Shown here one piece after another: positions 1 through 52,574 of a stretch of DNA of 52,574 nt (position 1 is the first letter of the stretch; the number at the start of each line of letters is the position of its first letter). The stretch is taken from positions 1 to 52,574 of the forward strand of contig JAPKDJ010000024.1 in the NCBI GenBank assembly GCA_026421245.1, read 5' to 3'. The notes beneath the pieces are model-generated. The model ran no database searches, was not told the origin of the DNA, and worked only from the letters and a program-made list of their open reading frames with translations. Both the position numbers and the translations under genes were made by a program. This stretch comes from Akkermansiaceae bacterium. Its GTDB lineage: Bacteria > Verrucomicrobiota > Verrucomicrobiia > Verrucomicrobiales > Akkermansiaceae.

Positions 1-39
1 AATTTACTGAGGCAATTTACTGAGGCAATTTACTGAGGC
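1..39. repeat. 13-nt direct tandem repeat, three copies, at the window edge
   Basis: The unit AATTTACTGAGGC is repeated exactly three times head to tail and is followed by a C and a run of eight T. The array starts at the first base of the window, so more copies may lie to the left. It is non-coding and A/T-rich. No other copy was noticed in the window. Function is unknown; it could be a slippage-generated intergenic array. From 40 to 321 I see no gene and no convincing promoter. Confidence 0.85.
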
Positions 40-321
40 CTTTTTTTTAAAAGGACAGTAATGGACTATGCTAAAATATTCTCAATCCGTCAATTTTTCA
101 TCTGATGAGGCGTGTTGGTGTAGGTTGTTTGTTTTGAGCTGGTTATGAGGTTTATTCCCGGAATTATCTGTGTCTTTTTGTGCCAAGAATGGAACGTTTT
201 GCGCGTAGCGGGATTTGAGTGAAAGAGTTTGGGAAATAGGAGCTTAAGAAAGGCGTGATCGTTGACTCTCTTCGGTCAAAGGTTGTTGAAGATCGAATTG
301 TATCAAGTTATGGGACTGAGC

Positions 322-3267
322 ATGTGCGCATCTGGAATTCGGGGGAGGAAGCTACTCTTGGGGGGAGTTCTGTTTATGGTTTCCTGTTCTCAGGATGAGA
401 AAACGGAGGCTCCTGCAGAAGTGGAAAGTGAATCTGCGGATGTGGCCTATACGACGATGGTAGAGACTGAGGAGATCATCTCGGAGCTCGTGACTCCGAT
501 CAATCGCTTGAGCAGAGCGGTTCGGAATCTGGATGTTTCCTGGAATGCCAAGCTGTTCACACCAGGAGCAGGAGTGGTGGATCTGGACCAATCTGCATTG
601 CTCTCGACAGACGAGTCTCCTGAAATCCGACACTACAAATGGCTGAGTAAAGCGCAGTCCGAGGAGTTGAAAAACTTGGAGGGAGGACTTTGGTCAATGC
701 TTTGGGCAGAGGTCCATGCTTTTGAAGATGCCCGTTTCGGCGTGCTGCGTGGAGAAATGGGAGTGCAACCCGGCACATTTTTCACGGAACTTAAATTGAG
801 TGCGCGGGGAAGAACGGTGGAGAAAGAACAAGGGGCCTGGAAGGGGAAGGTCAAAGTCTGGTGGGAGAAGGAAGACGAGGACTGGCTCATTTCTCGATTG
901 AAAATTGCGGAACTGAAATCACTCATCTCGCCTGCCCCCTTGTTCAGCGAGGTGCTGAATCGTGTGCTGACTTCGCCCGTTGATTTGGCAAAAGCGCGGG
1001 AGTCGATTCACGAACGTTATATCCGGGAAGTCTTCTTTACCGGCGGGACGAAGTTCGCCTATCCTAAGCATTATTGGGAATACATCACCAGCTGGGATTC
1101 GCTGGATCAACATACCTCGGTGTCGGTGGTGGATATCGACGAGGATGGTTGGGATGATTTTTATGTCACGGCCCGCTGGGGAAAGAACCAGCTCTGGCGG
1201 AATCGTGGCGATGGAACTTTTGAGGACATCGCGGGGAAAGTGGGCTTGGACATCGACGGAGTGTGTAATTGCTCCCTGTTTGCGGACTTTGACAATGACG
1301 GCGATAAGGATGTCTTTATCGGGCGGAGTCTCGAAAGGGGGCGCTACTATGTGAATGTCGACGGATCGTTTTTCGAACGAAGCGAGGAGGATCTGGATCG
1401 TCCTTTGCCCTATTGGACCTCCTCGATGTCGACGGCGGATGTCAATGGCGACGGACTCCTTGATTTGTATGTCTCGACCTATCGACTTCCGATTACGAGG
1501 CCTCGGAATATTCTCTCGAAACAGTTTCTAAGTCTTGAGGAACAGGAGGAATGGAAACGTCGCCGGGGATTGGATCACCCGATCTTTCGACTGACAGGTC
1601 CGCCGAATGTCTTGTTGATCAACCAGGGAGGCGGGAAGTTTTCCCAGGCTGCTCAAGCGGGAGGCGCGGACCTTTGGCTGTCGAGTTTCCAGAGCACGTG
1701 GTCTGATTATGACAACGATGGCGACCCGGATCTCTTCGTGGCGAACGATTACGCGCCGGACTACGTTTTCCGGAACGATGATGGTCAATTAACTGACGTC
1801 ACCCGCGCTGTTGCCGGGGGCGAACTGCAGGGATTCGGGATGGGGGTGACCTTGGGCGATTACAATAACGATGGCTTCCAGGATCCTTATTTCACCTACA
1901 TGTATAGCAAGGCCGGGAGCCGGATCACCGGGATGTTCGAGGGGCTGGAACAACGGATGTATGAAGGGGTGGCCGGAAATAAGCTGTTGAAAAATACCGG
2001 TAAAAAATTCGAGCCGACGGAGCTGTCGGTCTCGCAAGCGGGGTGGTCTTGGGGAGGTCAGTTTTCCGACTTAAACAACGACAGTTTCTTGGATCTTTAC
2101 GTGGCGAACGGCCTCTACACGCCACCGATAGGGACGGCGACGGAGGTGGATTTGTGAAGTAGCCTTTGGCGCTCGGTCGTGCGCTCGGACACAAATCTTA
2201 ATAAACGGTTCCTAGAAGAAGGAGTCGATGCCAGTCAGTATGCCAGCATGCCTGGCGTCTTGGACACGAGTAAGAAAGTGGATGGAAAGCCGGTGATACG
2301 AAGTCACTCTTTCAGCGGGAATGAAAGTAATAGTGTCTTCCTGAATCATGGTGGTGAGAGCTTTGAAAATATTTCGGGCCTCAGCGGTCTGGGTAGCCTG
2401 GCCGATGGTCGGGCCTTTGCTTTTTTGGATTTTGATCACGATGGCAAAAGCGACATTGTTTTGACCAATACCAACAATCCGCAACTTCAACTTTTTCATA
2501 ATAGAATCCAGGACGCCGGAAATTCCATTAATATTCGTCTGGTAGGTGGAAATCGAGGAGGGGCGCCTGACAAGACGTGGAGTTCCCGCGACGCATATGG
2601 CGCGCATGTTCTTGTGGAGGTCGCGGGGAAAACGATTCGCCGCGAACTTCGTGGTGGAGATGGCTTTGCGGCCCAGAACAGCGACACGTTGACCATTGGA
2701 ATTGGAAAATCGACAGTGGTAGACAAGGTCAGTGTCATTTGGCCTTCCGGGAAGAAATCAGTGATGGAGAAGATCGAAACCGAATCGCTTGTGACGATCT
2801 TTGAGAATCCCGGAGAGGCTGTGCCCAAAATGATTCGCCAGATTGCTGCTTCGGTTCCGAAAACGAAAACCCGCTTGCTCTCAAGGGGCCGATTGGATCT
2901 CCTGGTAAAGAAAAAGCTCAACGTCGTAGTGACCTTGGCGACCTGGTGTCCGGTCTGCCTCGGTGAAGTTTCTCATCTTCGGCGTTTGTCTGAAAGAGTG
3001 GGCGAGGATGTTGGTTTTTATGCCTTCCCGATTGATCCCGACGACGATGGGGCAAAGCTGACGAAATTCCAAAAGAAGACCAATCCTCCCTATGAAATCC
3101 TGAGTGATTCAGGTGCCGTGCAACGTGAGGCGGTTGAGAAGTTGATGATAGAAAAATTTGGAGAAATGCCTCTCCCGTCGACCTTCATTCTGGATGATCA
3201 AGGTCGTGTCCTGAAAGCGCTCAAGGGAACGCCCACTCTTTCGCAATTGCGCCTACTCAGTCAGTGA
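322..3267 (+). CDS. Candidate selenoprotein: CRTAC1-like FG-GAP/ASPIC-UnbV lipoprotein with C-terminal thioredoxin-like domain (in-frame TGA at 2155-2157)
   Basis: Seen: one reading frame of 981 residues with a single internal TGA (residue 612). Before the TGA is a lipoprotein-like signal (LFMVSC), then FG-GAP/VCBS propeller repeats rich in D-x-D-x-D-G calcium loops (for example DFDNDGDKD). The frame continues without other stops through an ASPIC/UnbV segment (GGDGFAAQNSDTLTIGIG, IWPSGKK) to a thioredoxin/TlpA-like domain with WCPVC (Cys876, Cys879). Residues flanking the TGA (E-V-D-L-TGA-S-S-L-W) match those of the paralogue at 3253-5532, which has TGA at the same codon. A downstream start at the GTG 2179 would have no ribosome site and would split the domain junction. 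Inference: TGA encodes selenocysteine in a secreted redox protein. Starts at TTG 262 or ATG 310 are possible; ATG 322 fits the signal peptide best. Without Sec decoding this would be two separate genes, 322-2157 and 2179-3267. The substrate is unknown. Confidence 0.8.
2155..2185 (+). promoter_or_regulatory. Candidate bacterial SECIS element with its UGA codon
   Basis: The UGA at 2155-2157 is followed after 17 nt by the loop GGTC (2175-2178). The arms are GGCGCTC (2168-2174) and GTGCGCT (2179-2185). They pair at six of seven positions, with a U-U mismatch next to the closing C-G pair and an outer G-U. Spacing and the GGU loop resemble the E. coli fdhF SECIS that binds SelB (known for that system). 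The paralogue on the other strand has the same architecture, with a C-G pair here replaced by A-U there. Function is inferred; no selenocysteine machinery lies in this window. Confidence 0.72.
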
Positions 3268-5532
3268 AATGAGGGGCGCTGAGCCTTCGATGGAATGAGT
3301 GCTTACCTTGCCGGAGGGCCAGCGGACTGAGATTTTTTCCAGTGTTTCATCTGCTGCCAAAGTGATGCAGAGTTTGCTCGAATTTTGAGAGGAAAGCCCA
3401 ACGCCGAGAGCTTTTTGAAGGGCCCGGGTTCCTTTGCTTGTTTTGATTGTTACCAGAGCGCCACAGGCGTCACGATTGCTTACGGTGCCAGTCAACTTTA
3501 GACGAATCATGCGTCCTGGATGGCCTGATTCGCCCAGCTTGTTGCGGAAGATACGCAGTCGTGGGGCGTTGGCGCTGGCAAGGGCGATGTCGAGCCAGCC
3601 GTCGTTGTCGTAGTCGAAAAGGGAAAATGAGCGGGCGTCTTCTTTGCCGTCAATTCCGCTGACGAGAGAGTTGTCCGTGAAGCCACCGGCGCTGGATAGG
3701 AGAAGGCGGTTGCGCTCATTTCCACTGAGGGAATTACTTCGGAAAGCCGGGCCGCCCGGATTGCTTTGTTCGACTCGCAACTGGAAGTTGAGCAGAGGGG
3801 ATTTCCAATGTTCGGAAGTACGAAATTCTGTTGATTTGGTGGGATCGGAGAGCACGACCGTGCTCCAGAAGCAACTTCACAAGTCCACTTCCGTGGCCAC
3901 CTTCTTGGGCGCGGTGTAGTAGCCGCTTGGAACGTAGAGGTCGAGGAGTCCGTCATTGTTGAAGTCAGCGAATTGACCGCCGAAGGACCATCCCGTGCGA
4001 GTCTCCGGGGCGTCCGGTTTTGCGACTTGGTGGAAAACTCCGTCATCATTACGATACATGAAGTTGCCTCGTGCCGCCACTTTGATGCGGGGGTCGACTT
4101 TGCCGACCAGATCGATAATGCGATTCCCTGCTTTGGAATACATGTTGGAGACGAAGAGATCGAGGTCGCCATCGTTGTCGTAGTCTCCGAAGGAGGCACC
4201 CATTCCGAAGGCCATCTCTCCGTCCGGGAAATGCTCGGCGTAGGCATCGACGAAGACTGGCTCGGCGGCTCCCTTCGGGGTCTCGTTTCGCAAGAAGGTA
4301 TCAGGAGAGAAATCATTGCAAACATAGAGGTCATCGTCGCCGTCGCCGTCAACGTCCGCCCAGGCTGGTTGATAGCTTTTACGCCAACGTTTAACGACTT
4401 CCCCGCCGGAACGTTCCAGCCGCCCGCCGCCGCGATTCATGAGGAGGATGTTTGGGCCGCCGCGATCATCGAAGTAGGGATGGGCAGTTGCTGAGAGGGT
4501 GTCGAGACGGGCTGCGTCTGCAGGTGGCAGGTAGCGCTCTTTCCATATGGGCCTGACATCGGTTCCGGGGGTGTAGGTGGTGAGATAGACATCGAGAAGA
4601 CCGTCGCGATTGACGTCTGCGGCCGCAGCGGAAACGACAAAGAATTGCTCGCCGAGGTCAGTGAGTTTGTGAGTCACATTTTCGAAGCTGCCCTGGTTAT
4701 TTTGGTAGTAGAGAGTGGGTTCGAGCGAGCGGCAGACCAAGGCATCGGGATCGCCATCGTTGTCGAAGTCAGCGAAGAGGCTGAAGTTGACGCAATACCC
4801 CGGGGTGAGTCCTGACTCGATGGTGACATCCTCGAAGGTTCCATCGCCCTTGTTCCGGAAAAGTTGCGGCTCGGTGTAGCGGGCAGTGATGAAGAGGTCA
4901 TCGTGACCGTCGGAATCGTAGTCGACCACGCTGACCGAGGGATACTGCTGGGCGCTCTCCATATCGGGAACATCGGCATACTCGCGTTTGGGGAGGATGA
5001 GTCTACGCTTGGTCAAAGCTTCTGTGGTGATTTCCTGATGGGCGCTGTGCTGAGCCTCCTCTCGTTCGTAGTTGGAGGGAATGGCGGTGGCGGTGACATC
5101 TTTGAAAAGAGAGCGAGGTGCCTGCACTGAGGCGAAGGCGAGAGGTTCCCAACCGATTAGGCTGAATTGTCCGTTGGGCTTCGGTTGCCAGGTCATCTTT
5201 TGAGTCGCCTTGATTCCGGTGAGTGAGCCGTCGGGATGCTTCAAGAGTCCTTCGAATTTGGTCTTCGTCACAAAAAGGGGGCCGTCGTAGGTTCCCGAGA
5301 GGATTCCGAATGAGGCATTTTTCCAGATTGAGCCTTTTTTAAGTTCAGCTTTCCATTCGTCGGGAAAGCTTTTCGTGTGGACTCCCTGCGTGATTTGACT
5401 GGCGAGTTTTTTGAGGCCGGGGGTCAGCTTCAGAACGGCTTCCTCGCTGGTGACGACGCGCTTGGCGATTTCTTCCGGAGTGTTGGCGCGGAGTGATGCG
5501 GTGAGGATGAAGAGAAGTAGGAGGGGCTTCAT
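3253..5532 (-). CDS. Candidate selenoprotein: CRTAC1-like FG-GAP/ASPIC-UnbV secreted protein (in-frame TGA at 3879-3877)
   Basis: Seen: one minus-strand frame of 759 residues with one internal TGA at residue 552. The N-terminus MKPLLLLFILTASLRA is a signal peptide. FG-GAP/VCBS repeats follow from about residue 190 (SVVDYDSDGHDDLF, ADFDNDGDPD). After the TGA comes an ASPIC/UnbV domain (RDACGALVTI, LSSQNSSKLCITL, VRWPSGKVS). It is a paralogue of the gene at 322-3267 but lacks the thioredoxin domain. The junction E-V-D-L-TGA-S-C-F-W is shared. Nearby genes use TGA as an ordinary stop, so a global code change is excluded. The gene starts 9 bp after the XylR-type regulator and is probably co-transcribed with it. 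Its 3' end overlaps the convergent paralogue by 15 bp. Sec at the TGA is an inference. Without it, the locus would be split into 3877-5532 and 3253-3855. Confidence 0.8.
3849..3879 (-). promoter_or_regulatory. Candidate bacterial SECIS element with its UGA codon
   Basis: On the minus strand the UGA (3879-3877) is followed after exactly 17 nt by the loop GGTC (3859-3856). The arms are GGAGCAC (3866-3860) and GTGCTCT (3855-3849): six Watson-Crick pairs plus an outer G-U. The hairpin is stronger than the one at 2168-2185 and has identical loop, closing pair and distance to the UGA. One stem pair is A-U here and C-G in the other copy although both codons involved changed amino acid, which suggests selection on the RNA fold. 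Confidence 0.75.
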
Positions 5533-5541
5533 GAGAGAGAG

Positions 5542-6744
5542 TTAGCGGATGGTTTGCTCGCGACGGTATTTTGCGGGAGTAACGCCGGTTTGGGTTTTGA
5601 AGGTTTTGGAGAAGTGTTGGCGGCTGGCGAAGCCGGAGAGCTCAGCGACAGCATCGACGGTGTATTCGGGGTTGCCGAGGAGACGTTTCGCGATGGCCAT
5701 GCGGGCCTCCAGAATGCTGGCGTGAATGGTGCGGCCGGTGACACTACGGAAGCGGCGTTGGAGTTCGCGGCGGGAGAGCGGAACCGAGGCCACGACGTCA
5801 TCGACTCCAATCAGACTGCCGGCATGGCGATTGATAAAGCGGGCGGCGCGGGCGACGAGGGGGTCGCTGATCGCGAGTTCGCCGGAGGACCCTCGCACAA
5901 CGAGGCGGCTGGGCGGCACGAGAACGGTGTCGGACTCCGGGGTGATGCCTTCGAGGAAGGAATTGAGCATGCGGGCGGCGCGATAGCCGATTTCAAAGTG
6001 CGCGGCATCGATGCTGGAAAGAGTGGGATTGCAAAGATTGCAGGCGACGGTGTCGTTGTTGACCCCTACGATCGCGAGTTCCTCGGGAACGGTGATTCCG
6101 AGGCGGGTGCAGGCATTTAAAAGAAGGGGCGCGATGTGGTCGCAGGAGACGAAAACCCCCAAGGGGAGCTTGAGGTTTTTGAGCCATTCTTCGATCCGTC
6201 CAGCTTCGCTCTGATCGTTGGTCTGATGCGATTTTGAGACGGTGAAAGAGGGGGGCTGTTCTCCTCGTTTGGCAGCTTCCCGACTGAAGCAACTCCCGCG
6301 CTGAACGGACCAACGGGTATCTTCGATTCCCATGAACGCGAACCGGCCAAATCCCTGCCCGATAAGATGGCGAAGGGCAACCTTGGCGATGGCATGATCA
6401 TCGGTATGAACGAGGGGAAGGGTAAGGTCATCATGATCCCCCAGGATATCGACGACCGGGATTCCCCGGGAGATGAGTTCCTGGGCGCGCTTGCATCCGG
6501 CATCGTCGTAGATTCTGGTGATGACGCCATCGATTCGTCGGTCCGGGGAGAGAGGTTCAATGTGAGACGGCCCTGAAATGGTTCCGTGAAGAAGGGCCCA
6601 GTTGCCGGCATGATGGTGAGTGTCCCAACGGTGAATCTCTCCGGAGAATTTGGCAATGCCACGGAGCATATCGCGCCCCGGGGCGATCACGGTTTCGATC
6701 TCAAGCAGGATGCATCGCCGATGTTGCTGGTTGTGGTCCTCCAT
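5542..6744 (-). CDS. XylR-type transcriptional regulator (LacI-like sensor domain with AraC DNA-binding domain)
   Basis: The product has 400 residues. Residues about 10-280 resemble a periplasmic-binding/LacI-like sensor (RGIPVVDILGDHDDLTLPLVHTDD, EELAIVGVNND). Residues about 295-395 form an AraC-type double helix-turn-helix (LSRRELQRRFRSVTGRTIH, DAVAELSGFASRQHFSKTFK, GVTPAKYRR). This order is typical of XylR regulators in Planctomycetes and Verrucomicrobia, which usually sense a sugar. The frame is open far upstream, but homology-like sequence starts at the ATG at 6744 (MEDHNQQHRRC), which I chose. The downstream neighbour is the TGA-containing gene 9 bp away, so it may control that gene. 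The ligand is unknown. Confidence 0.88.
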   Translation of the reverse strand: MEDHNQQHRRCILLEIETVIAPGRDMLRGIAKFSGEIHRWDTHHHAGNWALLHGTISGPSHIEPLSPDRRIDGVITRIYDDAGCKRAQELISRGIPVVDILGDHDDLTLPLVHTDDHAIAKVALRHLIGQGFGRFAFMGIEDTRWSVQRGSCFSREAAKRGEQPPSFTVSKSHQTNDQSEAGRIEEWLKNLKLPLGVFVSCDHIAPLLLNACTRLGITVPEELAIVGVNNDTVACNLCNPTLSSIDAAHFEIGYRAARMLNSFLEGITPESDTVLVPPSRLVVRGSSGELAISDPLVARAARFINRHAGSLIGVDDVVASVPLSRRELQRRFRSVTGRTIHASILEARMAIAKRLLGNPEYTVDAVAELSGFASRQHFSKTFKTQTGVTPAKYRREQTIR

Positions 6745-6969
6745 GGATGATTGGGCTGAAAAAGTGGTGAAGTGATTCGTTTCGTGCCAAATCGGCTGAG
6801 AGGGATACACACTCTTTTGCCCGGCTTGAATCCTATTTGGAAGCGCTAATAGAGGGTGGGCTTTGTTTTTCGAACTGATTCGAAGGATGGGCGCACTCGG
6901 TTGGGCGTTGGAATGTGTGGATTTGCGCCAGCGCGTATTCTGGGGAAACGACATTGTGATCTCTGTCTT

Positions 6970-7672
6970 CCCGGAATCATTGATCGGCCATCGTTTCTCT
7001 ATGGTGCCGAGGAATTGGAGGAACTCCGGGCTACGTGGTTCTTTCCCTGCATCCACCCATTTGCCATCGACTTTTTTTCTATTTTCGACCAACTCAGCGG
7101 CCAGGTCTCGAAATGATTTTCCGGAGTCTGCGTGCTTGTCGGGTTCTGGTCCGGCCTTGATTAAGATGCGGATGATTTGTTTGAGATGATTCAGTTGGGT
7201 AGCGGGGTCTTTTTCAGTGTAAGAATTTGAGATTCCGATCAGTGATCCATTCGAGTTTTCCTCCTTCGCTATATGGGGATGGACGGCCAGCCGGATGGGC
7301 TTCGGTTGTAAAGAGGACGACAACTTCAAGTTGGTCGCCGAAGGTGTCTCTGATTCGCTCGACGTGTGGGCAATTGTCTCGCGAGATTGGACAGGTCAAT
7401 GAGCTGTGGACAATTAAGACTGGTTTTTTCTGCCATAACTCTTCGAGTTTAATGGAGGTTCCGTCGAGGCGGTGAAGGGTGATGTTACCATGGTTTGAGA
7501 GGTCTCCCGGTTGTCTGTCCGTGATACCAAGGGCGTCGCCAGGATCGTTGAGATATCCTTCGTGTATTTTGAAACTCGGGAGAACCTTGGGGCGGCCTTT
7601 CTCTCCTGGTCCGGCGTGAAGACTCGAAATCAAGATGCCGGGGAGCCAAAGAAGAAACAAAAATGATTTCAC
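6970..7672 (-). pseudogene. Deiodinase/redoxin-like secreted protein gene, frameshifted
   Basis: The first part (GTG 7672 to TGA 7214) has a signal peptide (MKSFLFLLWLPGILISSLHA) and then a redoxin-like domain with SLTCPISRDNCPHVERI and VVVLFTTEAHPAGRPSPYS. The EAHP-x(3)-SPYS stretch resembles bacterial deiodinase-like proteins, with Cys in the position that is Sec in animal deiodinases. The frame ends after WITDRNLKFLH. A different frame then continues with protein-like sequence (YTEKDPATQLNHLKQIIRI, KWVDAGKEPRSPEFLQFLGT) to about 6970. A one-base shift near 7217-7225 would join them. This could be a true mutation, a sequencing error or a programmed shift. The 3' end is uncertain because the second frame runs on into the regulator gene. 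Confidence 0.6.
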
Positions 7673-7839
7673 CTTCCTGCGACACCAGATTCACTCAGTG
7701 ATGCAAAGGGATGTTGATCGGTGCGTGTGATATTTAGAGGCCGGAAGCAACTCCTGTGAGATGCCGGTGAAGCGAGATCGGCGAGAGCGAGGCGTGGGAT
7801 TTTCTGGTCTTCTCAAAATGGCAGTCCAAAGTTTGGGAA

Positions 7840-9024
7840 ATGATAGACAAGTTTCGCAAAGCCGCTGTATTTTCGGTTGCCGTTCTGCTGGGAGTGGGTT
7901 CCGTTGCCAGTGCTGCTGGAAAGGCAATGAAGGTCTATATTCTGGCGGGGCAGTCGAATATGCAGGGCTCGGCGCATAAGAGCACTTTTCCTGCAATTGG
8001 CGACGATCCCAAGACGGCGCCACTTTTGCAGGAGATTTTGAATGAGAAGGGAGAGCCTGTTGTTTGTGAGAATGCCTGGGTGGCTTATCAGACGACGCGA
8101 AACGGAGAAGATACCATTTTACGGGGGCAGGTGAAAGTGGGGTATGGATTCGATGACGCCCGGATTGGACCTGAATTTAGCTTTGGGATTCACATGGATC
8201 GGGCGCTTGAAGAACCGGTTTTGCTTATCAAGACCGCCTGGGGAGGGAAATCTTTGGCGGTGGACTTTCGGCCGCCGAGTGCTGGACCCTACCTTCCAAG
8301 TAAGAGAGAGGAAGAGGGTGACAATGTTCCCGCTGAAGAAAAAGTTGGCCACTATTACCGCGAGATGATCCGATTTGTCAGGGAGACGCTCAAAGACACC
8401 GGAAGCATCAGGAAGGTTGTCCCGGACTATGATGAAAAGTCTGGATTTGAGCTCGCAGGATTCGTGTGGTTTCAGGGTTGGAATGACATGTGTAACCGTC
8501 ATCACATCGAGCAGTACACCGACAACATGATTCACTTCATTTCTGATGTTCGGAAGGAGTTTGAGCAGCCGAAGCTGCCCTTCATTGTCGGCGTGCTGGG
8601 AGTTTACGGAACGGATCCGGACAGCCGTAGGTTTGACAAGGGGCTTCCGGTGACTGACTTCAGAAAGACCCAGTTTGCGGCCGTGAAACAATACGATGCG
8701 AAGGTCGCTCCAGAATTCCGAGGGAATGTCATCGCGGTCGACAGTGGGCCATTTTACGAGCTGGCTCTCAGTGAGATCTACTGGAAACGGAGAATGACGG
8801 GGAGCTGGAAACGACGTCTCAATGATGGCGAGATGACGAAAGAGAAGTATCTTGAGGAATGCACAAAGTTTGGGTTTGGTGACGGAGAAATCACGGTGGA
8901 GGAAAAACGAACTTGGGACAGATCTTCGTCGAATGCCGAGTATCACTACCTCGGCAGCGGAAAGACCTTTGTTCGATTTGGGAAGGCTCTTGCGGAAGAA
9001 ATGCTCGAGCTGGAAAAGAAGTGA
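7840..9024 (+). CDS. Secreted SASA-type carbohydrate esterase (sialate O-acetylesterase-like)
   Basis: The product has 394 residues. It has a signal peptide (VFSVAVLLGVGSVASA), then the block-I serine motif in ILAGQSNMQGS and a second motif WFQGWND. The C-terminal AEYHYLGSGKTFVRFGKALAEEM resembles the end of the SASA family (former DUF303, related to carbohydrate esterase family 6). Members remove acetyl groups from sugars or polysaccharides (family knowledge). It heads a plus-strand run with a sulfatase 41 bp downstream, which suggests that it deacetylates a sulfated, acetylated polysaccharide before or after desulfation. The exact substrate is not visible. Confidence 0.85.
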   Translation: MIDKFRKAAVFSVAVLLGVGSVASAAGKAMKVYILAGQSNMQGSAHKSTFPAIGDDPKTAPLLQEILNEKGEPVVCENAWVAYQTTRNGEDTILRGQVKVGYGFDDARIGPEFSFGIHMDRALEEPVLLIKTAWGGKSLAVDFRPPSAGPYLPSKREEEGDNVPAEEKVGHYYREMIRFVRETLKDTGSIRKVVPDYDEKSGFELAGFVWFQGWNDMCNRHHIEQYTDNMIHFISDVRKEFEQPKLPFIVGVLGVYGTDPDSRRFDKGLPVTDFRKTQFAAVKQYDAKVAPEFRGNVIAVDSGPFYELALSEIYWKRRMTGSWKRRLNDGEMTKEKYLEECTKFGFGDGEITVEEKRTWDRSSSNAEYHYLGSGKTFVRFGKALAEEMLELEKK

Positions 9025-9065
9025 CCCCTTGTAAGCAGGAAACCAATCCTCAGAAATTTATAAAA

Positions 9066-10442
9066 ATGAAGACGACACTTTTAACACTCATATGCGCTTC
9101 CTTGGTGGCTTCGGGGAAAGAGCCTCCGAATATCGTCCTCATCATGGCCGATGATCTCGGGTGGTTTGATGCTCACTTTCAAGGCAATGAAGCTTTGGAT
9201 ACTCCCCATTTGGACAAATTTGTGACCGAGGGAATGTTGTTTCCTCATGGCTATGCCGCCGCGCCGGTTTGCACGCCGACACGGGCGGCAATGTTGACTG
9301 GGATGTCACCGGCGCGATTGTCGATCACCAATCATGCTCCCGGGCACAAAGAGGGGATGGTTCCGGAGGGACGTAAGCAGGCAGGGGCGAAGAAGCTGAC
9401 CTACCTTCCTCTTGAAGCGACGACCTTGGCTGAACGTTTGAAGGATGAGGCAGGTTATGCAACGGGATTTGTCGGGAAATGGCATCTTTCACACCGGAAA
9501 GGATCTGATGAGGCAGGGAAAAAATTCGAACCGGGGCTGCGTCCGGAATTTCAAGGGTTCGATTTGAATATCGGGGGGTATGATAGAGGTGGTCCGCCGA
9601 CTTACTTCGCGCCCTATAAGATTCCGACTCTCAAGGAAGGAAAAGACGGGGAGTATTTGCCGGACCGATTGGCGGACGAGTGCATTCAATTCATCAAGGA
9701 ACAAAAGAAGGGACCTTTCTTTCTCACGTTCTGGAATTATTCGGTTCATTACCCGATCGAAGCTCCGGAAGATCTCATTGAGAAATACAAGAAGCGCCCG
9801 GTTGAGAACGCTCCCTACGCGGCCATGATCGAAGGGATGGACCGGTCCATTGGGAAGGTTTTAAAATCACTTGATGATCTGGGGCTTTCGGAAAATACGA
9901 TTGTGATTTTCACCTCGGACAACGGATCGCTTTTCAGCAACGGTCCTTTGCGTGCGAACAAGGGGCACCTGTATGAAGGAGGCATGAGGGTGCCTTGGTC
10001 CATTCGCTGGCCCGGTAAGATCAAGCCCGGAAGTAGCAACGATACTCCCGTCATTAGCACGGATGTTTTTCCGACTCTTCTTGAGGTGGCTGGTTTAAAA
10101 CCGAAGGAGGGAACTCCACTCGACGGGGAGAGCTTGATTCCAATTCTCACCGGGAGCGGAACGCTTCAGCGTGAGTCTCTCTTCTTCCACTATCCAAACT
10201 ATGCGTTCCATAATAGGAACCGGTTGGGTGGGGCGATTCGGAAAGGGGACTACAAACTCATCCATTTTTATGACGATGACTCTATCGAGCTTTACGACGT
10301 GGTGGTAGATCAGGGTGAGAAGAACAACCTTGCGCCGTCCAAACCAAAGCTGGCTCGGGAAATGAGGGTGGAGTTGGGCCGCTGGCTTAAGGAATCCGGA
10401 GCGAAAATGCCCTACGTCGTAGACACAAAATCAAAAGAATGA
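9066..10442 (+). CDS. Secreted sulfatase (family S1, arylsulfatase type)
   Basis: The product has 458 residues. A signal peptide (MKTTLLTLICASLVASG) is followed by the metal-binding PNIVLIMADDLGW motif. The formylglycine motif CTPTR has Cys69, which a formylglycine-generating enzyme must convert. Later motifs are GKWHLSH and IFTSDNG with GMRVPWSIRWPG. It hydrolyses sulfate esters, probably of an algal polysaccharide, outside the cytoplasm. The open frame extends upstream to 8913, inside the previous gene; the ATG at 9066 is the start consistent with the signal peptide. Its stop codon overlaps the next start by 4 bp (ATGA at 10439), which indicates translational coupling. Confidence 0.92.
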   Translation: MKTTLLTLICASLVASGKEPPNIVLIMADDLGWFDAHFQGNEALDTPHLDKFVTEGMLFPHGYAAAPVCTPTRAAMLTGMSPARLSITNHAPGHKEGMVPEGRKQAGAKKLTYLPLEATTLAERLKDEAGYATGFVGKWHLSHRKGSDEAGKKFEPGLRPEFQGFDLNIGGYDRGGPPTYFAPYKIPTLKEGKDGEYLPDRLADECIQFIKEQKKGPFFLTFWNYSVHYPIEAPEDLIEKYKKRPVENAPYAAMIEGMDRSIGKVLKSLDDLGLSENTIVIFTSDNGSLFSNGPLRANKGHLYEGGMRVPWSIRWPGKIKPGSSNDTPVISTDVFPTLLEVAGLKPKEGTPLDGESLIPILTGSGTLQRESLFFHYPNYAFHNRNRLGGAIRKGDYKLIHFYDDDSIELYDVVVDQGEKNNLAPSKPKLAREMRVELGRWLKESGAKMPYVVDTKSKE

Positions 10443-11734
10443 ACTCATCCACACCCTATCGAATTCCAGGGCTCGAATTAATTGATCACACCTTCGAAGT
10501 TCCGCTCATTCATAGCGACCCTGGTGGTCGGAAGATCGAAGTTTTCGTCCGTGAGGTCTGTGACCTTGACCCCAAGAGTAAGGAGAAACCTTTCCTGATA
10601 TTTCTGCAAGGTGGCCCGGGTTTTCGGGCACCTTTGCCAATTCGGAAAGAGGGTTGGTTAAAGCGGGCGCTGACTGAGTTTCGCGTGTTGATGTATGACA
10701 CACGGGGCAACGGGTTGAGCACTCCGGTCGATTACCAGACTCTGGCATCGGAAGGAGATGCCCAGGCTCAAGCGGATTATCTCAAGCACTTTCGCCAGGA
10801 CAACATCGTGCGGGATGCGGAGTTGATTCGTGGTCAGATGAGTCCAGATACTCCTTGGTCGACGATTGGCCAAAGTTACGGAGGCTGGTGCACCATGACT
10901 TATCTCAGTCTTCATCCCGAAGGTTTAAAGGAGTGCTTTATTTTTGGCGGTGTTCCGGGATTGGATCGCACCGCACGTGAGATTTACGAAGGGACCTTTC
11001 CTTTCGTGGAGGAACGGAACCGTCAGTATTTTGACAAGTTCCCGATGGACAAGGCGCGGCTGATTAAGCTGGCGGCGCATCTTCAGGAAAACGAGGTTCG
11101 CTTCCCGAATGGTGATCGGGTGACGCCGCAGCTTGTTCAGTTGTTAGGATTAAAGTTTGGATTCGCGCACACCGCGGAAGAGATTCATTTTTTATTGGAG
11201 GAAGCGTTTGTTCAGGCCGGCGATGATGAAGTCGTGAGCCACACCTTCAAAATCGGGCTGCAGTCGGCGCTTCGGTTCGATACGAATCCAATTTTCGCGA
11301 TTCTTCACGAAGCGATTTATGCACAGGGCAGTGCAAGTGGCTGGGCGTGCGGTGAGGTGCAGAAGGAAAACTATCCTCACTTCGATGATTTCGATGACTT
11401 CCTTTTCTATGGCGAGATGGTCTTTTCATGGATGTTTGATGAGATTTCAGAACTCAAGGGAATGAAAGAAGCCGCCGATATTCTTGCCGCCTACGAAGAC
11501 TGGCCCGCGCTTTATGACAAGGAAGTCTTGAGTCAGAACACGGTTCCGACGGCCTGTGCAGTCTACGCCAACGACATGTTTGTGAATGCCAAGTTTTCGC
11601 GCGAGACCATTGAATCGGTTCCAAATATGAAAGCCTGGTACACCAGTGAATACGAACACTGCGGTTTGCGAGTTGGAGGAGAAAAGATTTTCTCGCGTCT
11701 GATTGATCTGGCACGAGGGGAAGTGGAGCGATGA
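10439..11734 (+). CDS. Alpha/beta hydrolase, proline iminopeptidase-like (peptidase family S33)
   Basis: The product has 431 residues without an obvious signal peptide. It shows an oxyanion-hole loop (FLQGGPGFRAPLP), the strand MYDTRGNGLST and the nucleophile elbow GQSYGGW (Ser146). A histidine near the end (YTSEYEHCGLR) is placed as expected for the triad. These features match S33 prolyl aminopeptidases. It is linked by ATGA overlaps at both ends to sulfatase genes, so it is made together with them. A role in cleaving N-terminal proline residues follows from the family; a link to polysaccharide use is only inferred from position. Confidence 0.85.
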   Translation: MNSSTPYRIPGLELIDHTFEVPLIHSDPGGRKIEVFVREVCDLDPKSKEKPFLIFLQGGPGFRAPLPIRKEGWLKRALTEFRVLMYDTRGNGLSTPVDYQTLASEGDAQAQADYLKHFRQDNIVRDAELIRGQMSPDTPWSTIGQSYGGWCTMTYLSLHPEGLKECFIFGGVPGLDRTAREIYEGTFPFVEERNRQYFDKFPMDKARLIKLAAHLQENEVRFPNGDRVTPQLVQLLGLKFGFAHTAEEIHFLLEEAFVQAGDDEVVSHTFKIGLQSALRFDTNPIFAILHEAIYAQGSASGWACGEVQKENYPHFDDFDDFLFYGEMVFSWMFDEISELKGMKEAADILAAYEDWPALYDKEVLSQNTVPTACAVYANDMFVNAKFSRETIESVPNMKAWYTSEYEHCGLRVGGEKIFSRLIDLARGEVER

Positions 11735-13302
11735 CCCGGTCTCTTTGCTTCTCGATGGTTGCGTTGGTTGGTTCTGCTTTTGCCAAGTTTCCCAATATTG
11801 TCATCATTTATGCCGATGATTTGGGTTTTGGTGATCTTTCCTGCTACAATCCAAAATCGTCTTATCAGACTCCCCGTCTCGACAAGATGGCGGCCGAGGG
11901 AGTTCGCTTTACGGATGCGCATAGCCCTTCGACGATCTGCTCGCCTTCCCGATACGGGCTTTTCTCGGGACAACAGATTTACCGTTCAACCGGAGGCGGT
12001 GGAGGTGCCTTTGAGGGACCGGGGGGGCCCAGCTTTTTAAAGCCGGGAACGCTGACTCTGGGTGGGATGCTTCAGGAAAAAGGTTATCACACCGGGATCT
12101 TTGGGAAGTGGCATGTCGGACTGACTTGGCTCGATAAGGATGGCAAGCGATTGGGGGGTGGCTTTAAAAACTCCCTGCTGATCGACTACGAGAAAAGCAC
12201 TCCTTTGATCGATGGCCCGAACAAGAGAGGCTTCGATGAATCTTTCGTCACGCCCAACTGTCCCACCACTGATCCGCTCTATGTTTACATCGAAAACGGG
12301 ATGGTGCCGGTGCCAGCCAATCAGCGTTATAATCCCGAGAGCAGTCCAAACCCAGGAGGGAAGTGGCGTTGGGACAATGATGCGGGGTGGATGGCTCCGC
12401 GCTACGAGTTTGTGAATGCCGATCTGCTCTTTTATAACAAGACCAAGGAGTTCATTTTAAAACACCAAAAAGAGACTCCCGAGACACCTTTCTTTGCTGT
12501 TTTCTCAACCCAGATTGCGCATGCACCCGTGCTTCCTGCTGAGGAGTTCAATGGGGCGACCAAAGCTGGTCCCCGGGGAGATTTTGTTTATGAACTCGAT
12601 ACCTTGGTCGGGCGCGTCCTGGACCTGCTTGATGAGTTGGGAATCGACGATGATACGCTCGTGCTATTCAACTCCGACAACGGCCCTGAAACTGTCCACG
12701 TTGATTGGATGCGCCAGGATCATAATCACGATCCATCCGGCGGTTGGCGTGGCGTGAAACGGGACGGCTGGGAAGGGGGACATCGTGTTCCCTTTATTGC
12801 ACGCTGGCCGGGGCGGATTCCCAGAGGACAAATTTCCAACCAGATGTCTAACACGACCGATATCTTGGCGACCATTGCGTCGGTGGTGGGTTACAAGCTG
12901 CCTGACGAATCCGCGACCGATAGTTTTGATATGCTGCCGGCGATGCTGGGGAATCAGGACCCTAGGGGGTCAATACGGCCTCATCTCCTCACGCAGAGCT
13001 TTCGAGGTGAATTTCAAATCCGGCAAGGAGATTGGAAATATCTTGATCACAAAGGTTCGGGTGGGAACGGTTACCAAAAAGGCATTCTTAAGAAATATGC
13101 TCTTAAGGAAAGTGAACCCGATGCTCCCGGACAGCTCTACAATCTTGCTGTTGATCCCGGAGAAACGAGCAATCTCTACTTCAAAGAAGAAGACAAACGA
13201 AAAGAGATGCAAGCCCTATTGGAGCAGCTCAAAGAGAGCGGTCGGAGTGCGCCCATGGGGAGAATCCCAATGGGTATCGAGAACATTCCCTTGGCGAAGT
13301 GA
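11731..13302 (+). CDS. Secreted sulfatase (family S1)
   Basis: The product has 523 residues. It starts with a short signal peptide (MTRSLCFSMVALVGSAFA), followed by PNIVIIYADDLGFGD and the formylglycine motif CSPSR (Cys70). Further sulfatase motifs are FGKWHVGL and LFNSDNGPE. Aspartates 29 and 30 should bind Ca2+ with the formylglycine (family knowledge). It overlaps the preceding hydrolase by 4 bp and is the last gene of this run. It is longer than the sulfatase at 9066 and only distantly similar, so it likely attacks a different linkage. Confidence 0.92.
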   Translation: MTRSLCFSMVALVGSAFAKFPNIVIIYADDLGFGDLSCYNPKSSYQTPRLDKMAAEGVRFTDAHSPSTICSPSRYGLFSGQQIYRSTGGGGGAFEGPGGPSFLKPGTLTLGGMLQEKGYHTGIFGKWHVGLTWLDKDGKRLGGGFKNSLLIDYEKSTPLIDGPNKRGFDESFVTPNCPTTDPLYVYIENGMVPVPANQRYNPESSPNPGGKWRWDNDAGWMAPRYEFVNADLLFYNKTKEFILKHQKETPETPFFAVFSTQIAHAPVLPAEEFNGATKAGPRGDFVYELDTLVGRVLDLLDELGIDDDTLVLFNSDNGPETVHVDWMRQDHNHDPSGGWRGVKRDGWEGGHRVPFIARWPGRIPRGQISNQMSNTTDILATIASVVGYKLPDESATDSFDMLPAMLGNQDPRGSIRPHLLTQSFRGEFQIRQGDWKYLDHKGSGGNGYQKGILKKYALKESEPDAPGQLYNLAVDPGETSNLYFKEEDKRKEMQALLEQLKESGRSAPMGRIPMGIENIPLAK

Positions 13303-13457
13303 GACGGTTGAGTGATCGAAATTGTGAGAGATCTTCGAAAATGATTTTTGTGTGCAAGGGGAAATTGCTTTTTCTTCCTCAAAGAAAGATAGGGGAGGGA
13401 CTAAAAATGAGGGGTTTGCGATGAGCAATCCTTCTTTTTTCGTTCTCTTGTTGGACA

Positions 13458-13750
13458 AAAATCCTGACCGCCGTTTTAGCGGCTCTGTGCATGTCAGGTT
13501 TGGCTTGCGCTGAAATGGGCGAACAGGGCGCGAATGCCATGACAGGAGGGAAGCATTCAGCGGTTCTTGATACGATTGCGGTTGCGCACGCTGCGGCGGG
13601 AGATTTTGAGAAAGCCCTTCAGGTGATTAGCAGGGAATCCGTATTGCCGTTGAGAGCGGTGATGAGGCAGGCGCCGTGGCGATGCGAGAGCGCTTAGGTC
13701 TATTCAGGCTTGGCAAGCCTTACCGAGATCCCAAGGCAGGCACAAAATAA
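13458..13750 (+). pseudogene. Decayed TPR-protein remnant
   Basis: One frame encodes a signal-peptide-like stretch (KILTAVLAALCMSGLACA) with no start codon in the right place. It runs directly into a last TPR repeat (AVLDTIAVAHAAAGDFEKAL). Near 13650-13665 the frame must shift to continue as SGDEAGAVAMRERLGLFRLG and then KPYRDPK to TAA 13748-13750. Endings of this LFRxGKPYRDP type are common in verrucomicrobial TPR proteins (recalled, unchecked). The remnant therefore looks like an internal deletion plus a frameshift. The rest of the 532-bp gap (13303-13834) holds nothing else I can support. Confidence 0.55.
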
Positions 13751-13834
13751 GGTGATTGGGTGAGGTGAATTGTTTTGATTTCCATGACCTATCCGGCGGG
13801 CGTTTTCCGGGTTTCTAATTTTTCGTCTCCGAGG

Positions 13835-15019
13835 TCATTTTTTGGAGGGGTTTTCGTACCAAAAGACCCCGAGTTGATCGCGTTCCTCGCAGCAAAGGAT
13901 ATCGAGGTCGCTGTCTCCATCGACATCATATGGAATCACTTGATCGTATTTGACACCGGGTTCGCCGGCGATTTCGTGACTTTGCCATTCTTTATCAAAA
14001 GGCGAATCGCGCCAAGAGAGCCAACGCATTCCGGATAGGGGACCGTTGGCTTCTTCGCAGCTAAAAACGATGTCGTTCCTGCCATCGAGATTGACGTCTA
14101 AAATCACCGCGCTTTTCCCTCCTCCCACGCCCTTGGGAAGCGGGATCACGTGTTCGCTCCAGCCCGTTTTGTGAGCCCGAAACCAGATCACTGACTTCTT
14201 GTCGATGGCGATGATGTCCAGGACGCCGTCTTGATCGAGATCTCCGTGTGAGATGAATTTAATTTCGCGGTCCTGGCCTCCGATGTTGCGCCGTCTCCAC
14301 TTTTGATTGTCTTCAACCGCTGATGCCTCCGGACGTTCCAGCCAGTAGATGCCCCGCCGTTGACCTTTACGATCACTCACGAGAATGTCATCCCGTCCAT
14401 CCTTGTTCATGTCGATCGCGATCAAGGACATGATCCAACCGGCGTCTTGAAGTTTATGGTATTTCCAATTCGAAAGGTCGCGGGCATTTTTGGGGCTTTG
14501 AAGCCAGCCGATACTTCCGTTGTTTCCCTTCGAACCAACGATCAGGTCGAGGCCGTTCCTGCCGTCGATTTCGATGGGCAGGGCATACATCCAAGCTTGC
14601 TTGCGGGCCGTAGCCGGGATCGCCTCCGTTATCCATTTGGAGGCATCCAGAAACGAGGAGAGTTCCTTTGGGGCCCAGTGGATAAACATGCTCTTGGTTC
14701 CTCCCTCACAGGAGCTCACAACATCGGCTGCTCCGTCCCCATCGAGATCGGCAAAAACGGCATCTTCCGCCGAACGCACCTTGCCGACTGTGACCGCAGG
14801 CCATTTTTGTTTCGCTTTCGCTTTTCCGGGATGGAGGTAAGCGCGAACGATTCCGCCCTCTTCCCAGCCAGTGGCGATATCCGGCAGGCCATCTCCATTG
14901 ATGTCAGCAAGGCGAATCCCGTCCGCGCCTTTTGAGCTGTCATCGATGGTGTGTCTCGCCCAAGGCCCTTCGGCATGAGCCAACGAGGAAGAGATCAAGA
15001 TTAAGACGACTTTTTTCAT
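13835..15019 (-). CDS. Secreted FG-GAP/VCBS repeat protein
   Basis: The product has 394 residues with the signal peptide MKKVVLILISSSLAHA. It carries at least six D-x-N/D-x-D-G-x-x-D loops (ADINGDGLPDIATG, ADLDGDGAADVV, IDMNKDGRDDILV, GDLDQDGVLDIIA, LDVNLDGRNDIVF, YDVDGDSDLDILC). These calcium-binding loops build an integrin-alpha-like beta-propeller. No catalytic motif is visible, so a binding or scaffolding role outside the cell is most likely. It is only distantly related to the two TGA-containing proteins and has no ASPIC/UnbV domain. It follows the sulfatase at 15037 in the same orientation with 17 bp between, probably in one transcript. Confidence 0.85.
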   Translation of the reverse strand: MKKVVLILISSSLAHAEGPWARHTIDDSSKGADGIRLADINGDGLPDIATGWEEGGIVRAYLHPGKAKAKQKWPAVTVGKVRSAEDAVFADLDGDGAADVVSSCEGGTKSMFIHWAPKELSSFLDASKWITEAIPATARKQAWMYALPIEIDGRNGLDLIVGSKGNNGSIGWLQSPKNARDLSNWKYHKLQDAGWIMSLIAIDMNKDGRDDILVSDRKGQRRGIYWLERPEASAVEDNQKWRRRNIGGQDREIKFISHGDLDQDGVLDIIAIDKKSVIWFRAHKTGWSEHVIPLPKGVGGGKSAVILDVNLDGRNDIVFSCEEANGPLSGMRWLSWRDSPFDKEWQSHEIAGEPGVKYDQVIPYDVDGDSDLDILCCEERDQLGVFWYENPSKK

Positions 15020-15036
15020 GGGGACGTGAGTAAATC

Positions 15037-16416
15037 TTACGGGGCTTTGAGGAGGGGTTTGGCTTCTTTAACCCATCCAGCGGGGCGCTGACCTTTGCCC
15101 GCCTCGTTGCCGTCACCAAGGTCCTGTCTGGCCTCATCGGCGTAAAATATCAGGCGCTTCACAACATCGGGGTGCGCTTCGGCAAGATTAGTTTGCTCTC
15201 CTAGGTCGGTGCTGACATCAAAAAGCTGAAGAGGACTGTCTTTCTCTTTGCCGCTCCAGCCTGTCAATTTTTCAGCTTGTGGGAGAACGAGTTTCCACTT
15301 GCCGCTGCGAACGGCCTGAAGCTGAGTGGTGTGATAGTAGAAGAAGGCCTTGCGAGGAGATTTTGCGCCGAGCTTTCCGAAAATAAGATTGCGAACATCA
15401 TGGCCGTCGATCTTGCGGTTTTTGGAAATTTGACCTTCGGCGAGAGCGGCGAAGGTGGGGAGGAAATCGAGAGTGGATACGAGTTCGCGGCAGGTCTTTC
15501 CAGTAGGGATTTTTCCGGGCCAACGCATGACACAAGGCACGCGCATTCCTCCTTCGTGTGTCGTTCCTTTGGAGCCTTTGAGAGGTTTGTTGCTTCCCCC
15601 ATTTTGAGCATTGGAGCCATTGTCGGAGGTGAAAATGACGAGGGTTTTCTCGTCAATTCCGGTGTCCTTGAGTGCTTTTAGAATTGCGCCCGTTGAGGCG
15701 TCCACTTCTTCGATCCAGTCACCGTATTTTCCATTCTTGGATTTTCCAGCGAAGGCCTTTCCGGGAAAGAGAGGGAGGTGGACCGAAGTATGCGGAAGGT
15801 AGAGAAAGAAGGGCTTCTTTGAGTTCCGCTTGATGAAGGAAACGGCCTCTTCGGTGTAACGACGGGTGATGGGTTCTTGTTTGATGGGGGCTTCGAGGAC
15901 TTCCTCATTCCGAAGCAGAGGCAAGGGGATGTTCTTTCGTCCCATGTCATTGGAGTATGGGATGCCGAAGTAGGAATCGAATCCCTGTCTGGTGGGGAGG
16001 AACTTGGATTGGTCGCCGAGGTGCCATTTGCCGATGCAGGCGGTAGTGTAGTTTTGCTTTTTGAGGATTTCAGCGATGGTGGTTTCATCCGGGTTGAGTC
16101 CTTTTCTTGCAGAAGGGAAGAGGACCCACTTGTTGTTCTGGTCAATGTGCATGCTGACGCGGCGCGGATAGCAACCCGTCAGGAGGCTGGCACGGGAAGG
16201 GGTGCAGACTCCGCTGGTGACGTAGAAGTCAGTGAAGCGGATGCCCTCGCGAGCCATTTGGTCGATGACCGGAGTGCGGTTCTTGCTGGAGCCGTAGCAC
16301 CCGATGTCGCCGTAGCCCATGTCGTCCATATAGATGAGGACGATGTTAGGGCGTTCGGCGTTGGTGTGAACGATGCCGAGGAAGAGGATGAATAGAATGA
16401 GATTGAAAGGATTCAT
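15037..16416 (-). CDS. Secreted sulfatase (family S1)
   Basis: The product has 459 residues. The signal peptide MNPFNLILFILFLGIVHTNA is followed by PNIVLIYMDDMGYGD and the formylglycine motif CTPSR (Cys71). IGKWHLGD, FTSDNGSN and MRVPCVMRWPGKIP complete the family pattern. It is predicted to hydrolyse sulfate esters in the periplasm or outside, after activation by a formylglycine-generating enzyme that is not in this window. It is the third sulfatase in 8 kb, which points to sulfated polysaccharide or mucin use. The FG-GAP gene follows it. Confidence 0.92.
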   Translation of the reverse strand: MNPFNLILFILFLGIVHTNAERPNIVLIYMDDMGYGDIGCYGSSKNRTPVIDQMAREGIRFTDFYVTSGVCTPSRASLLTGCYPRRVSMHIDQNNKWVLFPSARKGLNPDETTIAEILKKQNYTTACIGKWHLGDQSKFLPTRQGFDSYFGIPYSNDMGRKNIPLPLLRNEEVLEAPIKQEPITRRYTEEAVSFIKRNSKKPFFLYLPHTSVHLPLFPGKAFAGKSKNGKYGDWIEEVDASTGAILKALKDTGIDEKTLVIFTSDNGSNAQNGGSNKPLKGSKGTTHEGGMRVPCVMRWPGKIPTGKTCRELVSTLDFLPTFAALAEGQISKNRKIDGHDVRNLIFGKLGAKSPRKAFFYYHTTQLQAVRSGKWKLVLPQAEKLTGWSGKEKDSPLQLFDVSTDLGEQTNLAEAHPDVVKRLIFYADEARQDLGDGNEAGKGQRPAGWVKEAKPLLKAP

Positions 16417-16566
16417 GGAGGGAGAAGACGTTTGCTGTTGCGGGGTTGGGCAGGAGGCCTGCGGGTGTTTTGCAGATGCTGCGGGGAGCGGTATGCTGAG
16501 ATTTTTTTGTCGGGGGGCTAGGGTGTTGCGCTGGCTGAGCGATTAAGCCCCAGTTGGGGTTTCATA

Positions 16567-17952
16567 TTACAAGCGCATGAGCTGTTTAATCGAGCCAACT
16601 TGGTCGATCTTTTTGCGTGCGGTTTCGAGATCAAAGTCGCCGTAGTGCTCGGTGGGATTTCCATGGGCATTGAGGAGGGTGGTGTACCAGTTCCCGATGG
16701 TTTTGTGGCCTTCGGTAGCGTGGTAGGGGAGGCGGATGTAGCGCCCGGCCATATCGAGATGACACTTGTCACCGGAGAGGACAATGAAGGGGGCCTCGGT
16801 TCCGTGGCTGTGGTGGCCTTCGCCGTTTTCAGGAAAATACATGATGACGGTGTTGTCGAACATGGAGCCATTGCCCTCGGGAGTCGCTTTGAGTTTTCCC
16901 ACAATGGTGGCGACTTGCTCCATGTGGCCGAAGCGGATTTTCTCGCGGATTTTGTCGGCAGGAATTCCACTGTAGCCGCCGTTGTGCCCGAGTTCATGGA
17001 TGGAGATATGGTCGCCTTCGTTCCCTGGGATCCCTTTGATGGGGGTGGAAAGTTCGTCGATGGTGTAGGTCAAAACGTTGGTCAGACCAGTGACGAGAGC
17101 TGCGACGAGAACGTCGGTCATGGCCGCCTGCTTCTCGGGAGTACTGGCATTTAGGCCGCCGTCGGCATGGACAGCGTCAAGTTTTGGAAGGTGTTCGGCG
17201 ATCGCTCTCGACATCTTTTTGAGTTTCTTGTTGCGAGCGCGGATCGAGTCGATGGAGTCGATGTGGTTGCTGAGTTTTAACTTCTCATATCCTTGCAGAA
17301 CCCCGGCTTTGAAGGACTCCTCACCTTCGAGGAATTTCAACATGGCGTTGTCGGAATTGACGGCATCGGGATTGATGACGGATTTGAAGAGTTCGTTGTA
17401 TGCTGTTTGGGGATCGGCGTAGCAGTAGTTTCTCTGGTGGGGGGCGGGAGCGGAGTAGCCGGAGACGATGCCAGTACGGAATGTACTGTAGTTTCCAGTG
17501 AGGGAGAGCTCGACGTGTCCGAAGGGAGAGGGGAAGAGCTTGGCGATCTCAAAATCGATGGTGGCGCGTTTGATTCCGCTGAGGGAATTTCGGCCCGACT
17601 TGTAGGCACCCATGACGGACGAATAAGACCAGTGCCCATTTTCGCTCATCTTACAGGAGAGTCCCTGAAGAATGGAAAGGTTGGCCTTGTGGGCGGCGAC
17701 GGGACGCATCCATTCGGGGAGCTCGTGCTTGTCGAGATCGACTTCGAGCGGCTGCCGTTTGGCATCGAGGGATTTTTCCTGATCGGTGAATGAAGGAAGC
17801 GCGACTTCATTGGGGCGGATGCCGTTTGACTTGCGAATGAAGATGAAGCGCTTGGGGGGAGTGCTGCCGAGAGGTGCTCCAAAGGAAGCGGGCAAAGCAA
17901 GAGCTCCGGCGCCAAGGGCCGATTGTCTGAGGAAATTCCGTCTGGTGGTCAT
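16567..17952 (-). CDS. DUF1552 protein with Tat signal
   Basis: The product has 461 residues. The start at 17952 gives the Tat signal MTTRRNFLRQSALGAGALAL with the twin arginine at 4-5. The body matches the DUF1552 family (RFIFIRKSNGIRPNE near the start, MYFPENGEGHHSHGTEAPFI and LPYHATEGHKTIGNWYTTLL near the end). The family is abundant in Planctomycetes and Verrucomicrobia and nearly always lies beside a DUF1592/1588/1585 cytochrome gene, as here, 4 bp upstream. Its biochemical role is not established. The frame is open to 18039, but that extension lies inside the preceding gene. Confidence 0.9.
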   Translation of the reverse strand: MTTRRNFLRQSALGAGALALPASFGAPLGSTPPKRFIFIRKSNGIRPNEVALPSFTDQEKSLDAKRQPLEVDLDKHELPEWMRPVAAHKANLSILQGLSCKMSENGHWSYSSVMGAYKSGRNSLSGIKRATIDFEIAKLFPSPFGHVELSLTGNYSTFRTGIVSGYSAPAPHQRNYCYADPQTAYNELFKSVINPDAVNSDNAMLKFLEGEESFKAGVLQGYEKLKLSNHIDSIDSIRARNKKLKKMSRAIAEHLPKLDAVHADGGLNASTPEKQAAMTDVLVAALVTGLTNVLTYTIDELSTPIKGIPGNEGDHISIHELGHNGGYSGIPADKIREKIRFGHMEQVATIVGKLKATPEGNGSMFDNTVIMYFPENGEGHHSHGTEAPFIVLSGDKCHLDMAGRYIRLPYHATEGHKTIGNWYTTLLNAHGNPTEHYGDFDLETARKKIDQVGSIKQLMRL

Positions 17953-17956
17953 GGTT

Positions 17957-20900
17957 TTATTCGGGCTGCTTGGCTTTGCGGTAGAGGAAGGAATCGGAGG
18001 TGAGGAGGGAGAGGATGACGGCATTGAAGCTACCACCACTTTTGAGATAAGCCATATCGGCGTCGATCAATGTTTTGGAATCGGAAAGGAATTCGTTGCG
18101 CCCCATGAAATAGCGGAAGGCATGACGGATGATGGATTGACGGACCCGGGCGGACTTGCCGAGGCGTTCGGCGAGATCGATGGCGTCTTTGATCTCGCCA
18201 TCGAGGGCAGCGTCTCCGGTTCCCCGGAGATATCCTTTGGCGTCGACGGGAAGGTTTTTGTAGGTGTCGCGGAGATCGACATGGTTGGCGGCTTTGTCGG
18301 GCCCCTTTTTGACGAGGTTGTCGGGATGCTCGAGAGATTCCTGAAGACGATAGCGGCCGAAATCATCGAAGATTTCAAACGAGTAACCGAGGGGGTTCAT
18401 GCGCTCGTGACAGCGCCAGCAATATTTTGCTTCGGTGACGCTGGCGAGGCGGGCACGAAGAGTGGAATGATGATCGTCCGGGATTTTGGCTTCGACGGTG
18501 ATGGGGATGTCGGGGATGGTGCCTGCGAGGAGTTTTTCGCGAACCCACTTTCCCCGGACGACGGGGTCGGTCTCGGTGTTTTGAGCATGGGCAATCAACC
18601 AGGCGGGATGGGTGAGGATGCCTTTCCGGTTTTCGACCTTGGCGGGTTGCTCGCCGGGGTAGTCCCAGTGGTCCAATTGGATGTTGTAGAATTTGGCGAC
18701 TTCGGGGCTGCGCAGCTGAAGACCAGTCCGGGTCGAGGCATTGTAGAGGCCGTGAGCGGGGAAGGAGACGAAGGGCGCGGCAGCGGTTTCGCCCTGATCG
18801 AAGCGGAGAGCGAAGCTGGTTAGGGCAGTCTTGAATTCGCGGATGGGGTTGCGGCGGCCTTTTTTAGCAAGATTGCTGACATCGATGCCGCGCATTTTGA
18901 CTTCAGCGAGGAATTCCTTGTGCTTTAGGAGATCTTCCACTTCGAAGTTCTCCCAGTCCATGTCTTTGAAATATTCATGGATACGGCGAATGCGTTTGGA
19001 AGAAGCCGTCATGGCCTCATTGTCGCCGGAGTGGTAAACGTAGAACTTGTCGGTTGTGAGGAGTTCTTCGAAGACGTTGGTGTCATTTTTGAGGACGTGC
19101 TCAACCAGGCGGTCGGCTTCTCCGACGAGGCGACCTTTTGAGCCATCGTAGTCGCCGCCGAAGCGTTTCCGGTCCTTGAAAATGGGGAGCATTTTTGGGT
19201 AGCCAAAAAACTCACGGAAGAAGCGAAGTTTTCGAATGGGGAGGTTCGTGATGCTGGCGGTGAGCTGAATGCGTTGGACGCCTTCATCGATGACGTAGAA
19301 TTGATCTCGTTTCTTGAGGAGACGGAGGATCTCCCGTTTGTAGTCGTCACGGGTGTTGAGTTTGCCGTTTGCGGCAGCAGCGGCAAGTTCCGTATCCGGG
19401 CTGCTGTCGGTGAGGGAGTATGCGATGGCGTAGCTGGCGTCCCGGGGGGAGAGCATGCGGCGGCCGTGTTCATCGGGATTGCTGGCCCCGAACTCACTCC
19501 GATAGACGAATTCGGATCGAAGAATGAGGGTTTGAATGAGCTTTTGAACTCCATGCATGTTGCCCAAGTCGGCGAGGTAGTTTTTAGCGAGCGAAAGATA
19601 CTTGGAAGCCTCTTCGGGGGTGGTGGGACGTTCGTAAATGTGAGTGAAGAGTTCTGCGATGAGAGCGGCGATCACTTCGTCATTGGCGGATCCAGCTTGA
19701 AGACGAGCCTGTTTAAACTGCTCCTCCCAATCCGTCATGCATTTGTCGATGATCGTTTGGTAAAGGTCACCTTTTTTCCGGTGCTTGCGGATGGTGCTGG
19801 AGATGATTTTCATCTCGGCTTCACCGTGCGGCTTGTAGACGAGTGGTTTGTGTTTCTCATCGTAGCGATGTTGCTCGATCTGACTACGCCACTCTTCCAT
19901 GTAGCCGCGGAGGAAGGTGATCCGGGCCTGGACCTTTCGGGGGTTGTGTCCGAAGTTGAACCATTCGCGCTCGCACTTTTCGATGAGCTGTTTGTCATTG
20001 TCGCCTCCTTTTTTCAGACGCCGCATGGATCGGAAAATGAGCACCAGTTCATCGCGTCCCGGATTGGCAGCATGGAAGGGGGCTTTTTTTATCTCACCTT
20101 GCGCAGCGGCTTCCTTCACGATGACTTGTTCGAAGCGGGGGAGCAGGGTCTTGTGCTTGCTGCCATAGATATCGACGAGGACGGGCTCGATGAAGCTGTC
20201 GAGATATCGGCGGCGGGATTCGAGGATGCCGTGATGCCGGTCCTCTTCCGTCATGAGGGCGGTGAAGGAGGGGAGGTAACGTTTGTCCCGCTTGGCCAGG
20301 TGTTCCGTCATCTGAACGGCAGCATTTTTGGCGTTGGTGATCATCGTCAGGAGATGACCACCATTGAGAGTGGTGGTATCGTAGTAGCGAACTCCGGAGT
20401 TGGTGGGGAGGAGGAAGGGATTGGTCAGGTTAACGCGTCGATTGTTGTCGCCAATGACGGTCTGACGTTTGCCATCGATGGTTTTGATGGGCTTGTGATT
20501 GAGGAGTTGGTTGAATTTGGCATCGAAGATGAACTCGCTGATGAGCCAACGTCGATCGGGAGTGTAGGGTTTGAGGTGGGCATAATCTCCGGAGAATAGT
20601 TTGTCATGAGAGAGAGAGTTCCCGAAGTCCGGCATGCGGAGTTTGTCTTCGAGCTTGGAGGCGTTGTGTTTTTCAAGCTCATCAGAGATCCAGCTAACGA
20701 GAGAAGCTCTTTCAACTTCGCTGGGTTGTTCTTTCTTTTTTGGGGGCATCTCCTCGAAGTGGAGTTGCTCCTGCATTTTATTGAGAAGATCGAGTCGGGA
20801 GTTGAGTTCGAGTTCGGCCAGATTGTCGAGACGGAGATCACCCTTTTCAGTGCCATCCTCGTGACAGGAATAGCAATAGTTCTCCAAGAGGTCGGCGGCT

Positions 20901-21019
20901 TCTTCCGAGATTTTAAAATCATTGAAGCTCTTCTTTTTTGTCTCTCCCCACAAAGAAGATCCCATCGAGATCATTCCAACAGCGAAAAAGAGGAGCGGAG
21001 TCTTACTAAATCGAGTCAT
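17957..21019 (-). CDS. Planctomycete-type cytochrome c protein (PSCyt1, DUF1587/1592/1595, DUF1588, DUF1585)
   Basis: The product has 1020 residues. A signal peptide is followed by a heme motif CYSCH (49-53) in a PSCyt1 domain (EDGTEKGDLRLDNL, EEMPPKK). The middle holds the DUF1587/1592/1595 blocks. The C-terminal part has a second heme motif CWRCH in a DUF1588 block (HERMNPLGYSFEIFDDFGRY) and ends with a DUF1585 block (FRYFMGRNEFLSDSKTL, LLTSDSFLYR). Such proteins are secreted and thought to pass electrons with their DUF1552 partner; the reaction is unknown. It is the first gene of a two-gene unit. The promoter should lie in 21020-21110, but no clear motif is visible. Confidence 0.92.
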   Translation of the reverse strand: MTRFSKTPLLFFAVGMISMGSSLWGETKKKSFNDFKISEEAADLLENYCYSCHEDGTEKGDLRLDNLAELELNSRLDLLNKMQEQLHFEEMPPKKKEQPSEVERASLVSWISDELEKHNASKLEDKLRMPDFGNSLSHDKLFSGDYAHLKPYTPDRRWLISEFIFDAKFNQLLNHKPIKTIDGKRQTVIGDNNRRVNLTNPFLLPTNSGVRYYDTTTLNGGHLLTMITNAKNAAVQMTEHLAKRDKRYLPSFTALMTEEDRHHGILESRRRYLDSFIEPVLVDIYGSKHKTLLPRFEQVIVKEAAAQGEIKKAPFHAANPGRDELVLIFRSMRRLKKGGDNDKQLIEKCEREWFNFGHNPRKVQARITFLRGYMEEWRSQIEQHRYDEKHKPLVYKPHGEAEMKIISSTIRKHRKKGDLYQTIIDKCMTDWEEQFKQARLQAGSANDEVIAALIAELFTHIYERPTTPEEASKYLSLAKNYLADLGNMHGVQKLIQTLILRSEFVYRSEFGASNPDEHGRRMLSPRDASYAIAYSLTDSSPDTELAAAAANGKLNTRDDYKREILRLLKKRDQFYVIDEGVQRIQLTASITNLPIRKLRFFREFFGYPKMLPIFKDRKRFGGDYDGSKGRLVGEADRLVEHVLKNDTNVFEELLTTDKFYVYHSGDNEAMTASSKRIRRIHEYFKDMDWENFEVEDLLKHKEFLAEVKMRGIDVSNLAKKGRRNPIREFKTALTSFALRFDQGETAAAPFVSFPAHGLYNASTRTGLQLRSPEVAKFYNIQLDHWDYPGEQPAKVENRKGILTHPAWLIAHAQNTETDPVVRGKWVREKLLAGTIPDIPITVEAKIPDDHHSTLRARLASVTEAKYCWRCHERMNPLGYSFEIFDDFGRYRLQESLEHPDNLVKKGPDKAANHVDLRDTYKNLPVDAKGYLRGTGDAALDGEIKDAIDLAERLGKSARVRQSIIRHAFRYFMGRNEFLSDSKTLIDADMAYLKSGGSFNAVILSLLTSDSFLYRKAKQPE

Positions 21020-21112
21020 TTTTTAAGTGCTGCTGACGGGGGATAGTTCATCTCTTCGGGCTGGGAAAATCAATCCCGGGATCACTACAGGTTAGTCGCG
21101 TACGATCTTAGC

Positions 21113-21382
21113 TTGGCAAAATATTTAGTCCATACCCTCCAATGGGTAGGTTTCCAGCTTGTCAAGCCGCTGATGGTTCTGGGGAATATGAACGGGGCCT
21201 TTAAAACCGGATGGTATTTACACTATCCCAACTCCAATCAAAGTGGACACCGGGTGTTGGCGAAGCTCCTCATGTCGTTGCAGCATGGCGCGGGAATGCC
21301 GTTGGATGATTATGGAGACAGGGATTTGGGATTGAGTGAGGCGATTGATCAGCGCGGCCCACTGGCGGAGTTAATGGCGTGA
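21113..21382 (+). CDS. Small hypothetical protein
   Basis: The frame codes for up to 89 residues from TTG 21113. It includes FQLVKPLMVLGNMNGAFKTG, WYLHYPNSNQSGHRVLAKLL and DDYGDRDLGLSEAIDQRGPL. The composition and even use of polar residues look protein-like, and it does not oppose another gene. I do not recognise a family. The true start may be an inner ATG (21173 or 21188). It lies upstream of mnmA in the same direction with a 60-bp gap. The remainder of 21020-21442 shows nothing I can assign. Confidence 0.45.
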   Translation: MAKYLVHTLQWVGFQLVKPLMVLGNMNGAFKTGWYLHYPNSNQSGHRVLAKLLMSLQHGAGMPLDDYGDRDLGLSEAIDQRGPLAELMA

Positions 21383-21442
21383 GATCCTGATCCGTCATTG
21401 CTCCGGCTTGCGAGTTTCCCCTTGGCGGGGTAGAAATGGGGC

Positions 21443-22519
21443 GTGGCACGGATCATGGTTGGACTTTCAGGCGGGGTGGATTCCTCGGCGGCGGCGGCTT
21501 TGCTGGTTGAGCAGGGACACGAGGTGGTGGGTGGATACATGAAGAATTGGATCAATGAGGAAGGGTTGCCCGGAGATTGTCCTTGGGAGAGGGATCTGGA
21601 GGATGCCCATGCGGTGGCGAAGGCGCTGGGGATTGAATTTCGGGTGGTTGAATTGATCGATCAGTATCGCGAACGGATTGTGGATTATTTGTTGGAGGGG
21701 TATCGCGATGGAGTGACTCCGAATCCGGATGTGATGTGCAACCGGGAGATGAAGTTCGGAGTGTTTTTAGACTACGCGCTGGAACAGGGATTCGAGGCGG
21801 TGGGAACGGGGCACTATGCACGGAGGAGAATGCGGAAGGATGGCGCGGCGGATCTTTTGCGAGGAGCGGACCCGAATAAGGACCAGTCGTATTTTTTGGC
21901 GATGATGACGCAGTATCAGGTGAAGAACGCTCTTTTCCCGGCGGGTGAGATGTTGAAGCCGGAAGTGCGGGAGGTGGCGCGTCGGTTTAATCTGTCGACG
22001 GCGGAGAAGAAGGATTCGCAGGGGATTTGCTTTATCGGAAACATCAAGATGAGCGATTTTTTACGCCATCATGTGCCGGACTCGCCGGGTGAGATTGTGG
22101 ATCTTGACGGGAAGGTCATGGGAAGACATGACGGGCTGCACCTTTACACGCTGGGTCAGCGAAAAGGTCACGGCGTGGCGTCGCCGCGTGCCGGGATGGC
22201 CTATGTTGTGGTGGGAAAGAACGCAGAGGCGAATCAGTTGATTGTCGGGTGGGACGAGCCGTCGACGAGCGGGCTTTATGCGGAGAAGTGCACGGTGGGT
22301 TCACTTTCGTGGATTAATGAAGCGGTGACGGGCGGAAGGGCGGAGGTTCAGCCAAGGTATCGGGCCAAAAGTGAAGCGGTGGAAGTGACTGAGATTGAAG
22401 GGGGGAAGTTGGAGCTAACCTTTACGCGGGCTCAGCGGGCGCTGACGCCGGGGCAGATTTGTGCGTTTTATGAGGGCGGAAAACTGCTGGGAGGCGGGGT
22501 TTTTGAGAAAATCGGCTGA
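21443..22519 (+). CDS. mnmA: tRNA-specific 2-thiouridylase MnmA
   Basis: The product has 358 residues, the usual length. The ATP-pyrophosphatase P-loop is GLSGGVDSS at residues 7-15. The first catalytic cysteine lies in DVMCNREMKFG and the second in SQGICFIG. The C-terminal barrel ends with RAQRALTPGQICAFYEGGKLLGGG. The enzyme uses ATP and a persulfide to thiolate U34 of tRNAs for Lys, Glu and Gln in the cytoplasm. The start is GTG at 21443; ATG at 21455 is an alternative but would remove part of the first strand. Confidence 0.95.
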   Translation: MARIMVGLSGGVDSSAAAALLVEQGHEVVGGYMKNWINEEGLPGDCPWERDLEDAHAVAKALGIEFRVVELIDQYRERIVDYLLEGYRDGVTPNPDVMCNREMKFGVFLDYALEQGFEAVGTGHYARRRMRKDGAADLLRGADPNKDQSYFLAMMTQYQVKNALFPAGEMLKPEVREVARRFNLSTAEKKDSQGICFIGNIKMSDFLRHHVPDSPGEIVDLDGKVMGRHDGLHLYTLGQRKGHGVASPRAGMAYVVVGKNAEANQLIVGWDEPSTSGLYAEKCTVGSLSWINEAVTGGRAEVQPRYRAKSEAVEVTEIEGGKLELTFTRAQRALTPGQICAFYEGGKLLGGGVFEKIG

Positions 22520-22531
22520 GTCGATCAAAGC

Positions 22532-25054
22532 ATGCCCGATAATCGATTGTCCAAGCAAGAGGAGATGGGGCATGGTGCGACGGTGAACGACGTTTCAGCA
22601 AATCCCGGCAAACGGGAGTGGGCTTCCTTCTGGTCTCTGATCGGGATGCAGTCGACGAATGCTTTTAACGATAATTTCGCCAAGTTTATCCTGATTCCGC
22701 TGGTGGTGGCTTTGGCGGCGCGCGGGCAGGCATTCGAGGGGATGGAGTATGTCTTGGGCGGATTGTTGGTATTGCCGTTTATTTTGTTTGCGCCAACGGC
22801 GGGGTGGTTGGGGGATCGATTTGCGAAAAGTTCGGTGATTCGGTGGTCGTCCTGGCTTCAGTTGGTGGTGCTTTTGATCATGGGAGGGGCGCTTTGGGTT
22901 GGGGCAAAATTTGGAGAGAAGTATGCGAAGGTGGCGTTGATCACAGTGATGGCGGCGTTCTTCTTTCTTGCGATTCAGTCGGCTTTGTTGAGCCCGGCAA
23001 AGAGGGGAGTGGTGAAGGAATTGGTGGGAAGTGAGAAACTTGGCTATGCAAATGGAGTGATGGAGGGAACAGTGATCATTGCGATCTTGGCGGGACAGGT
23101 GATCGGGGGATTTTGGTTTGATGTGTGGGGTTTGCAGATTGGGCGTGATCCGTGGACAGCTGCGATGATTCCGGTGTTCTGGGTTTTACTTGGAGCAGGA
23201 CTATCGATTGTTTTCTCCCATACGATTCAGAAGACGAAACCACAGGGGACGGAACTTTACTCGTGGGCGTTGGCAACGAGGCATTTTCATGATTTGGCGA
23301 GGTTGAAAGAGAGCAAGTCGATGTGGCGCTGTACTCTGGGAATTTCATTTTTCTGGGGATTCGGGGGATTCCTGCAGTTTCTGCTTTTGCAGCGTGCCCA
23401 GGAGAAGACGGGAGCATTTGACGGGCTGGGGAGTGAGACGGCTTTGCTTTGGTTGCCGGTGGTGGTCGGTATTGTGATTGGGAGTGTGTCGGCGAGTTGG
23501 ATCTGTCGTCGGAGCAACGAACTGGGTTTGGTGGTGATTGGCGGGATGTTGATGACCGGGTCGATGTTCTTGATTGGAATTACGTCGTGGCCGGAGGTTT
23601 TGGTGCGGGTCTTACTGGCAGTGGCGGGAGCGGGCGGAGCGTTGTTTTTGGTTCCGCTGAATGCCTATCTGCAGGATGAAGCAGCGGAGAGTGAGAGGGG
23701 GCTGATTTTGTCAGCCTCGAACCTCTGTATTAACCTAGGCGGGGTCTTGGCGATTGCTTTTCAATTTGGCATGAAAGCGATCGGGATTCCGGTGTGGCTA
23801 CAGTTTGTAATTGTTTCGATCATTTGCGGGTGGGCGACGATGCACATCATGCGTTTGCTTCCGAAGGATTTTATCCGCCTGGTGTTCTTGGGGTTGTTTC
23901 GGTCGATTTATAAGATCCGATCGATTGAGGTGGAGAATGTCCCCCGCCACGGTGGGGTGTTGATGGTGCCAAATCATCTGACCTATGTTGATGCCTTTGT
24001 TCTTTCGGCAGCGTGTCCGAGGCCCATCCGCTTTGTGATGTTTGCAGACTGTTTCGACAATAAGCTGATTGGGAAATGGGCCCGCTTTTTTGACACGGTG
24101 CCGATTTCGCCAAGCAAGGCCCGTGATGGCATTCGGATCACGGCCGAGGCTCTTGAAAAAGGTGCGGTGGTCTGTGTCTTTGCGGAGGGCCAGTTGTCTA
24201 GGACAGGGGGCTTGAGCGAGATCAAGCGAGGGTATCAAATGATGGCCAAGAAGGCGGGGTGCGAGGTGCTCCCGACATACATGGATGGGTTGTGGGGATC
24301 GATGTGGTCTTTTTCGGACGGGAACTTTTTGCGGAAGCTGCCAGCGACCCTGCGGTATGGGGTGTCGGTGGCCTTTGGGCCGACGATTCCCTGGAACGGG
24401 GAGGTTGGCAAGGCCCTGCGCAAACTGTCGGTGAGAACAGTAACGGATCGTGAAGAAAAGCTCCTGGTGAAGCGGAATCGGGAGCCAAAGTTGAGGGGAG
24501 ATTTGCCGCGCGGATGGACCGAAATGCGGGATCGCTGTTGGGCGGATGATGATGCGGGGCGTGAGATGCGGATCAATGCCCTGCAGCTGAGTCAGGTCCA
24601 TATGGCGAGTAAGAAGACTCGGCTTTTAGTAGAGTGGATTCCCGGAGACGAATTGAGCGGGATTCTGGGGATACTTTGGCCTTTGAGTCTGGGAGCGACG
24701 GTTTCGCTGGCGGATGCTGTGGGAGAAGATGGAGTTTTGGCCAAAGTGGGCTGGGAAGGGATTGATGCTGTCGCGCTTCGAGGAGTGGATGGACGGGAAG
24801 ATTTAGTGAGAAGGTTGGTTCGCAAAGGGGTGTTGGTATGGACCTTTGACGAGAATGGCCTGAGCGACGGGGATTTCTTTGGCTGTTTGGTTAGGGAAAG
24901 CCGGGTCGTGAGTTTTTCGAGGCCAGATCCCGTCTACGAAACGACCACGGAGCTGCCGCAAAGCGGTTGGCGGGAGGGAAAGCGGGGAAAGCTCTTGCCG
25001 GGGTGGCTGGAAGAGGATTTTGGCCCATTGGATGAAGAGGGGTTCATTTTGTAA
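22532..25054 (+). CDS. MFS transporter-PlsC acyltransferase fusion (LplT-Aas like) with reduced C-terminal domain
   Basis: The product has 840 residues. Residues about 30-440 form a 12-helix MFS domain similar to lysophospholipid transporter LplT (NAFNDNFAKFILIPL). Residues about 460-640 are a PlsC acyltransferase with NHLTYVDAF (about 481-489) and FAEGQLSRTGG. In the related three-part proteins an acyl-ACP synthetase of some 450-500 residues follows. Here only about 190 residues remain, with a weak AMP-binding-like start (SQVHMASKKTRLLVEWIPGD, LWPLSLGATVSL) and no ATP-binding signature. The likely role is uptake and re-acylation of lysophospholipids at the inner membrane. It starts 12 bp after mnmA. 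Confidence 0.85.
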   Translation: MPDNRLSKQEEMGHGATVNDVSANPGKREWASFWSLIGMQSTNAFNDNFAKFILIPLVVALAARGQAFEGMEYVLGGLLVLPFILFAPTAGWLGDRFAKSSVIRWSSWLQLVVLLIMGGALWVGAKFGEKYAKVALITVMAAFFFLAIQSALLSPAKRGVVKELVGSEKLGYANGVMEGTVIIAILAGQVIGGFWFDVWGLQIGRDPWTAAMIPVFWVLLGAGLSIVFSHTIQKTKPQGTELYSWALATRHFHDLARLKESKSMWRCTLGISFFWGFGGFLQFLLLQRAQEKTGAFDGLGSETALLWLPVVVGIVIGSVSASWICRRSNELGLVVIGGMLMTGSMFLIGITSWPEVLVRVLLAVAGAGGALFLVPLNAYLQDEAAESERGLILSASNLCINLGGVLAIAFQFGMKAIGIPVWLQFVIVSIICGWATMHIMRLLPKDFIRLVFLGLFRSIYKIRSIEVENVPRHGGVLMVPNHLTYVDAFVLSAACPRPIRFVMFADCFDNKLIGKWARFFDTVPISPSKARDGIRITAEALEKGAVVCVFAEGQLSRTGGLSEIKRGYQMMAKKAGCEVLPTYMDGLWGSMWSFSDGNFLRKLPATLRYGVSVAFGPTIPWNGEVGKALRKLSVRTVTDREEKLLVKRNREPKLRGDLPRGWTEMRDRCWADDDAGREMRINALQLSQVHMASKKTRLLVEWIPGDELSGILGILWPLSLGATVSLADAVGEDGVLAKVGWEGIDAVALRGVDGREDLVRRLVRKGVLVWTFDENGLSDGDFFGCLVRESRVVSFSRPDPVYETTTELPQSGWREGKRGKLLPGWLEEDFGPLDEEGFIL

Positions 25055-25101
25055 GCGACCTACGGGTTGACATTGCAGGGTGCAGGGTATTGGTTCCCGC
25101 C

Positions 25102-25683
25102 ATGCAAGATAACGATCAGGAGACTGAAGTCGTTGAGGAGAAAATCCAAGCGGCTGAAGAAGTTGAAACCGAGGAGATCTCTGAAACGGAGGTCGAGATT
25201 GAGGTGCCCTTGACTCCGGAAGCCGAGGCGCTGAAATGGAAGGAAACAGCGATTCGGACAGCGGCGGACCTTGATAATTACCGCAAACGAATGGCGCGTG
25301 AGCGGGCGGAGGATCTGCGTTTTGCGCGGGCGGGGCTCATCGAGGAGTTGTTGCCGGTGTTTGATAATTTTTCGATGGGTCTACAAATGGCTGAGCAGGA
25401 GCAGGATTCAATGATCTTTAAGGGAATGGCGATGGTGAAGGGGCAATTGGATGATTTTCTTTCCGCCCAAGGATTGAAGGAGGTCGCTGCTGAAGGGGTT
25501 TTTGACCCCAATTTCCATGAGGCGGTCGCCGAAGAGGAAAAAGAGGGAGCCGAGGCTGGTGAGATTCTTTTTGTGAAGAGAAAGGGTTACATGTTGCATG
25601 GTCGGCTGTTGCGAGCCGCGGCGGTGATCGTGGCAAAAGATGCCGAGGAGGTTCAAAGTAATACCGAGGAGGGAGTAGAGTAA
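25102..25683 (+). CDS. grpE: Nucleotide exchange factor GrpE
   Basis: The product has 193 residues. An acidic, glutamate-rich N-terminus is followed by the coiled coil ([20 protein letters not shown]). The core GrpE signature includes [12 protein letters not shown] and [11 protein letters not shown], with [18 protein letters not shown] at the end. It releases ADP from DnaK. The frame is open from TTG 25090; I prefer ATG 25102. The stop TAA overlaps the dnaJ start by one base, so the two are coupled. dnaK is not adjacent. No CIRCE element was seen upstream. Confidence 0.95.
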
Positions 25684-26843
25684 TGGCTGAACGTGATTAT
25701 TACGAAGTGCTGGGAGTTGCCCGCGAAGCTTCGCAGAGCGAGATTAAAAAGGCGTATCGTAAGTTGGCGATGAAGCATCACCCGGATCAGAATCCGGATG
25801 ATCCTAAGGCCGAGGAAAAATTTAAGGAGATCGGCGAAGCCTACGAAGTCATCAGTGATGATGACAAACGGGCTGCTTATGATCGCTACGGTCACGCGGC
25901 TTTCAAGAGTAACGGTGGCGGTGGAGGAGGCCGTGGTGGTTTCCACGACCCCATGGATATTTTCAGCCAGGTCTTTAGCGGAGGCGGAGGTGGAGGCGGC
26001 AGTATGTTTGACGACCTCTTTGGTGGTGGCGGAGGCGGACGCCGTCGTGATGCTTCCGGGAAGAAACGCGGAAGTGACTTGCGCTACGATCTTGAGATCA
26101 CGCTTGAGGAGGCTGCCGAGGGTGTTGAGAAGGAGCTTGAGATCGAGAAGTATACTTCTTGCGGGAAATGCTCTGGTTCAGGTTCCAAGTCCGGCGGAGG
26201 TGGTGCCAAGCCTTGTTCGACCTGTGGTGGTCGTGGAGTAGTGGGCCAACAACGTGGTATTTTTATTCAACAAGCAACCTGTCCCGAGTGCCGCGGTGCC
26301 GGTCAGGTGATTGCGAACCCGTGCGGTGATTGTGGAGGCGATGGCCGGAAGCAAGCACCCGAACGGGTGAGTATCCGCATTCCTGCCGGGGTGGACGATG
26401 GCACCCGTCTTCGTTCGACCGGGAAAGGCGATGCAGGCATGCGTGGGGGGCCGGGTGGTGATCTGTATGTTTTCCTCCACCTGCGTGACCACGATGTTTT
26501 CCAGCGCGATGCCGATGATCTCTATTGCGATGTTCCTTTGCCTTTTTCGACTGCTGCTCTGGGGGGGGAGTTGCAAGTTCCTACTTTGACTGGGAGTGCC
26601 ACAATGAAGGTGCCTGCCGGAACACAGGGCGCGACGACCTTCCGTCTCCGTGATCGTGGGATGCCTGCGCTCAACGGGCGCGGCACAGGGGATCTTCATG
26701 TCGAAGTTCAAGTGGAGGTTCCCACCAAGTTGAACTCCGATCAAAAGGAGAAACTGCGGGCGTTTACCGAGTCGATTGGTGAAAAGAATTCGCCGGTGCA
26801 GGAGTCTTTCTTTGAGAAAGCAAAACGTTTCTTCGATAGCTAG
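25683..26843 (+). CDS. dnaJ: Chaperone DnaJ (type I)
   Basis: The product has 386 residues. The J domain has the HPD motif in [11 protein letters not shown] glycine-rich linker follows (about 80-125, runs of G with F and D). The zinc-binding domain holds four CxxCxGxG motifs: [24 protein letters not shown] and CGDCGGDG. The C-terminal substrate-binding domain contains [19 protein letters not shown]. It delivers unfolded proteins to DnaK and stimulates ATP hydrolysis. Order grpE-dnaJ-rsmE is a known arrangement. Confidence 0.96.
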
Positions 26844-26851
26844 ACGGCCCC

Positions 26852-27580
26852 ATGGATCGGTTTTTTTTGTCACCTGAGCAGTGGGCTTTATCACCCATGC
26901 TGACCGGCGATGAAGCCCGTCATTGTTGCCGAGTGATGCGGAAGAAGGAAGGGGACCAGATTCTTGTGTTTGATGGTGGGGGGCGGGAAGGAAAAGCGCG
27001 AATTGTAAAGGCTTCGAAGAGTGAAGTCAGATTGGATGTTCTATCGACGATTGAATCGAATGCGTTAAATCCGCTGATCGAAATTGCGGTGGGAATTCCA
27101 AAGGGAAAGACTTTCGATTTGATTTTGCAGAAGGCGGTAGAGATGGGTGTGACCCGGATTCAACCGTTGATGAGCGAGCAGGGGAATGTCCGCTTTCACG
27201 ATGTCGAGGGAATTGCCAAGCTGGAGAAATGGCAGCGGGTGGTCTTGGAAGCCTGTAAGCAATGCGGGCAGAATTTTCTACCAGAGGTGTCAAAGCCAAT
27301 GAGTTTGGATTCTTATTTAGAGGATCTGGAGCCGGGATTTTCTCGTTTTGTGGGCGCGCTTACGCCTGGGACGAAAACCTTTCGCACCCTGCTGGGTGAG
27401 GTTGAAAATCCAGAAAGAATGGCTTTGTTGATTGGGCCGGAGGGAGATTTTTCGGCTGGGGAGTATGAAGGGATTTTTGAAGCAGGGTTTGCTCCGGTCA
27501 GTCTTGGCGACTTAGTCTTACGAACGGAAACGGCGGTCTTCTGGATGATTGCGGCTGTGCGATATCAATTCCAATCATGA
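26852..27580 (+). CDS. rsmE: 16S rRNA (uracil1498-N3)-methyltransferase RsmE
   Basis: The product has 242 residues. The N-terminal PUA-like part has MLTGDEARHCCRVMRKKEGD and VFDGGG. The C-terminal SPOUT fold has the deep knot sequence LLIGPEGDFSAGEYEG and VSLGDLVLRTETAVFWMIAA. It methylates U1498 in helix 44 of 16S rRNA using SAM. It starts 8 bp after dnaJ and overlaps the next gene by 4 bp (ATGA at 27577). Confidence 0.95.
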   Translation: MDRFFLSPEQWALSPMLTGDEARHCCRVMRKKEGDQILVFDGGGREGKARIVKASKSEVRLDVLSTIESNALNPLIEIAVGIPKGKTFDLILQKAVEMGVTRIQPLMSEQGNVRFHDVEGIAKLEKWQRVVLEACKQCGQNFLPEVSKPMSLDSYLEDLEPGFSRFVGALTPGTKTFRTLLGEVENPERMALLIGPEGDFSAGEYEGIFEAGFAPVSLGDLVLRTETAVFWMIAAVRYQFQS

Positions 27581-28146
27581 AAGTTTTTTTTCTATTTCTG
27601 CTCGCGGTTTTTCTTGTTTCCTGTGGGAATTCGAGTGGACCGGGATACTCAAAAAAGCTCCTAAAGTATTGGGCTGCGAATCCTGAAGAAACGACGATTA
27701 AGGTTTCTCTCTGGGATCAAAAGGCGTGGCTTTTGAACAGAAAAGGTCAGGCGGTTTTGGAGGCTGATATTGCCACGGGGGTGGTTGGGAAAGAGACCCC
27801 GGAGGGAGTGTTCCCGATATTAGAGCGAATCGAAGAGAAGCGATCGAACCGGTATGGACGGATTGTGAACAAGGAGACCCGTGACGTGGTGATTGCCAAG
27901 TCATGGGAGCATGAAGGACCGCTACCGGAGGGAACAGAGTATGAGGGGATTACGATGCCGTATTGGATGCGGCTGACGTGGGATGGGGTGGGGATGCACG
28001 CGGGGAGATTCAAAAAGAGAACGCGCAGTAGTTTCGGATGCATCCGGGTGTATAAAAAGGCGCAGCCATTGATCTTTGGGAAAACCCGGATGGGAACAAA
28101 GGTGGAGGTGGTGCAGGAGAGTTTGATGAAGAAGTACAGTTGGTAG
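27577..28146 (+). CDS. L,D-transpeptidase (YkuD) lipoprotein
   Basis: The product has 189 residues. The lipobox is LVSC with Cys16. A YkuD domain follows (KVSLWDQKAWLLNRKGQAVL, TGVVGKETPEGVFPI). The active-site motif has His141 in GMHAGRF and Cys155 in SSFGCIRVY. The enzyme forms 3-3 peptidoglycan cross-links or links lipoproteins to the wall, working in the periplasm. It overlaps rsmE by ATGA. It is relevant that the bifunctional penicillin-binding protein at 33332 appears to lack a working transpeptidase site. Confidence 0.92.
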   Translation: MKVFFLFLLAVFLVSCGNSSGPGYSKKLLKYWAANPEETTIKVSLWDQKAWLLNRKGQAVLEADIATGVVGKETPEGVFPILERIEEKRSNRYGRIVNKETRDVVIAKSWEHEGPLPEGTEYEGITMPYWMRLTWDGVGMHAGRFKKRTRSSFGCIRVYKKAQPLIFGKTRMGTKVEVVQESLMKKYSW

Positions 28147-28286
28147 CGAGGAACAGGGGAGGGATTTGCTGATTGAGCGACCTCGTGATTGCCAACTTTA
28201 TCGTTACGAGACCTGGTCGCGAAGATTTGGATTTGGGGGCTAAAAGCGGGAGAGGCTTTTGGCTACCTTTGCTGGGTCTGAGAGTT

Positions 28287-29681
28287 TTATCGATCCCGCC
28301 GATCCTTCTTGCTCCGTGAGCGGAAGGCGAGGGGGATGGGGAGCCCGTCGGTGGGGTGTTTGTCTTTGATCTGGTTGACGAGGTAGTTTTGGAAGGACTC
28401 GACGACGAAGTGTTTGTCGTTTACGAAGAGGATATACTCGGGAACGGGAATGGCTTGGTAGCGGTCGTTAACGGCGGTGGTGGCGTAGAAAAGTTTGAGG
28501 CGCTTGCGGTGGCGTTTGTGTTCGGGGGGGGGATTCTTGATGAAGGCATTTTGCAGGAGGCGGTTGAGCGGTCCGGTGCCGATGACTTCTTGGGCGTTGT
28601 CGCGAATGCGGGAGATGGTTTTAAAGACGTGCTGAATGGCGTGGCCCTTCATCGCGGAGACGCAAACAAAGGGGGCGTAGTCGAGGAAGAAGAGTTCCTT
28701 GCGGATGTGTTCTTCGGCGGTCTCGAGGCGCGCAGATTTTTGGCCCTCGGGGTGGAAGAGGTCGAACTTGTTGGCGATGATGAGGCAGGGCTTTTTTTCC
28801 TGCTGAATGAGGCGGGCGATCTTGCGATCCTGAGCGGCGACGCCAGCGGCGAGATCGACGACGAGGAGACAGATGTCAGCGCGGCGGATGGAGCGCTCGC
28901 TGCGCATGGCGGAGAAGACCTCGATGGAGTCTTCCATGCTGGAGCGTTTGCGGAGGCCGGCGGTGTCGATGATGTTGTGCTTTTCATCGCCCCAGACGTA
29001 GGGGATGTCGACAGCATCACGAGTGGTCCCCGCGATTTCGGAGACCATGGTGCGCTCATCCTTGAGAATGGCATTGATGAGGGAGGATTTACCGGCATTG
29101 GGTTTGCCGACGACGGCGATCTTAAGGCCGTCCTTGAGGTCGTCGTGATCGACATCTGCCTGTTCCTTGGCCTCAAGTTTGGCGAGTTCGCTATCGACAC
29201 GGTCGAGGAGGTCATTGATTCCGCGCCCGTGTTCGGCGGAGGTGGGGAGTCCGTTGCCGAAGCCGAGGCTGGCGAAGTCGCTGGCGGTGTTATCGTGGTC
29301 CGCGCTATCGGCCTTGTTCATGGCGAGGATGACGTTGGGATTGGACTTACGGAGGAGTTGGGCCACTTCCTCGTCGATGGGGTTAATGCCAGCGCGGGCA
29401 TCAACGACGAAGACGATGAGGTCGGCGGAGTCCATTGCGATGAGGGCCTCGAGGGTGACTTGATCGGAGAAACCGTCTTTATCGAAGGCGCAGATGCCTC
29501 CGGTATCGATGAGCTCGCAGGGATTCTCGGTGAGAGTGCAGGGAGCTGCGATGCGGTCGCGAGTGACACCGGGTTGGTCAAGAACGATGGCGATGCGTCG
29601 TCCGGCCAGACGATTGAAGAGGGCGGACTTCCCGACGTTGGGTCGTCCGACGATGGCGACCTGGAATGGACTGGTGGGCAC
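28287..29681 (-). CDS. der: GTPase Der (EngA)
   Basis: The product has 464 residues. Two G domains are present: G1 motifs GRPNVGKSALFNRL and GKPNAGKSSLINAI, DTGG and DTAG G3 motifs, and NKAD and NKFD G4 motifs. A C-terminal KH-like domain ends KHPTDGLPIPLAFRSRSKKD. It acts in maturation of the 50S ribosomal subunit in the cytoplasm. The start is GTG at 29681. The opposite strand also carries a 449-codon open frame, which I regard as a composition artefact. Confidence 0.96.
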   Translation of the reverse strand: MPTSPFQVAIVGRPNVGKSALFNRLAGRRIAIVLDQPGVTRDRIAAPCTLTENPCELIDTGGICAFDKDGFSDQVTLEALIAMDSADLIVFVVDARAGINPIDEEVAQLLRKSNPNVILAMNKADSADHDNTASDFASLGFGNGLPTSAEHGRGINDLLDRVDSELAKLEAKEQADVDHDDLKDGLKIAVVGKPNAGKSSLINAILKDERTMVSEIAGTTRDAVDIPYVWGDEKHNIIDTAGLRKRSSMEDSIEVFSAMRSERSIRRADICLLVVDLAAGVAAQDRKIARLIQQEKKPCLIIANKFDLFHPEGQKSARLETAEEHIRKELFFLDYAPFVCVSAMKGHAIQHVFKTISRIRDNAQEVIGTGPLNRLLQNAFIKNPPPEHKRHRKRLKLFYATTAVNDRYQAIPVPEYILFVNDKHFVVESFQNYLVNQIKDKHPTDGLPIPLAFRSRSKKDRRDR

Positions 29682-29775
29682 TTTGTTTTGAGATTTAAGA
29701 TTTGAACGCGGTGGGCGAGCTGGGGACGGACTTGGTTGAGGGAGAACGAATGATCAAGTGTTTTTGAGTCAACGG

Positions 29776-30315
29776 CTAAACAAGCATGGGGAGGCCATCG
29801 GGTTTCAGGGCGTCAGCGGGCGGGCATTCAAAGTTGTCGAAGATGAATTTGTCCCATTGGTCGCGAGTGGTTTTTGAGAGGAGTTTTTGGGCGGTTTGTT
29901 CACAGCCAGAGCAGACCATCATGGGAAAAGGATCAAAGACCATGTGATTGCCGAAGCCCATGCAAGCGATCGAGTAGTCGGTGACTTTGGAAAGGGGAAT
30001 GCCACATTGGAGGCATTCGGAGGTCCATTCACCGTAGTTCTGGGAATTTGCGAGGCGTTCGCGGCGCTCCTCGAGGCGGGGATTGTCTTCGGAGAAGGAG
30101 CGGAGGCGTTTGCGGGATTCCTCGGAGAAGCTCTGGAAGGTATCACTTTTACAGCTGAGGCAGATGGCATACTCGAAGACGCATTCGGGGCCTTTGAAGA
30201 CTTTGGTGATATTGAACGGTTCATCCAATTCTCCGAAGTCACGGTTACAGGTGAGGCATTTTTTGAAAGGTTCGTCGTGCTCGAGAGAGTGGAAGAGAAG
30301 CGGAATGTCACTCAT
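29776..30315 (-). CDS. Hypothetical protein with three CxxC pairs (zinc-ribbon-like)
   Basis: The product has 179 residues, with no signal peptide or membrane segment. Cysteine pairs occur as CLTC, CLSC and CLQC, with a later CSGC (MMVCSGCEQTAQK). That pattern suggests two zinc-binding knuckles. The N-terminus IPLLFHSLEHDEPFKKCLTC and the final FECPPADALKPDGLPMLV are not from a family I recognise. It lies alone on the minus strand upstream of der (95 bp). A run of nine C on its strand (30331-30339) lies just upstream of the start. Confidence 0.75.
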   Translation of the reverse strand: MSDIPLLFHSLEHDEPFKKCLTCNRDFGELDEPFNITKVFKGPECVFEYAICLSCKSDTFQSFSEESRKRLRSFSEDNPRLEERRERLANSQNYGEWTSECLQCGIPLSKVTDYSIACMGFGNHMVFDPFPMMVCSGCEQTAQKLLSKTTRDQWDKFIFDNFECPPADALKPDGLPMLV

Positions 30316-30488
30316 GCCCGAGGATGGTCAGGGGGGGGGCATAATTCCAACGTTTTTCGGGCCTGATTGGCTTGTCGTTACTTCGAGTGATAAAAATCCT
30401 CGATGGCGAAGGGTATTAGGGTTGATTAAGCTCTCCGAATCGAAAGACTTGGCACCCACACATCGTAACATTCACAACTTAAATATTT

Positions 30489-32147
30489 ATGGAGGAACCA
30501 TCCCATTCACCTGGAGAGATTGAAAACGCAGAAATTAAAAAGAGCAGCGTTGCCGGTCCAATCTTTTTGACTCTTTTCACTCTCGCGATCATTGGGGGGC
30601 TCGTTTATCTGCCCTTTTATGCTGAAAAAGAGCCCCTTATCGGCATTTTGAATTCAGACGCCTGGTGGGTTCCCAACGTGGGTGAATATCACCCGCTGGT
30701 TCTTCATCTCCCAATTGGAATTGTTTTCCTAACACTGGTGATGGAGGTCTGTAGCTGGCTCTCTTTTGGCCGCTACCGCCCGATGACGGGGCTTGCGCTG
30801 TTTCTGGCTTTTGTCATGGGTGCTTTTTCCTGTGCGACCGGTCTTTTTGATCTGAAAGTCGAGGGGATGGATCACAACGATTGGAGCGATGATATGTTCA
30901 AGCACATGTGGCTTGGGATTATCTTTGTGGGAATTCTCGGATTGGCATTTCTCGCTAAGATCTGGGGTCGCCACAGTGGATCCCGCGGGCCGCTTTATGG
31001 AATCTTACTTTTCGGAGCGGCAGGTGTCCTCGCATACGGTGCTCACTTTGGAGGTTTGGAGACCCACAAGGTCGATCCCATTGAGATCACGTTGAAAGGC
31101 TTCGAGCTCATCGGAGGGGAAGACAAGCAATCCGATAACGGAGACCCCGTTTCTGTGACCAAGCTTCCCAAGGATCGTCTTGCTTATAAAGAGGTGGTTT
31201 ATTCGATCATGGAGACCAAGTGTCTCGACTGCCACTCGGAAGAAGCGGGCAAGAGCAAGGGCGGACTTTACTTGGATACCTACGAGAACTTTCTGGTTGG
31301 GGGAGATGGTATTGATGAAGAACCTCCGCAATTCACCTTGGTTCCCGGGGACTCTAAAAAGAGTTTTATGATCGTGGCCTTGAATCTTCCAATGGATGAC
31401 GATTATCACATGCCTCCAGAGAAGAAAAAACAGATGGAGCCCCATGAGATTGAGCTTCTTACCTGGTGGGTAGAAAACCTTCCTGCTCGGAAGGATGATA
31501 AAGATTTCACACTCGTTGACCAAACTTTGGGAGAAATGGGAGCTCCGCAAAATATTCTCGATGCGGCGGCCAAGATGGTGAGTCCCGAGGAGCTCAAAGC
31601 GATAGCCGCGAAAATCGAAGCGGAAAAGGCAGCCGTTGATAAGGCGAAGCTCGAGAAGCGTGAGGCATTACAGGCTTCGCTGGATATCCTGAGACAGGAT
31701 CCCAACTTCAAGACATCACTTGGCTATGCTTCACAGGATTCGACAGATCTGGAATTCACTGCGGTGAGTTTGCGGAAAAAACTAAACGATGAGACGTTTG
31801 CGAAGCTCGCTTTGGTGGCGGAGTCATTGACGACTCTGAAACTTGGATCTAGTTCGGTGACGGAGGCAGCCGTTCTTGAGTATTTGCCAGCCATGAAAAA
31901 CCTGACGAAGCTCGATTTGAGTCAAACAGAGGTGGGGGATGGAATCATGGATGCCGTCGTGACACTCGAGAAACTGGAGTATTTGAATCTCTACGGGACT
32001 CAGGTGACAGACGCCGGAATCATGAGGCTCAAGACGCTTGGTGGTCTTAGGGATCTCTATCTTTGGCAGTCTAAGGCTACCCCCGAAGGAGGAGAGGCTC
32101 TGAAAAAAGAACTTCCCGGATTGGAGATTACTTTCGGGGTGAACTAG
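30489..32147 (+). CDS. Membrane cytochrome c (DUF2231-like region, Planctomycete-type cytochrome domain) with C-terminal leucine-rich repeats
   Basis: The product has 552 residues. About five membrane segments occupy 22-186, with the second preceded by YHPLVLHLPIGI as in DUF2231 proteins. A heme motif CLDCH (245-249) follows in a PSCyt1-like domain (KGGLYLDTYENFLVGGD, DYHMPPEKKKQMEPHEIELL). Residues about 440-552 are leucine-rich repeats (NLTKLDLSQTEVGD, KLEYLNLYGTQVTDAGI). The heme domain should be periplasmic. The function is unknown; an electron-transfer or sensing role is inferred. It stands alone and is followed by a terminator at 32173. Confidence 0.85.
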   Translation: MEEPSHSPGEIENAEIKKSSVAGPIFLTLFTLAIIGGLVYLPFYAEKEPLIGILNSDAWWVPNVGEYHPLVLHLPIGIVFLTLVMEVCSWLSFGRYRPMTGLALFLAFVMGAFSCATGLFDLKVEGMDHNDWSDDMFKHMWLGIIFVGILGLAFLAKIWGRHSGSRGPLYGILLFGAAGVLAYGAHFGGLETHKVDPIEITLKGFELIGGEDKQSDNGDPVSVTKLPKDRLAYKEVVYSIMETKCLDCHSEEAGKSKGGLYLDTYENFLVGGDGIDEEPPQFTLVPGDSKKSFMIVALNLPMDDDYHMPPEKKKQMEPHEIELLTWWVENLPARKDDKDFTLVDQTLGEMGAPQNILDAAAKMVSPEELKAIAAKIEAEKAAVDKAKLEKREALQASLDILRQDPNFKTSLGYASQDSTDLEFTAVSLRKKLNDETFAKLALVAESLTTLKLGSSSVTEAAVLEYLPAMKNLTKLDLSQTEVGDGIMDAVVTLEKLEYLNLYGTQVTDAGIMRLKTLGGLRDLYLWQSKATPEGGEALKKELPGLEITFGVN

Positions 32148-32172
32148 GGAAGGCCGTTCTTCTCACTTTTTC

Positions 32173-32213
32173 AGACCTGTGTGCATTCAAGGGCATGCAG
32201 GTCTTTTTCTTTT
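32173..32213 (+). terminator. Rho-independent terminator after the membrane cytochrome gene
   Basis: AGACCT (32173-32178) pairs with AGGTCT (32199-32204) and GCAT (32183-32186) with ATGC (32195-32198), giving 10 bp with a 4-nt bulge and an 8-nt loop. A T-rich tract (TTTTTCTTTT) follows. It lies 25 bp after the stop of the gene ending at 32147 and reaches the end of the convergent methyltransferase gene. Confidence 0.8.
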
Positions 32214-33330
32214 ACGGGAACGTGCGTTCAACCTGTCCATTGGTAAGTTCGAGGCAGTGAAAGCGGTTTCCGAATTGGGAGGGATGGATCAGGGTTTGAA
32301 GCTGAGAAATTTCGTGAGGCGAAGGTCCGTCAAGGAGCCAATCCTTGGCGCAGTAGGTGAGATAACGACCTTGGTTGATGGAGGGGTGGACTTGTAAGCC
32401 GCATGTTCGAGCGGCCTCTTCCATTGCGGTGAAGTTGACATCAGCGGTGATGTCTTGCTCGCCGGGATGGTCCAGTGGGTGAGCGTTGGAGCGATGGTTG
32501 CGATAACACCGTATGGTGCCGGCAGTGCGGGCAGGGTGATAAAGAGACTCCTGGTCGAGTCCATAGTCGACCCAAATGAAGAGCGAGTTCCGGAAAGCCC
32601 GGGCAAGAGGAGAAACCAGGCTTTTGAAGTCCGGAGATCCTTCAGTGACGTATCCGTCCGGGTAGTTGGAAGGGAGATCAGGAGAAGCGGGGCGGGATGA
32701 CCATTCCAAAGTGGAGTTGGCCGCGGTCACCATGACTTCGTGCCATTGGTTTTGTGAGCAGAGAAATAGGGGGACGGGGAGGGCGTCGAGGACCTCATTC
32801 GCGATAATCGCTCCAAATTCGTCGTTTGTTTCAGATGGAGAGCTGATGAGGGTGGCTCGGTCCTGCAGGCGGGATCGGAGGACATTCTGTCGCGCGATGA
32901 GGGGTTCGCTGATGACATAGGAGAGACTGGAAGCGAAGGCAGGATCAAGTGTTTTGGAGTGATCTAGGATGTCACACGCGAGTGAGCCGTCGTGCGCCCC
33001 CAGTTCCAGGAGGGTGAAGGAAGAGGGGGAACCGTTGGCGAGCCAGAAGCGATGGAGGCGTCGGGCGAGAAGGGAGCCGAAGACTGGTCCGACCGAGACG
33101 CTTGTCATGAAATCTCCCATTTTTGAGACGGTTTTGGGTTGCGGGCGGGAGTAGTAGCCTAAATCCGGATGGTAGAGGCATCGAGCCATGTAGTCTGAAA
33201 AGGGAATTGGGCCGTTTTTCTTGATGTCCTGGATTAGGAGTCGGGCCAAGTCGGTGGTTGCCCCCGAGGTGGATCGAGGGTAAGGAAAAGCCTGTTGGAG
33301 GCCTGTTAAGTCTGCGGGTTCTCGGGACAT
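32212..33330 (-). CDS. MidA-like class I SAM-dependent methyltransferase (DUF185/NDUFAF7 family)
   Basis: The product has 372 residues. Family landmarks are ngpIPFSDYMARCLYHPDLGYY, KMGDFMTSVSVGPVFGSLLA, the SAM-binding LLELGAHDGSLACDIL, and EFGAIIANEVLDALPVPLF. The human relative NDUFAF7 methylates an arginine of complex I (known); the bacterial substrate is not. I use ATG 33330, because upstream codons on this strand lack homology-like sequence. This start lies one base from the ATG of the divergent penicillin-binding protein gene, so each 5' untranslated region must lie inside the other gene. Confidence 0.88.
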   Translation of the reverse strand: MSREPADLTGLQQAFPYPRSTSGATTDLARLLIQDIKKNGPIPFSDYMARCLYHPDLGYYSRPQPKTVSKMGDFMTSVSVGPVFGSLLARRLHRFWLANGSPSSFTLLELGAHDGSLACDILDHSKTLDPAFASSLSYVISEPLIARQNVLRSRLQDRATLISSPSETNDEFGAIIANEVLDALPVPLFLCSQNQWHEVMVTAANSTLEWSSRPASPDLPSNYPDGYVTEGSPDFKSLVSPLARAFRNSLFIWVDYGLDQESLYHPARTAGTIRCYRNHRSNAHPLDHPGEQDITADVNFTAMEEAARTCGLQVHPSINQGRYLTYCAKDWLLDGPSPHEISQLQTLIHPSQFGNRFHCLELTNGQVERTFP

Positions 33331-33331
33331 T

Positions 33332-35827
33332 ATGTATGGACGAAAGAACAAGAAGGTAAGACGGTGGTTTTTCAAGCGAAAGGGCTTTCGGATTTTTTGT
33401 CTAATTTGTCTAATCGCTGCTGGCGTTGGAGCTTACTACGGGAATAAGAAGCTAGATCCCTATCGTGAGATCGCTGCTGAGTATGATCTTGAGCGGGTGG
33501 GGGAGAAAGAGGAGATGAGCTTTATCCATGATCGGACCGGAAATGAAATCGGAACGATGTTTGTGGAGAACCGATTTTCCATCCCGCTTTCGGAGATTCC
33601 GCCGGTTTTTGTAAATGCGGTCCTAGCGCAAGAGGATCAGCGTTTTTATGACCACGATGGTGTGGATTGGGTGGGCGTTGCCCGGGCGGCTTATTTGAAC
33701 GCTCGAAGCAGGAGTATCACGCAGGGAGCGGGAACGATTACGATGCAGCTGGCACGGAAGTCATTTGATCTGTTGGGCGAAAAAGAGCGGCGTGTGTGGA
33801 CGGGATATGAGAGAAAAATTGTGGAGGCGTTTGTGGCATTGAGGATTGAGGAACATTTCACACAGAAGTTGAGATCAGAACATACCGGAGATTCCGAGGG
33901 GTTGAAGAAAGCTGCGAAGGAGGCGATTTTGGAGAGGTATCTCAATCTCGTGCCTTTCGGTTCTGGTTTTTATGGCGTGAGATCGGCATCGCTGGGATAT
34001 TTTGGAAAAGAGCCAAAGGATCTGACAATTTCCCAGTCGGCATCGATTGTGGCGTGTTTGAAGAACCCGAAAAGGATTTCTCCGCTTAGTAGTTTGAGCG
34101 AGAATAAGACCAACCGGGACATTGTGCTGACCCGGATGGCGGCGGAGAAAATGATCACTAAGGCGGAGCGCGATAAGATGATGGCCGGGCCAGTCGTCTT
34201 GGATCCCAAGCCGATCCAACGTGGCAAGTCGTTTCTTTATGAATTGGTAGCTGCCCAGGCCCGCGATCTGGTCGGTGAGGAGGCTCTCTCCCGCGGCGGA
34301 TATACGATACGGACAACAATTGATGCCAAGGTTCAGAAGGAGGCTGAGGCGTCACTGAAGCGGCAGCTGTCCGAGGTGGAAAATGTTCAAGGCTATAAGC
34401 ATGCCAAATACTCGGAGTATCAAAAATCAACGGGCCCTCCGAAGTATCTCCAGGGCGCGGCCCTTATGGTTGATCATGAAACGGGAGAAGTAATTGCCCA
34501 TGTGGGAGGTCGGGACTATTCTCATTCCCAGTATGATTTCATCGAGAGCGGGAGTCGTCCTCTTGGGACAGCCTTTTTCCCATTTGTCTACGCGACGGCA
34601 TTCGAGAACGGCCGTCATCCCGCCACTATGGTTATGGATGAGCAGATGGATCTTCGGAAACTTCAGGTCGGCGGTTTGGAGGGGGTTGTTGGAGAGTGGG
34701 GTATGGAGGTGATCAATCCAGGTTACGAAAAATCAATCACCTCTCGTCGGGCCCTTGAGGTATCAAAGATCGCGGCAACGGTGGAACTTGGCCAAGATGT
34801 TGGGTTGTCCAAGGTCCTCCAAACGGCTGGATTTTTTGGCTTCGATCTCACTTCAGACAATTTGCTCAACCGAATGCTTGTCGGTTTCGACAAGGTGAGT
34901 ATGAGTGAGGTGGTTTCTGCCTACTCGACCTTCCCGCGGGGAGGGACACGGATTACCGCAAAACACTATATTCGTGAAATTCGTGACATTGAGGGAAAGG
35001 TTGTTTACCCGATAGGTGAAGAACGTGCATCCCCGGTGGCAAAAGCCGTTTGTTCGGAGACAGTGGCCTTTCAGGTTCACAGTATTCTAAATGAGGTGAT
35101 GAAGACCGGAAATTTGGCGGGAAAAGCCAAGGGTCTGAAACAAGACCTACTCCTTGGAGGCGGTAAATCGGGAACGCCCTATGGATTTTCGGATGCCTGG
35201 ATGGTGGGATATAACAGCCGTATCACCAGCGCGGTCTGGGTGGGTTTTTATGAGGGCGGACGAAAGGCAATTCATGGGAAAGCATTTGCGAAGAACGTTG
35301 CCTATCCGGTTTGGGAGAGAATCATGAATTCTTCCCAGCCGTCGTTCTCCGGGAAAGAAATTCTCCCCCCTAATACGATCGAGAAAGTTTCAGTTTGCCG
35401 GGTTTCCGGTATGCGACCCACGCGCTATTGCAACGAGGCGGTGGAGGATTTGGTGACGGGGGCACTTAGTTTTCGTTCGACGAGTTATCAAGAGTATCTC
35501 GGCAAGGGGCGAGAGTTGGGGATCTGCACAGAGCATGGTGGGGGGATCGATATTGAGGACCTAGCAGAGCGGTCGCAGCCGCAGGAGGCAATCAATGCCA
35601 TTCCAATTAAGGCGAAGGCTCCACTCTTGTTAGGATTTGATCCGTACAACAGTAAGACTCCAACGCTTGGCATCAAAGATCAGGATGCAGAGGCCTGGCT
35701 TTCCTTCGATGATGTTTTGGTCGTGGAAGATTACGTCCGCGGGGAACGGGAAGCTTTGTTAAATCTTTCACGTCCCCCTCGTTTTATGCTACCCTCTCCG
35801 CCAGAGCCTGAAGAATCACCCGAGTAA
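33332..35827 (+). CDS. Class A penicillin-binding protein with intact glycosyltransferase and degenerate transpeptidase site
   Basis: The product has 831 residues. A membrane anchor lies at 20-37. The GT51 domain is complete: catalytic Glu101 in AQEDQRFYDHDG, then GAGTITMQLARKSF and EAILERYLNLVPFGSGFYGV. In the transpeptidase domain the SxxK motif normally reads G-S-S/T-F-K-P. Here it reads G-T-A-F-F-P (413-417), so Ser is Thr413 and Lys is Phe416. SxN reads S-K-I (478-480). Only KSGT (612-615) is kept, followed by DAWMVGYN. I infer glycan polymerisation without D,D-transpeptidation. It heads a run of five genes with gaps of 6 bp or overlaps of 4 bp. Confidence 0.9.
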   Translation: MYGRKNKKVRRWFFKRKGFRIFCLICLIAAGVGAYYGNKKLDPYREIAAEYDLERVGEKEEMSFIHDRTGNEIGTMFVENRFSIPLSEIPPVFVNAVLAQEDQRFYDHDGVDWVGVARAAYLNARSRSITQGAGTITMQLARKSFDLLGEKERRVWTGYERKIVEAFVALRIEEHFTQKLRSEHTGDSEGLKKAAKEAILERYLNLVPFGSGFYGVRSASLGYFGKEPKDLTISQSASIVACLKNPKRISPLSSLSENKTNRDIVLTRMAAEKMITKAERDKMMAGPVVLDPKPIQRGKSFLYELVAAQARDLVGEEALSRGGYTIRTTIDAKVQKEAEASLKRQLSEVENVQGYKHAKYSEYQKSTGPPKYLQGAALMVDHETGEVIAHVGGRDYSHSQYDFIESGSRPLGTAFFPFVYATAFENGRHPATMVMDEQMDLRKLQVGGLEGVVGEWGMEVINPGYEKSITSRRALEVSKIAATVELGQDVGLSKVLQTAGFFGFDLTSDNLLNRMLVGFDKVSMSEVVSAYSTFPRGGTRITAKHYIREIRDIEGKVVYPIGEERASPVAKAVCSETVAFQVHSILNEVMKTGNLAGKAKGLKQDLLLGGGKSGTPYGFSDAWMVGYNSRITSAVWVGFYEGGRKAIHGKAFAKNVAYPVWERIMNSSQPSFSGKEILPPNTIEKVSVCRVSGMRPTRYCNEAVEDLVTGALSFRSTSYQEYLGKGRELGICTEHGGGIDIEDLAERSQPQEAINAIPIKAKAPLLLGFDPYNSKTPTLGIKDQDAEAWLSFDDVLVVEDYVRGEREALLNLSRPPRFMLPSPPEPEESPE

Positions 35828-35833
35828 AGTTTC

Positions 35834-37072
35834 ATGAGTTCCACAACGTCTCCCAATCGATGGGTTCCTTTTCAATGTCCTTCGTGTTTTGGACTGTTCC
35901 GAGTACGCAAGAGCCAAATCGGTGAAACCGGTCATTGTCCAACCTGTCGTTCACTCAATCATCTCTCAGAGGAAGCGCAGTCCGCCGCAGCCAGTCCGAG
36001 AGCATCCGTCTCTGATCCGAATGAGACCTTGTTGGAGAAGGTGTCGGTGGCCAAGCCCATGACTCCCGAGGAAATCGCGAGGCGCGAGGCGAGTAGAAAG
36101 ACCCACCGCCGACAATATGACAGTAGTGGAGGGGGCGGCGGCGACCTGAATTGGGAAGAAGAAACTACCGCTCCTGTTAAAAAAGGGACGTCCTGGCGGG
36201 TTGCGTGGAGTTTGGTGATGGGGACGTTCGTGCTTTTGGCTCTAGGCGCTCACTATGTTAAGAATGTGCGACCTGATTCGGTGAATCGAGGAAGCTCTGT
36301 CATTACCGATCCCAAGGCCCGAGAGATATTGAACGAAATTCTGGAGAAGGGTAAGACGGATATCTATGTTGATGAAACCGGCAGGGATTCCACCGTGGAT
36401 GCGGTTGATCAATATAAGCAATTTGACCTGCAGGAAATTGAGGTGGTTGTGAAAAATTTCTTGAAATCGGAAACCGTTGCAGAACGTATGAAATGGGTTC
36501 GGCATTCCGATCGCGTTCTGCCTCTCATGAAAAAATTCTATGTCGCCGATGAGGTCGAGGCCGAGGGATTTGAGTCTCTGAACAAAACTGCGACTTCTTA
36601 TCTCGATAACCTTTTGACGACAATTGTTCAGACCGCAGATTTTTTATCCTCGCCGATTGCGATCGAAAAAACAGGGGAGGGTGAGGATATAAAGTACTTG
36701 GTCGATTGGGAAAGTTGGGTGGGATACTGCGAAATGAAGCCAGAGGAAATGAGGATCAAGAAACCGACTGAGCCGGTTTTGATGCGGGTGATTGCGAATC
36801 GTGAAAACTATTATAATTTCACCTTTTCAGATGACAAAGAGTGGACGTCGTATCGAATGGAGCTGAAAGATTCGGAATACTCGTTTCTCGGATATGCAAA
36901 GAAGAATTCCAAAGTCGATGAATTCTTTTCAGTGCTACGGAGAAAAGGCGGCACCAATCCGTGTATTATCAAAGTGGTCTATCCTCCAAAGGCCCGCGCC
37001 AAGGATCAGGTGGAGATTGTTGAAGTCGTTTCCGATGGATGGATCCAACGGGAACCGGAGAAAAACAAATGA
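35834..37072 (+). CDS. Zinc-ribbon membrane protein of unknown function
   Basis: The product has 412 residues. An N-terminal zinc ribbon (CPSCFGLFRVRK then GHCPTCRS) is followed by a basic, glycine-rich linker. A membrane segment lies at about 121-138 (WSLVMGTFVLLALGAHYV). A large C-terminal domain probably lies outside the cytoplasm (VTFSDDKEW-like FTFSDDKEWTSYRMEL, VLMRVIANRENYYNF region). The layout resembles signal-transducing or scaffold proteins with cytoplasmic zinc ribbons, but I do not recognise the C-terminal family. It starts 6 bp after the penicillin-binding protein gene and overlaps the next gene by 4 bp. Confidence 0.75.
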   Translation: MSSTTSPNRWVPFQCPSCFGLFRVRKSQIGETGHCPTCRSLNHLSEEAQSAAASPRASVSDPNETLLEKVSVAKPMTPEEIARREASRKTHRRQYDSSGGGGGDLNWEEETTAPVKKGTSWRVAWSLVMGTFVLLALGAHYVKNVRPDSVNRGSSVITDPKAREILNEILEKGKTDIYVDETGRDSTVDAVDQYKQFDLQEIEVVVKNFLKSETVAERMKWVRHSDRVLPLMKKFYVADEVEAEGFESLNKTATSYLDNLLTTIVQTADFLSSPIAIEKTGEGEDIKYLVDWESWVGYCEMKPEEMRIKKPTEPVLMRVIANRENYYNFTFSDDKEWTSYRMELKDSEYSFLGYAKKNSKVDEFFSVLRRKGGTNPCIIKVVYPPKARAKDQVEIVEVVSDGWIQREPEKNK

Positions 37073-38463
37073 TGAACGAGGATTTGAATTCTCCCGAGGA
37101 AAAGGCGCTCAAGCTCAATCTGGATCGATCAATTTACGGGACGTTCGCTGAAATCGGAGCAGGCCAGGAGGTTGCAAATTGGTTCTTTCGAGCTTCGGCA
37201 ACAGCGGGGACAGTTGCGAAATCGATCTCGGCCTACGACATGACCATTAGCGATGCTCTTTATGGGAAGACGAAACGCTATGTTTCTCAAGAGCGCGTGG
37301 TGGACATGGCCAACTATGAGTATGAGTTGCTGGAGGAGCGCCTCAATAAAAGCAGGGGAGATGAATCCCGTTTTTTTGCGTTCGCGAACACGGTGAGGGC
37401 CAGAGGTTACAACGACACCGAGGAGTGTCATGGTTGGCTTGCGATTCGTTACCAGATTCAGCCCAACAGGCCATCTGGGACGATTGTCCTCCATGTGCGG
37501 CTGTTGGATGACGAGAACGTTGATCAGATGGAAGCTCTTGGGATTTTAGGAGTAAATTTGATAGATGCCGCTTACCATCATCCACGAGATTTGGGGGATT
37601 TTGTCCGATCGCTGACGGAGTTTATTTCACCGGGACGAGTAGAGATCGATATGCTCAAATTTCTCGGAAAGCCGTTTGCGATGGTTGACAATCGTATCTG
37701 TGCGCTGGAGTTGGTTCGTCAGGAGATGACTCCTGCAACTGTTTTCATGCCCGACGGCGAAGTTGTTCAGGCGGCTGAGGCGTTTTACAAGACCCCGCTT
37801 CTGGTGTTGCGAGGAAGTTTCCTGCCGGTGACGAACCTTCACCTCGATATGTTGAATCAAGCAGGGAAGATTTTCCCGCCTGAAGGAGGATCGATAGATG
37901 CCCAGCCGTGTCGGGAGGTTTGTGAGGTTTCTCTCAGTAATTTGTTACGGGATGGGGAGGTAGATCTTTTGTCATTTTTGGATCGTGCCGACACTCTGCA
38001 GGCGCTTGGTAAAGTGGTAATGGTATCGAATTGTCCGGAATTTCACCGAGTGGCGGCGACCTTGAGACGCTACACGAGGGAGCCTGTAGGAATGGTTCTC
38101 TCGATTGGTTTGCTCAACGAACTCTTCAAGGAGAAGTGGTCGAAAAATCTGCAGGGAGGAATTTTGGAATCTTTTGGTCGACTCTTTAAAAACAAACTAT
38201 CCCTTCTGGTATATCCATGGAAGAGCCGGATCGAAGGAGAGTTGGTAACAGCCGAAAATTTTAGAGCGCCCGATCATCTTCAGCACCTCTACAAGCATTT
38301 CCTGAAAAATGGCATGATCACGGATATCGGCTGCGGAGACGAAAAACTTCTCGAACGAACCGGGAGAGAGATTTTAAAGTCGGCAGAGAAAGGAGGGTGC
38401 TGGGAGAAATGGGTTCCGGAAGAAGCTCGCATGTTGGTGCGCAGCTACTGTGATTCACAATGA
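37069..38463 (+). CDS. Conserved protein of unknown function
   Basis: The product has 464 residues, soluble, with no signal peptide. The N-terminus SIYGTFAEIGAGQEVANWFF is followed by ISAYDMTISDALYGKTKRYV and ALGILGVNLIDAAYHHPRDL. I recall similar proteins of about 460-480 residues in cyanobacteria and other bacteria under inconsistent names. No catalytic motif is evident, so I give no function. The start could be ATG 37069 or 37072; the first creates the ATGA overlap seen repeatedly in this run. Confidence 0.75.
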   Translation: MMNEDLNSPEEKALKLNLDRSIYGTFAEIGAGQEVANWFFRASATAGTVAKSISAYDMTISDALYGKTKRYVSQERVVDMANYEYELLEERLNKSRGDESRFFAFANTVRARGYNDTEECHGWLAIRYQIQPNRPSGTIVLHVRLLDDENVDQMEALGILGVNLIDAAYHHPRDLGDFVRSLTEFISPGRVEIDMLKFLGKPFAMVDNRICALELVRQEMTPATVFMPDGEVVQAAEAFYKTPLLVLRGSFLPVTNLHLDMLNQAGKIFPPEGGSIDAQPCREVCEVSLSNLLRDGEVDLLSFLDRADTLQALGKVVMVSNCPEFHRVAATLRRYTREPVGMVLSIGLLNELFKEKWSKNLQGGILESFGRLFKNKLSLLVYPWKSRIEGELVTAENFRAPDHLQHLYKHFLKNGMITDIGCGDEKLLERTGREILKSAEKGGCWEKWVPEEARMLVRSYCDSQ

Positions 38464-38861
38464 AGATGATCATGAAAGCAAGGTCTCTTGGGGGGATGTC
38501 GATTGCGCTGGCAAGTTGTGCCGGAACGACCGGCATTCCCTACGACAAAGCGGCTTGGAACACGGAAGGTTATCTTCAGTCCCAAGCGAAGGAGGAGCTA
38601 TTCCGTTTGAATCTTCAACGACAGGATCGCTCAACGGAGTTTCAATTCAATGACGGGCCTTTTTCCAAAGCAGCCGTGGCCTTCCCTCGTCGTGTGAAGG
38701 TGACCGTAAGTTCCGAGAGTGAGGGCAGGGATTCATCTCTCAGCGTTTCGGTTGAAGAGCACGGACTTTTTCGGAAAGAAAATTGCCGGGATATTGCCAG
38801 GAAATGGCGTGAGCGAATTCTGGATGATCTCTCCAGGAACTTAAAAAATTATTATCCATGA
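38460..38861 (+). CDS. Small putative lipoprotein
   Basis: The product has 133 residues. A short N-terminal hydrophobic segment ends in LASC (SIALASCAGTT), a possible lipobox, though the stretch is weakly hydrophobic. The remainder is charged and shows alternating strand-like sequence (RRVKVTVSSESEGRDSSLSV) and a C-terminal helix (CRDIARKWRERILDDLSRNL). No family was recognised. Overlaps of 4 bp (ATGA) with both neighbours strongly suggest translational coupling within the run. Confidence 0.68.
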   Translation: MKMIMKARSLGGMSIALASCAGTTGIPYDKAAWNTEGYLQSQAKEELFRLNLQRQDRSTEFQFNDGPFSKAAVAFPRRVKVTVSSESEGRDSSLSVSVEEHGLFRKENCRDIARKWRERILDDLSRNLKNYYP

Positions 38862-40108
38862 ATGCACTCGATACCGCGGCTATTCTCCTGACCCTTACTG
38901 CCGTTTTTGGATACATCAATCATCGCGTTTTTAAGTTGCCGACGAGTATCGGGATCCTTCTGATCGGATTGGGAATTAGTCTTCTGCTCCTTTTGTTCGG
39001 AGGTGATCATTTACGAGAAAGTGCGGATTCATTCGTGTCGCAGATCGACTTCAACCGCACAGTCATGGAAGTCATGCTAAGCTTTTTGTTATTTGCGGGA
39101 GCCTTGCATGTGAATTTGGGAGACCTGCGTGATCAAAAGTGGGTTGTTGCCATCCTGGCAAGTGTTGGACTTGTCCTGTCTACCTTTTTGGTGGGGACTG
39201 CGTCCTACTTTGTTTTTTCATGGACGGGCCTCAATGTTCCTTATTTATGGTGTCTTGTTTTTGGTGCGCTCATTTCTCCTACGGACCCGGTTGCGGTATT
39301 GGGGATTTTGAAGAAAGCCGGCGTTCCCAAGTCACTGGAGACCAAGATCACAGGGGAGTCTCTGTTCAACGACGGAGTTGGAGTTGTTGTTTATTTGGTC
39401 CTGGTGGGACTCGCAGCAGGACAGCGGGACGCTTCGGTAGTGTCAGTGGGGAAGCTGTTTCTACTCGAAGTCGGTGGGGGCGTTTTACTTGGAGGGGGTG
39501 TGGGATATCTGGCTTACTGGATGCTCAAAACGATCGATAACTATCAAGTGGAGATATTGATTACGCTTGCTCTTGTGACAGGCGGCTACCAATTGGCCTC
39601 TTCTTGGCATCTCAGCGGGCCGCTTGCAATGGTGGTGGCAGGTCTAATGATTGGAAATCAAGGTCGTCTTATGGCGATGAGTGATACCACACGAAAGCAT
39701 TTGGATCTTTTTTGGGAGTTGATCGACGAAGTGTTGAATGCACTCCTGTTCCTGCTCATTGGATTGGAAATTTTCGTCCTCGCTTGGAGTGGGAAAGCTT
39801 TGATTGCCGGGGTGATTCTTATTGGTGTGGTCCTTGCATCGCGAATGATTGCGGTAAGTCTGCCTGTCGTAGTTTTGAAGCGGACGCGCACCTTCTCGCC
39901 AGGGGTGATCCGCATTCTGACGTGGGGCGGATTGCGTGGTGGGATATCAGTGGCGCTTGCACTCGCGCTTCCGAAAGATGAGAGTCTTGAGGAAGGAGCG
40001 CGTCAAGCGATCCTCATGGCGACTTACGTGATCGTGATTTTCTCGATCGCGGTTCAGGGACTCACACTTAAGCCGGTGATCTCGCGTTTGATGAAGGCAC
40101 CAGGATAG
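38858..40108 (+). CDS. Na+/H+ antiporter, CPA1 family
   Basis: The product has 416 residues with about 12 membrane segments. Family motifs are SPTDPVAVLGILKKAGVP and the ion-binding GESLFNDGVGVVVYLVL (Asn-Asp pair), plus LTWGGLRGGISVALALALP near the end. It exchanges Na+ (or K+) for protons across the inner membrane. It is the last gene of the run led by the penicillin-binding protein and overlaps the lipoprotein gene by 4 bp. It lacks the long cytoplasmic tail of eukaryotic NHE proteins. Confidence 0.92.
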   Translation: MNALDTAAILLTLTAVFGYINHRVFKLPTSIGILLIGLGISLLLLLFGGDHLRESADSFVSQIDFNRTVMEVMLSFLLFAGALHVNLGDLRDQKWVVAILASVGLVLSTFLVGTASYFVFSWTGLNVPYLWCLVFGALISPTDPVAVLGILKKAGVPKSLETKITGESLFNDGVGVVVYLVLVGLAAGQRDASVVSVGKLFLLEVGGGVLLGGGVGYLAYWMLKTIDNYQVEILITLALVTGGYQLASSWHLSGPLAMVVAGLMIGNQGRLMAMSDTTRKHLDLFWELIDEVLNALLFLLIGLEIFVLAWSGKALIAGVILIGVVLASRMIAVSLPVVVLKRTRTFSPGVIRILTWGGLRGGISVALALALPKDESLEEGARQAILMATYVIVIFSIAVQGLTLKPVISRLMKAPG

Positions 40109-40125
40109 GGGGGCGCCAGGAATTA

Positions 40126-42543
40126 TTATTGTTTGGCTGGCTCAGTCAATTTGATGGTTGGGACCCACTTGGGAAACCCCGCTTTCAGCTTGGCTTTGTA
40201 ATCATTGGCCAACTCTGCCTCAGCTGATTTTTCTGCTGCGATTGAGGCTCCGTGAAGTGCGCGGGGTTGAAGCAAGGGATCATCGGGAACCATTGTGATG
40301 GTCTTTTTAAATTCGTCCAAAGCTCCGGTCCATTGCTGTTGGTGCAGAGCCACTTCGCCGCGAATGAGGTGGAGACCCGCGATATGGGCTCCCGGGGCAT
40401 TGAGAGCGAGGCCCTTCTCTGCCGAATCCAGAGCATCAGTTAGATTTTGAAGACCCAGTTGTGCTTCGGCGAGATCGAGGTAGGCATCAGCTTTCCATCG
40501 AGGTTCTTGCTGCAGCTTTAGAAGGAGTTGGCCGGTTCTTTGGGCATTATCGAATCGTCCGGAGCGATTCTGGGCTTTTGCAAGGATTCGCCAGACTCCT
40601 GGTTCGGTCCGTTTAGGGGATTCGGGATCGGTGGACCTTTCAAGGTAGTCGGCTGCTTCCTTGATTTGTCCGTCATGGAACATTTGAACCCCCAGCCAAG
40701 AAAGCATTTGGGAGGGAATGGATTTGGCCGGTGCGACAGCAAAGATCTCTTGGAGTGCGGTATGAAGGGCTGATTTGTCCCGCTGGCTAAAGGCCGTAAG
40801 AATAAGGAGATCGCCGGCGGGTTGGCTGTAGAATTCAGGAGCAAGATTCCGTGCCTTTTGAAGGTAGGCGGGAGCATCATCATACTTAGCCTGTTTGTAG
40901 AATCCCCAGCCAATCCAGTAGTTTGTGTTTGCGATCGTGTCCCGTGGAAGGTCGGAGAAGTCTGAAAGAATACGCCGGTATCGTGCGATCATACTTTGAT
41001 ATTTCTTCTCCTCTCTGAGGATCCGGGCGCTTCCTTGCAGAGCGAAAGCGGTTTGCTCGGGAGTTGTTTCGAGGTCCAGGACTGATTCAAAGTCTCGGAG
41101 AGCGGAGAGATAGTCGCCGAGAGCAAAGTGAGCTTCGGCGCGCTTGTTGTGTGCCTCGGCTCGGCGGGGATCATCCGGGAATTCTGCGAGAAACTGGCCG
41201 AAGCTCCTCGTCGCACCACCGAACTGGCCGGATTCGCTCAGACACCACCCGTTTTTAAAATGGAGTTCTGGCTGGAATTTTGGGGAGAGCTTATCAGGGT
41301 CGATTGTATTGAAAACCAGAGCTGCTTTTTCAGGTGCCTTTTGGTCGTAAAGGGTTTCCCCCTGGAAAAAGCGAGCGAGGTGCATGAACTCGTGATCGGG
41401 GAATTTTTCCTGATAGATTTCATAGAAGATATCCACTCGTTCCGGAAGTCCCGGATGGCTGAGGTGGTAGTCACATTCGAGGCACTTGTAGGATGATTCA
41501 AACGCCATTTCGGTGTTGGGTTGAGCTCGGTCAACCCGGCGGAAACAGCCTCTGGCTTTTTGGTATTCCTGCAGGATCATATAGGCGTTTCCGGCCCTCA
41601 TGCTGCGTCGCGCTTCTACTTTGCCGACCGCTCCAAAGTCACCCATTTCGAAGAGATTGACAACGCCCTGCCAGTTTTTTTTCTTGGTATTGAGCCCCAT
41701 GAGAGAGGTTTGAGCTTTGGCCTTGTTGGAGGCGAGATGCTTTCTTTGTTCTGGCGTGAGCGAGGGGTGGCGCATGGGCATTTTTAGAATGGTGCGGAGA
41801 TGAGATACGGCGACATCATCTCTTCCCAATTCGGTAGCAGCCAAGCCAGTGTAAAAAAGAGCTTGTGAGCGGTAGTCGCTGGCCAGTTCTTCATCAAGTA
41901 AGGGGACGAGGATCCGGATCGCGGGTTCAAATTTCCCGGTCTCGTAATACTGATAGCCGAGCATGAAGAGGGCCCATTCCTTGTGGGGATGTTTTCGGGT
42001 ATCAACAATCCTGCGGAGTGCGACGGTAGCTTCCGCCGTGCGCCTTAATTTAAGGAGGCACTCGACCTGCTTCGTTAGGGCGCTATGACGGAGGTTTTCG
42101 TTTGCGTGATTCACGGCGACGATAGAGAATTTTTTTACGGCCTCCTCCCAGTTTTGTTCAACGAAAGCGAGGTAGGCCAACTGTCGGGCTGCGCTTCCAA
42201 CGTATGGGCCCTTGACGTGACGATCTAGGAGGGCCTGGTAGGTTTTTTTTGCTTCGTTAATACGGCCCAGAACCTGACGGGCATAGCCGAGGTGGAAGCG
42301 GGCGGCAGGAGCATTCTTTGATCCGGGGTAGACATCGAGATACTTGATGTAGAGGCCAACGGCGTAGGCCATGTGCCGACCTTTTTCGTATCGATCGGAC
42401 TGGGTGTTTGCCTCAGTATAGTGGCGTTCAGCTTCGCTAAATGCTCGTTGCTCGGCGGTCTCTTGGGCCACCAATACATGAGAGGAAAGCCAGCCGAAAA
42501 TCAGGACGATTGCGAAGCATCGCAGGGATGGGAGGGAGGACAT
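40126..42543 (-). CDS. Secreted tetratricopeptide-repeat protein
   Basis: The product has 805 residues. The signal peptide is SLRCFAIVLIFGWLSSHVLVAQ. Nearly the whole length is made of TPR-type helix pairs (PAARFHLGYARQVLGRINEA, EWALFMLGYQYYETGKFEPA, AEAHFALGDYLSALRDFESV, DAYLDLAEAQLGLQNLTDAL). The number of repeats and the periplasmic location suggest a scaffold for protein assembly in the envelope, similar in layout to large YbgF/BamD-like TPR proteins. Partners are not visible. It converges on the antiporter gene, with 17 bp between stops. Confidence 0.85.
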   Translation of the reverse strand: MSSLPSLRCFAIVLIFGWLSSHVLVAQETAEQRAFSEAERHYTEANTQSDRYEKGRHMAYAVGLYIKYLDVYPGSKNAPAARFHLGYARQVLGRINEAKKTYQALLDRHVKGPYVGSAARQLAYLAFVEQNWEEAVKKFSIVAVNHANENLRHSALTKQVECLLKLRRTAEATVALRRIVDTRKHPHKEWALFMLGYQYYETGKFEPAIRILVPLLDEELASDYRSQALFYTGLAATELGRDDVAVSHLRTILKMPMRHPSLTPEQRKHLASNKAKAQTSLMGLNTKKKNWQGVVNLFEMGDFGAVGKVEARRSMRAGNAYMILQEYQKARGCFRRVDRAQPNTEMAFESSYKCLECDYHLSHPGLPERVDIFYEIYQEKFPDHEFMHLARFFQGETLYDQKAPEKAALVFNTIDPDKLSPKFQPELHFKNGWCLSESGQFGGATRSFGQFLAEFPDDPRRAEAHNKRAEAHFALGDYLSALRDFESVLDLETTPEQTAFALQGSARILREEKKYQSMIARYRRILSDFSDLPRDTIANTNYWIGWGFYKQAKYDDAPAYLQKARNLAPEFYSQPAGDLLILTAFSQRDKSALHTALQEIFAVAPAKSIPSQMLSWLGVQMFHDGQIKEAADYLERSTDPESPKRTEPGVWRILAKAQNRSGRFDNAQRTGQLLLKLQQEPRWKADAYLDLAEAQLGLQNLTDALDSAEKGLALNAPGAHIAGLHLIRGEVALHQQQWTGALDEFKKTITMVPDDPLLQPRALHGASIAAEKSAEAELANDYKAKLKAGFPKWVPTIKLTEPAKQ

Positions 42544-42644
42544 GGAGAGGGGGATTTTCCGGTTGGGTGACTCAGCACCAAAAAACTGCCACGGGTCGGG
42601 ACAAAGATCAACCTAGGGATTGAGCGTGTTTTCTTGCTAGGACG

Positions 42645-42971
42645 ATGGCTGAGCGGTATCGAATGGACATGGAACATCATGTTTATTTTTGGCTGAAGGA
42701 CGAACGGGACAACGAGGTTGATCGGGGCGTGTTTGAAATGGGGATCGAAGCGCTCTGTTTATCCCCCAATATCGAGTCCTCGCATTGGGGTGCTCCCGCA
42801 GCCACCACCGAGCGATCGGTAACCGATCATTCCTTTAGTTATGCCATCTCGTTGAAATTTGACTCGATGGATCGCCATGACCGTTACCAGGAAAGTGACC
42901 TAGGGCATGATGTATTCATTGCCAGCTTTAAGGACTGGTGGGCGAAGGTCGTAGTGATGGACGTCGCGTGA
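42645..42971 (+). CDS. Dabb-family (stress-responsive A/B barrel) protein
   Basis: The product has 108 residues. HHVYFWLKDERD at the start, the central TERSVTDHSFSYAISLKFDS and the final RYQESDLGHDVFIASFKDWW fit the dimeric alpha-beta barrel family. Members are small cytoplasmic proteins of mixed or unknown role. An alternative start is ATG 42663 (MEHHVYF). It stands alone and is followed by a hairpin at 42987. Confidence 0.8.
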   Translation: MAERYRMDMEHHVYFWLKDERDNEVDRGVFEMGIEALCLSPNIESSHWGAPAATTERSVTDHSFSYAISLKFDSMDRHDRYQESDLGHDVFIASFKDWWAKVVVMDVA

Positions 42972-42986
42972 ATTGCTGTGAAATAA

Positions 42987-43019
42987 ATGAGGGCAAAGGG
43001 TTCGGACCTTTACCCTCAT
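42987..43019 (+). terminator. Terminator-like hairpin after the Dabb gene
   Basis: ATGAGGG (42987-42993) pairs with CCCTCAT (43013-43019) and AAAGG (42995-42999) with CCTTT (43007-43011), separated by one C-A mismatch, around the loop GTTCGGA. The stem is stable, but the following T tract is short (ATTTTC), so termination may be partial or bidirectional. Confidence 0.6.
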
Positions 43020-43162
43020 CTGGATTTTCTGCGTGATCACAACAGGTAACCCTGCTTTAACCACTAGCAAATTAGTAGTTGGTAGAGTTGAAGCAAGAGA
43101 AAAGTTGCATTCGTGGTGGATAAACTTTCAATCCTCCCCGGATCAAGAGGGGAGATTCCTAA

Positions 43163-43598
43163 ATGATGCGCATATTGTTAGTTCTCATTTTTCTGACTGT
43201 ATCTCTCGGGCACGCTGCTCTCGAATTAAAGATCGACGATCTGGGGGAAACGATGGGTGGCTGGAACGACAAGGGGGGAGGCTGCCAAGTTTTGAGGTAT
43301 CTGGATCCACATACCGCTGTTGGAAGCCCGAGCTTAGGCCCATTCCGATCGGCGGTTTTTTTGTTTCTGTCCGGATTGATCATTTGAGGGGGGATTTTGG
43401 ACTCCGATGATCATGCGAGCTTGGAGGTGACTTTTGATAAGGACGGTAATGTTGTGTCAGGGAGCAATTCGATTGCATTGAAAGTAAGAAGGAGACCTGC
43501 GATTTGATCGAGGGAAGCGGGAAAATGGGTAGTAAGCTGCTGCGGAAAATGAGGAGGGTAAGGTCGTTCCCTTGAAGATTGATGCTTCCAAAAAGTGA
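43163..43598 (+). pseudogene. Decayed gene for a small secreted protein
   Basis: The first frame has a clear signal peptide (MMRILLVLIFLTVSLGHA) and then LELKIDDLGETMGGWNDKGG. Protein-like sequence then changes frame near the T7 run at 43351 (IPIGGFFVSVRIDHLRG). It changes again near the G6 run at 43388 (ILDSDDHASLEVTFDKDGNV) and once more before ENEEGKVVPLKIDASKK with TGA 43596-43598. Several indels at or near homopolymers are needed, so this is a decayed gene or badly sequenced. The family was not recognised. Confidence 0.55.
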
Positions 43599-43805
43599 CG
43601 CCTAGGAGTCTGCCGGATATAGGCGCGCCTGAGCACCAGTTTCAACTCATTGGCTATGATTCTCTGTTCCATTTCAAATATGCCGAATCTCGGCGCATCA
43701 ACCTTGAAAGTCCAACAAACATCCTAGGGGTGTTTTTTCCCAATTGGAATCGTCCCGCTGGTGATGTGAGTGAGATCTGAAAGGCTTGTGATTAAAGGGT
43801 TTGGA
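43599..43805. other. Non-coding stretch before the act operon
   Basis: A 61-codon open frame (43595-43780) starts here without a ribosome site or recognisable sequence, and I do not call it a gene. Together with the decayed gene this makes about 900 bp without an intact gene between the Dabb gene and actA. The promoter of the act operon should lie close to the operators at 43806-43856, but I cannot place -35 and -10 boxes with confidence. Confidence 0.4.
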
Positions 43806-43856
43806 GAGCTTGTGAAATTTTTCACAAATTCCCCTTGTGAAAAATTTCACAAGCTC
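43806..43856 (+). promoter_or_regulatory. Tandem Rex-like (or CRP-like) operators upstream of actA
   Basis: Two 18-bp palindromes, TTGTGAAATTTTTCACAA (43810-43827) and TTGTGAAAAATTTCACAA (43835-43852), lie 25 bp apart centre to centre. They are also inverted copies of each other, extended to perfect 22-bp arms (43806-43827 and 43835-43856) around a 7-bp spacer. Each fits the Rex consensus TTGTGAA-N4-TTCACAA exactly and also the CRP core TGTGA-N6-TCACA. Rex senses NADH/NAD+ and controls respiratory genes in other bacteria (known). The right site ends 21 bp before actA, next to the ribosome site AAAAGG (43859-43864). Repression by a redox sensor is inferred; the regulator gene is not in the window. 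Confidence 0.75.
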
Positions 43857-43873
43857 CTAAAAGGCGCCCAGCG

Positions 43874-44635
43874 ATGGCTAACTTTTTTCCCCGTTGGACA
43901 AACCTATTGCCGCTGAAAATTGCGGTTTGTCTTGGAGCACTTGGTGCCGGCGTTGTTGCTGGTTTTACGTATTACGCAACACCCAAGGCGCAGCGAGTCG
44001 GCTACCAGCCCACTCAACCCATTCACTACGACCACAACCTGCACGTGAGTCAGCTGGGCATGGACTGTCGTTACTGCCATAGTTTTGTAGAGCACTCGGG
44101 CCATGCGAACGTTCCAAGCGCCAACACGTGTTGGAATTGTCACCAGCATGTTAAAAAGGGTTCGCCGAAACTTGCTGGTCTTCGTGCCGCAATGGCTGTC
44201 GATGAGTTTCACAGTCCACTGACGGATGCCAACGGAAACCTTGTTGAAGGGACGCCCATTGAGTGGGTCCGAATTCACAAGGCCCCTGATTATGTTTACT
44301 TTGACCACTCGGCTCACTTGAATCGGGGAATTTCCTGTGTGAGTTGCCACGGAGATGTGCACAAGATGGAGAAAGTCTATCACGCTGAGAGTCACTCCAT
44401 GGGATGGTGTCTGGATTGCCACCGTAGCCCCGAGAAGCACCTCCGTCCTCTTGAGGAGGTCTTCAATCTCGACTACGATCCCAAGGTTTATCTCGAAGAA
44501 AATGAAGTCGTTGATACCGAAGGCCTGATTGTTGAGAAAGGCGAACGAATCAAAGATCCCGAGAATTTCGGCAAATTCCTCCGTGCACACTGGGGAGTTC
44601 AGCCCAAGGAGTCCTGTGCGACTTGTCACCGTTAA
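43874..44635 (+). CDS. actA: Alternative complex III subunit A, pentaheme cytochrome c
   Basis: The product has 253 residues. A membrane segment lies at 13-35, and five heme motifs follow: CRYCH (65-69), CWNCH (86-90), CVSCH (155-159), CLDCH (179-183) and CATCH (248-252). Five hemes, the single anchor and the position at the head of the act genes identify ActA. It carries electrons from the quinol site toward the monoheme subunit and the terminal oxidase. The first intergenic distance to actB is 16 bp. Confidence 0.95.
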   Translation: MANFFPRWTNLLPLKIAVCLGALGAGVVAGFTYYATPKAQRVGYQPTQPIHYDHNLHVSQLGMDCRYCHSFVEHSGHANVPSANTCWNCHQHVKKGSPKLAGLRAAMAVDEFHSPLTDANGNLVEGTPIEWVRIHKAPDYVYFDHSAHLNRGISCVSCHGDVHKMEKVYHAESHSMGWCLDCHRSPEKHLRPLEEVFNLDYDPKVYLEENEVVDTEGLIVEKGERIKDPENFGKFLRAHWGVQPKESCATCHR

Positions 44636-44651
44636 TTTTAACCTGCCAAAG

Positions 44652-47600
44652 ATGAGCAAACGCGTCTGGAACCCACCCGTCACTCCGCAAGGAGGAGATA
44701 CCACCACTGCTTGGCGTAGTGTTGGTGAAAAAGAAGGCTCGCAGAGTTTTCGCGAAATCCTCGAACGCGAGTTCCCGCAAGGTGATTCCCTTTCCGAGGA
44801 GGAGCAGAAAGTCTCCCGCCGAAATTTCACGAAACTCATGGGAGCTTCAACGGCTCTGTCCGGTCTCGGATTGGCCTCCTGCCGACGTCCTGAGAGCTAC
44901 ATTGTTCCGTATAAGAAGGCCCCAGAGTGGATCGTTCCAGGTAAACCTCTCTTCTATGCCAGCACCCGCCCGAAATCCGGAGGGGCGGTCCCATTGGTCG
45001 TGACCACCCACGAAGGGCGTCCTACCAAGCTTGAGCCCAATGCTGATCATCCAGATTCCGCCGGCACTTGTGCTCAAACCCAGGCTACGGTTCTCGATCT
45101 CTATTCTCCTTCCCGTTCCCAGAAAATTTTCAAAGGCGGCATGGAGGCGACTCAAAGCGAATTGCAGGAAGCGCTTGCAGCCTTGGATCTCTCTAAGACC
45201 GCTTTGGTTTTTGGTGAAGATGATTCACCGACCCGTAACCGTCTCGCCAAAGGTTTGGCGGGGAAGGGGGCGACTTTGATTTCCTACGAGGCCGTCTCCG
45301 GTGAACCCCTCCAAAAGGGACTGTCCCAAGTGGTGGATTTTTCTAAGGCAGACCGCATTCTTTCGCTCGATTGCGACTTTCTCGGTGCCGACCCGGTTGG
45401 AAACAGCCGCGTATTCTCGAAAAAACGTCAGGGTGGAAACGCCGACTACAATCAACAAGGGGATGTTGATGCCGCCAAAATGAACCGTCTCTACCAAGTT
45501 GAGACGCAGTTCAGCCTCACCGGAGGCATGGCCGATCACCGACTTCGAGTCGCCCCTAGTCGGGTTGGAGTGGTTGCAGCGGCTATCGCCGCCGAGTTAG
45601 GTGCAGGTGGACAGGATGCCTCAGACGAAGATAAAATAGCATTTTTCCCGGAAGCAGACAACGCTGCCGAGCTATTCAAGGAATGGGTAAAAGCCTGTGC
45701 TGATGACCTTAACGCTGCAGGAGCGAGGGCCTTGGTCTTGGCCGGTTCCCGGCAGACCAAGGCCGTGAAGCAGCTTGCCGCAGCCATGAACAAGGCCCTG
45801 GCCTCAAGTGCCGTTCAGTCTGTGAAAACCGACTTCGGGCAATACGGCACTCTCGCCGATCTCACCGCCAAGCTTGAGGCTGGCGATGTGGAAAACGTCA
45901 TTTTTCTTACTCCGTCCAATCCGGTTTTCGATGCGGACGGATTTGCAGGTGCTCTAGTCAAGGCCAAGGTCTCCATGCACTGGGGCCTTCGAAAGGATGC
46001 GACTGCGTGGGCCTGCGATTGGCACGTTCCCGCTGCACACTATCTCGAAAGCTGGGGCGACGTCCGCTCTGAGTCCGGTGTGCTTTCACTCATTCAACCC
46101 ATGATTCTTCCTCTCTACGGCGGAATCATGGAACTTGATCTCCTCCATGTTCTTGCCGGTGGAGATTTCGCCAGTGGAGAATTTTTCCCCGCCATGGGCG
46201 AGGTGAAAGCTACTTTCGCTGAAATTACCGGAAAGCCCGACGATATTGCTTGGCGTGATGCTCTCACCGAAGGCTTTGTTGCCGGCACTGCATACGCAAC
46301 TGGCGAGCTGAGTCCCGGAACTCCCTCGCTTGATTTCGGTTCTTCTCCAACAGCCAAAGGCCTGGAGATTGTCTTTTCAACCGATGCCTCCGTCCTTGAT
46401 GGTCGGTTTATCGACAACGCCTGGCTTCAGGAATCTCCCGATCCTGTCACCAAGATGACATGGGACAACGCGGCGCAAGTCTCTCCGCAGACCGCCAAGG
46501 ATCTCGGGATCTACGACAAAGTCATCGCTCTCGAGCCCAAGACCAATCTCATGGGCGTCGGCGGCAAGGTGAAAGTTTCCAAGCGCTACGAAACCGGAGA
46601 AGGAGAGGGGAACCATTCCCCCATGATTGAACTTACCGTGAGTGGTCGTGAACTGAAGGTTCCCGTTCTCATTGCCTACGGACATGCCGACAATGCTATC
46701 ACTCTTCCTGTTGGATACGGTCAAGCTGCCGACGATGGCCGCGAAGGTGCTCCCAAATTCGACTCGAGCAAACCCACGGTGGGGCTCGTTGGCGTCAACA
46801 CCGGATTTAACGCTTATCACCTCAGGACATCCCAAACTCCTTACTTCGCCACCGGCGGAGTGGTGAAGACGACTGAGGATAAATATCCCGTCGCTCTCAC
46901 CCAGGAGCACAACTCGATGTATGGCCGCGCGTTGGCCCGTGAAATTTCCACGAACGATCTTGAGGGCAAAGGATCTTTTGAGGATCAAAAGCAGAAAGTG
47001 AAGAAGCAGGGGATGGATTCCCACGCTCCGCCCAATATTTCCCTCTACAAGCCCGAAGGAAGCGAGACTTGGTCCAAGACCGATCTTGCGGCCAAGACTC
47101 ACCTTTCCGACGAAATTCACCAGTGGGGAATGGCCATCGATCTCAATACCTGCACCGGCTGTAACGCCTGTCTGGTTGCCTGTCAGGCCGAGAATAATAT
47201 TCCTGTTGTGGGCAAGGATCAGGTTGCCATGGGCCGCGAAATGCACTGGATCCGTATGGATCGCTACTTTGCGTCCCAGGAGAATCCCGTCGAACATGGC
47301 CACGTCAATAAGAACGCCGAAAATCCGGCTTGGGTCACTCAGAATCCGGAATCTATTCCTCAGCCTGTCGCTTGTGTTCAGTGTGAGATGGCTCCCTGCG
47401 AGACCGTTTGTCCGGTCAACGCGACCGTTCATACCGAGGAAGGCCTTAACTCGATGGCCTACAATCGCTGCATCGGAACGCGTTACTGCGCCAACAACTG
47501 CCCCTATAAGGCCCGTCGTTTCAATTTCTTCGACTACAACAAGCGTAATCCTCTCATCAAAGGCAATCTTTACAAAGGACCCTTTGGAGAGAAGAAAGTT

Positions 47601-48092
47601 GGAGAAGCTCCCCACCTTCAGCGGAACCCGAACGTCACCGTCCGGATGCGTGGAATCATGGAAAAATGCACCTACTGCGTGCAGCGTCTCCAGTCCGCCA
47701 AGATCAAGAAAAAGCAACAGCCCAAGGTCAATAATTACGCTGCCGGCAAAAAATCTTACGAGGTCAAAGTTGACATCATCAAGGACCTGCGCGTCAAAAC
47801 CGACAGCGTCAAGACCGCTTGTCAGGATGCTTGCCCAACGAGCGCCATCTCCTTCGGTAATCTCCTCAATAACGACTCCCAGGTGGTCCGCGCCAAAGGG
47901 AATGTCCTCGACTCAGTTAAGATCATCAAGGGTGACAAGTATGAAGAGATTCAAGGCAGCCCCCGAAATTACGACTTGCTTCAATACGTCAATACCCGTC
48001 CACGCACGAGCTACCTCGCCCGTGTGAAGAATCCGAACGATAAGATGCCCGATGCGAAATTCCTCGGTCAGGCAACGATCAACATTCACTAA
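44652..48092 (+). CDS. actB: Alternative complex III subunit B, iron-sulfur protein with molybdopterin-oxidoreductase-like domain
   Basis: The product has 1146 residues. A Tat-like motif (SRRNFTKLMG, Arg56-Arg57) precedes a domain of about 650 residues that resembles molybdopterin oxidoreductases but serves as a structural domain without cofactor in this family (known for ActB). From about 830 four ferredoxin-type cysteine clusters follow: CTGCNACLVAC, CVQCEMAPCETVCP, CIGTRYCANNCP and CTYC with CQDACP. These fit four Fe-S clusters. The frame is open from 44529, inside actA; ATG 44652 is the start with the expected motif. Confidence 0.95.
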   Translation: MSKRVWNPPVTPQGGDTTTAWRSVGEKEGSQSFREILEREFPQGDSLSEEEQKVSRRNFTKLMGASTALSGLGLASCRRPESYIVPYKKAPEWIVPGKPLFYASTRPKSGGAVPLVVTTHEGRPTKLEPNADHPDSAGTCAQTQATVLDLYSPSRSQKIFKGGMEATQSELQEALAALDLSKTALVFGEDDSPTRNRLAKGLAGKGATLISYEAVSGEPLQKGLSQVVDFSKADRILSLDCDFLGADPVGNSRVFSKKRQGGNADYNQQGDVDAAKMNRLYQVETQFSLTGGMADHRLRVAPSRVGVVAAAIAAELGAGGQDASDEDKIAFFPEADNAAELFKEWVKACADDLNAAGARALVLAGSRQTKAVKQLAAAMNKALASSAVQSVKTDFGQYGTLADLTAKLEAGDVENVIFLTPSNPVFDADGFAGALVKAKVSMHWGLRKDATAWACDWHVPAAHYLESWGDVRSESGVLSLIQPMILPLYGGIMELDLLHVLAGGDFASGEFFPAMGEVKATFAEITGKPDDIAWRDALTEGFVAGTAYATGELSPGTPSLDFGSSPTAKGLEIVFSTDASVLDGRFIDNAWLQESPDPVTKMTWDNAAQVSPQTAKDLGIYDKVIALEPKTNLMGVGGKVKVSKRYETGEGEGNHSPMIELTVSGRELKVPVLIAYGHADNAITLPVGYGQAADDGREGAPKFDSSKPTVGLVGVNTGFNAYHLRTSQTPYFATGGVVKTTEDKYPVALTQEHNSMYGRALAREISTNDLEGKGSFEDQKQKVKKQGMDSHAPPNISLYKPEGSETWSKTDLAAKTHLSDEIHQWGMAIDLNTCTGCNACLVACQAENNIPVVGKDQVAMGREMHWIRMDRYFASQENPVEHGHVNKNAENPAWVTQNPESIPQPVACVQCEMAPCETVCPVNATVHTEEGLNSMAYNRCIGTRYCANNCPYKARRFNFFDYNKRNPLIKGNLYKGPFGEKKVGEAPHLQRNPNVTVRMRGIMEKCTYCVQRLQSAKIKKKQQPKVNNYAAGKKSYEVKVDIIKDLRVKTDSVKTACQDACPTSAISFGNLLNNDSQVVRAKGNVLDSVKIIKGDKYEEIQGSPRNYDLLQYVNTRPRTSYLARVKNPNDKMPDAKFLGQATINIH

Positions 48093-48122
48093 TCTCGAGA
48101 AACCTTTCCTGCGACTGACATC

Positions 48123-49655
48123 ATGTCCAAAGAGACCAAACAGGCTGAGAACAACACCTCCAAGGTGAAGATTCCCGTGCTTGAGCGCGAGAAGTTGATT
48201 CTCAACAATCGTTCTTACCACTGGATCACCGAGCGCATTTGCGGAGTGGTTGAAGGGCGACAGCCCTTACTCTGGTGGATCCTTTTCATCCCTTCCGCGC
48301 TCATCGCTTTGGTCGGTGTGGTCGGTGGTCTAACTTATCTCGTTTCGACAGGGGTTGGAGTCTGGGGAAACACGAACCGTGTGATGTGGGGATGGCCCAT
48401 CGTGAACTTCGTGTTCTGGATTGGTATCGGTCACGCCGGAACCCTGATTTCCGCGATTCTTTTCCTCACCCGTCAGAACTGGCGGACGTCCATTAACCGG
48501 GCGGCTGAAGCCATGACAATCTTCGCGGTGATGTGCGCGGGTATTTTCCCTGCCTTCCACGTTGGCCGTGTTTGGATGGCTTGGTTCCTGGCTCCCATTC
48601 CCAATTCCAATGCGATCTGGCAGAACTTCAAATCGCCCCTCCTCTGGGACGTGTTCGCGGTTTCGACCTACTTTACGATTTCTTTGATCTTCTGGTTCCT
48701 CGGCATGGTTCCAGATCTCGCCACGATTCGCGATCGTTGCAAGCCCGGCATTCGGAAGTTCATGTATGGCATTTTTTCACTCGGTTGGCGCGGTGGCAAC
48801 CGGCAGTGGAGCCATTACGAAATGGCCTATCTTCTCCTCGCGGCCCTCTCGACCCCGCTGGTGCTCTCAGTGCACTCGGTGGTTTCGTTCGACTTCGCGA
48901 CGTCCGTCGTTCCTGGTTGGCACACCACGATCTTCCCGCCCTACTTCGTGGCTGGTGCGATCTTCGGTGGTTTCGCAATGGTGCTCACAATCATGATTCC
49001 TGCCCGGGCCCTCTATGGTCTGAATGACATGATCACGATGAAGCACATTGACAACATGGCCAAGATCATCCTCCTGACCGGAACGATCGTGGGATATGCC
49101 TACTTGATGGAACTCTTCATCGCCTTCTACTCTGGTGCGAAATACGAGGGAGCCGCCTTCCTTTTCCGAATCGATGGACCCTACTGGTGGGCTTACCTCG
49201 CCATGATGAGTTGCAACGTCCTCTCACCACAGATCTTCTGGTTTAAGAAGATGCGCGAAAACCTCTGGGTCGTCATGGCCGTAGCAATGTGTGTGAACAT
49301 CGGAATGTGGTTTGAGCGTTTCGTGATCATTGTCACGACCTTGGCCCGGATGTGGCTTCCCGGTGACTGGAAAACCTACAGTCCGAGTGGCGTTGATGTG
49401 CTGACCTTTGTCGGGACGATCGGAATGTTCCTCGCCCTTTTCCTCCTTTTCCTCCGCTTTCTACCCTGCATCAATATTGCCGAGGTGAAGTGGACCCTCA
49501 AAGAGAGTGACGCTCACGATGAGGACAAGAAAGACCATCCCGATGACGGCATCGAAGTCATCGAAGCTTACCAATACGAAATTCACGAAAATCCCGATGG
49601 AGCTGCCAAAGAGGCAGGTCTCGAGAGAGCAACCCCAACGGCTGAGAAGGCATGA
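48123..49655 (+). CDS. actC: Alternative complex III subunit C, NrfD-like membrane protein
   Basis: The product has 510 residues with about ten membrane segments from residue 50 ([20 protein letters not shown]). It is an NrfD/PsrC-like quinol-interacting subunit, with conserved [20 protein letters not shown] and [20 protein letters not shown]. It is thought to hold the quinol-oxidation site on the periplasmic side and perhaps a proton path. The C-terminal tail is acidic. It overlaps actD by ATGA at 49652. Confidence 0.94.
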
Positions 49656-50209
49656 GCACGAAAGTCCGCAGAGTATACGGCTACCTGGCCGAATTTAAAA
49701 ATGCCTCGCAGCTCTACAAAGCTGCTGAGAAAATCCGCGAGGCTGGATTCAAGAAATGGGATTGTTATACGCCCTATCCGGTTCACGGACTTGATGATGC
49801 GATGGGGGTGAAGCGTTCTATTCTTCCCTACTTCGTTTTCATCGGGGGACTCGTTGGTTTCATCACCGCGATCACGCTGGCGTATACCACACAGGTGGGA
49901 CTCTATCCAACCGTCGTGCAAGGCAAGCCGTCCAACATCTTCACCACCGCGGCCTTCTTCCCGGTGATGTTTGAGCTCACCATCCTTTTCTCCGGTTTCA
50001 CGGTTCTCTTTGGCCTTTTGGCCTTGATCGGCCTGCCCCGTTGGAACCATCCCATTTTTGCGAGCAAGCAGTTTGCCCGTGTGACTGACGACAAATTCTT
50101 CATCGCGATTGAAGCACGTGACGCCAAGTTCTCTGCTGAGGGAACCAAGGCTCTGCTTGATGAAATCGGCGGCGATAACATCGAACTCGTAGAAGACGAC
50201 TCCGAGTAA
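49652..50209 (+). CDS. actD: Alternative complex III subunit D (DUF3341)
   Basis: The product has 185 residues. A cytoplasmic N-terminal domain ([37 protein letters not shown]) is followed by two membrane segments (about 60-82 and 100-128). A C-terminal soluble end reads [20 protein letters not shown]. This matches ActD/DUF3341, a structural subunit near ActC. It is coupled to actC by a 4-bp overlap, and the actE start is 3 bp after its stop. Confidence 0.93.
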
Positions 50210-50212
50210 GCC

Positions 50213-50833
50213 ATGAAATACTTCTTCCTTTCCCTTCTTGCTCTTGCCCTCCTTGTTGTTGGAGTGTTCGGCTTCCGCGGCGACAAGTTTTCCCAGGCAC
50301 CCATCGAGGTTTTCCCCGACATGGACCACCAGGATAAGATTCTGGCCCAGACAGCCAGTGGTTTCTTTGATGATGGGATGGGATCCCGTCACCCTGTTCT
50401 GGGAACTGTTCCCAAGAATGCTGACAGCGGCATTATGCCTCTCGAGTTTGGTGCCGGTCGCTCCGGTTATTACTTCGATGGCAAGCTCGAGGGGACATTC
50501 GGCAACGGAATGCCTGCTGAGCTCAAACTTGAAGCAAATGCCGATGCGGTTGGGCTTCTGGGGCGGGGCAAGGAGATGTTCAATGTCTACTGCGCCATCT
50601 GCCACGGAAAAGCTGGCGATGGGAAAGGGGTCGTCGGACACCACCTTGGCAAGGCCGGCGTGACCGTTTCGAATATTCACAGTTTCCCTCAGGAGACCCA
50701 TCCTGATGGATACATTTATCAGGTCATCTCAGACGGCAAGGGCCTGATGGGTGGCTACAAGCACAATCTTCCCGTGCGGGATCGCTGGGCCATCGTGGCC
50801 TACGTCCGTGCACTTCAGGCTTCCGCCAAATAA
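50213..50833 (+). CDS. actE: Alternative complex III subunit E, monoheme cytochrome c
   Basis: The product has 206 residues. A membrane or signal segment lies at 3-20. The heme motif CAICH (127-131) sits in GKEMFNVYCAICHGKAGDGKG. A likely distal methionine lies in DGKGLMGGYK. It accepts electrons from ActA and passes them to the terminal oxidase or a soluble carrier (family knowledge). Confidence 0.94.
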   Translation: MKYFFLSLLALALLVVGVFGFRGDKFSQAPIEVFPDMDHQDKILAQTASGFFDDGMGSRHPVLGTVPKNADSGIMPLEFGAGRSGYYFDGKLEGTFGNGMPAELKLEANADAVGLLGRGKEMFNVYCAICHGKAGDGKGVVGHHLGKAGVTVSNIHSFPQETHPDGYIYQVISDGKGLMGGYKHNLPVRDRWAIVAYVRALQASAK

Positions 50834-50854
50834 TTTTATCTGATTCATCACGAC

Positions 50855-52216
50855 ATGGCACATCAAGTGACATCTAAAGACATCCCAACCAACGGGGAGC
50901 ATCTGGAGAAAAGCAAAGTTGCAAAACTTCAGCTGATCACCGGTGTGATCGGCGGGATTGGTCTGATCGCAAGTATCATCTATCTCTTCGTCGGTGGAGG
51001 TGTTGAGAAGCCTGAAACAGAGGCTCACGAATCGTCTGTTGCGCATGGTTCATATGCCTTTTCCTGGCTCTTCGCTGTCTTTTTCGTAACGACGATCGCC
51101 CTCGGAGGATGCTTTTGGACCTTCCTGCACAACCTCTCTAATTCGGGGTGGGGGACATCAGTTCGCCGCATGATGGAAAACCTAGGCTTGGTTTTCCCAT
51201 TCCTCATTGTCTTCTGTATTCCTTTCCTCTTTCCTCAGGTTCAACAATATCTCTGGGAGTGGATGACCGCATACAAGCAGGCCACAGCCGCTCATCCAGG
51301 AATGGACGCCAGTAAAGCGTTGATGCATAGCTCGAATGCCCATGATCATCTTCTTGCTGCTAAGGTCTTCTACCTGAGTCCTGGATTCTGGTTACTTCGT
51401 TTCTTCTTCTACTTCATTGGTCTCGGTTTTTTCATCTGGCTTGTTCGTAAGTTCTCCGTTGCTCAGGACACCGATAAAAATCCTGGAACGAAGAACCTCT
51501 TTGCAGCGCGTAAGCACTCCTCATGGAGCATGATTGTCTTTGCGGTGACCCTGACCTTCCTCGCTCTCGACTTGGTGATGGCTCTCGATTACTCATGGTT
51601 CTCCACGATGTTCGGAGTTTACGTTTTCGCAGGATCAGCACTGAACTCAATGGCGGTTCTCATTCTCACCGGGATCTTTCTTCAGAAAGCCGGTTATCTC
51701 AACAAGGTGGTGACCGAGGAGCACTATCACATCATGGGTAAGCTCTGTTTTGCCTTCACGGTTTTCTGGGCTTACGTTTCCTTTTCCCAGTTCTTCCTCA
51801 TCTGGTATGCCAATATCGTCGAGGAAACCCGCTACTTCCTTCTCCGTAACACTGAGAACTGGAACTTGGTCAGCCTTTCCCTCGTCTTCATGCATTTCGC
51901 TCTTCCTTTCCTCGCCCTGCTTCGGTCGGACGTGAAGAAGAAGCCAACATTTATGATCGTTCTTTGCCTCTACATTCTCGTCATGCACGCGGTGGATGTT
52001 TATCATATGGTGATTCCCGAGCGCGGACCTTCGGTGGGCTTGGTGGTCGGCCATCACCCACAACTATGGATTAGCGGATCCTGGGTCGGAGATGTTTTGG
52101 CACTTGTGACCGCCGTATCCGGATTCCTCTTCCTCTATCTTCGCAACCTCACCTCGGTTGCTCTTTATCCTCACCGCGATCCTCGTATTCTCGAGTCCGC
52201 AAACCTTCATAACTAA
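50855..52216 (+). CDS. actF: Alternative complex III subunit F, membrane protein
   Basis: The product has 453 residues with about ten membrane segments, starting at about 24-46. Conserved-looking pieces are AVFFVTTIALGGCFWTFLHN, the loop FYLSPGFWLLRFFFYFIGLG and LVVGHHPQLWISGSWVGDVL. It is the second NrfD-like integral subunit of the complex (ActF). With actA to actE it completes the six-subunit core in canonical order. The cytochrome oxidase genes that often follow would lie beyond the window. Confidence 0.93.
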   Translation: MAHQVTSKDIPTNGEHLEKSKVAKLQLITGVIGGIGLIASIIYLFVGGGVEKPETEAHESSVAHGSYAFSWLFAVFFVTTIALGGCFWTFLHNLSNSGWGTSVRRMMENLGLVFPFLIVFCIPFLFPQVQQYLWEWMTAYKQATAAHPGMDASKALMHSSNAHDHLLAAKVFYLSPGFWLLRFFFYFIGLGFFIWLVRKFSVAQDTDKNPGTKNLFAARKHSSWSMIVFAVTLTFLALDLVMALDYSWFSTMFGVYVFAGSALNSMAVLILTGIFLQKAGYLNKVVTEEHYHIMGKLCFAFTVFWAYVSFSQFFLIWYANIVEETRYFLLRNTENWNLVSLSLVFMHFALPFLALLRSDVKKKPTFMIVLCLYILVMHAVDVYHMVIPERGPSVGLVVGHHPQLWISGSWVGDVLALVTAVSGFLFLYLRNLTSVALYPHRDPRILESANLHN

Positions 52217-52221
52217 TAGTC

Positions 52222-52574
52222 ATGGATCACACCCGCGATAACCCGCTCAAGCGATTTTCCGCCTTCTGGATCGCCCTGCTTCTTGTGACGGCTTTTGGCA
52301 TCGCCTGTTTCATTCTCCGTCCTCTGACTCACGGAAAAGTGGACGCCGCATACGAGATGACAGGTGAAGATCGCCTCACAATTAAAGCTGATATTGATAA
52401 GGTTCAGGCTGACACTTTAAACGTGGGTGCTTTGAATAGGGCACTCGAAGCAAAGACCAAGGATCTCATCAAACAACCTTCCGCTGGGAATATGCCCGTT
52501 CCAGAGGCCGCTCCTGCACCAGCTGATAAACCAGCTGATAAACCAGCTGATAAACCAGCTGATAAACCAGCTGA
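52222..52574 (+). CDS. Small single-pass membrane protein with PADK repeats, 3' end cut off by the window
   Basis: At least 117 residues are visible. A cytoplasmic MDHTRDNPLKRF is followed by one membrane segment (about 13-35) and a charged region. The part at the window end is a repeat encoding P-A-D-K. Its place right after actF suggests an accessory subunit of the respiratory complex, possibly in the position of ActG, but I cannot identify it from sequence. It starts 5 bp after the actF stop. Confidence 0.7.
   Translation, partial: MDHTRDNPLKRFSAFWIALLLVTAFGIACFILRPLTHGKVDAAYEMTGEDRLTIKADIDKVQADTLNVGALNRALEAKTKDLIKQPSAGNMPVPEAAPAPADKPADKPADKPADKPA
52519..52574 (+). repeat. 12-nt in-frame tandem repeat encoding PADK
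   Basis: The unit CCAGCTGATAAA is repeated four times exactly plus 8 further bases, up to the last base of the window. The copies are identical at the DNA level, which points to recent expansion and probable length variation. The encoded chain is proline-rich and flexible, and could bridge the membrane segment to a domain beyond the window. Confidence 0.92.

What the first reader, a model, noticed from the sequence alone, without database searches (positions are those of the whole stretch)
322..3267. In-frame TGA splits an FG-GAP/ASPIC-UnbV protein: likely a new selenoprotein family
The frame from 322 to 3267 has a single TGA (2155-2157) between the propeller and ASPIC/UnbV parts, with protein-like sequence on both sides and no shift. 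The residue context D-L-TGA-S-x-x-W suggests replacement of a Cys; I recall D-L-C-S-x-F-W at this junction in relatives but could not check. Genes around it use TGA as a stop, so it is not a code change.
Basis: partly seen in the sequence, partly recalled or inferred. Interest (0 to 1): 0.92.

Follow-up and report, generated by a model that had tools for sequence, protein, structure and literature searches.

The report
Hidden selenoprotein family in propeller proteins
A gene that looks cut in two by a stop codon almost certainly encodes a selenium-containing protein, one of a large family found in several groups of soil and marine bacteria that the catalogues of such proteins seen here do not list.

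Summary
The frame 310/322-3267 (+) is interrupted only by TGA 2155-2157. The convergent neighbour (3253-5532, -) has a TGA at the same protein position (ATEVDL-TGA-S-x-x-W). In this 4.3-Mb genome 13 of 14 homologous junctions read TGA, one Cys. The genome has selA, selB, selD (itself with an in-frame TGA) and a tRNA-Sec. A hairpin with a GGUC-type loop follows the TGA; across the family its stem covaries, and it is mostly absent where the TGA is absent. Homologous TGA genes occur in Verrucomicrobiota, Planctomycetota, Acidobacteriota and Gemmatimonadota, with up to 18 matching sites per genome. Of 195 genomes of the window's family, 46 have the junction element and 44 of these have selA, against 26 of the other 149. 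Non-Sec homologues read here carry Glu, Ser, Gly, Asn and others more often than Cys, which may explain why Cys/Sec-pair searches missed them. A 2026 inventory of 119 families does not list it. Most Sec rows read carry a fused TlpA/ResA-like domain whose CxxC tends to be missing when Sec is, suggesting a Sec-CxxC relay. Decoding is near certain; the relay is inference; the substrate is unknown.

The parts
310..3267 (+). FG-GAP / ASPIC-UnbV selenoprotein gene 1 (985 codons from ATG 310; ATG 322 also possible)
   Evidence: Open but for one TGA; Pfam FG-GAP_3, UnbV_ASPIC, Redoxin
2155..2157 (+). Sec-coding TGA of gene 1
   Evidence: Aligns with an invariant U/C column between invariant Asp(-2) and Trp(+4) in 13 proteins of this genome
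2169..2184 (+). SECIS-like hairpin of gene 1: GCGCUC-GGUC-GUGCGC, with one U.U mismatch inside the stem
   Evidence: a strict search for an unbroken stem did not find it
2593..2793 (+). UnbV_ASPIC domain of gene 1
   Evidence: PF07593 match, 64.8 bits;
2908..3222 (+). C-terminal TlpA/ResA-like thioredoxin domain of gene 1
   Evidence: PF08534 3e-10; DsbE/ResA models, all below cut-off; TlpA and ResA structures match the family profile
2947..2958 (+). CxxC (CPVC) of the thioredoxin-like domain
3253..5532 (-). FG-GAP / ASPIC-UnbV selenoprotein gene 2 (759 codons, no thioredoxin-like domain found)
   Evidence: Pfam
3877..3879 (-). Sec-coding TGA of gene 2 (ATEVDL-TGA-SCFW)
3849..3866 (-). SECIS-like hairpin of gene 2: GGAGCAC-GGUC-GUGCUCU, unbroken stem

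Best explanation
The TGA codons at 2155-2157 (+) and 3877-3879 (-) are decoded as selenocysteine by the ordinary bacterial SelA/SelB/SelC/SelD system, directed by a hairpin that begins about 11 nt after the codon. The proteins are FG-GAP propeller / ASPIC-UnbV proteins, probably exported (judged by eye from their N-termini, no tool run), with one Sec at the start of a helix shortly before the ASPIC domain. Inferred, about 50% likely: the Sec is the catalytic selenol of a redox enzyme, and in most members the fused TlpA/ResA-like domain re-reduces it through its CxxC; members without that domain (such as gene 2) would use a separate thiol reductant. The substrate is unknown; a peroxide, a sulfoxide or a disulfide is likeliest. 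The confidence below is for the Sec decoding.
For: Thirteen of 14 homologous junctions of the genome have one TGA. Of 171 junctions read, 118 are TGA and none TAA or TAG. Machinery: selA 479 bits, selB 299.5, selD 387.8 with its own TGA in GG-U-ASK, tRNA-Sec 55 bits with anticodon TCA. selA is found in 44 of 46 genomes with the junction element against 26 of 149 without, Fisher p 7e-23, not corrected for kinship; the list shows a TGA match for 37 of those 46, and 36 of the 37 have selA. selA is also in 13 of 13 Sec-type genomes reached from a named-genome scan. Hairpin: 91 of 107 distinct Sec rows in register have at least 5 of 6 stem pairs, against 0 of 13 Cys and 7 of 38 other rows; GU at the loop position in 107 of 107, 0 of 13 and 31 of 38; the wobble base of the Arg codon pairs with its partner in 87 of 90 rows through six pair types. 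Residues just after the TGA are conserved (Trp+4 in 111 of 118, Arg+5 in 104 of 118), so they are translated. Relay: of rows with the thioredoxin-like domain, 95 of 97 Sec rows keep CxxC and 27 of 30 non-Sec, non-Cys rows lack it. The model of gene 1 puts residue 616 two residues after the end of a strand and at the start of a helix.
Against: No protein or selenium measurement exists. The hairpin is only moderately stronger than synonymous recodings of the same peptides: 3 of 12 own genes below 0.05 each, combined p 4e-4. Gene 1's own stem has a mismatch and a strict search for an unbroken stem missed it. That looser-placed search also found some stem of 5 bp or more in 16 of 29 non-Sec rows, against 69 of 78 Sec rows, so only the fixed position discriminates. 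RNAalifold on 12 sequences found almost no consensus structure; I think because two stem registers are mixed. Two of 46 genomes with the element lack a detected selA (G363 and G373, completeness 83% and 70%). The Sec/CxxC link rests on few independent events: 5 switches, about 2 concordant, 0 discordant, 3 neutral, p 0.5; counting loss of the whole domain, 9 switches, about 5 concordant, 0 discordant, median p 0.06. Exceptions: L083, L221 and L227 keep CxxC without Sec; L179 and L253 have Sec without a detected CxxC; 17 Sec rows have no detected thioredoxin-like domain. The distance from Sec to CxxC in the model could not be measured.
Confidence: 0.96

Rival explanations
1. Sec is inserted but plays a non-redox part, such as metal binding, and the CxxC domain is independent of it.
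For: Seventeen Sec rows have no detected thioredoxin-like domain and three non-Sec rows keep CxxC. Non-Sec homologues often carry residues that cannot do thiol chemistry.
Against: Sec at a helix start after a strand is typical of redox sites (for the model; the generalisation is recalled). In the independent pairs, CxxC never changed against the direction of Sec (0 discordant), though the number of pairs is small.
Confidence: 0.2
2. The TGA is a selenium-controlled switch: a short propeller protein when selenium is scarce and the full protein when it is plentiful. This could hold together with the best explanation.
For: UGA decoding competes with termination (established knowledge). Termination would leave a protein of about 615 residues from gene 1.
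Against: No computation here addresses it. Homologues with a sense codon at the site need no such switch.
Confidence: 0.12
3. The UGA is read through as another amino acid, by a suppressor or near-cognate tRNA.
For: Non-Sec homologues use many residues at the site.
Against: The element tracks selA, a SECIS-like hairpin covaries, and TGA is the terminator of the same gene.
Confidence: 0.02
4. The frame is a broken gene or two separate proteins.
For: A downstream GTG-started frame exists (2179-3267).
Against: The same break at the same codon in 118 rows from several phyla, with conserved residues between the TGA and the next start of gene 1. A match to the 57-position profile runs across the TGA in 149 of 150 listed family matches.
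Confidence: 0.01

Closest known systems
Bacterial selenoproteins (119 families/subfamilies inventoried in PMC13188914)
   Same: In-frame UGA; in most rows a hairpin that fits the published model (loop 16-37 nt after the codon, loop of 3-9 nt, G in the first two loop positions); SelA/B/C/D present; TGA-containing homologues in many genomes.
   Different: No propeller, FG-GAP, ASPIC or UnbV family is in the inventory table read. No UxxC or CxxU at the site in gene 1, and non-Cys replacements outnumber Cys in the rows read.
CRTAC1 / ASPIC-UnbV FG-GAP proteins (PF07593, PF13517; structure 9etn)
   Same: FG-GAP repeats followed by UnbV_ASPIC. Cartilage acidic protein 1 (9etn) is the only solved structure that gene 2 matched by sequence and the only one of its kind that I see among the 60 chains shown for the family profile.
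   Different: The D-x-U-x-x-x-W element, and in most Sec rows read a fused thioredoxin-like domain. Whether CRTAC1 has any counterpart of the element was not examined.
TlpA/ResA/DsbE-type thiol reductases
   Same: The C-terminal domain matches them and has CxxC.
   Different: Below every curated NCBIfam cut-off. It is a fused domain; the Sec lies in another part of the protein.
Thioredoxin-fold selenoproteins with UxxC
   Same: Selenium-thiol redox chemistry is the likely function.
   Different: There the Sec sits inside the thioredoxin fold; here the fused thioredoxin-like domain keeps Cys and the Sec lies before the ASPIC domain.

Membership tests
bacterial selenoprotein | single in-frame TGA in an otherwise intact gene | tested here: met
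bacterial selenoprotein | hairpin after the UGA fitting the bSECIS model of PMC13188914 (section 5): gene 2 and most of the family | tested here: met
   Gene 2: 7-bp unbroken stem, loop GGUC 17 nt after the codon, -10.2 kcal/mol for the 33-nt stretch. Family: 69 of 78 distinct Sec rows have an unbroken stem of 5 bp or more with these loop rules
bacterial selenoprotein | the same hairpin model: gene 1 | tested here: inconclusive
   Same place and GGUC loop, -8.7 kcal/mol, but only with one U.U mismatch; the unbroken-stem search found none
bacterial selenoprotein | selA, selB, selC and selD in the genome | tested here: met
bacterial selenoprotein | TGA-containing homologues in other Sec-using organisms | tested here: met
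   further TGA matches, where selA was not searched
bacterial selenoprotein | Cys-containing homologues at the same position | tested here: met
   13 of 171 rows have Cys, one in the same genome; other residues are commoner
bacterial selenoprotein | selenium found in the protein | not testable with these tools
   Needs mass spectrometry or 75Se labelling
CRTAC1 / ASPIC-UnbV FG-GAP proteins | FG-GAP repeats plus UnbV_ASPIC above the Pfam cut-offs | tested here: met
   Both genes
TlpA/ResA thiol reductase (as a fused domain) | thioredoxin fold with CxxC above a curated cut-off | tested here: inconclusive
   Pfam Redoxin above its cut-off (40.5 against 26.6 bits), the NCBIfam models all below theirs
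any of the 119 inventoried selenoprotein families | FG-GAP, ASPIC/UnbV or propeller scaffold named in the inventory | tested here: not met
   Table 1 of PMC13188914 read in two parts; term searches of its main text

The most novel reading that the evidence does not exclude
A large, unrecognised class of exported selenoenzymes: a propeller/ASPIC catalytic unit with Sec at a helix start, recharged inside the same chain by a TlpA-like thioredoxin domain. It is multiplied to a dozen or more copies in some Verrucomicrobiota genomes and common in Planctomycetota and Acidobacteriota. It would give these ASPIC/UnbV proteins an enzymatic role and make them a major reason why these bacteria keep selenocysteine.
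Probability: 0.45. Interest if true: 0.92.

Novelty: new member of a known kind. Interest (0 to 1): 0.82.

Why it matters
It adds an apparently unlisted and unusually abundant selenoprotein family on a scaffold absent from the inventory table read. Pipelines that treat UGA only as a stop would be expected to annotate its members as truncated genes, up to 18 matching sites per genome (annotations of these genomes were not checked). It suggests a blind spot: methods that look for Cys/Sec pairs should be weak where Sec is replaced by Ser, Gly, Asp or Glu (inference). PMC13188914 (section 10) states that aerobic bacteria rarely retain selenoproteins; the hosts include Verrucomicrobiota, Planctomycetota and Acidobacteriota, many of which are probably aerobic (recalled, not tested). 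It also makes the function of this group of ASPIC/UnbV proteins testable.

Tried and rejected
Pseudogene, sequencing error and code change were rejected by the paralogues and by TGA being the gene's own terminator. Rfam gave no match in the window at gathering thresholds. RNAalifold on the first 12 sequences failed; pair counts by register replaced it. The synonymous-codon fold test was weak gene by gene. Gene neighbourhoods gave no consistent partner: in the window an AraC-type regulator, a SASA esterase, three sulfatases, another FG-GAP protein and a PSCyt-type protein; elsewhere, judged by eye from the starts of neighbouring frames, no gene shared by all. A GPx-like Sec/Trp/Asn site was considered and left as a guess (recalled motif), since no coordinates could be read. 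The apparent Sec/CxxC association (95:2 against 3:27) was tested on trees and shrinks to a few independent events, so it is offered as a lead. Comparison of the model with the PDB could not be run. On checking I found two rows whose junction my pattern had misplaced (L282, L293); one search mends them and replaces the counts.

Full report
Observation. The frame from 322 (or ATG 310) to 3267 is interrupted only by TGA 2155-2157; FG-GAP repeats lie before it, and an UnbV_ASPIC domain and a Redoxin-type domain after it. Convergent and directly beside it, 3253-5532 (-) encodes a second FG-GAP/ASPIC protein with a TGA at the same junction: ATEVDL-U-SCFW against ATEVDL-U-SSLW. The finding as given does not mention this gene.

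The genome. The window is contig C86 of a 4.32-Mb, 192-contig genome with 27 UnbV_ASPIC matches. Fourteen junctions match the profile of this element at 78-98 bits; 13 contain one TGA and one (C80) is Cys. Thirteen of the 14, all but C128, were aligned as proteins: the U/C column is invariant and flanked by an invariant Asp at -2 and Trp at +4. The genome has selA, selB, selD and a tRNA-Sec with anticodon TCA. Its selD carries its own TGA at GG-U-ASK, a selenoprotein of a known family in the same genome.

The hairpin. In most Sec genes a hairpin of about 6 bp with a GGUC, GGUCG or AGUU-type loop begins 11 nt after the TGA, its loop 17 nt after it. This fits the published bacterial model (PMC13188914, section 5, read). 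Gene 1 of the window fits only with one U.U mismatch; an unbroken-stem search missed it. Over 107 distinct Sec rows with the Trp codon in register, 91 have at least 5 of 6 pairs at the fixed place; of 13 Cys rows none do, and of 38 other rows 7 do. Several of the weak Sec rows show a hairpin in another register by eye. A looser search for any such stem discriminates less: 69 of 78 Sec rows against 16 of 29 non-Sec rows. The third base of the Arg codon (usually silent in the protein) pairs with the first base of a later codon in 87 of 90 rows, through GT, AT, CG, GC, TA and TG. On the earlier set, 230 of 246 cells pair, against a maximum of 220 in 5000 shuffles (related rows, so not a probability). 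A second Sec subfamily, D-L-U-L-P or D-L-U-A-A (L232-L237), has hairpins with GGTC loops at spacing 20 in six of seven rows. Against all this, the synonymous-recoding test was only moderately significant.

Distribution. In 288 genomes sampled evenly from the phylum, only in the window's genome did a match contain a TGA (many weaker matches elsewhere stop short of the site). In 195 genomes of its own family, 46 have the junction element at E 1e-9 or better, with 293 matches by my sum and up to 18 in one genome; 149 of the 150 listed have one TGA, and the listed rows cover 37 of the 46 genomes. selA was found in 44 of the 46 and in 26 of the other 149 (Fisher test; kinship not corrected). All 13 Sec-type genomes tested have selA above cut-off; of 7 genomes whose match has no TGA, 3 do. 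In 396 genomes of the phylum of L087, 128 match the broader profile at E 1e-8, with TGA and non-TGA forms mixed. In 294 genomes of the phylum of L096, 79 match at E 1e-12, and 127 of the 150 listed matches have one TGA by my count.

What replaces Sec. Of 171 junctions read (165 distinct downstream sequences), 118 are TGA, 13 Cys, and 40 Glu, Ser, Gly, Asn, Ala, Asp, Gln or Arg (enriched for non-TGA rows by my choice). In the 13 Cys rows no thioredoxin-like domain was detected, and they group together in the tree.

How it may work. Most Sec rows read carry a C-terminal thioredoxin-like domain of a kind matched by TlpA and ResA structures. Among rows with this domain CxxC is present in 95 of 97 Sec rows and 3 of 30 others. 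On a tree built without the site itself this reduces to 5 switches with about 2 concordant and none discordant, p 0.5, or, counting loss of the whole domain, 9 switches with about 5 concordant and none discordant, median p 0.06. The AlphaFold2 model of gene 1 (mean pLDDT 79.1, pTM 0.80, Cys in place of Sec) puts residue 616 at the start of a helix (616-625) just after a strand (610-614), with block pLDDT of 72 and 69. Shown: sequence, hairpin, machinery, distribution. Inferred with very high confidence: Sec insertion. Inferred and uncertain: export, and redox catalysis recharged by the fused CxxC. Unknown: the substrate.

What is known. The May 2026 review PMC13188914 (sections 5, 6, 8, 10 and parts 1-2 of 3 of section 7 read) tabulates 119 prokaryotic selenoprotein families and subfamilies; none is named as an FG-GAP, ASPIC, UnbV or propeller protein. 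PMC12013277 (passages), PMC9312934 (term search only) and PMC2398784 (passages) do not name it in what I saw. Searches combining selenoprotein or selenocysteine with ASPIC, UnbV, FG-GAP, VCBS or CRTAC1, or with these phyla (listings capped at 20 of 80 and 20 of 44 in the first two), showed no such report in their listings; nor did ASPIC/UnbV/FG-GAP without selenium. Most subscription papers and all preprints are outside the library, and a recent groundwater survey cited in that review was not found in it, so its novel candidates are not excluded. Among the matches of six proteins scanned, NCBIfam shows no selenoprotein model for the family; one model of a UGC-type ResA-like protein matches the thioredoxin-like domain of two of them far below its cut-off.

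Verdict.

Noticed in passing
L034:4231 (own genome, contig C80), downstream of the Cys-type paralogue: A thioredoxin/TlpA-like frame with TGA in its active site (GFW-U-GPC), probably another selenoprotein.
   Followed up: partly
L048, TGA at base 1531 of its complementary strand (own genome, contig C68): selD contains an in-frame TGA in GG-U-ASK, a selenoprotein form of SelD.
   Followed up: yes
L239 (contig C128 end) and L039 (contig C58 start): One Sec-type gene appears split over two contig ends; the end of C128 and the start of C58 share protein sequence.
   Followed up: partly
L232-L237: A second, more divergent Sec subfamily (D-L-U-L-P or D-L-U-A-A) without a detected thioredoxin-like domain and with a hairpin of different spacing.
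   Followed up: partly
L027 (contig C4): Three Sec-type paralogues stand on one strand, the second ending where the third begins.
   Followed up: no
L027, L033 and L081, beside genes of the type of gene 1: A small protein with similar starts (WSIG/WNLG/WTVG) lies next to all three on the opposite strand.
   Followed up: no
window 7840-16416: An acetylesterase and three sulfatases beside the genes, as in a polysaccharide-degradation locus.
   Followed up: no
window 1-40: A short tandem repeat (aatttactgaggc) at the contig start.
   Followed up: no
window 44529-49655: A 4Fe-4S protein of 1187 codons followed by an NrfD-type protein, resembling part of a respiratory complex.
   Followed up: no

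What the first reader, a model, noticed from the sequence alone, without database searches (positions are those of the whole stretch)
322..3267. In-frame TGA splits an FG-GAP/ASPIC-UnbV protein: likely a new selenoprotein family
The frame from 322 to 3267 has a single TGA (2155-2157) between the propeller and ASPIC/UnbV parts, with protein-like sequence on both sides and no shift. The residue context D-L-TGA-S-x-x-W suggests replacement of a Cys; I recall D-L-C-S-x-F-W at this junction in relatives but could not check. Genes around it use TGA as a stop, so it is not a code change.
Basis: partly seen in the sequence, partly recalled or inferred. Interest (0 to 1): 0.92.

Follow-up and report, generated by a model that had tools for sequence, protein, structure and literature searches.

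The report
New propeller selenoprotein family in bacteria
A bacterial gene that looks cut in two by a stop codon almost certainly uses that codon to insert the rare amino acid selenocysteine, and it belongs to a large, apparently unreported family of selenium proteins.

Summary
Observation confirmed: frame 322-3267 carries one internal TGA (2155-2157, residue 612). The selenoprotein reading is strongly supported. The genome holds tRNA-Sec, SelA, SelB (wing domain) and SelD (itself with an in-frame TGA). Thirteen genes of this genome have TGA at this column; one is the adjacent gene 5532-3253. A SECIS-like hairpin follows the codon (at least 5 of 6 pairs in 57 of 57 Sec rows, 1 of 14 non-Sec rows; one of three registers was added post hoc). 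Codons after the TGA are under purifying selection in the two paralogues testable. Relatives occur in Planctomycetota, Acidobacteriota, Verrucomicrobiota and Gemmatimonadota MAGs. Functional clue: all 54 scorable Sec proteins have a partner thiol, CxxC at the fused thioredoxin-like domain (48) or Cys at +2 (6), against 8 of 128 non-Sec homologues (shared ancestry not corrected for). Best reading: a redox selenoprotein reduced within its own chain; substrate unknown. The family is absent from a 2026 table of 119 prokaryotic selenoprotein families, and no NCBIfam model reaches its cut-off. No protein-level evidence exists.

The parts
322..3267 (+). Selenoprotein gene 1: putative lipoprotein, FG-GAP propeller, UnbV_ASPIC, C-terminal thioredoxin-like domain; 981 aa with Sec612
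322..387 (+). Likely signal peptide with lipobox-like FMVSC (my reading of the sequence; no signal-peptide program run)
   Evidence: inference
1132..1320 (+). Best FG-GAP_3 repeat (residues 271-333) of the propeller
2155..2157 (+). In-frame TGA = proposed selenocysteine codon (residue 612)
2169..2184 (+). SECIS-like hairpin, GGUC loop 17 nt after the TGA, 5 of 6 pairs (one U-U mismatch); the MFE fold of the 51-mer uses part of this stem with an 8-nt loop
   Evidence: model from PMC13188914
2155..2304 (+). Helical insert (residues 612-661); Sec is the first residue of helix 612-621 in the model
2593..2793 (+). UnbV_ASPIC domain
2908..3222 (+). Thioredoxin-like (Redoxin; ResA/TlpA-like) domain
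2947..2958 (+). CPVC motif of the thioredoxin-like domain, proposed resolving dithiol
3253..5532 (-). Selenoprotein gene 2 (convergent, 15-nt overlap with gene 1): FG-GAP propeller + UnbV_ASPIC, 759 aa with Sec552, no thioredoxin domain found by Pfam
3877..3879 (-). In-frame TGA = proposed Sec codon of gene 2
3871..3873 (-). Cys at +2 (U-S-C) of gene 2, proposed partner thiol in place of the missing thioredoxin domain
3850..3865 (-). SECIS-like hairpin of gene 2, 6 of 6 pairs, GGUC loop
3295..3468 (-). UnbV_ASPIC domain of gene 2

Best explanation
The internal TGA encodes selenocysteine through the ordinary bacterial SelA/SelB/SelC/SelD pathway and a SECIS hairpin just downstream (about 0.97). 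The product is an FG-GAP/ASPIC propeller protein, probably exported, of a large selenoprotein family. Sec caps a helix in an insert before the last propeller blade and acts as a redox-active selenolate. Its oxidised or selenylsulfide state is reduced within the same protein, by the CxxC of a fused ResA/TlpA-like thioredoxin domain (gene 1) or by a Cys two residues on (gene 2) (about 0.7). Shown by computation: codon, paralogues, machinery, hairpin constraint, purifying selection in two paralogues, Sec-thiol association. Inferred: actual Sec incorporation, export, redox chemistry. The substrate is unknown; my guess is an oxidised periplasmic or surface molecule such as a peroxide or oxidised protein (about 0.35).
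For: Machinery: tRNA-Sec with anticodon tca, SelA 407 bits, SelB wing domain, SelD with its own TGA. 13 genes in one genome with TGA at one column. Hairpin: mean 5.63 of 6 pairs in 57 Sec rows against 3.14 in 14 non-Sec rows; for the same peptide WRQVV, unique rows only, 5.86 (n=21) against 3.08 (n=12), p about 1e-6. Loci fetched after the rules were set (the best matches of a further phylum): 20 of 20 with TGA and 6/6 pairs, 19 of 19 usable with CxxC. dN/dS after the TGA 0.15 and 0.18, before it 0.19 and 0.20, in two paralogues against a MAG 96-97% identical there. SelA in 60 of 65 TGA genomes against 37 of 63 others, p 6.8e-6, kinship not corrected for; 4 of the 5 exceptions have tRNA-Sec. 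Partner thiol in 54 of 54 Sec against 8 of 128 non-Sec rows. Model pLDDT 86.9, pTM 0.89, Sec at a helix start.
Against: No protein or selenium measurement. Single-sequence folding of the hairpin region is not clearly better than shuffles (1 of 13 has z below -2). In the 13-row alignment, one register, two of five pair measures exceed all shuffles, but changes on both sides (35/500 and 54/500) and pair types (263/500) do not. Four Sec rows of the PDG-U-x-C subgroup (L049, L125, L126, L206) do not form the hairpin in either of the first two registers (2-4 of 6 pairs); they pair 5-6 of 6 in a third register that I added afterwards. SelA is absent or only weakly matched in 5 of 65 TGA genomes, and G699 lacks a clear tRNA-Sec too. 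SelA and tRNA-Sec also occur in many genomes whose scored members have no TGA. The thiol rule was first seen on 52 rows that are partly the same as those counted. It has only 4 well-supported independent contrasts (on average 2.6 agree, none oppose, p 0.25; with CxxC alone 2.2 agree and 0.2 oppose). Non-Sec homologues carry Ala, Asp, Asn or Glu, so Sec is dispensable for the fold and Cys rarely replaces it. I had no model coordinates, so no distance from Sec to CxxC.
Confidence: 0.82

Rival explanations
1. Sec is inserted, but its role is metal or ligand binding, structural, or selenium storage rather than a thiol-linked redox cycle.
For: Non-Sec homologues hold Asp, Asn, Glu or Ala here, residues that fit binding or structure better than redox chemistry. 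The many paralogues in one genome could serve as a selenium sink.
Against: Partner thiols in 54 of 54 scorable Sec proteins, CxxC and +2 Cys never together (48 and 6); 19 of 19 in the later set. The single Cys homologue among the 115 keeps its CxxC.
Confidence: 0.2
2. TGA is a true stop: two separate polypeptides, the second by reinitiation (for example GTG at 2179).
For: A GTG follows the TGA with 21 nt between them, and standard gene calling would give two ORFs.
Against: Conserved residues W616, R617 and V619 lie between the TGA and that GTG (W616 and R617 also). The interrupted matches listed are all TGA, none TAA or TAG. The hairpin is conserved and SelA co-occurs.
Confidence: 0.02
3. TGA is read through with an ordinary amino acid, or the organism has a changed code.
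For: The frame is open on both sides.
Against: 12 of 30 window ORFs that I picked end in TGA, as does this gene. SECIS-like hairpin, tRNA-Sec, SelA, SelB wing domain and SelD present.
Confidence: 0.01
4. Sequencing error or pseudogene.
For: The source looks like a metagenome assembly in 192 contigs (inference).
Against: 13 genes with the same codon; the same TGAs in an independent assembly for two paralogues, and purifying selection after them. The window gene itself was not found in a second assembly.
Confidence: 0.005

Closest known systems
CRTAC1 / FG-GAP + UnbV_ASPIC propeller proteins (9etn, murine CRTAC1)
   Different: The profile alignment to CRTAC1 leaves the Sec segment unmatched; the chain of 551 modelled residues has no room for the C-terminal thioredoxin-like domain (inference from length)
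Thioredoxin-fold selenoproteins with UxxC/CxxU motifs (table of PMC13188914, seen)
   Same: Bacterial Sec pathway and hairpin; a thiol partner
   Different: Sec sits in a propeller insert, not in a thioredoxin fold; the thioredoxin-like domain carries ordinary CxxC; relatives rarely use Cys
ResA / TlpA thiol-disulfide oxidoreductases
   Same: C-terminal domain matches by profile and fold
   Different: Here it is one domain of a larger selenoprotein
UGC-containing TlpA disulfide reductase and Redoxin family selenoproteins (table of PMC13188914)
   Same: Related thioredoxin-like domain by name
   Different: Their listed motifs (UGC, UxxC) suggest Sec in the thioredoxin motif itself (inference); here Sec lies 264 residues before the CxxC (residues 612 and 876)
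Glycine reductase selenoprotein A
   Same: Named in PMC12013277 as the one earlier selenoprotein without Cys homologues (passage seen)
   Different: Different protein and motif (table of PMC13188914)

Membership tests
Bacterial selenoprotein | In-frame UGA, coding on both sides, conserved at one position in homologues | tested here: met
Bacterial selenoprotein | Downstream SECIS: 4-16 bp stem, 3-9 nt loop, G in the first two loop positions, 16-37 nt spacing, MFE <= -7.5 (PMC13188914 section 5) | tested here: met
   Six-position stem, 4-5 nt loop GGUC(G), spacing 17 nt; all 13 own regions fold at -10.9 or lower as whole 51-mers. Weak points: in gene 1 the MFE fold has an 8-nt loop and the GGUC form needs a U-U mismatch; in L049 the MFE fold is another hairpin
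Bacterial selenoprotein | SelA, SelB, SelD and tRNA-Sec in the genome | tested here: met
   for SelB only the C-terminal wing domain was searched
Bacterial selenoprotein | Cys-containing homologues at the Sec position (usual, not universal) | tested here: not met
   Cys in 1 of 115 aligned of the best 120 proteins; more distant Cys rows L070, L139, L172. Not a strict definition, so it does not bar membership
Bacterial selenoprotein | Selenium or Sec shown in the protein | not testable with these tools
   needs 75Se label or mass spectrometry
FG-GAP / UnbV_ASPIC (CRTAC1-like) | FG-GAP repeats and UnbV_ASPIC above Pfam cut-offs | tested here: met
   gene 1: 137.8 bits (cut-off 26.9) and 59.5 bits (cut-off 23.4); gene 2: 147.3 and 35.8 bits
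Protein families of NCBIfam release 20, selenoprotein models included | Score above a model cut-off | tested here: not met
   hits far below cut-off: dsbE 24.7 of 123.15 bits, ResA 21.5 of 170; gene 2 XAC2610 20.9 of 35

The most novel reading that the evidence does not exclude
A widespread class of exported propeller selenoproteins, one of the main uses of Sec in Planctomycetota and many Acidobacteriota and expanded to 13 genes in one verrucomicrobial genome. The propeller Sec and a fused thioredoxin CxxC (or a +2 Cys) form one redox relay, and loss of Sec goes to Ala/Asp/Asn/Glu with decay of the CxxC, not to Cys.
Probability: 0.5. Interest if true: 0.9.

Novelty: new member of a known kind. 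Interest (0 to 1): 0.82.

Why it matters
It adds a large family to bacterial selenoproteomes in phyla that a 2026 review does not name (no occurrence of planctomycet-, acidobacter- or verrucomicrob- in its text). Annotation by the standard code would split these genes at the Sec codon. Methods that rely on Cys homologues would tend to miss it, because relatives seldom carry Cys; the deep-Sep authors name that limit themselves (passage). The near-perfect tie between Sec and a partner thiol gives a directly testable mechanism for part of the UnbV_ASPIC proteins; what is known of the function of UnbV_ASPIC proteins in general I did not look up.

Tried and rejected
Single-sequence hairpin energy as evidence: too weak. 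One fixed pairing register for all 13 own genes gave only 74.4% paired cells, because genes with W-R/S-T/S-V-V use a register one nucleotide shorter; both registers were then scored, taking the better for Sec and non-Sec rows alike. Four Sec rows fit neither; a third register, found by looking at them, gives them 5-6 of 6 pairs and the 14 non-Sec rows 1-2. My valine-codon count had an index error and returned zero; corrected. The phylogenetically independent test of the Sec-thiol link is underpowered. The tree is a quick one with many long branches, and its root is not inferred, so gain and loss cannot be told apart. The sample of the own phylum showed TGA in only 2 of 387 genomes among listed matches, but only the best few candidates per genome were scored; the same limit applies, so those counts are lower bounds and 'non-TGA' genomes are not proven free of Sec genes. 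Counts of TGA genomes were made by hand from the listings; rows that were not fetched were not checked for the exact column.

Literature (open-licence PMC papers only): searches for selenoprotein+UnbV, selenocysteine+FG-GAP and selenoprotein+Acidobacteria+'in-frame UGA' gave 0 papers; selenocysteine+CRTAC1 gave 2 and selenoprotein+VCBS 1, off-topic by their listings; broader searches (listings seen). PMC13188914: abstract, section 5, section 7 parts 1-2 (with all of Table 1), sections 8 and 10, and part 2 of the reference list seen; no FG-GAP/ASPIC/UnbV family in Table 1. PMC12013277: passages only. PMC4807772: passages only; its S9 table of planctomycete selenoprotein candidates could not be read, so an earlier sighting there is possible. 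Haft and Tolstoy 2025 is not held; I know it only through the review's table.

Full report
THE OBSERVATION. The frame 322-3267 has one internal stop, TGA at 2155-2157, and ends in another TGA. Pfam places FG-GAP_3 repeats, UnbV_ASPIC and a C-terminal Redoxin domain in the joined protein. The N-terminus looks like a lipoprotein signal (my reading). The next gene, on the other strand (5532-3253), overlaps the end of gene 1 by 15 nt and is split by TGA at the same motif; Pfam finds no thioredoxin-like domain in it.

THE GENOME. The window is contig C86 of a 4.32-Mb assembly in 192 contigs. Two of its paralogous loci are 96-97% identical in DNA to a Verrucomicrobiales MAG (L105). The genome has a tRNA-Sec of 55 bits, above the 47-bit cut-off, with anticodon tca, SelA, the SelB winged-helix domain and SelD, which itself contains one TGA. 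Searching the joined protein against the own genome gave 43 matches; 13 contain exactly one stop, each TGA, and 30 none (many of the 30 are pieces of the same genes). All 13 TGAs fall at one alignment column, in the context D-L-U (D-G-U once) with Trp at +4. Of 30 window ORFs that I picked, 12 end in TGA, so the code is not changed.

RNA CONSTRAINT. A six-position stem starts 11 nt after the TGA and carries a GGUC(G) loop 17 nt from it, which fits the published bacterial SECIS model (PMC13188914 section 5). Over 57 distinct Sec rows the better of two registers pairs 5.63 of 6 positions on average; over 14 non-Sec rows, 3.14. With unique sequences encoding the identical peptide WRQVV the figures are 5.86 (n=21) and 3.08 (n=12). 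The two valines, where both are present, are GTC GTG in 43 of 50 Sec rows and 2 of 13 non-Sec rows. So the constraint is on RNA, not only on the peptide. At least 5 of 6 pairs form in 53 of 57 Sec rows and 1 of 14 non-Sec rows. The four failing Sec rows (L049, L125, L126, L206, context PDG-U-x-C) pair 5-6 of 6 in a third register, found afterwards, making 57 of 57. Weak points: folding energies of single sequences are not unusual, and some covariation measures are not above shuffles. Twenty loci of the Pirellulaceae phylum fetched later, the best matches there, all have TGA at the site and 6/6 pairs.

TRANSLATION PAST THE TGA. Between the own genome and L105 the TGA is kept in two paralogues; dN/dS after it is 0.15 (522 codons, not quite to the gene's end) and 0.18 (674 codons), before it 0.19 and 0.20. 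In the second paralogue the upstream stretch includes two TAG codons of L105, at L045 positions 439 and 724, both before the start that I think likely (near 739). The window gene itself could not be tested this way.

DISTRIBUTION. Of 80 best loci in named genome records, 29 have TGA at the column, from records labelled Verrucomicrobiota, Planctomycetota, Acidobacteriota, Gemmatimonadota (and related names) and one Dehalococcoidia MAG; L108 has Ser, L106 Glu, L139 and L172 Cys, and the others have another residue, a gap or no aligned site. In phylum samples, genomes with a TGA-interrupted match among listed rows were 2 of 387 (own phylum), 36 of 297 (phylum of the Acidobacteriales MAG of L108) and 64 of 294 (phylum of the Pirellulaceae MAG of L131); the last two are hand counts, and all are lower bounds because lists and candidates are capped. 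Every interrupted match listed is TGA.

MACHINERY ACROSS GENOMES. Strong SelA (E below 1e-20) occurs in 27 of 29 TGA genomes and 13 of 28 others, and in 33 of 36 and 25 of 36; jointly 60 of 65 against 37 of 63, the one shared genome counted once. Kinship is not corrected for. Of the five TGA genomes without strong SelA, four have a tRNA-Sec of 69-74 bits; G699 has 47.8 at best. Of 34 genomes searched for tRNA-Sec, 13 are TGA genomes and 12 of them score 53.9 bits or more; of the 21 others, 7 score 51.8 or more and 14 score 48.8 or less. So the machinery is nearly always present where TGA is, and often present where it is not.

WHAT REPLACES SEC. Of the 120 best protein homologues (7586 significant among 7995 candidates), 115 align at the column: Ala 46, Asp 23, Asn 20, Glu 18, Gly 3, Ser 3, Met 1, Cys 1.

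A PARTNER THIOL. Of 186 rows, 183 could be scored; the three dropped as too short are Sec rows (L050, L119, L123). Of 54 Sec proteins, 48 have C-x-x-C 200-380 residues after Sec, the place of the thioredoxin-like domain (domains were not scanned one by one). The other six end 201-224 residues after Sec, too soon for that domain, and all have Cys at +2. Non-Sec rows have CxxC in 8 of 128 and +2 Cys in none; the one Cys row has CxxC. The pattern was first seen on 52 rows that partly overlap these; the later set is independent, with CxxC in 19 of 19 usable rows of 20. On a tree of 183 rows the Sec label changes 6 times, 4 forced by well-supported branches; four independent pairs give on average 2.6 in the same direction and none against, too few for significance (p 0.25). 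Non-Sec lineages and their CxxC: a clade of 109 with mostly Ala/Asp/Asn, 3 keep it; a Glu clade, 5 of 15; two other Glu rows, none; single Asp and Gly rows, none; the Cys row keeps it.

STRUCTURE. An AlphaFold2 model from a 52-row alignment has mean pLDDT 86.9 and pTM 0.89. Sec612 (modelled as Cys) is the first residue of a helix, 612-621; helix starts can stabilise thiolates or selenolates (general knowledge). The best solved relative is murine CRTAC1. The C-terminal domain resembles ResA/TlpA.

MECHANISM. Inferred: a probably exported protein in which the Sec selenolate reacts with an oxidised substrate and is returned to the reduced state within the molecule by the CxxC domain, itself perhaps reduced by a DsbD-type donor (recalled, not tested). 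Gene 2 would use its U-S-C pair instead. The substrate is unknown.

NOVELTY. No family like this appears in the 119-row table of PMC13188914, in NCBIfam release 20 above cut-off, or in the paper searches. Two sources that could hold an earlier sighting were not readable (see Tried and rejected). I class it as a new family of a known kind, with an unusual replacement pattern.

Noticed in passing
L178 (G000:C68:142009-142938, minus): The genome's SelD carries one in-frame TGA; Sec-containing SelD is a known family (table of PMC13188914). The genome thus has at least 14 candidate selenoproteins.
   Followed up: partly
window 7214-7672 (-): Short secreted-looking ORF with LTCPISRDNCP, thioredoxin-like to the eye but without a Pfam match; it overlaps the start of an ORF with Peripla_BP_3 and AraC-type HTH domains (5542-7329) and may be truncated.
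   Followed up: partly
G749:C78:24587-25507: A family member with three TGA codons inside the match, possibly a multi-Sec protein or a decayed gene.
   Followed up: no
G389:C8: Two tRNA-Sec-like matches (74.8 and 60.4 bits) about 5 kb apart.
   Followed up: no
window 7840-21019: A SASA esterase, three sulfatases, another FG-GAP protein (13835-15019) and a DUF1552 gene beside a PSCyt3/PSD gene (17957-21019).
   Followed up: partly
window 1-40: Three direct copies of about 13 nt (aatttactgaggc) at the contig start, possibly an assembly end.
   Followed up: no
own genome C77, C81, C50, C160, C181, C7: Long FG-GAP/UnbV_ASPIC frames of about 1200 aa with two ASPIC matches each and no TGA, two of them on contigs of about 4 kb (C77, C81).
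   Followed up: no
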